Virus record (IMG/VR): IMGVR_UViG_3300032313_001756 | Span: 1-23,775 of that record | Direction: 5' to 3' (one strand) | Length of the DNA stretch: 23,775 nucleotides | Origin: a virus | Part shown: positions 1 to 23,775 of the stretch, piece by piece | Layout of the letters: every line of letters starts with the position of its first letter | Position numbering within the stretch: the first letter of the stretch is position 1 | The notes under the pieces: model-generated | Databases searched by the model: none | The model's input: the letters and a program-made list of their open reading frames with translations, nothing else | Told to the model about the DNA's origin: nothing | Program-made: the position numbers and the translations under genes

Positions 1-3
1 CGC

Positions 4-10
4 AGGAGCT
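4..10 (+). promoter_or_regulatory. Shine-Dalgarno site of the first gene
   Basis: AGGAGCT lies about 8 bases before the ATG at 19 and is a near-perfect Shine-Dalgarno sequence. It supports the ATG at 19 over the out-of-frame ATG at 29. It is the strongest ribosome-binding site in the window, as expected if this gene is translated independently of whatever lies upstream of base 1. Confidence 0.8.
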
Positions 11-18
11 CCATAATC

Positions 19-1722
19 ATGGCAGATTTTGTTGAAAACGCCGGCGGAGCGGCATTTGGCAACCCAAACCTGCGCCGACAAGGCACAAACAGCCGTGCAT
101 CTCGAGCCTACGGTGGAGATGTCCGCCTTGCACAAGGCGATGCCGACGCACAAGAAGGTGGATTTTACGGCGGTGGTTTTCGAGCTCCCGGATCTGCGCC
201 GCCCAAGGCCGTGGATGCACCCACCAAAGGCAACAACAACATATTCGTGGGTCTGGCCGATGCCTTGAACAAGTATCAAAAGGATCTGGAAACCCGGCAT
301 CCTGGCTATGTGGCCGACGAATATGTGTTTGATTTTCGACCAGCCAGCATAGGCGCAGCCAAAGCCACGCCGCCCCCTGACAAGGTTACATTGAAAAACA
401 CAGCCGGCAAAAATATCAGGACTGCCGCGGACAAGGTGGACCAAACCACAGACTCAGTCAATGTCAACAGCCAGATGTGGCAGGTCTTGCCCGGCACACA
501 GATAGTACAGTTGATCGACCAGATCATACGCAGCAGCACCTACATCACCAGTCAGCAAAAGGCTGTGATCAACGACGAAGGAAAACAAGAAAAATCTGAA
601 AGTGCCTATGCAGGAGTCACGGCCTGGTACAAGATCAGCGTTAGTGCCCAACAACTCAAGTACGACACTTTCCGCCGCGATCATGCCTATCGCATGACAT
701 TTACCATCACGGCCTATGCCATCAATCAGATGTGCAGCGTGTTTTTCAATGACAGCAAGTACCGAGGTCCACACAAGGCCTATGACTACTGGTTCACAGG
801 TTTGAACAGTCAGATCATGCGTTACGAACAAGAATACAACTACGCCTACTACACTACAGTCACACAAAACTCCACGGGCTTGGCCACGCCTCCGCCAGGT
901 GGTCGCGATCAGATGAAACAGGCCGTCATGGCCACCAGTGAACAACGCACCCAGGGACAGGCCAACTATGTGAATGCGCCGGCCGACAACGCAGCTGCAT
1001 TCTTGTACAGCATAGCGGACTTTGCCAATGTGCGCCTGGTCATAGTTGGAGATCCTGGTTGGATGCAACAGGGCGAAGTGGCCTTTGGTGTCAATGCCCG
1101 TAACTTTGAGTTCAACCCATTCAACAGTGATGGAACCATAAACTACGACAGCCAACAGATCACGTTCACAGTGACTTTCAATCGTCCCACAGACTATGAT
1201 TTCAACACCGGCATCATGAATGTGAACACTCCCAATTCAGCTCCAGAAACATTCCGATATCAGGCGGTCAGGTGCAAAAACATTTTCAGCAAAGGCAGTT
1301 TCACACAAGAACTTGAGGGAGTGTTGATACCACCCAACTTTGCCACACCTACTACCAATCAAAGGGCAACGCCAGTGACTGCATCCACAGCCTCGCGTGC
1401 TTCGGCCCGGGTCAATGATGGTTCGTTGGGCTATGAAATACTGGACGAAACCGGGGCAGTATCAAATCTGCGCAGAAACGAATACGGTGATCTGTATGAT
1501 CCTGCCGGCACAGCTGGTTCAGCATTGCCATCGCCACAACCAGCGGCACCCCCTGCAGCTCCAACGTCAAGCGGTGACATTCGGTCACCATTTGCAGGAC
1601 AGACTGGCCCATTTGCAGAACAGACTGGCTCATTTACAGGACGGACTGGCTCATTTACAGGACGGACTGGTCCATTTACACCAAATACAAACGCACCACA
1701 AAATATGGATAAGGAAACATAA
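19..1722 (+). CDS. Probable baseplate hub protein (gp27-like), with repeat tail
   Basis: A 567-residue protein lying immediately upstream of the spike gene. Residues about 145-440 look like a hub or tube-adaptor protein: a segment with VNSQMWQVLPGTQIVQLIDQ, then VIVGDPGWMQQGEVAFG near residue 340, then FSKGSFTQELEGVLI near 424-438. 'GDP.W' and 'F..G.FTQ.L.G.L' motifs recur in hub proteins of contractile tails (gp27, gpD and VgrG N-terminal domains). In T4, gp27 forms the trimeric cup holding the gp5 spike, and adjacency to the gp5-like gene fits that. The first 90 residues are Gly/Ala-rich and low in complexity. After residue about 455 comes a disordered tail with a Pro/Ala linker (PSPQPAAPPAAPTSS) and five heptapeptide repeats. 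The stop TAA overlaps the next start (TAATG). The structural role is likely; the precise gp27 assignment is inference. Another tail or baseplate protein remains possible. Confidence 0.6.
   Translation: MADFVENAGGAAFGNPNLRRQGTNSRASRAYGGDVRLAQGDADAQEGGFYGGGFRAPGSAPPKAVDAPTKGNNNIFVGLADALNKYQKDLETRHPGYVADEYVFDFRPASIGAAKATPPPDKVTLKNTAGKNIRTAADKVDQTTDSVNVNSQMWQVLPGTQIVQLIDQIIRSSTYITSQQKAVINDEGKQEKSESAYAGVTAWYKISVSAQQLKYDTFRRDHAYRMTFTITAYAINQMCSVFFNDSKYRGPHKAYDYWFTGLNSQIMRYEQEYNYAYYTTVTQNSTGLATPPPGGRDQMKQAVMATSEQRTQGQANYVNAPADNAAAFLYSIADFANVRLVIVGDPGWMQQGEVAFGVNARNFEFNPFNSDGTINYDSQQITFTVTFNRPTDYDFNTGIMNVNTPNSAPETFRYQAVRCKNIFSKGSFTQELEGVLIPPNFATPTTNQRATPVTASTASRASARVNDGSLGYEILDETGAVSNLRRNEYGDLYDPAGTAGSALPSPQPAAPPAAPTSSGDIRSPFAGQTGPFAEQTGSFTGRTGSFTGRTGPFTPNTNAPQNMDKET
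1591..1695 (+). repeat. 21-bp tandem repeat encoding a heptapeptide (5 units)
   Basis: Five in-frame 21-base units start at 1591, 1612, 1633, 1654 and 1675. They encode FAGQTGP, FAEQTGS, FTGRTGS, FTGRTGP and a degenerate FTPNTNA. Units 3 and 4 differ only in the last two codons (GGC/GGT and TCA/CCA), which suggests recent duplication. The array ends the hub-like protein and follows a proline-rich linker. Its 7-residue, Phe/Gly/Thr-rich period is not a leucine heptad coiled coil; it resembles a flexible adhesive or binding tail. Copy number could vary between strains. Confidence 0.85.
1711..1716 (+). promoter_or_regulatory. Shine-Dalgarno site of the gp5-like gene
   Basis: AAGGAA ends five bases before the ATG at 1722. 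Together with the TAATG overlap of stop and start it fixes this start and indicates translational coupling to the upstream hub-like gene. Confidence 0.65.
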
Positions 1723-3233
1723 TGGCCGGCGAAAATATAAATCGCAACAAAGGACAACCAAGCAACTACAAAATGGACCGCGGCGGCATGCCGGTGGAGA
1801 TGGGACCTTTTATTGGCGTGGTCAAAAACAATGTGGATCCCACACGCACCGGTCGTTTACAGGTTTACATAGAACTGTTTGGCTCTGCGACACCCAACGA
1901 CCCCAGTTCATGGCGCACAGTCAACTACTGTCCACCATTCTACGGAGCCACACCCGCAGGTGCCAGTGCCGGAACAGGAGCATTTCAAGAAGGCAATCCA
2001 CAGAGCTATGGCATGTGGTTTACTCCGCCCGACATTGGAGTACAGGTGTTGTGCTTTTTTGTGGGCGGAGATCCCAGTCAAGGCTACTACGTAGGGTGTG
2101 TGCCTGATCAAGGTATTACTCACATGATTCCAGCCGTGGGATCGGTGGAAAAAAATCAGGCAGTCACACAAAATGCCACTCAGGCCAGCTATTTTGCCGG
2201 CAGCACCAGATTGCCTGTGACCGAAATCAACAACAGCAGTACCGAGATAGTCAACAATCCCAAATACTTTGATCAACCCAAACCGGTGCACAGCTATGTG
2301 GCCGGCATCCTGTTCCAACAGGGTCTGATCAATGATCAGATCCGTGGCTCCATTGGAAGCACCAGCCAAAGAGAAAGTCCCAGTGCCTGTTATGGTATCA
2401 GCACACCAGGCCGTGCCATATATCAAGGCGGCATTGGTGCCACTGGCGAAGAAAACATTACCTCAGAAGATCTCAAATCTCGCCAACCGTCTGCGGCCAA
2501 TGTGATAGCACGTCGCGGTGGACATAGCTTGGTCATGGACGATGGAGATCTCACAGGACAAGACAATCTCATCAGGATACGCACCAGCAAAGGTCATCAG
2601 ATCACCATGAGTGACGATGGCAACTGCCTGTACATCTGCCATGCCAATGGCCAGGCCTATATTGAACTGGGCCAGGAAGGCACCCTGGACGTGTACACCA
2701 GCAACAGTGTTAATCTACGCACACAGGGCACTATAAATCTACATGCGGACGAAGATATCAACATGTTTGCTGGACGAAACATCAACATGAAAAGCACACA
2801 AGGCACAACCATGCAAAGCGATGCCGACATGACGGTGTCAAACAAGGGTCAACTGACCCTGTTTAGTCAAGCTGGCATAGGATTAAAAACCGCTGGCACC
2901 TTGGCCATGACCAGTCAACTGGGCAGTTGGGCAGCCGCTTCCACGCTTAGTTTTAACAGTGGACAGATACAACTCAATGGCGGCCCACGCATTGAAGTAC
3001 AAACGCCCAAGGGACTGACCAAATATCTACTGCCCAAGGTGGAATTCAATGCTACTCTGGGTTGGATTGTGAATCCAGTGGGCACAGAAAGCATAGTGAC
3101 CCGTGCGCCTACACATGAACCGTATCCCTATCATAATCAAGGTGTGAGTGTGGCGGTTAAATTTAGTGGAGCTCCTACTCCACCACCTGATGCTCCGCCA
3201 GTTCCGGCCGGGGTAAAAATTACAGCCACATGA
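1722..3233 (+). CDS. 5: Baseplate central spike protein, gp5-like, no lysozyme domain
   Basis: A 503-residue homologue of the T4 gp5 tail spike. Residues about 25-130 form the OB-fold: MGPFIGVVKNNVDPTRTGRL and a following W-R-T-V-N-Y-C-P-P-F-Y-G run are typical of the gp5/VgrG OB domain. From about residue 265 (GGHSLVMDDGD, then IRIRT, GHQITMSDDG, YIELGQEGTLDVY) the sequence passes into the triple-stranded beta-helix needle, with repeats such as SVNLRTQGTINLHADEDINM and AGRNINMKS. A late motif RAPTHEPYPYH precedes a Pro-rich C-terminus. T4 gp5 (575 aa) has a lysozyme domain between OB-fold and helix. Here that interval (about residues 135-260) shows no lysozyme-like motif, so the spike probably punctures without digesting peptidoglycan. 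It is coupled to the upstream gene by TAATG and overlaps the next by ATGA. The fold assignment is strong; loss of lytic activity is inference. Confidence 0.85.
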   Translation: MAGENINRNKGQPSNYKMDRGGMPVEMGPFIGVVKNNVDPTRTGRLQVYIELFGSATPNDPSSWRTVNYCPPFYGATPAGASAGTGAFQEGNPQSYGMWFTPPDIGVQVLCFFVGGDPSQGYYVGCVPDQGITHMIPAVGSVEKNQAVTQNATQASYFAGSTRLPVTEINNSSTEIVNNPKYFDQPKPVHSYVAGILFQQGLINDQIRGSIGSTSQRESPSACYGISTPGRAIYQGGIGATGEENITSEDLKSRQPSAANVIARRGGHSLVMDDGDLTGQDNLIRIRTSKGHQITMSDDGNCLYICHANGQAYIELGQEGTLDVYTSNSVNLRTQGTINLHADEDINMFAGRNINMKSTQGTTMQSDADMTVSNKGQLTLFSQAGIGLKTAGTLAMTSQLGSWAAASTLSFNSGQIQLNGGPRIEVQTPKGLTKYLLPKVEFNATLGWIVNPVGTESIVTRAPTHEPYPYHNQGVSVAVKFSGAPTPPPDAPPVPAGVKITAT

Positions 3234-3862
3234 GCCAGTTCAAATACACCTTGCCATCTGGTGCCAACTTTGTCATGCAGGCACCTGCAGATACCACACA
3301 GACCCAGGCTGATTTTATATTCTACAGTCAGGTAGCTGCTGGCGCCTTGGTTGGATTTGAGCCCGGGCAGAGCGTCACTGGGACCACGTCGGCTGCAGTA
3401 AAGTTTGAACTCAGTCGTCTGGATCGTGGCACAGCCGGTGTAGATGATGTGGTCATCTTGTCCATCATCAACGGATTGCCCACAGTGACCAACATTCCGC
3501 CCTTGATAGATGTGGCCTTGGAAAATCCTGTGACACAGGCCGACATTGCAGAGATCAGCCGAACAGGATTTACTGCCCCGGCCATTGGCGGTTTGACTTC
3601 GGATCAAACACAGGCCATCATGGCCCAGATAAGCAACATCGTGGATCAGCCAGCCACGGTGATCAGCAATGACAAAGGAGTTGGGCAATACGGATTGTCA
3701 TGCCAACAACTGGAACAGGCCGGTTATGTCAAGCCCGGAACCTGGCAACAGTTTATTAAAAATGGCAACAGTGATCTTATTGATGTGCTGTCGGCCCCGG
3801 GTATCTGGACCGGCTACAGAGGAATATATTCACTGAGTGATTTTTTAAATGGAACAGATTGA
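3230..3862 (+). CDS. Hub-associated protein, N-terminal part (possible peptidoglycan-binding); ends at in-frame TGA
   Basis: A 210-residue ORF whose ATG overlaps the spike gene's stop (ATGA). Residues about 1-110 are unrecognised (FKYTLPSGANFVMQAPADTT start). Residues about 148-207 contain VGQYGLSCQQLEQAGYVKPG followed by a SAPGIWTG and SLSDFL stretch. I associate this pattern with a peptidoglycan-binding-like helical domain in larger phage baseplate proteins. In the relatives I recall, this domain runs straight on into a sequence like the next ORF ('NY..L...GVIT.'). Here a TGA interrupts, and the next ORF continues in the same frame four codons later. The most economical reading is one 554-codon gene (3230-4894) split by a nonsense codon, or a readthrough gene. 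A sequencing error is also possible. Location next to spike and gp25 suggests a tail-tip role; the function is not proven. Confidence 0.7.
   Translation: MSQFKYTLPSGANFVMQAPADTTQTQADFIFYSQVAAGALVGFEPGQSVTGTTSAAVKFELSRLDRGTAGVDDVVILSIINGLPTVTNIPPLIDVALENPVTQADIAEISRTGFTAPAIGGLTSDQTQAIMAQISNIVDQPATVISNDKGVGQYGLSCQQLEQAGYVKPGTWQQFIKNGNSDLIDVLSAPGIWTGYRGIYSLSDFLNGTD
3860..3862 (+). other. In-frame TGA separating two collinear ORFs
   Basis: The TGA is followed in the same frame by TCT GAC ACT ATT ATG, so suppressing this one codon would fuse 3230-3862 and 3875-4894 into one open frame. TGA is a normal stop elsewhere here: it ends the spike gene (3231-3233) and gp6 (8863-8865), so general codon reassignment is unlikely. 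The context (TGA-T) is not the classic leaky TGA-C. It is either a mutation, an assembly error or a readthrough site. Confidence 0.7.
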
Positions 3863-3874
3863 TCTGACACTATT

Positions 3875-4894
3875 ATGACATTTGCACAAAATGACGCTAT
3901 ATCAAAACTCATGACTGATGGTTATTCCAGTCTGCAGGCCGCAGGCGTGATCACTACTCCAGCATCACAGGCCATCAGTGCAGTGAGAGGTGTGGTGTTT
4001 ACTGGTGGCGCATCTCCAGTGACTGCAGTCACATCTGCTGTGACCAACAGCGTAAACAGTCAGGTAGGCAGCCTTGTGGCCAATGCCAGCAAGTTTGGCA
4101 CACCTCTCACTGCACAGTGGGCAGAGAGTTTGCCATCAGTGAGCGACCTGACCAGAAATCTGACCAGCATAACCGGCATTGGATCGTTGCCCAGCTTGTC
4201 GTCCTTGCCCAGCCTGGGATCATTGACTTCAGGTATCACGCCCAATCTGGCTTCGGTGCAGTCGGCCATGAACAGCCTGGGCAAGGCCTCACAGTTTGCC
4301 ACATCTGCGGCCAGCAACCTACCTGGTACCGTGGGCAATCTCAGTCTCAGCAGTCTTACCGCTGGTTTACCCAATGTGTCGGCGCTAACTGGCCAACTGC
4401 AAGGCAAAGCCACGGCCTTGGCCGGGCAACTGCAGGGACAGGCATCAGCCCTGCTGGGTCAAGCACAAGGACTAGCCGGTAACTTTACAAACATCAACAT
4501 TAACAGCTTGTTGGGCGGCACTGGTGACAGTCTAGTGGCCAGTGTACAAAAAGCCGCTGGATTTAGTGGCACAGTAAATCGAGCTACAGTAGACGTGGCT
4601 ATGGTCAAGGTGTTTGGCAGCAGCAAAATACCTGTGCCCAGCCTGGGAGCCAATCTGCCAGATTCATCCAGCATAGCCGCGGCCCTGGACATAGGTCAAG
4701 CACAAACAATTCTCAACGACCTAAAGGGACAAGGCAGTAGGTTGCTGGGCGGCGTGCAAAATGCCATTGGCACCAATCTAGGCGGAATTACCGCACAGGT
4801 CACAGCCCTGTCTGGATCGGTCCAGCAACAGGCCACTACCTTGGCCAGATCCGCTACCACAGTGTTCAATCCTGCATCTGGCACTGTGATCTAA
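3875..4894 (+). CDS. Ala/Ser/Gly/Leu-rich baseplate-associated protein, probable C-terminal continuation of the preceding ORF
   Basis: A 339-residue ORF in the same frame as the preceding one. The first residues (FAQNDAISKLMTDGYSSLQA, then AGVITT) fit the continuation of the upstream domain. There is no convincing Shine-Dalgarno before the ATG at 3875, so separate initiation would depend on re-initiation after the TGA. Residues about 95-120 carry a Leu-Pro-Ser repeat (SLPSLSSLPSLGSL). Residues about 173-202 carry 11-residue repeats (GQLQGKATALA, GQLQGQASALL). The whole protein is predicted by eye to be largely helical and low in complexity, without Cys or obvious catalytic residues. Proteins of this composition in phage baseplates can be elongated helical or tape-like connectors. 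No enzymatic function is visible. It ends TAA 14 bases before gp25. Confidence 0.7.
   Translation: MTFAQNDAISKLMTDGYSSLQAAGVITTPASQAISAVRGVVFTGGASPVTAVTSAVTNSVNSQVGSLVANASKFGTPLTAQWAESLPSVSDLTRNLTSITGIGSLPSLSSLPSLGSLTSGITPNLASVQSAMNSLGKASQFATSAASNLPGTVGNLSLSSLTAGLPNVSALTGQLQGKATALAGQLQGQASALLGQAQGLAGNFTNININSLLGGTGDSLVASVQKAAGFSGTVNRATVDVAMVKVFGSSKIPVPSLGANLPDSSSIAAALDIGQAQTILNDLKGQGSRLLGGVQNAIGTNLGGITAQVTALSGSVQQQATTLARSATTVFNPASGTVI
4183..4230 (+). repeat. Leu-Pro-Ser-rich short repeat
   Basis: The DNA repeats a TTGCCCAGC-type unit and encodes S-L-P-S-L-S-S-L-P-S-L-G-S-L. It marks a Pro-containing turn or hinge in an otherwise helical, low-complexity protein. Confidence 0.6.
4391..4480 (+). 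repeat. 33-bp repeat encoding an 11-residue (hendecad) unit
   Basis: Units at 4391-4423 and 4424-4456 encode GQLQGKATALA and GQLQGQASALL. A partial third (GQAQGLAG) runs to 4480. An 11-residue period with alternating small and Leu residues is compatible with a right-handed hendecad coiled coil or a helical stack. Confidence 0.7.
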
Positions 4895-4908
4895 CCGGTA
4901 AATACCAC

Positions 4909-5283
4909 ATGCCCACTTTTATAGGATTCAGCACCATCAATCAAAACAAAAAGTTCACAGCCGTGGACTTTGACTTGATCAAGATTGACCTCTTGAACGC
5001 ATTCAACATACGTCAAGGTGAACTGGTGGGTCGCCCGGGATATGGCACTGTGATCTGGAACTACCTTTTTGAACAACAAACACAGGAAACACAGGCCCTG
5101 TTGCAACAGGAAATACAACGTGTGTGCGCCGGAGATCCCAGGGTATTCATCAGTGGCATGCAGATGTTTCCACAGGAAAACGGCATCTTGATACAGTTGG
5201 GCTTGGCCGTTGTGCCCAGCACCACCGCACAACAGTTGAGCATATTTTTTGACCAACAACAACGCACAGCCACCTACGTTTAA
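4909..5283 (+). CDS. 25: Baseplate wedge protein gp25
   Basis: A 124-residue protein with the layout of the gp25-like family (T4 gp25, 132 aa). It starts with a short FIGFSTINQNKKF segment. Next come a helix with DFDLIKIDLLNAFNIRQGEL, the conserved G-R-P-G-Y-G-T turn (residues about 44-50) and WNYLFEQ. Then come a second helix QALLQQEIQRV and the diagnostic G-D-P-R (about residues 72-75). A C-terminal beta strand ends the protein. In T4, gp25 joins gp6 and gp53 at the inner baseplate and touches the sheath; the family also includes TssE of type VI secretion. Older annotations call the family lysozyme-like, but its role is structural. The gene lies directly before gp6, as in T4-like phages. 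No clear Shine-Dalgarno precedes the ATG, so coupling to the upstream gene across 14 bases is likely. Confidence 0.93.
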   Translation: MPTFIGFSTINQNKKFTAVDFDLIKIDLLNAFNIRQGELVGRPGYGTVIWNYLFEQQTQETQALLQQEIQRVCAGDPRVFISGMQMFPQENGILIQLGLAVVPSTTAQQLSIFFDQQQRTATYV

Positions 5284-5328
5284 CTACCCAGTTTATTGTC
5301 AAACTAAATACTAGAACTGGGAACATTT
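5284..5328 (+). promoter_or_regulatory. gp6 leader: hairpin plus late-promoter-like TAAATA
   Basis: This 45-base gap is the longest in the gene row. CCCAGTT (5287-5293) and AACTGGG (5315-5321) form a perfect 7-bp inverted repeat with a 21-base loop. CTAAATACT (5304-5312) in the loop resembles the T4-type late promoter core TATAAATA and the TAAATA boxes seen in marine T4-like phages. The right arm overlaps the only Shine-Dalgarno-like bases (CTGGGA) before the ATG at 5329, so the hairpin could limit gp6 translation from the long transcript. A promoter here would give a leader of only about 12 bases that lacks the left arm. No T-run follows, so it is not a typical terminator. The sequence elements are certain; their roles are inferred. 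Confidence 0.4.
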
Positions 5329-8300
5329 ATGGCCACAACGTCGAGACAAACAGCAATATTTGGGGTAGAAGACTGGAAACGCATATACCAGACCTATCAA
5401 GAGGCTGACTTCCAGAGCTATGACTTTGAAACCCTGCGCAAGAGTTTCATAGACTATTTGCGTGTTTACTATCCAGAAACCTTTAACGACTACATTGAAA
5501 GTTCAGAGTTTATAGCTCTGTTGGACGTCATGGCCTTTATGGGGCAGAGTCTGGCGTTCCGCACAGATCTCAACACCAGAGAAAACTATCTAGACACAGC
5601 CGAACGGCGTGACAGCGTGGTACGTCTGGCCAACCTGGTCAGTTACATAGCCAAACGCAACATCGAAGCACAGGGATATCTCAAGGTATTCAGTGTCAGC
5701 ACCACAGAAAACGTTACAGACTATAACGGCATCAATCTGGCCAACATCACGGTAAACTGGGCCGATCCCACAAATCTAGATTGGCAAGAACAGTTTACCA
5801 CCATACTCAACGCGGCCATGGTCAACACACAACAGTTTGGAAATCCAGGCAATCGTCAGACCATACTGGGTGTAGACACACAGGAATACACAATAAACCT
5901 TGTACCTGGATTCTTGCCCGTGATACCTTACACCGCCACTATAGACACAGTCAACATGCCTTTTGAAGTGGTCAATGCAACATCAGCAGGAACAGACTTT
6001 GTGTACGAACCTGCACCCTTGCCCGACGGTCAGTTCAATGTGCTGTTCCGCAACGATCAGCAGGGATTCCTCAGTGCTAACACAGGATTTTTCTTCCTAT
6101 TCAAACAAGGCGTGTTGCAAAATCAAGATTTCAATCTGGCCGAACGCATAACAAATCGTGCCGTTGGTATCAACATCGAAGGTATCAACAACAACGACGT
6201 CTGGTTGTACCAACTGGACGATCTTGGCAACGTGGGCACCTTGTGGGAAAAGGTACAGAGTGTGTATGCGGCTGCGGTGGAACAACTGGCTCCGGGCACA
6301 AGAGACATCTACAGTGTGAGCAGTCGAACCAATGATCAGATCACTCTAAACTTTGGTGACGGAGTGTTTGCCACCATACCTGTGGGCACCTACCGTGCCT
6401 ATGTGCGTGCTTCAAATGGACTGACCTATACCATAAACCCGGTAGAAATGCAGAGTGTCAGCGTGCCCATCAGCTATGTGAGTCGCACCGGACAGATTGA
6501 AACTATTACGTTCACTTGTGGCATTACCGAACCAGTGACCAATGCGCAGGCGCGAGAAACCATACAAGAAATCAAACAGCGGGCCCCGGCTCAGTACTAC
6601 ACGCAAAACCGCATGGTCAACGGCGAAGACTACAACAACTTTCCGTATACCCAGTACACCAGCATACTCAAAAGCACGGCCATAAATCGTGCCAGCATTG
6701 GTACTAGCCGTTATCTTGATCTGGTGGATCCCACTGGCAAATACAGCAGCACCGACATCGTGGCCAGCGATGGCGCCTTGTACGAAAGCAACAATCTTTA
6801 TTCGTTCCAGTTCAGTTGGCTTACCAGCAACGACATTTCAGATGCCGTGATCAATCAGATCAATCCCTTGGCCCTGCGTGCAGGACTGCAACAGTTTTAT
6901 TATGCTAACTTTCCTAGACCCGATCTTTCAGTACTGAACTATACCTGGAATCAAAGCACCAGCATCACAAACGAAACCACTGGCTATTTTGAAAACGATC
7001 TAGGCAATCCGGTGGCAATAGGCACCTATGCCAGCAACAACGCTCGCTACATTACCGAAGGCAGCTTGGTCAAGTTTACGGCGCCCACTGGTTACTTTTT
7101 TGATGTCAACAATCGCTTGGTAATAGGACAACCGACCAACCCCGACGAAAAACTCACTATCTGGGCCAGTCCTTTGGCTGTGTATCTAGCTGGTACCGGG
7201 CAGGGACTGGGCAACTTGCCATCGGGCGAAGGTCCTGTGGTATTAAACAACTTTGTGCCTACAGGTGCCATACCCACAGAGGTCATTCCGGTGTTTACCA
7301 CAGACATACCCATCACAGTGCAACAAAGTGTGGTGGAACAGATTTCATTGAATCAAAACTTTGGGCTGGGCTACAACAATCTCACCAACACCTGGTATGT
7401 GATCACAGCCAGCAACTTGGCCATTGATGCCAGCTTCAGCCAGACCAATGCACAAAGCACCACCGGCACCAATGCTGACGCATCCTGGTTGATACAGGCC
7501 ACCTATGATGGAGCGACCTACACTGTGGTCAGTCGCAGCTTGGAATACTATTTTGGCAGCGTTTTACAGACCAGATTTTTCTTCTACACCAGTGATCCCA
7601 TCTATGACAGCAGGACTGGTACAGTGATACGTGACTATATCAATGTGCTCAAGGTCAACAGTCAGCCTGACACTGCCAACCCCATGGGATCAGACAATAT
7701 TTTGACCATTATAGATCAACCTGTGCTCAGTGACGGATTAGTGGATGATTTTCAAGTGGTGGTCAGTTATGCCCGAGCCGACAATCTCACACCAGTCAAC
7801 CCAGATTTCTTTGATGACATAGTGGCTCCCTCAGTGGATGCCAATGACAAACTGGTATTTTTCCAGCTGACCCAGGACTTTGACAATCTTCAACGTTATC
7901 TGCTGATTGAAGCTGGAATTGTCAACAGCAATTATCCAACCTTGGCGGCCATACAGGCCGTACAATCACAGTTTGTGATTGGCCAGGTGTTTTATGCCTA
8001 CAATCCCAACAATGACACGACCATAGACTACAGTGCCGGCACATTTTATGTGCTGGGTGTGGACAGCTTAGACAATCCCACATTGACCCCAACACAGGAT
8101 TATCTGGCCCAGATTGGCCGACAAGATCTATATTTCCAATACAGACACAACAGTCCTTTGACCAGCCGTATCGATCCTGGCAGCACCAACATCATTGACG
8201 TTTACATAGTGACCAATGCCTACTACACTGCCTACATCAACTGGTTACAGGACACCACAGGAGTGGTCACAGAACCCACACCACCCACCATTGATGCTCT

Positions 8301-8865
8301 GACCACAGCTTATCAAGGTCTGCAAAACTACAAAATGATATCAGACAACATGATTTTGAATACTGTGGACTTCCAACCCTTGTTTGGACAAAAAGCAGAA
8401 CCGGCCTTGCGTGCTACCATCAAGGTCATACGTGCGCCTAACAGCACTGCCAGTGTCAGTACCATAAAGAATTTGGTGGTGGCCAACATGAATGCCTATT
8501 TTAATCTGGAAAACTGGAACTTTGGCGACACTTTCTTTTTCAGTGAACTGGCAGCCTATCTGCATCAGAACATCGGCGGCATAGTTAGCTCGGTGGTCTT
8601 GGTGCCGTTGGCACAAGGTCAAAGTTTTGGTGATCTTTATGAAATACGTTCGGCTCCTAATCAGATTTTTGTGAATGGTGCCACAGTCAACGATGTGGAA
8701 GTGATCACGGCACTGACCACAACCAATCTACGAAGCACATCTCAGGTCGGCGGACTCAACATACTACTAGCAGCACAAACCAGTAGCACGGTCAGCAACG
8801 CTGGAACTGCCAGCAGTGGCGCCAGTTCAGGTGGTACTAGTTCCAGTGGCGGGAGCAGCTACTGA
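5329..8865 (+). CDS. 6: Baseplate wedge protein gp6 (enlarged)
   Basis: An 1178-residue gp6 homologue; T4 gp6 is about 660 residues. N-terminal hallmarks are FIALLDVMAFMGQSL, then DLNTRENYLDTAERR and YIAKRNIEAQGYL (residues about 61-120). A middle hallmark is NGEDYNNFPYTQYTSILKS (about 432-450). The C-terminal hallmarks are EPALRATIKVIRAP (about 1024) and NLENWNFGDTFFFSELAAYL (about 1059-1078). In T4, gp6 dimers form the continuous inner ring of the baseplate and rearrange during sheath contraction. The extra length falls mainly between residues about 460 and 1010, which are beta-rich and Asn/Thr-rich. The last 25 residues are almost all Ser, Gly, Thr and Ala (GASSGGTSSSGGSS), a flexible tail absent from T4 gp6. 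Initiation is at the ATG after a hairpin-bearing leader. The stop overlaps the next start (TGATG), so gp6 and the giant protein are translationally coupled. Confidence 0.95.
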   Translation: MATTSRQTAIFGVEDWKRIYQTYQEADFQSYDFETLRKSFIDYLRVYYPETFNDYIESSEFIALLDVMAFMGQSLAFRTDLNTRENYLDTAERRDSVVRLANLVSYIAKRNIEAQGYLKVFSVSTTENVTDYNGINLANITVNWADPTNLDWQEQFTTILNAAMVNTQQFGNPGNRQTILGVDTQEYTINLVPGFLPVIPYTATIDTVNMPFEVVNATSAGTDFVYEPAPLPDGQFNVLFRNDQQGFLSANTGFFFLFKQGVLQNQDFNLAERITNRAVGINIEGINNNDVWLYQLDDLGNVGTLWEKVQSVYAAAVEQLAPGTRDIYSVSSRTNDQITLNFGDGVFATIPVGTYRAYVRASNGLTYTINPVEMQSVSVPISYVSRTGQIETITFTCGITEPVTNAQARETIQEIKQRAPAQYYTQNRMVNGEDYNNFPYTQYTSILKSTAINRASIGTSRYLDLVDPTGKYSSTDIVASDGALYESNNLYSFQFSWLTSNDISDAVINQINPLALRAGLQQFYYANFPRPDLSVLNYTWNQSTSITNETTGYFENDLGNPVAIGTYASNNARYITEGSLVKFTAPTGYFFDVNNRLVIGQPTNPDEKLTIWASPLAVYLAGTGQGLGNLPSGEGPVVLNNFVPTGAIPTEVIPVFTTDIPITVQQSVVEQISLNQNFGLGYNNLTNTWYVITASNLAIDASFSQTNAQSTTGTNADASWLIQATYDGATYTVVSRSLEYYFGSVLQTRFFFYTSDPIYDSRTGTVIRDYINVLKVNSQPDTANPMGSDNILTIIDQPVLSDGLVDDFQVVVSYARADNLTPVNPDFFDDIVAPSVDANDKLVFFQLTQDFDNLQRYLLIEAGIVNSNYPTLAAIQAVQSQFVIGQVFYAYNPNNDTTIDYSAGTFYVLGVDSLDNPTLTPTQDYLAQIGRQDLYFQYRHNSPLTSRIDPGSTNIIDVYIVTNAYYTAYINWLQDTTGVVTEPTPPTIDALTTAYQGLQNYKMISDNMILNTVDFQPLFGQKAEPALRATIKVIRAPNSTASVSTIKNLVVANMNAYFNLENWNFGDTFFFSELAAYLHQNIGGIVSSVVLVPLAQGQSFGDLYEIRSAPNQIFVNGATVNDVEVITALTTTNLRSTSQVGGLNILLAAQTSSTVSNAGTASSGASSGGTSSSGGSSY
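8851..8855 (+). promoter_or_regulatory. Shine-Dalgarno site of the giant structural gene
   Basis: GGGAG ends nine bases before the ATG at 8865, inside the Ser/Gly-rich end of gp6. With the TGATG overlap it supports initiation at 8865. The following M-A-K-Q-V-R-S-V-D-F-L-P-E-I-F also looks like a natural conserved N-terminus. Confidence 0.6.
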
Positions 8866-9300
8866 TGGCCAAACAAGTTCGCAGTGTTGACTTCCTACCG
8901 GAAATATTCCAAACACCTATCAACGAACAGTTTTTAAGTGCCACTCTGGATCAGTTGATTCAGAATCCTCGTTATGTGCAATCACAAGGATTTTTTGGAC
9001 GCAGGATCGGCCCAGGAGTCAATGCCAATGACAGTTATGTGACTGAACCCACCAAGGTTCGCACAGATTATCAGCTGGAACCTGGAGTAGTTCAGGTTGA
9101 TCCTGAAAACACCAGTCAAGTGATAGACGCTATCACATATCCTGGCATTAACGATGCACTGGAGACACAAGGTGCGTTTGTCAACAATGCTGACAGACTG
9201 TACACCAGTGACTACTATACCTGGGACCCGTTCGTTGATCTAGACAAGTTTGTGAACTATGCACAGTACTATTGGTTGCCAGGCGGACCTTTGTCGGTGG
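8865..9300 (+). other. Conserved N-terminal module of the giant protein
   Basis: Residues 1 to about 145 are the non-repetitive, aromatic-rich N-terminal module. It has FLPEIFQTPINEQFL, a GFFGRR turn, TDYQLEPGVV, YYTWDPFVDLDKF and NYAQYYWLPGGP. Aromatic density and lack of repeats suggest a folded docking domain, presumably the part that attaches to the baseplate. Confidence 0.7.
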
Positions 9301-12300
9301 ATGTGTCGGCCACCACAATACCAGAAACTGACAACTTTGTGGTTGACCGATCCAATGGAGTGTACACATTCAGTGGAGTCACTGGCAACAATCCTGAAAT
9401 AACATTGGTACGTGGCGGAAGCTACACTTTCCAGGTGGCACAAAACACCAAGGAAACTGAAAACTTCCGTGTGACCAACAATGATCTCAGCAGCTGGAAC
9501 ATAGATTACTCACCCAATCCTACCCTGACCTTGGTGCGTGGCAATACCTATGTGTTTAACATTGAGACCACGCCACCCTTGGCATTTTACATCAAGACAG
9601 CGGTTAGTCTGGGCACCACCGACATTTACTCACCAGGGGTCACAGGCAACGGTGCCTCGGCAGGACTGATCACATTCACAGTGCCTCAGAACGCACCAGA
9701 TACCTTGTTCTACTGCAACGACGTTGCAGTTAATCTCAACGGCCAACTCAACATTGTTGATGGCACACCAGGCACAGGTCCTGGTTTTTGGATACAGGCC
9801 AATCCAGGCGTCAACGGACGAGTAATTGCCACTCCTAACATCAGTAGTAGAGATGTACTGGGTGTGGTCAACAACGGCGAAGATCTAGGCACAGTCACAT
9901 TCAATGTGCCTTTGGCCACGGCCCAGAACTTCTACTACAACATGCCCAGCATCGGCACCGTGGACCTGATAACCAGTTTGAATTTTGATCAGATCAACAA
10001 TGTTCCTGTGGCAGTATTTTTGGATCAGTACGGCGGTATTGATGGCATAACCAATTTACAAAACAGGACCTTGGTATTTGAACAAACCAGCACAGGTTGG
10101 GAACAGACTGTGCTGGGCGATCCATTCATGTCCACGGCCATAACCGATCCCGCGGTGCAGTATGGTGTGTGGCAAATACAGTACAATACCATTGATGGCA
10201 CCGAGTACATACAACTGATCAGCATACAAACCGTAGATGTTCTCAACAAGTTTACCATTATATTTGGTGCCGAATATTCCAGCACAGGATGGTATAAAAA
10301 CACCGACGGCGTTTTTGAACAGATACCTTTGTTGACAGCCGGACTCAATACCTTGTTTTATCAGGACGGAACTGATCCTGAAATATTTGGCCGATTCAAC
10401 ATTGTTGACAGCAACATGTCCAGTACCTTGGACATAGAAAGTATCATTGGGGCTACTACGTATACCAGCCCCAACGGAGTCACACTCACCAATGGCATGA
10501 AGGTCATATTCCGTGGCAATGTGTATCCTGCCAGTTATCAAAATCAAGAATACTATGTGGAAGGTGTAGGCACCGGGCCTGGCCTGCCATTCCGTGTGGG
10601 ATTTGTAGATGGCGAGGCCTACTATGGCCCTTATCATGTGCATCAGGGCCAAAAGATGGTGGGAGCCGAACACACAGACACTTTCCATCAATACATCTAC
10701 GACACTGTGACGCAGAGTCTGGCCAATGTAGGAGCAGGAGGTCCAGCTGGCGCACCATTGAGCAATCAAGGACACGCTGTGATTGGCAATGGCATCAAGT
10801 TGTTGCCAGTGTCCAGTTTTGTTACACCAGAAACCTATACTCAAAATCTTGAAGTGCCGTTTGACACTACGCCCTATGATCTGGGCAACTTTGATGGTGA
10901 CCTGAACCAGCCCTTGATACCCGACTACCTGACCATAAACCGAGCCAGCCCTGACCTCAATGCCTGGACCCGCAGCAATCGTTGGTTCCATATAGATGTG
11001 ATCACGGCGTCAGCTGAATATAACAACACCACACCGTTGCTGGACAATCAGTTGCGTGCCCGACGACCTGTGTTGGAGTTCCGTGCTGGTACCAGACTGT
11101 TTGATTCAGGCACACAAGCACTTGCTCCGGTAGACATCATAGATTTCACCCAGACTGATGCGCTCAGCAATGTCAACGGCAGTTTGGGCTACAGTACCGA
11201 CGGTTACAGTCTGATCAACGGCAGTCGCGTGATATTTGCCGCAGACACAGATCCTGAAGTGCGTCGCCGGGTATACAGCGTGCAGTTTGTGATCACCGAC
11301 ACCAACGCTGAAGATTCTACCATAGTGGATGTGCCGGTGATTATATTGACTCCTGTGGCCACGGCCGTGGTTGATAATACTGTGGTCAGTCTCAGCGGCA
11401 ACACTGAACAAGGATTATCATACTACTATGATGGGGTGGCCTGGATTGAAGCACAACAAAAAATCAGTGTAAATCAACCTCCACGCTTTGACATCTACGA
11501 CAGCAATGGTATCAGTTTTAGCGACCAGGTCACATATCCTAGCTCAAATTTCAATGGCAGTCCTTTGTTTAGCTATGCAGTGGGAGATGCTGATCCAGAC
11601 CTTGTGTTGGGTTTTCCATTGACCTATCTCAGCTTGACCAACATTGGCGACATTGTATTTGACAATAATTTTTACAAAGACACCTTCCAATACACCCTGG
11701 ATCGCACTGGTCAAACTCTGTCACTGAGCACAGGCTTTGTGCGTGAATACAGCATGCGCGGCGAGTTCCAAAGCGAAATAGGTTGGCAAACTGCTGCCAC
11801 TCGCAGCCTGGTGCGTCAGCAGTTTCAGTTTAGCTATGATGGTTCTCCACTTTTGTTGGATGTGGCTGTCAACACCAATGATACAGTGCCTGCCATACAG
11901 ATCTATACCAACGGCCAGTATCAATCGGCCAATCTTTATCAATATACCGTGGCTACCAATACCACCACTATCAACTTGCTTGCTACCTACCAGCCCGGAG
12001 ATCTCATTGAGGTATCGGTGCTCAGCGACCAGGTCAGTGTGCAGGGATTCTACGAAGTGCCTATCAACCTGTCTAACAATCCATTGAATGGCGACAGTCT
12101 ACAGTTTACCTTGGGCACCATACGCAACCACTACACATCCATTGCTGAAAATCTCATTGGCCTATCTGGACCACCTATTGGCGCCAATAACACCAGAGAT
12201 CTTGGTAATATTGTGCCGTACGGACTCCAAATACTGCAACAGAGTTCACCACTGACCTTGACCGGGTATTTTATGCGCGATCCAGAGTATGACATATTTG

Positions 12301-15300
12301 CGTCTCTGGCCTACAACAGCAGTGAATACATCAAGTTTAAATCACAACTGCTGAATGCTGTCACCACGTTTAGTATATCCGACTATGGTAACTGGACCGT
12401 GGCCGAACTGTTGGATCGTAGCATGGCCCAGATCACTGCAGGCCGTACTAACATCAATCCTTTTTACTGGAGTGACATGGTGCCCACGGGTACCACGTTT
12501 GTGTCCAACAGCTACACAGTTAATCCTATAACCATCAACACTTTCAACACAGTGCAGACCTATGACTTCACACAGTCTAACTTCCTGGGCTTGTGTGTGT
12601 ATGTAAACAATGTGTTACTGACACGTGGGATAGAATATGTGGTCAGTACCGAAGGGCCTACACTGACCATCCTGATACCCTTGGCCGTGGATGCAGTGGT
12701 CAAGATCAACGAATATACCGACACCGCTGGTAACTTTGTACCCAATACACCCACCAAACTAGGACTGTATCCCAAATACCAACCCAGATTTTTCTATGAC
12801 ACATCATATGTGAATCCTACCTGGGTCATACAAGGTCACGACGGAAGCATCACAGTGGCCTTTGGCACACTGGAAGATCCTGATCCACGTGATCAAGTGT
12901 TGTTGGAGTTTGAGACTCGCATATTCAACAATCTTAAAAACGATGAGAATCCTGTGCCTTTGGTGGCCGACGACGTGATTCCTGGATACTTTCGCACCAC
13001 CGACTACACTGCCGACGAGATCAATCAGATTCTAGGAGAAAGTTTCTTGGCCTGGGTTGGTGGCAACAAACTGGATTACACCAGCCAAACCTACACACCC
13101 GACGATGAATTTACCTATAACTACAGTCAAGCCGGTAACAGACTGGACAGACAACCGCTACTGGGCGCATGGCGGGGTATCTATCGTTATTTCTACGACA
13201 CACTATCGCCAGATACTACACCATGGGAAATGTTGGGTTTTTCAGAACAGCCCGACTGGTGGACTGATCGATATGGTCCTGTTCCTTATACCAGCGACAA
13301 TTTGGTGTTGTGGGGTGACCTTGAAGCAGGTCTGGTAGCAGATCCTGTAGCACCTTATGTGATACCAAAATATCGTCGTCCTGGGTTGACGTCGGTAATT
13401 CCGGTAGACAGCCAAGGCCAGTTATTGCCACCTTTTTACAGTGTAATGGGTGCTTACAATCCTCAAGGATTTGTCAAGAGCTGGAAGGTCGGCGACGGAG
13501 GCCCTGTGGAAGCAAGTTGGTGGACAAGTTCCAGCTATCCATTTGCGGTCATGCGTCTGTTGATCCTCACACGTCCCGCTGAATTTTTCAGCCTGTTTGC
13601 TGACCGAGATCTTTATCGATATTCAACTGATTTAGATCAGTATCTGTACAATGGTCGTTACAGAATACAACCACAAAACATCCAAGTGTACGGCAACGGT
13701 ATCAGCAAGGCCAGCTACATTAACTGGATCATAGACTACAACCAACAATTGGGCATCAACAGCACCGATGCCTTGACCACGGACCTGGCCAATCTGGACG
13801 TGCGTTTGTGTTACAGAATGGCCGCATTTGTTGCTCAAAGCAATCTGGCCATGTACCTGGAAAAAAGCAGCCCCAACAGCGAAAACAGCAACCTGCTGAT
13901 TCCTCCAGAAAGTTACAACTTGTTGTTGTATAAAAATACACCATTCAACCGTGTCAATTACAGTGCAGTTATTGTAGAAGTGGTTGAAGGTGGCTACAGC
14001 GTGTATGGATACAATGCCACAGATCCGTATTTTCCTACCTTGGCCAGCCGTGTGACTGGTGTGCAACAGACCTTGAGTGGTGGCAATATTTCAGTCACAG
14101 TACCGACTCAATACACCGACAAGCTGGTACAGATACCCTATGGCTATATTTTTTCAAATCTAGCCGGCGTGGTAGATTTCTTACTCAGTTATGGCGAATA
14201 TCTGGCCAGTCAAGGACTGTCATTCACTGCTCAAGAAAATGGCTACACACTGAATTGGTTACAGATGGCCCAGGAGTTTTTGTATTTTGCCAATCAAGGT
14301 TGGGCCACAGGCACAATTATCAATCTCAATCCGTCGGCTACCCAGGCCATTGCATTCCGTGCCGGTGCCGTGCTGGATTCCATCATAAGCTACACGCCAG
14401 AGAATCTTATTTTGGATCAAAATCGAAAAGCCTTTGATGCCAGAAATTTAGTCATACGCCGTGAAGGCAACACGTTTACACTGAATCCCGAACCTGGCGG
14501 TAGTCAAACCGTGAGCTATTTGCAGTTGCGATTCACATCCTATGAAAACATGGTAGTCTTGAACAACAGAACCATATTCAACGACCTTATCTATAATAAT
14601 TACACAGCTGAAAGACAGAGTAGATTGCGATTGAACGCGGCCATATCCACTGAGTGGAACGGAACTCTCAACGCCCAAGGATTCATACTGAATCAGGACA
14701 ATGTGGAGGCCTGGAGGCCCAATCTCAAATATACACGTGGACAGATAGTTTCCTACAAAAACAACTTCTGGCAAGCTGCTACCATAGTGCCGGCCAAGGC
14801 CACGTTTGAATACTCTGACTGGCTCAAGAGCAACTATGATCGTATTGAACAAGGTTTGTTGCAAAACCTGGCTACCAAGGCTGATCAGTTGGCCAACAGT
14901 TATGACACACAAACTGCCAATCTCAATCTAGACAATGATTTGTTGGCGTTTGGTCTGATTGGATTCAGACCTCGTCAGTACATGGTGGATTTGAATTTAG
15001 ATGATACCAGCCAGGTCAATCTGTATCAGCAGTTTATCAAGACCAAAGGTACCACACAGGCCACGGATCTGTTCACACAGGTCAACTTTGATCCATTGAC
15101 AGCACAGTATCGCATATACGAAAATTGGGGCATCTTGGCCGGCACCTATGGAGCCAACGCCAATCGCAGTTGGTTTGAAATAGCTCTTGATGAAGAACTA
15201 TTAACCGGCAATCCCAGCACTGTACAAATCATACAGCCCGGCGAATCCAGCCAGGCCAATCAGACCGTACAACTGAACAATCTCTGGGCAGAAAGTTACA

Positions 15301-18300
15301 AGATACCCAACACCAATATACTTCCTACCACGTATGCTACCAACAGCGACACAGCCTTGCCTTCAGCAGGATATGTCAACATTAACAGCGTGGATATCAC
15401 AGTGTTCAGTCTCAACGATCCCTCCAGCATTAGTGCCAATCTTGAAATAGTGGGCAATGGCACCAAAATCTGGGTGGCCAAAGACAACAGCTATGACTGG
15501 AACATATATCAATGTGAGCAAATACCCGGACGATTGACACAACTGACCGATAATCTCAATGGTACCAGCCGTGCGCAGTTTAGCAACACAGTCAACTTGA
15601 CCGTGGGCGATTTGATCATAGTGCGATATTTCAGTGAAGCGGTTGACGGTGTGTATCGGGTGCTCAGCACTCCCAGCATAGATTCTGCTGTGATACAGTA
15701 TGAATTCAGCAATTCCAATCAAACGTCAATCACTGGCACGGGTCTGGTATTTTATCTACAGAGCATGCGTGTGGCTCAGGCCAGCGACATAGTAAATCTA
15801 CCATCCGACAATCAACTGATACCCGGAGCCATAGCCTGGGTAGACAATGATGGTAATGGACATTGGCAAGTGCTGGAAAAAACCAATCCTTTTGCGGCCA
15901 TTGACACAGTTACTGCCACAGTGCCAGAACCCAATTCATTGTTTGGTACCAGCCTGGCACAGAGCTCGGATCACTTTGCACTGTTGGTAGGAGCACCTGC
16001 AACCGCCAATGGCGCTGGTGCTGTGTATACATACCGTCTGGGCAATGTGAATGATTATGTGGAAAATACCGAGTTGTTACTCAATGCTACGGGCACAGCC
16101 GGATTTGGCAACAGTGTAGATTTTGGAGACAGGACCTGGGCCGTTGCCGGTGCCAGTGCCAGCAATTCAGGAGCAGGCTATGTTGCCATGCTGTATCTGG
16201 TGCCAGGCTCCAACGACTATGCAAAAACACAGTTACTGGTAAATCCCACAGGAGATTTTGGACCAGTGGGCTTTGGATCCACAGTCAAAATCACTGCCAA
16301 CGAACGCTGGATGTATGTGAGTGCACCTGTTGACAATGAAGTTTATGCCTATGCTCGAATAGATGTTCCACGCCAGTCTGTGACATACACAGCGCCTGGC
16401 AATGTGGCCACATTTACATACAACAATGACATTGAGATAGACAGTACGCAACCCGATCAGCTGATAGTCACTGTGGACAACTTGTTGGCAGTGTATGGCA
16501 CGGACTACGTGATCAATGCCACGCTTGTGCAGTTCTTGTTCACACCCACCGCAGGCTCCAAAATAGTCATATCCCGACGTACCTCAGTACAACTGGATTC
16601 CAATACCTATTATGGTGTAAATCAAAACAGCACCTCGGGCACAGGATCTGGTGCTGCATTTACCATCAACAACACCAGAGGTGTTTATAGTGTGTCGCTA
16701 ACGGCACCGGGCACAAGCTATGTGGTGGGCAACACCTTGACCATCAGCTACACCCAGATAGCCCCTACTGGAAGTGCGGCCAACAACATCACCATCACTG
16801 TGACTGAAGTCACTTCGGGTGGTATCACAGGATTTACCTACACCGGCACAGGAGTTACCAACACCGCTGTATTTGCTCTTGACACCTATCTTTACACAGC
16901 CACTGATCTGGATTCGTTTACTGTGGAAGTCAACGGGGTACTACAACGGCCACACATAGATTATGATTTCCAAGATCCGGGTGACAGCTCCATACCCGAG
17001 ATCACTTTCCTAACAGTTCCGGCCGCAGGTGCCATAATCACTGTGAGTTCAGCTGCTGTGGGTGCTTATTGGAAATATGTCAACACCTTGACTGCCGTTG
17101 GTTTCCAGGCCAATGCTAAGTTGGGCACAAGTCTAAGCACAGATGTGTTGGGACGCCAGATTCTGATTGGTGCACCCCGAGACAGCGCCGTGGATGCCGA
17201 AGGCAATACCATACTGTCAGCAGGTGCTGTATATGCATTTGATCGCGGAGTGATCAAGTATTTGATCACAGATGTTGAGCAACTGACCTATGCCATACCT
17301 GTCACTGCACAGGATCCCATCACGGTAATCTTGAACAATCAATATCTAACCAACACAGCACAATACATCAATGGAGATTTTACAGTCAGCGGCAACACCA
17401 TAGTGTTGTCACCATCTATTTCGCTGACCGTAGGTGACTCATTGGTGATTGAAACCAATGAATTCCAACAAGTGCAAAAAATTACAGCCAACACCGTGAT
17501 TGACCAGTCCTTGTTTGGCCAAAGCGTGGCCATATGTCCTAACAGTTGCAGTGTGTATACCGGAGCACCCTTAGACAGCTTTGCCTCAGGAGTTCCACAG
17601 GCCGGCCTGGTACAACGACAGGTCAATCAAAGCAGAATCTATGGCATCACAACCAGTACCGTGGCCAATCCTGCTCTTACCGCTGGCGACACTATTCGCA
17701 TTAACGATATAGAAGTCGCTGTGCCAAATAGTCCTAACAATACCGTAGCTGGTTTAGTAGCCGCAATAAATGCTGGACCTTACCTTAGCACTAAACAGTA
17801 TTATATAGGAGATCGTGTATCATACAACAACACAAGTTACGTAGCTATTGCTAACAGTGTTAATGTTGTGCCAACAAATCTTGCATTTTGGGCCCCATCG
17901 TTTATCATACCCAATGTGCGAGCTGTTTCCAGCAGCAACGTGATTTTACAAGGTAACGGGGCTACCAAGATATTTGATATTGGCAACATATATTCCTCAG
18001 CCACTGCCTATACCACAGTAGTCTACATAGACGATGTGCTACAGACCCAGGGAGTAAACTATACCTACAACAACACCACACAACAGGTGATTTTTGTGTC
18101 TGCTCCAGCCACAGGCAGTGAAATACTGGTGATAGGCGGCCGTATCACAATCAGCGTAATCAACACCGCAGCAGCTGTTGAGTTCAATCGATTGACTGTG
18201 TTGCCTGGCCTAACCGCAGGCACTGCATTTGATGATCTGGGATTTGTTACCTATGCCTATACTCAGACCATAGTCAGTCCCCGTGCTACAGATTTTGCCC

Positions 18301-21300
18301 AGTTTGGATCCTCAATCAGTGTCAACACTGGCGCCAGCAATCTAGTCATAGGATCGCCCAATGGTGATGCCTATGAACCCACCACGTTTGATGCCGATCA
18401 AACCTACTTTGATGATCGCAGCACCACATTCTTTTCATCGGTAGATAATTCTGGGGTAGTATACACCTTTGACTACCTACCCAGTGCCAGTGATTCAGTA
18501 ACTAATCCAGGCCAGTTTGTGTTTGGTCAACAGATTTATACCACCCAGTTGCAGACCGGAGATCAGTTTGGTGCCGCGGTGGATTATCGCAACAGTCGAC
18601 TGTTGGTAGGTGCTCCTGGCAGTGATCTAGGCGACAGCTCGGTCAACTACGGCAGCGTGGCAGTGCTGGACAATGCAGACGATGCCGCTGTGTGGCAAGT
18701 GGTCTATGCGCAACAGGCCGCAGTGGATGTGAATCTTATCAACTCAGTGTACAGCTATGACCGAGTGTTGAGCAGCACACAAACATACTTTGATTTTATT
18801 GATCCCTTGCAAGGCAAGATCTTGGGCGTGGCACGCAGAAACATAGACTACATTGGAGCAGTTGATCCAGCTAGTTACAACACAGGAACCATACACAACA
18901 TTGGCACCAGTTGGGGTGCTGCCCACGTAGGCGAAATCTGGTGGGATACCAACTCGGTAAGATTCATAGATGCCAATCAAGACAATCTGATCTATGCCAG
19001 CCGTAGATGGGGTCAGGTATTTCCAGGCAGCACCATAGATTGTTATCAGTGGACTGCCAATAGTGTGCCTCCGGTGAACTATACCGGCACAGGCACTCCG
19101 TTTAGTACAGTGAGCTATACTGTGGCTTCAACGGTGGATGATCAAGGTTTCTTGACCACTACGTATTTTTATTGGGTGCGTGATATCAACACTGTGGCCA
19201 CACAGGCAGGCAAAACTTTGAGTGTGACAGCAGTGGCCAGCTACATTCTTAACCCGGCCAGTAGCGGTCTGCCTTACATAGCAGCCTTGACTACCAATGC
19301 TGTGGCCTTGTACAATGCCAAAGATTTGTTGTCGGCTAACGATACTATTTTGCATGTGGAATATGATCGCCAGGCTCAAGGTGGCCAGGCCGACATACAT
19401 CAACAGTATGAATTCATAGCACAAGGCCGTGCCGACTCGTTTTTAAATGCCAATCTGTACAGAAAAATGCTGGACAGTTTCTCAGGTGCCACTACCACAG
19501 GTGCTGCTGTGCCAGATCCTCTGCTGAGTCCAGGCATGCAACACGGCGTGCAGTTCCGTCCTCGACAGAGCATGTTTGTCGATCGCTTCCAGGCCTTGCA
19601 AAACTATTTGGGTCGTGCCAACACAGTGCTGGCCCAGTATCCTATATCAGAGACACGCACGTTCTCTTTGTTGAACAGTGCCGAGCCCACACCAGCAAGC
19701 AATTCTGGTGCCTGGGACTTTGAAGTACCTAACCTTGAAGTGTTGGCATTCCAAAATCTGGATGTGGTTCCTTTGGGTTGGAAGTATCTGGTCACCAATG
19801 ACTCCAGCCAAAATGGTCGCTGGACCATATATCAAGTGGCTTCTGACACCCAACCGGGACAACGTGTGCTTGATCTGGTACAAGTACAGACCTATGACAC
19901 CACACTGTACTGGAACTACATTGACTGGTATCTTCCTGGATATAACAGTTCAATACAACCAGTGGCCACTGTGGCCAACGTGGCAGAGTTGCAACAGCTT
20001 GATCTGAACACAGCACCGGTAGGTTCCAGTGTCAAAGTCACTGCCAATGGCCAAGGCAAATTTGAAATATATCTGCGTACTCTAACCGGCTGGGATCGTG
20101 TGGGACTAGAAGATGGCACCATAGCATTTGACCAAGTTCTTTGGAACTACCAACTGGGTGGGTTTGGATTTGATGCCCAGGTGTTTGATGGCAACTATTT
20201 TGATCAAGAGCCCACTACAGAAACACGCAACATCATACGGGCTATCAATGAAGAATTGTTTGTGGACGACTTATTGATTGAACGCAATCAAAGTTTAATC
20301 TTGATGTTCCAATACATTTACAGCGAATTTACCAGTCCTAATTGGTTATTTAAGTCCAGCTATATTACGGTGGAACATGTCATACGCGGTCTTTTGCCTT
20401 ATGAACTTTATCAGCCGGACAATCAGACTTTTGTGCTGGATTATCTCAACGAAGTCAAGCCCTATCATGTGCAGAATCTGTCCTTCAATTTGGTATATGA
20501 AGGATTAGACACTTATCCTGGTGGTATCACCGACTATGATGTCCCTGCTCGTTGGGATACTGCATTGACCACACCACAGTTTGTAAGTCCGGTGCTCACA
20601 CCCTACACACTCAGTGATTCTGTAAATCAATCCGTGGTCAGTGACACCGGTGCCGATGCTCAGATATGGTTGCAAAGACCCTGGAGTGATTGGTTCAACA
20701 ACTATGGTTTGTCAGTGGAATCCGTCACGGTCATTGACACTACAACCACCTACTCGGCTGTGCCAACAATAACCATTGGCACAGAATGGACTGCCAATAC
20801 CACTGTTGCTTTGAGTGAACAGATCTTTTACGGCGCTAATCTTTACACTGTGACTGCGGCTGGCACCACCGGCACTGTGGCCCCAAGATTTACCGTGGGC
20901 AGTTTGGCCAATGGCACGGCCATGTTGACCTATTCAGGTGCTCGAGCACAGGGTGTAGCTGTGTTGCGAGCCAATCAAACCATTGCCACAGTAACTGTCA
21001 CGGTGCCAGGTACAGGATACCTGACCACACCCCCAATTGCCATCACTGACGTCAACGACAGCAGCGCCACCTATGGATATCAGCTGGTACCGGTCATGGG
21101 CAACAATCTGGTCAGAAGCATCAAGACCACCATCAAGTATGACCGATATCAATACAGCAGCGACATAGTGGAATGGTCTTATCTCACAGCCAACTATGCC
21201 GCAGGAACACAGGTCAGATATCAGGATCAAGTATGGTCAGCCAACACTGCTATAACCAACACCGCGGTAACTACCACAGCCACTTCACAACCGGCGTCGT

Positions 21301-23775
21301 TTACTATCACAGTAGCATCGGCTGTTGGACTAACACAAGGCATGTTGGTAACAGGCCCTCAACTTTTGCCTGGCACAGCCATTGGAACCATCACAGGCAC
21401 AACCCTACAACTGACTCAGGCCGCCCTGGGTGCCATGAACAACACCCAAGTGAATTTTTACAGACCGTTTGATTTGGATCAATGGACCCGAGTGGATGCC
21501 GACACCTTGAGTGGTGTAGATCGCACCATGGGATTCTATGTGCCCACAGTAAACATGCCCGGGCTAAGTTTGCCACTGTTGATCGACGGCATAGATTATC
21601 CGGGCGTGCAGGTGGATGCGCCAGATTATAATCAAAACACCGGATTTGATGTGGGCAACTATGACATCAATCCCTTTGACAACATCAGCTTTGATGCTGA
21701 AGGTCGTCCAACCTATGATCCAGGCATATTGGATGCCAAGTACAGCAGTGCCTATTTAGATCCATATTTGGGAACCCGAGCCACTGACATCAATGTGGCG
21801 GGCGGTGCCTACGTAGACACCTATAGCAGCCATGCTCCTGAAGAACTTGTTCCTGGCAGCGAGTTTGACACTCTGGATCTACGTGTGTACACACGTCCCG
21901 GATCAGACTGGCTAGAACGTGGACATGGCTTCCCTAGCGGCACTGTAAGATATGAGCTGGATGCCGCCAGTCTAGGGTTGAGTTTCTCAGGTCTTGAGCC
22001 TTATACAGCCTTGGTATTTGTCAGCAATCTCACACAGCAACTGGATCTACATCTGGGCACTGACTACACTGTGAACTATGTGAATCAGACCGTGACCATG
22101 ATCCTCAACGGTAACGTTCAAGACGGCGACGTGATTGTGATCACAGCCTATGAGCCTGGTGGCGGTAATCAGTTGTACAAGAACATCTATAATGGTGCTG
22201 ACATAGGCAACACTGTAACAGTGCCAGTGGCCTACTATCAGATTGATGGGGTCACACCAGAAATACAGGAGTTTGTGATCTTTGTAAATGGCGTGTTGAC
22301 CACCAACTATACCTATGCGGCCTCGGAAGATCAAGCTACCACAGTGACCTTTGGCGTCACCTACACAGCCACTGACAGCATAGCTTTGTATGTGCTGGCA
22401 CCCACAGTGATCACAGTCAATCAAACTCCGATCAACTACAGCTGGAGCCTGCCACAAACACAGATCATCGTCAGTGATGGCACTGGCCTGACCTTTGATC
22501 TTGACAACAGCTTGAGTGGATGCAATCCTGATTGTCTAATAGTGACTGTGAATGGTGTACGTGCTCGAACAGCGGCCGGCATACGTCACACCGCTGACGG
22601 CAGTACCGGGTATGACCTGCCAGATCGTTTAGGAGTCAGTCAAGCTCTTATCGCTGACAATCAGGTACATGTGTACGTGGAAGATCAGCCACAGATCCTG
22701 GGAGTAGATTTCACAGTGGAGTCAGCCTCGGGTTACAGCGAGTTGCGCGAAGTGTTGTTTGCCGAGGAACCTGAGATTGGTGCTGAAATTCTAATCTATG
22801 TGGACATCAACGTGCAGTGCTTTGTCAACGGAACGCAACTGACCTTTGTGACCGGCAACGGACTAGAACCTGGATTTGGTGATGTCATAGCCGTGACCAC
22901 CTGGAATGACACACGCCAACAAGGCATATTGAGCCAGTGTTTTGTGGGACCTGTGACCACAGGCGTCACAGTCAATGAACCTTACGACAGCGTGGATTTT
23001 GATGTGGGCGACATCACTGGCGATCCTGGCAGTTATGACTACACTGAAGGAGACACTGTGATTGCCAACAATCTGGATCTAGGTGTAGTAATAACCAATC
23101 CAGATCGTCTGTGGGTCAGTTTGAATGGCAATCGGTTGTTCAACAATCAAGGGTTCACTGTCAGCGGCACCCAAGTGATTCTTACTTCCGGCATCATGAA
23201 TGCGTCTGATGTGGTCATGATCACGCAGTTTACCAACTATGTGGTTCCAGAAGCCATGGCCTTCCGCATATTCCAAGACATGCGTGGAGTACAGGCCACC
23301 TACAGGATTACCACTGACACCACCACTGAAACCACTGCCTTGGTGGCCGTGGACAGTGATGTTATTAGTGTGATCAATGCCGGTGCCCTGCCCGAACCAG
23401 ATTTTGACAACAATGTGTGGGGGGTTATCACAGTCAATGCCGAACGCATCATGTACAGAACTCGCAACACTACAACCAATACTGTCAGTGGCCTGTTACG
23501 TGGCACCGCTGGTACTGCTGTCTCTGCACATGCGGCCAACAGCACGGTGTACAATCTAGGTCGCGGAAATCTGTTGCCCCAAGAGTATCAAGATTATGTG
23601 GTCAGCAACACCTTTGAAGGCGATGATACCACCACAGAATTCACTGCAACACTGATAGATCTTGCACAGGATGACAGTACTCTGCGTGTAGATACCTTAG
23701 AAGTATATGTGGGTGGCACCAAGCAAAGTGAGCATTTTATTGGTGATGGAGTGACCAAGACTTTTGCCTTGAACG
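8865..23775 (+). CDS. Giant virion structural protein in the gene-7 position (5' complete, runs off the window)
   Basis: One frame stays open from the ATG at 8865 to the window edge: 4970 complete codons, no stop. I checked the frame at many points. The N-terminus has the pattern VDFLPEIF.T..N..FLSATLDQL, then GFFGRR, DYQLEP and WDPFVDLDKFVNYAQYYWLP. I recall this pattern from very large structural proteins of aquatic T4-like phages. Core blocks follow: DYLTINRASPDLNAW and RARRPVLEFRAGTRLF (about residues 686-750), PWEMLGF (1453), GLIGFRPRQYM (2030), RPRQSMF (about 3566), EVKPYH (3863) and SSHAPEELVPG (4321). Between them lie accessory beta domains. There is no transmembrane segment or enzyme motif, and Cys is rare. 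The gene directly follows gp6, where T4 carries wedge gene 7, but I see no direct similarity to gp7. A structural role is very likely; whether it is a wedge component, a fibre base or both is inference. Confidence 0.85.
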   Translation, partial: MAKQVRSVDFLPEIFQTPINEQFLSATLDQLIQNPRYVQSQGFFGRRIGPGVNANDSYVTEPTKVRTDYQLEPGVVQVDPENTSQVIDAITYPGINDALETQGAFVNNADRLYTSDYYTWDPFVDLDKFVNYAQYYWLPGGPLSVDVSATTIPETDNFVVDRSNGVYTFSGVTGNNPEITLVRGGSYTFQVAQNTKETENFRVTNNDLSSWNIDYSPNPTLTLVRGNTYVFNIETTPPLAFYIKTAVSLGTTDIYSPGVTGNGASAGLITFTVPQNAPDTLFYCNDVAVNLNGQLNIVDGTPGTGPGFWIQANPGVNGRVIATPNISSRDVLGVVNNGEDLGTVTFNVPLATAQNFYYNMPSIGTVDLITSLNFDQINNVPVAVFLDQYGGIDGITNLQNRTLVFEQTSTGWEQTVLGDPFMSTAITDPAVQYGVWQIQYNTIDGTEYIQLISIQTVDVLNKFTIIFGAEYSSTGWYKNTDGVFEQIPLLTAGLNTLFYQDGTDPEIFGRFNIVDSNMSSTLDIESIIGATTYTSPNGVTLTNGMKVIFRGNVYPASYQNQEYYVEGVGTGPGLPFRVGFVDGEAYYGPYHVHQGQKMVGAEHTDTFHQYIYDTVTQSLANVGAGGPAGAPLSNQGHAVIGNGIKLLPVSSFVTPETYTQNLEVPFDTTPYDLGNFDGDLNQPLIPDYLTINRASPDLNAWTRSNRWFHIDVITASAEYNNTTPLLDNQLRARRPVLEFRAGTRLFDSGTQALAPVDIIDFTQTDALSNVNGSLGYSTDGYSLINGSRVIFAADTDPEVRRRVYSVQFVITDTNAEDSTIVDVPVIILTPVATAVVDNTVVSLSGNTEQGLSYYYDGVAWIEAQQKISVNQPPRFDIYDSNGISFSDQVTYPSSNFNGSPLFSYAVGDADPDLVLGFPLTYLSLTNIGDIVFDNNFYKDTFQYTLDRTGQTLSLSTGFVREYSMRGEFQSEIGWQTAATRSLVRQQFQFSYDGSPLLLDVAVNTNDTVPAIQIYTNGQYQSANLYQYTVATNTTTINLLATYQPGDLIEVSVLSDQVSVQGFYEVPINLSNNPLNGDSLQFTLGTIRNHYTSIAENLIGLSGPPIGANNTRDLGNIVPYGLQILQQSSPLTLTGYFMRDPEYDIFASLAYNSSEYIKFKSQLLNAVTTFSISDYGNWTVAELLDRSMAQITAGRTNINPFYWSDMVPTGTTFVSNSYTVNPITINTFNTVQTYDFTQSNFLGLCVYVNNVLLTRGIEYVVSTEGPTLTILIPLAVDAVVKINEYTDTAGNFVPNTPTKLGLYPKYQPRFFYDTSYVNPTWVIQGHDGSITVAFGTLEDPDPRDQVLLEFETRIFNNLKNDENPVPLVADDVIPGYFRTTDYTADEINQILGESFLAWVGGNKLDYTSQTYTPDDEFTYNYSQAGNRLDRQPLLGAWRGIYRYFYDTLSPDTTPWEMLGFSEQPDWWTDRYGPVPYTSDNLVLWGDLEAGLVADPVAPYVIPKYRRPGLTSVIPVDSQGQLLPPFYSVMGAYNPQGFVKSWKVGDGGPVEASWWTSSSYPFAVMRLLILTRPAEFFSLFADRDLYRYSTDLDQYLYNGRYRIQPQNIQVYGNGISKASYINWIIDYNQQLGINSTDALTTDLANLDVRLCYRMAAFVAQSNLAMYLEKSSPNSENSNLLIPPESYNLLLYKNTPFNRVNYSAVIVEVVEGGYSVYGYNATDPYFPTLASRVTGVQQTLSGGNISVTVPTQYTDKLVQIPYGYIFSNLAGVVDFLLSYGEYLASQGLSFTAQENGYTLNWLQMAQEFLYFANQGWATGTIINLNPSATQAIAFRAGAVLDSIISYTPENLILDQNRKAFDARNLVIRREGNTFTLNPEPGGSQTVSYLQLRFTSYENMVVLNNRTIFNDLIYNNYTAERQSRLRLNAAISTEWNGTLNAQGFILNQDNVEAWRPNLKYTRGQIVSYKNNFWQAATIVPAKATFEYSDWLKSNYDRIEQGLLQNLATKADQLANSYDTQTANLNLDNDLLAFGLIGFRPRQYMVDLNLDDTSQVNLYQQFIKTKGTTQATDLFTQVNFDPLTAQYRIYENWGILAGTYGANANRSWFEIALDEELLTGNPSTVQIIQPGESSQANQTVQLNNLWAESYKIPNTNILPTTYATNSDTALPSAGYVNINSVDITVFSLNDPSSISANLEIVGNGTKIWVAKDNSYDWNIYQCEQIPGRLTQLTDNLNGTSRAQFSNTVNLTVGDLIIVRYFSEAVDGVYRVLSTPSIDSAVIQYEFSNSNQTSITGTGLVFYLQSMRVAQASDIVNLPSDNQLIPGAIAWVDNDGNGHWQVLEKTNPFAAIDTVTATVPEPNSLFGTSLAQSSDHFALLVGAPATANGAGAVYTYRLGNVNDYVENTELLLNATGTAGFGNSVDFGDRTWAVAGASASNSGAGYVAMLYLVPGSNDYAKTQLLVNPTGDFGPVGFGSTVKITANERWMYVSAPVDNEVYAYARIDVPRQSVTYTAPGNVATFTYNNDIEIDSTQPDQLIVTVDNLLAVYGTDYVINATLVQFLFTPTAGSKIVISRRTSVQLDSNTYYGVNQNSTSGTGSGAAFTINNTRGVYSVSLTAPGTSYVVGNTLTISYTQIAPTGSAANNITITVTEVTSGGITGFTYTGTGVTNTAVFALDTYLYTATDLDSFTVEVNGVLQRPHIDYDFQDPGDSSIPEITFLTVPAAGAIITVSSAAVGAYWKYVNTLTAVGFQANAKLGTSLSTDVLGRQILIGAPRDSAVDAEGNTILSAGAVYAFDRGVIKYLITDVEQLTYAIPVTAQDPITVILNNQYLTNTAQYINGDFTVSGNTIVLSPSISLTVGDSLVIETNEFQQVQKITANTVIDQSLFGQSVAICPNSCSVYTGAPLDSFASGVPQAGLVQRQVNQSRIYGITTSTVANPALTAGDTIRINDIEVAVPNSPNNTVAGLVAAINAGPYLSTKQYYIGDRVSYNNTSYVAIANSVNVVPTNLAFWAPSFIIPNVRAVSSSNVILQGNGATKIFDIGNIYSSATAYTTVVYIDDVLQTQGVNYTYNNTTQQVIFVSAPATGSEILVIGGRITISVINTAAAVEFNRLTVLPGLTAGTAFDDLGFVTYAYTQTIVSPRATDFAQFGSSISVNTGASNLVIGSPNGDAYEPTTFDADQTYFDDRSTTFFSSVDNSGVVYTFDYLPSASDSVTNPGQFVFGQQIYTTQLQTGDQFGAAVDYRNSRLLVGAPGSDLGDSSVNYGSVAVLDNADDAAVWQVVYAQQAAVDVNLINSVYSYDRVLSSTQTYFDFIDPLQGKILGVARRNIDYIGAVDPASYNTGTIHNIGTSWGAAHVGEIWWDTNSVRFIDANQDNLIYASRRWGQVFPGSTIDCYQWTANSVPPVNYTGTGTPFSTVSYTVASTVDDQGFLTTTYFYWVRDINTVATQAGKTLSVTAVASYILNPASSGLPYIAALTTNAVALYNAKDLLSANDTILHVEYDRQAQGGQADIHQQYEFIAQGRADSFLNANLYRKMLDSFSGATTTGAAVPDPLLSPGMQHGVQFRPRQSMFVDRFQALQNYLGRANTVLAQYPISETRTFSLLNSAEPTPASNSGAWDFEVPNLEVLAFQNLDVVPLGWKYLVTNDSSQNGRWTIYQVASDTQPGQRVLDLVQVQTYDTTLYWNYIDWYLPGYNSSIQPVATVANVAELQQLDLNTAPVGSSVKVTANGQGKFEIYLRTLTGWDRVGLEDGTIAFDQVLWNYQLGGFGFDAQVFDGNYFDQEPTTETRNIIRAINEELFVDDLLIERNQSLILMFQYIYSEFTSPNWLFKSSYITVEHVIRGLLPYELYQPDNQTFVLDYLNEVKPYHVQNLSFNLVYEGLDTYPGGITDYDVPARWDTALTTPQFVSPVLTPYTLSDSVNQSVVSDTGADAQIWLQRPWSDWFNNYGLSVESVTVIDTTTTYSAVPTITIGTEWTANTTVALSEQIFYGANLYTVTAAGTTGTVAPRFTVGSLANGTAMLTYSGARAQGVAVLRANQTIATVTVTVPGTGYLTTPPIAITDVNDSSATYGYQLVPVMGNNLVRSIKTTIKYDRYQYSSDIVEWSYLTANYAAGTQVRYQDQVWSANTAITNTAVTTTATSQPASFTITVASAVGLTQGMLVTGPQLLPGTAIGTITGTTLQLTQAALGAMNNTQVNFYRPFDLDQWTRVDADTLSGVDRTMGFYVPTVNMPGLSLPLLIDGIDYPGVQVDAPDYNQNTGFDVGNYDINPFDNISFDAEGRPTYDPGILDAKYSSAYLDPYLGTRATDINVAGGAYVDTYSSHAPEELVPGSEFDTLDLRVYTRPGSDWLERGHGFPSGTVRYELDAASLGLSFSGLEPYTALVFVSNLTQQLDLHLGTDYTVNYVNQTVTMILNGNVQDGDVIVITAYEPGGGNQLYKNIYNGADIGNTVTVPVAYYQIDGVTPEIQEFVIFVNGVLTTNYTYAASEDQATTVTFGVTYTATDSIALYVLAPTVITVNQTPINYSWSLPQTQIIVSDGTGLTFDLDNSLSGCNPDCLIVTVNGVRARTAAGIRHTADGSTGYDLPDRLGVSQALIADNQVHVYVEDQPQILGVDFTVESASGYSELREVLFAEEPEIGAEILIYVDINVQCFVNGTQLTFVTGNGLEPGFGDVIAVTTWNDTRQQGILSQCFVGPVTTGVTVNEPYDSVDFDVGDITGDPGSYDYTEGDTVIANNLDLGVVITNPDRLWVSLNGNRLFNNQGFTVSGTQVILTSGIMNASDVVMITQFTNYVVPEAMAFRIFQDMRGVQATYRITTDTTTETTALVAVDSDVISVINAGALPEPDFDNNVWGVITVNAERIMYRTRNTTTNTVSGLLRGTAGTAVSAHAANSTVYNLGRGNLLPQEYQDYVVSNTFEGDDTTTEFTATLIDLAQDDSTLRVDTLEVYVGGTKQSEHFIGDGVTKTFALN
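9510..9765 (+). other. Cupredoxin-like domain with degenerate metal site
   Basis: Residues about 217-300 read NPTLTLVRGNTYVFNI, then FYIKT, GVTGNGASAGLITFTVPQ, APDTLFYCND and LNGQLNIVD. This matches the cupredoxin-like domain of many phage tail proteins, which usually ends with a YYC.NH..M.G pattern. Here the Cys remains but the following His and Met are replaced (CNDVAVNLNG), so copper binding is unlikely. A weaker partial copy (NPEITLVRGGSYTFQVAQ) lies just upstream at about 9387-9440. Confidence 0.55.
10620..10690 (+). other. His-rich motif in the giant protein
   Basis: The segment YYGPYHVHQGQKMVGAEH, closed by a further His five residues on, places His at residues about 591, 593, 603 and 608 of the giant protein. 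The Gly-Pro-Tyr-His-x-His...Met-x-Gly-Ala-x-His spacing is a motif I associate with structural sites in tail proteins of T4-like phages. It may bind a metal or form a tight turn. The residues are seen; the metal is inference. Confidence 0.5.
14718..14835 (+). other. Carbohydrate-binding-like Y-G-V-Y-W motif, copy 1
   Basis: The segment reads EAWRPNLKYTRGQIVSYKNN followed by FWQA and, later, SDW. It follows the pattern W.......Y..GxxV.Y....W.A......W of small CBM5/12-like modules. Here it lies within a conserved core block of the protein, so it may simply be structural. Confidence 0.4.
16383..17053 (+). other. Insertion between propeller blades 3 and 4
   Basis: Three small beta domains sit here. 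A VNG-type sandwich (about 16383-16582) reads QLIVTVDNLLAVYGTDYVIN and ends KIVISRR. A second domain (about 16671-16858) has a VSLTAPGTSYVVGNTLTISY pattern like the 'pGtGY' modules of phage tails. A second VNG-type sandwich (about 16869-17053) has FTVEVNGVLQRPHIDYDF. All are in frame and lie in a loop of the propeller, as lectin or Ig-like insertions do in other propellers. Confidence 0.55.
17640..17900 (+). other. AT-richer patch: hook-IN-like and CBM5/12-like segments
   Basis: This part of the blade 5/6 insertion differs in composition: I count 69 G+C in 180 bases at 17701-17880 (38%), against 53% at 16081-16140 and 58% at 18541-18600. Codons shift to GTA, GCT, TTA and ATA. The protein first reads ITAGDT-type sequence (PALTAGDTIRINDIEVAVP, then AGLVAAIN), like the hook-IN motif of flagellar proteins and related phage modules. 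It then reads YYIGDRVSYNNTSYVA with a Trp near residue 3010, like a CBM5/12 module. The composition change is directly seen; acquisition from another genome is inference. Confidence 0.6.
21165..21260 (+). other. Carbohydrate-binding-like Y-G-V-Y-W motif, copy 3
   Basis: The segment WSYLTANYAAGTQVRYQDQV followed by WSA matches the Y..G..V.Y...W.A spacing also seen near 14718 and 17790. It follows a 'VPGTGY' module (about 20985-21050), and the two together resemble a repeated surface-exposed unit. Confidence 0.4.
21645..21950 (+). other. SSHAPEELVPG module
   Basis: Residues about 4261-4362 include DAEGRPTYDPGILDAKYSS, a LGTRATDINVAGGAYVDTYS stretch, then SSHAPEELVPGSEFDTLDLR and VYTRPGSDW. This Asp-rich, strongly patterned block is one I associate with large tail proteins of several phages. 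Its function is unknown; high conservation suggests a structural joint between the core and the distal beta repeats. Confidence 0.5.
21985..23240 (+). repeat. Array of VNG-type beta-sandwich domains
   Basis: Several diverged domains follow a shared pattern, a hydrophobic strand with V.VNGV, then g.DYt......i.F...p..GD.I.i. Examples are VFVSNLTQQLDL...GTDYTVNY (about 21990-22155), FVIFVNGVLTTNYTYA (about 22200-22400), LIVTVNGVRA (about 22485-22790), QCFVNGTQL (about 22815-22920) and LWVSLNGNRLFNNQGFTV (about 23085-23240). Related copies occur at about 12540-12723, inside the propeller insertions, and a further one begins near 23690. They resemble beads of a long rigid rod. Repeats are visible in protein only; the DNA copies are too diverged to align by eye. 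Confidence 0.6.
23241..23595 (+). other. 'ERI-YR...RGT-GTA' phage tail module
   Basis: Residues about 4793-4910 read AFRIFQDMRGVQATYRI, then VINAGALPEPDFDNN, ITVNAERIMYRTRN, SGLLRGTAGTAVSAH and VYNLGRGNLLP. The pattern I.I..ERI.Y.......L.RGT.GTA...H..g..VY is a recurrent module in large tail and fibre proteins of T4-like phages. The end of the window follows shortly after, within another VNG-type domain. Confidence 0.5.

Follow-up and report, generated by a model that had tools for sequence, protein, structure and literature searches.

The baseplate gene cluster and its giant structural gene

The window, which is the whole 23,775-base virus record, ends in one ORF that runs from position 8865 to the last bases of the stretch. 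This giant ORF follows three genes of a baseplate type:

1722-3233, + strand: gp5-like hub gene with an OB domain (phrog_13211, E=3e-39; PF04717)
4909-5283, + strand: gp25-like baseplate wedge gene (phrog_975, phrog_261 and phrog_43; PF04965, E=7e-6)
5329-8865, + strand: gp6-like baseplate wedge gene, directly upstream of the giant ORF (phrog_10646, E=1e-280)
8865-23774, + strand: ORF of the giant structural protein, 4970 aa or more, still open where the window stops (phrog_10938, E=8e-298)

The family matched by the giant ORF, phrog_10938, is described as 'virion structural protein', and complete relatives of the ORF are mostly 4450-5060 aa long. Homologues were found by tblastn in 59 phage records of the RaK2, GAP32, PBECO4, PA5oct, Atu_ph07 and SCTP-2 types, and the RaK2-like genomes inspected retain the order hub, gp25, gp6 and giant gene. 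With CBB_236, GAP32_230 and RaK2 ORF070 the protein has in common a homologous core and flanks as well as the position after gp6, which places it among the RaK2-like giant virion structural proteins. The source of the window most likely is a population of uncultured jumbo myophages related to RaK2 and PA5oct.

The initial annotation had regarded the gene product as a phage structural protein, and published proteomic data on its homologues are in line with this assignment. CBB_236 was confirmed by mass spectrometry in virions of the RaK2-like jumbo phage CBB with 21 peptides (PMC5259590). In phage phAPEC6, the 381.9-kDa protein gp245 is encoded directly after the wedge protein gp244 and was detected in virions with 17 peptides (PMC7247149); judged by its size and gene order, gp245 would be the equivalent of the giant protein. 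Thus, the giant protein should be a virion protein too and probably belongs to the baseplate, a placement taken from gene order only. T4 gp7 has the same gene position and was considered as a counterpart, but hhalign comparisons of both conserved blocks of the giant protein with the single T4 sequence gave probabilities below 1%. The identification with gp7 was therefore dropped, as gene position alone agrees. A sequence search of the PDB with the same two blocks returned nothing meaningful.

FG-GAP repeats and the predicted propeller

Between the two conserved blocks, seven FG...GAP motifs lie within residues 2359-3270 of the giant protein, in the number and at the place proposed in the initial annotation. 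Their FG positions are residues 2360, 2414, 2470, 2753 (as LG), 2884, 3147 and 3235. A strict form of the motif occurs six times in the whole giant protein, always inside this zone, whereas 2000 shuffled versions contain it 0.09 times on average and never more than twice. Over the whole region, the FG-GAP_2 family (PF14312) scores 54.4 bits (E=1.4e-14; curated cut-off 23 bits), and it also matches 26 of 27 relatives at E<=0.1. In contigs of 317-347 kb, FG-GAP_2 matches are confined to the giant ORF. Of the residues that characterize FG-GAP/Cage repeats, the first Gly can be read from the sequence in all seven blades and the Pro in six (blade 2 has GAS instead); the second Gly is present in six blades and missing from blade 3 in the window copy. 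No A-B loop contains a DxDxDG-like integrin calcium motif, and the lone DNDGNG of the giant protein is located at residue 2327, ahead of blade 1. Together with the predicted strands, the repeats give a propeller that extends from about 15864 to 18710, slightly wider than the originally assigned interval 15939-18674:

15864-15881, + strand: N-terminal D-like strand WQVLEK before blade 1 (DSSP of the model)
15939-16076, + strand: blade 1, FG-GAP repeat 1 (PF14312 alone, E=3e-4; model)
16101-16238, + strand: blade 2, divergent FG-GAP repeat 2 (motif in relatives; model; no single Pfam score)
16269-17090, + strand: blade 3, split between strands C and D; A-C at 16269-16364, D at 17064-17090 (blade profile match; model)
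17118-17483, + strand: blade 4, split between strands C and D; D strand at 17439-17483 (PF14312 alone, E=0.0013; model)
17511-18272, + strand: blade 5, split between strands C and D; D strand at 18252-18272 (PF14312 alone, E=0.0022; model)
18300-18536, + strand: blade 6, with a 32-aa B-C loop at 18357-18452 (blade profile; model)
18564-18710, + strand: blade 7, FG-GAP repeat 7 (PF14312 alone, E=5.8e-6, over the cut-off; model)

The A-B loop of blade 5 additionally carries a conserved CxxxC. The initial annotation had named PF01839 as the family to be found and fewer than five scoring segments as an argument against the repeats. PF01839 (FG-GAP, cut-off 22.1 bits) has no match in the window or the giant protein, and four of the seven segments (1, 4, 5 and 7) score singly with PF14312, which is formally below five; only repeat 7 passes the curated cut-off by itself, and segments 2, 3 and 6 have no match in the window copy. 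Nonetheless, profiles of the individual blades built from the relatives recognize each other: blades 1, 3, 4, 5, 6 and 7 intermatch mostly at 76-97% probability, with two weak pairs (b3-b7, 15%; b5-b7, 19%), compared to 0-2% in control comparisons of blade profiles with inserts. Blades 1 and 3-7 of the window copy are also recovered, at E values of 4e-12 or better, by a joint profile that had been trained on these same blades. Blade 2 (GYGNSVDFG..WAVAGAS) is a divergent repeat, whose motif is retained in 64-65 of 65 relatives.

Structure prediction points to a seven-bladed, integrin-class propeller, as the initial annotation had suggested. The AlphaFold2 model of residues 2310-3330 of the window protein, built from 27 sequences, has a pLDDT of 81.6 and a pTM of 0.80, and DSSP assigns seven four-stranded blades to it. 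In Foldseek searches, integrins are frequent among its best matches, with a TM of 0.45 at most. This modest value is probably due to the inserts, which disturb the superposition, and for this reason an insert-poor relative (L025, 760 aa) was also folded. Its model shows the identical blade pattern at a pLDDT of 88.2 and a pTM of 0.90. Of its 50 best matches in the PDB, 49 come from integrin alpha chains, the lowest E value being 5.8e-11 and the highest target-based TM 0.60. On the viral side, FG-GAP proteins from giant viruses and from uncultured tailed phages are among the structure matches, and public structure sets contain proteins of uncultured tailed phages with the annotation 'FG-GAP repeat'. 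A sequence search of the PDB with the propeller profile yielded chance matches only.

The divergence of blade 2 and the low number of segments that score singly with Pfam might indicate that the seven motifs make up an open array or individual beta domains rather than one closed ring. This is very improbable, however, because both models have seven regular four-stranded blades at high pTM, blade 2 folds as a blade despite its divergence, and the alignments of the insert-poor model run along whole integrin propellers (constructs of about 440 aa, TM 0.57-0.60). A closed ring of seven four-stranded antiparallel blades of the integrin class thus is strongly predicted from pTM, strand order and the Foldseek matches. 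Either the N-terminal D-like strand or the C-terminal D strand would close this ring.

Insertions, conservation and origin of the propeller zone

Four insertions with a total of about 590 residues had been proposed to interrupt the blades. Interrupted blades do occur, but the number and size differ: three true insertions are located at equivalent sites, the C-D hairpins of blades 3, 4 and 5 (233+58+208 = 499 aa), and the fourth element is the B-C loop of blade 6, which brings the sum to 531 aa:

16365-17063, + strand: blade 3 C-D insertion, 233 aa, residues 2501-2733 (model, profiles, relatives)
16377-16604 and 16839-17057, + strand: two related beta domains of the blade 3 insertion, flanking a third domain
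17265-17438, + strand: blade 4 C-D insertion, 58 aa, residues 2801-2858 (length near-constant in relatives)
17628-18251, + strand: blade 5 C-D insertion, 208 aa, residues 2922-3129 (model, relatives)
17778-17903, + strand: CBM5/12-like module within the blade 5 insertion (PF02839 match below the cut-off, E=0.0014)
17898-18164, + strand: inserted beta domain, third copy, similar to PF09343 and PF03906 (profiles; Pfam below cut-off)

According to DSSP of the model the inserts themselves are mostly beta domains, which agrees with the original description, and their content varies between relatives; for example, the middle domain of the blade 3 insertion is missing in several of them. The three copies of the inserted domain are mutually homologous (95-96% in profile comparisons). 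Below the curated cut-offs, they resemble both PF09343 and PF03906, the N-terminal domain of the T7 tail fibre (E=9e-5 for one relative). Many further weak copies are found elsewhere in the giant protein. In the standard propeller topology all C-D hairpins are on one face, so the inserts of the neighbouring blades 3, 4 and 5 should cluster. The CBM5/12-like module scores 19.0 bits with PF02839 in the window and 25.2 bits in the best relative, below the cut-off of 26.2 bits, and the stretch has low confidence in the AlphaFold2 model. Besides the window protein, seven further members of the set have it in their blade 5 insertion; L131 and L044 carry it at other places, and most other relatives lack it, including the 89%-identical L003. 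This weak module is the sole hint of binding in the propeller zone.

The propeller is common: IMG/VR contains 434 loci that encode relatives of the region, a count of region relatives that were only partly checked for the full propeller. All of the 65 distinct complete relatives, which were retrieved by searching with the propeller region itself, possess the propeller zone with seven blades, and the 35 non-identical and sufficiently long relatives obtained by searching with the core agree in the presence of the zone. Within the 65 relatives, strands and most loops are constant in length, the 32-aa loop of blade 6 in every case, and variation is nearly confined to the insertions 3C-D (138-300 aa) and 5C-D (98-217 aa). 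Exceptions are L015, where blades 6 and 7 are separated by an additional domain, and L044, whose 4B-C loop has 64 residues. The identity to the relatives amounts to about 50-69% for propeller strands and inserts and 43-57% for the loops, compared to 67% for the core. The propeller zone diverges faster than the core, yet it is far from hypervariable, which argues against a role as the primary determinant of host range.

Outside this clade the picture changes. In the six distant homologues examined, the propeller zone is absent, reduced or replaced. The homologues of PBECO4 and GAP32 (about 3330-3340 aa) differ from the window protein in lacking the zone but share the core. In Paride and SCTP-2 the zone is reduced and contains no FG-GAP repeats, and in Atu_ph07 and L047 unrelated sequence occupies the propeller site. 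A global alignment had hinted at a propeller in the latter two, which was rejected on inspection of that sequence, as it has no FG-GAP repeats; L047 gives marginal blade scores only. Among annotated phage records, the propeller zone has no match at E<=1e-5 and only short, weak matches at E<=1. In a tree of the core all propeller carriers group together, with a separating branch that is in part poorly supported. Most simply, this pattern would reflect a single acquisition in this lineage, at a site able to accommodate large insertions. The propeller zone is thus a clade-specific insertion and not a freely swapped cassette, as had been assumed: all 65 clade relatives carry it, and within the clade it is the insert content that changes, not the zone as a whole.

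The PBECO4 and GAP32 homologues also imply that the propeller is not needed for the basic role of the protein. Together with the different material found at the propeller site of Atu_ph07 and L047, and with the inserted domain recurring, in many weak copies, in other parts of the giant protein, they might suggest that the propeller is a structural filler that enlarges the baseplate and has no binding role, the inserts being drifting decorations. The strict blade number, the constant loop lengths down to the loop of blade 6, and the complete retention across the clade speak for a constrained role instead, and we regard a mere expansion element as rather unlikely.

Possible roles of the propeller

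The likeliest reading, to which we give somewhat better than even chances, is that the propeller serves as a rigid docking or display hub in a baseplate-associated giant protein. The predicted integrin-class ring of FG-GAP_2 repeats would be seated between two conserved structural blocks, and we infer six copies per baseplate from the wedge symmetry. On one face, the C-D hairpins of the neighbouring blades 3, 4 and 5 would present small beta domains, which might dock fibres or other tail components or make contact with surface glycans. We know of no FG-GAP motifs in the nozzle of phage SU10, but its working mode may be similar. The SU10 and T7-type nozzles are tail propellers interrupted by inserted beta domains, in which a loop docks a short tail fibre; the SU10 ring is seven-bladed as well (PMC9509320). 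As an interrupted propeller that bears Ig-like domains and a fibre dock, it would offer a precedent for the proposed hub. Differences exist, since SU10 is a short-tailed phage, its insertions are in blade 1 and between blades 2 and 3, and the nozzle lines the tail channel (PMC9509320).

The main rival is a receptor-binding platform, in which the CBM5/12-like module and the other inserted beta domains bind host-surface glycans during adsorption, close to the adhesion role that the initial annotation had in mind. The gain or loss of the CBM5/12-like module between relatives that are 89% identical would fit such a function, and propellers do serve it in other phages: phage phi11 uses five-bladed propellers in its receptor-binding protein, and for the seven-bladed propeller at the baseplate periphery of phiKZ, receptor binding has been put forward as a speculation (PMC4901313). 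On the other hand, strands and inserts are not hypervariable relative to the core, the CBM scores remain below the cut-off and most relatives lack the module, and RaK2-like phages already have dedicated receptor binders in their tail fibres (PMC10253068). Direct receptor binding as the principal role therefore seems possible but considerably less probable than a docking or display hub. Equally tentative is a broader reading, a standing adhesion or docking hub whose ring stays constant while modules of glycan-binding and fibre-anchor-like type come and go on one face and thereby tune host contact.

Propellers in phage tails and the FG-GAP family are already known; their combination in a baseplate-associated giant protein would be new. 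A full-text literature search brought up no earlier description of an FG-GAP propeller of the integrin class within a baseplate protein of a phage. In animals, propellers of the integrin type are a classic adhesion fold, which is also present in bacteria. With a constant ring and changing inserts at many loci, the concept of a constant scaffold with exchangeable contact modules becomes testable in a very large family of phage structural proteins. The closest described counterpart in a jumbo myophage may be phiKZ gp131C (PDB 4GBF), likewise a seven-bladed propeller at the baseplate periphery. This, however, is the C-terminal domain of a separate protein from an unrelated jumbo lineage (PMC4901313), and it is not among the best 50 fold matches listed.

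The integrin alpha subunit, whose beta-propeller has bacterial counterparts with the FG-GAP/Cage motif (PMC3192720), provides the best fold matches. Both propellers would have seven four-stranded blades, with the FG placed in strand 1 or ahead of it and the GAP in strand 2. In contrast to integrins, the phage propeller belongs to PF14312 instead of PF01839, lacks the calcium motif in its A-B loops and is part of a phage tail protein. The position of the inserted domains differs too: integrins carry their I domain between blades 2 and 3, whereas the phage inserts are in the C-D hairpins of blades 3-5.

Loops of the propeller blades

The B-C loop of blade 6 in the predicted seven-bladed integrin-class propeller of the giant baseplate-associated protein comprises 32 residues (window 18357-18452). 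Its length is identical in 65 of the 65 distinct complete relatives of this protein in the environmental clade, a constancy that contrasts with the insertions in the propeller among the same relatives. This loop is a candidate contact surface. In blade 5, a CxxxC motif in the A-B loop is almost invariant (residues 2891-2895; window 17535-17549). The A-B loop is the calcium-holding loop in some integrin blades.

Related domains outside the propeller

The propeller model is resembled by a 393-aa "hemagglutinin protein" of Agrobacterium phage Atu_ph07 (BFVD A0A2L0UZX4; E=8e-9). In this phage the protein is separate from the giant protein, which itself contains no propeller. Additional weak copies of the beta domain that is inserted in blades 3 and 5 occur at two sites of the giant protein outside the propeller:

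window 12528-12710, weak copy, residues 1222-1282
window 22557-22799, weak copy, residues 4565-4645

Hub gene and its neighbors

The gp5-like hub protein (window 1722-3233) contains an OB domain and shows similarity to DUF2345. The domain search found no match to a lysozyme domain in this protein, whereas such a domain is annotated in GAP32 gp5. Between the hub and gp25 genes lie:

window 3230-4894, two ORFs of 210 and 339 aa

A family match search with both ORFs yielded none that was convincing; the second, 339-aa ORF has a high content of Ala, Ser, Leu, and Gln and contains near-repeats. The structural protein encoded upstream carries, close to its C-terminus, 7-residue repeats of the TGxFTGR type, which are encoded by a tandem repeat (window 1588-1680; unit of 21 bases, 4.4 copies, 90% matches).
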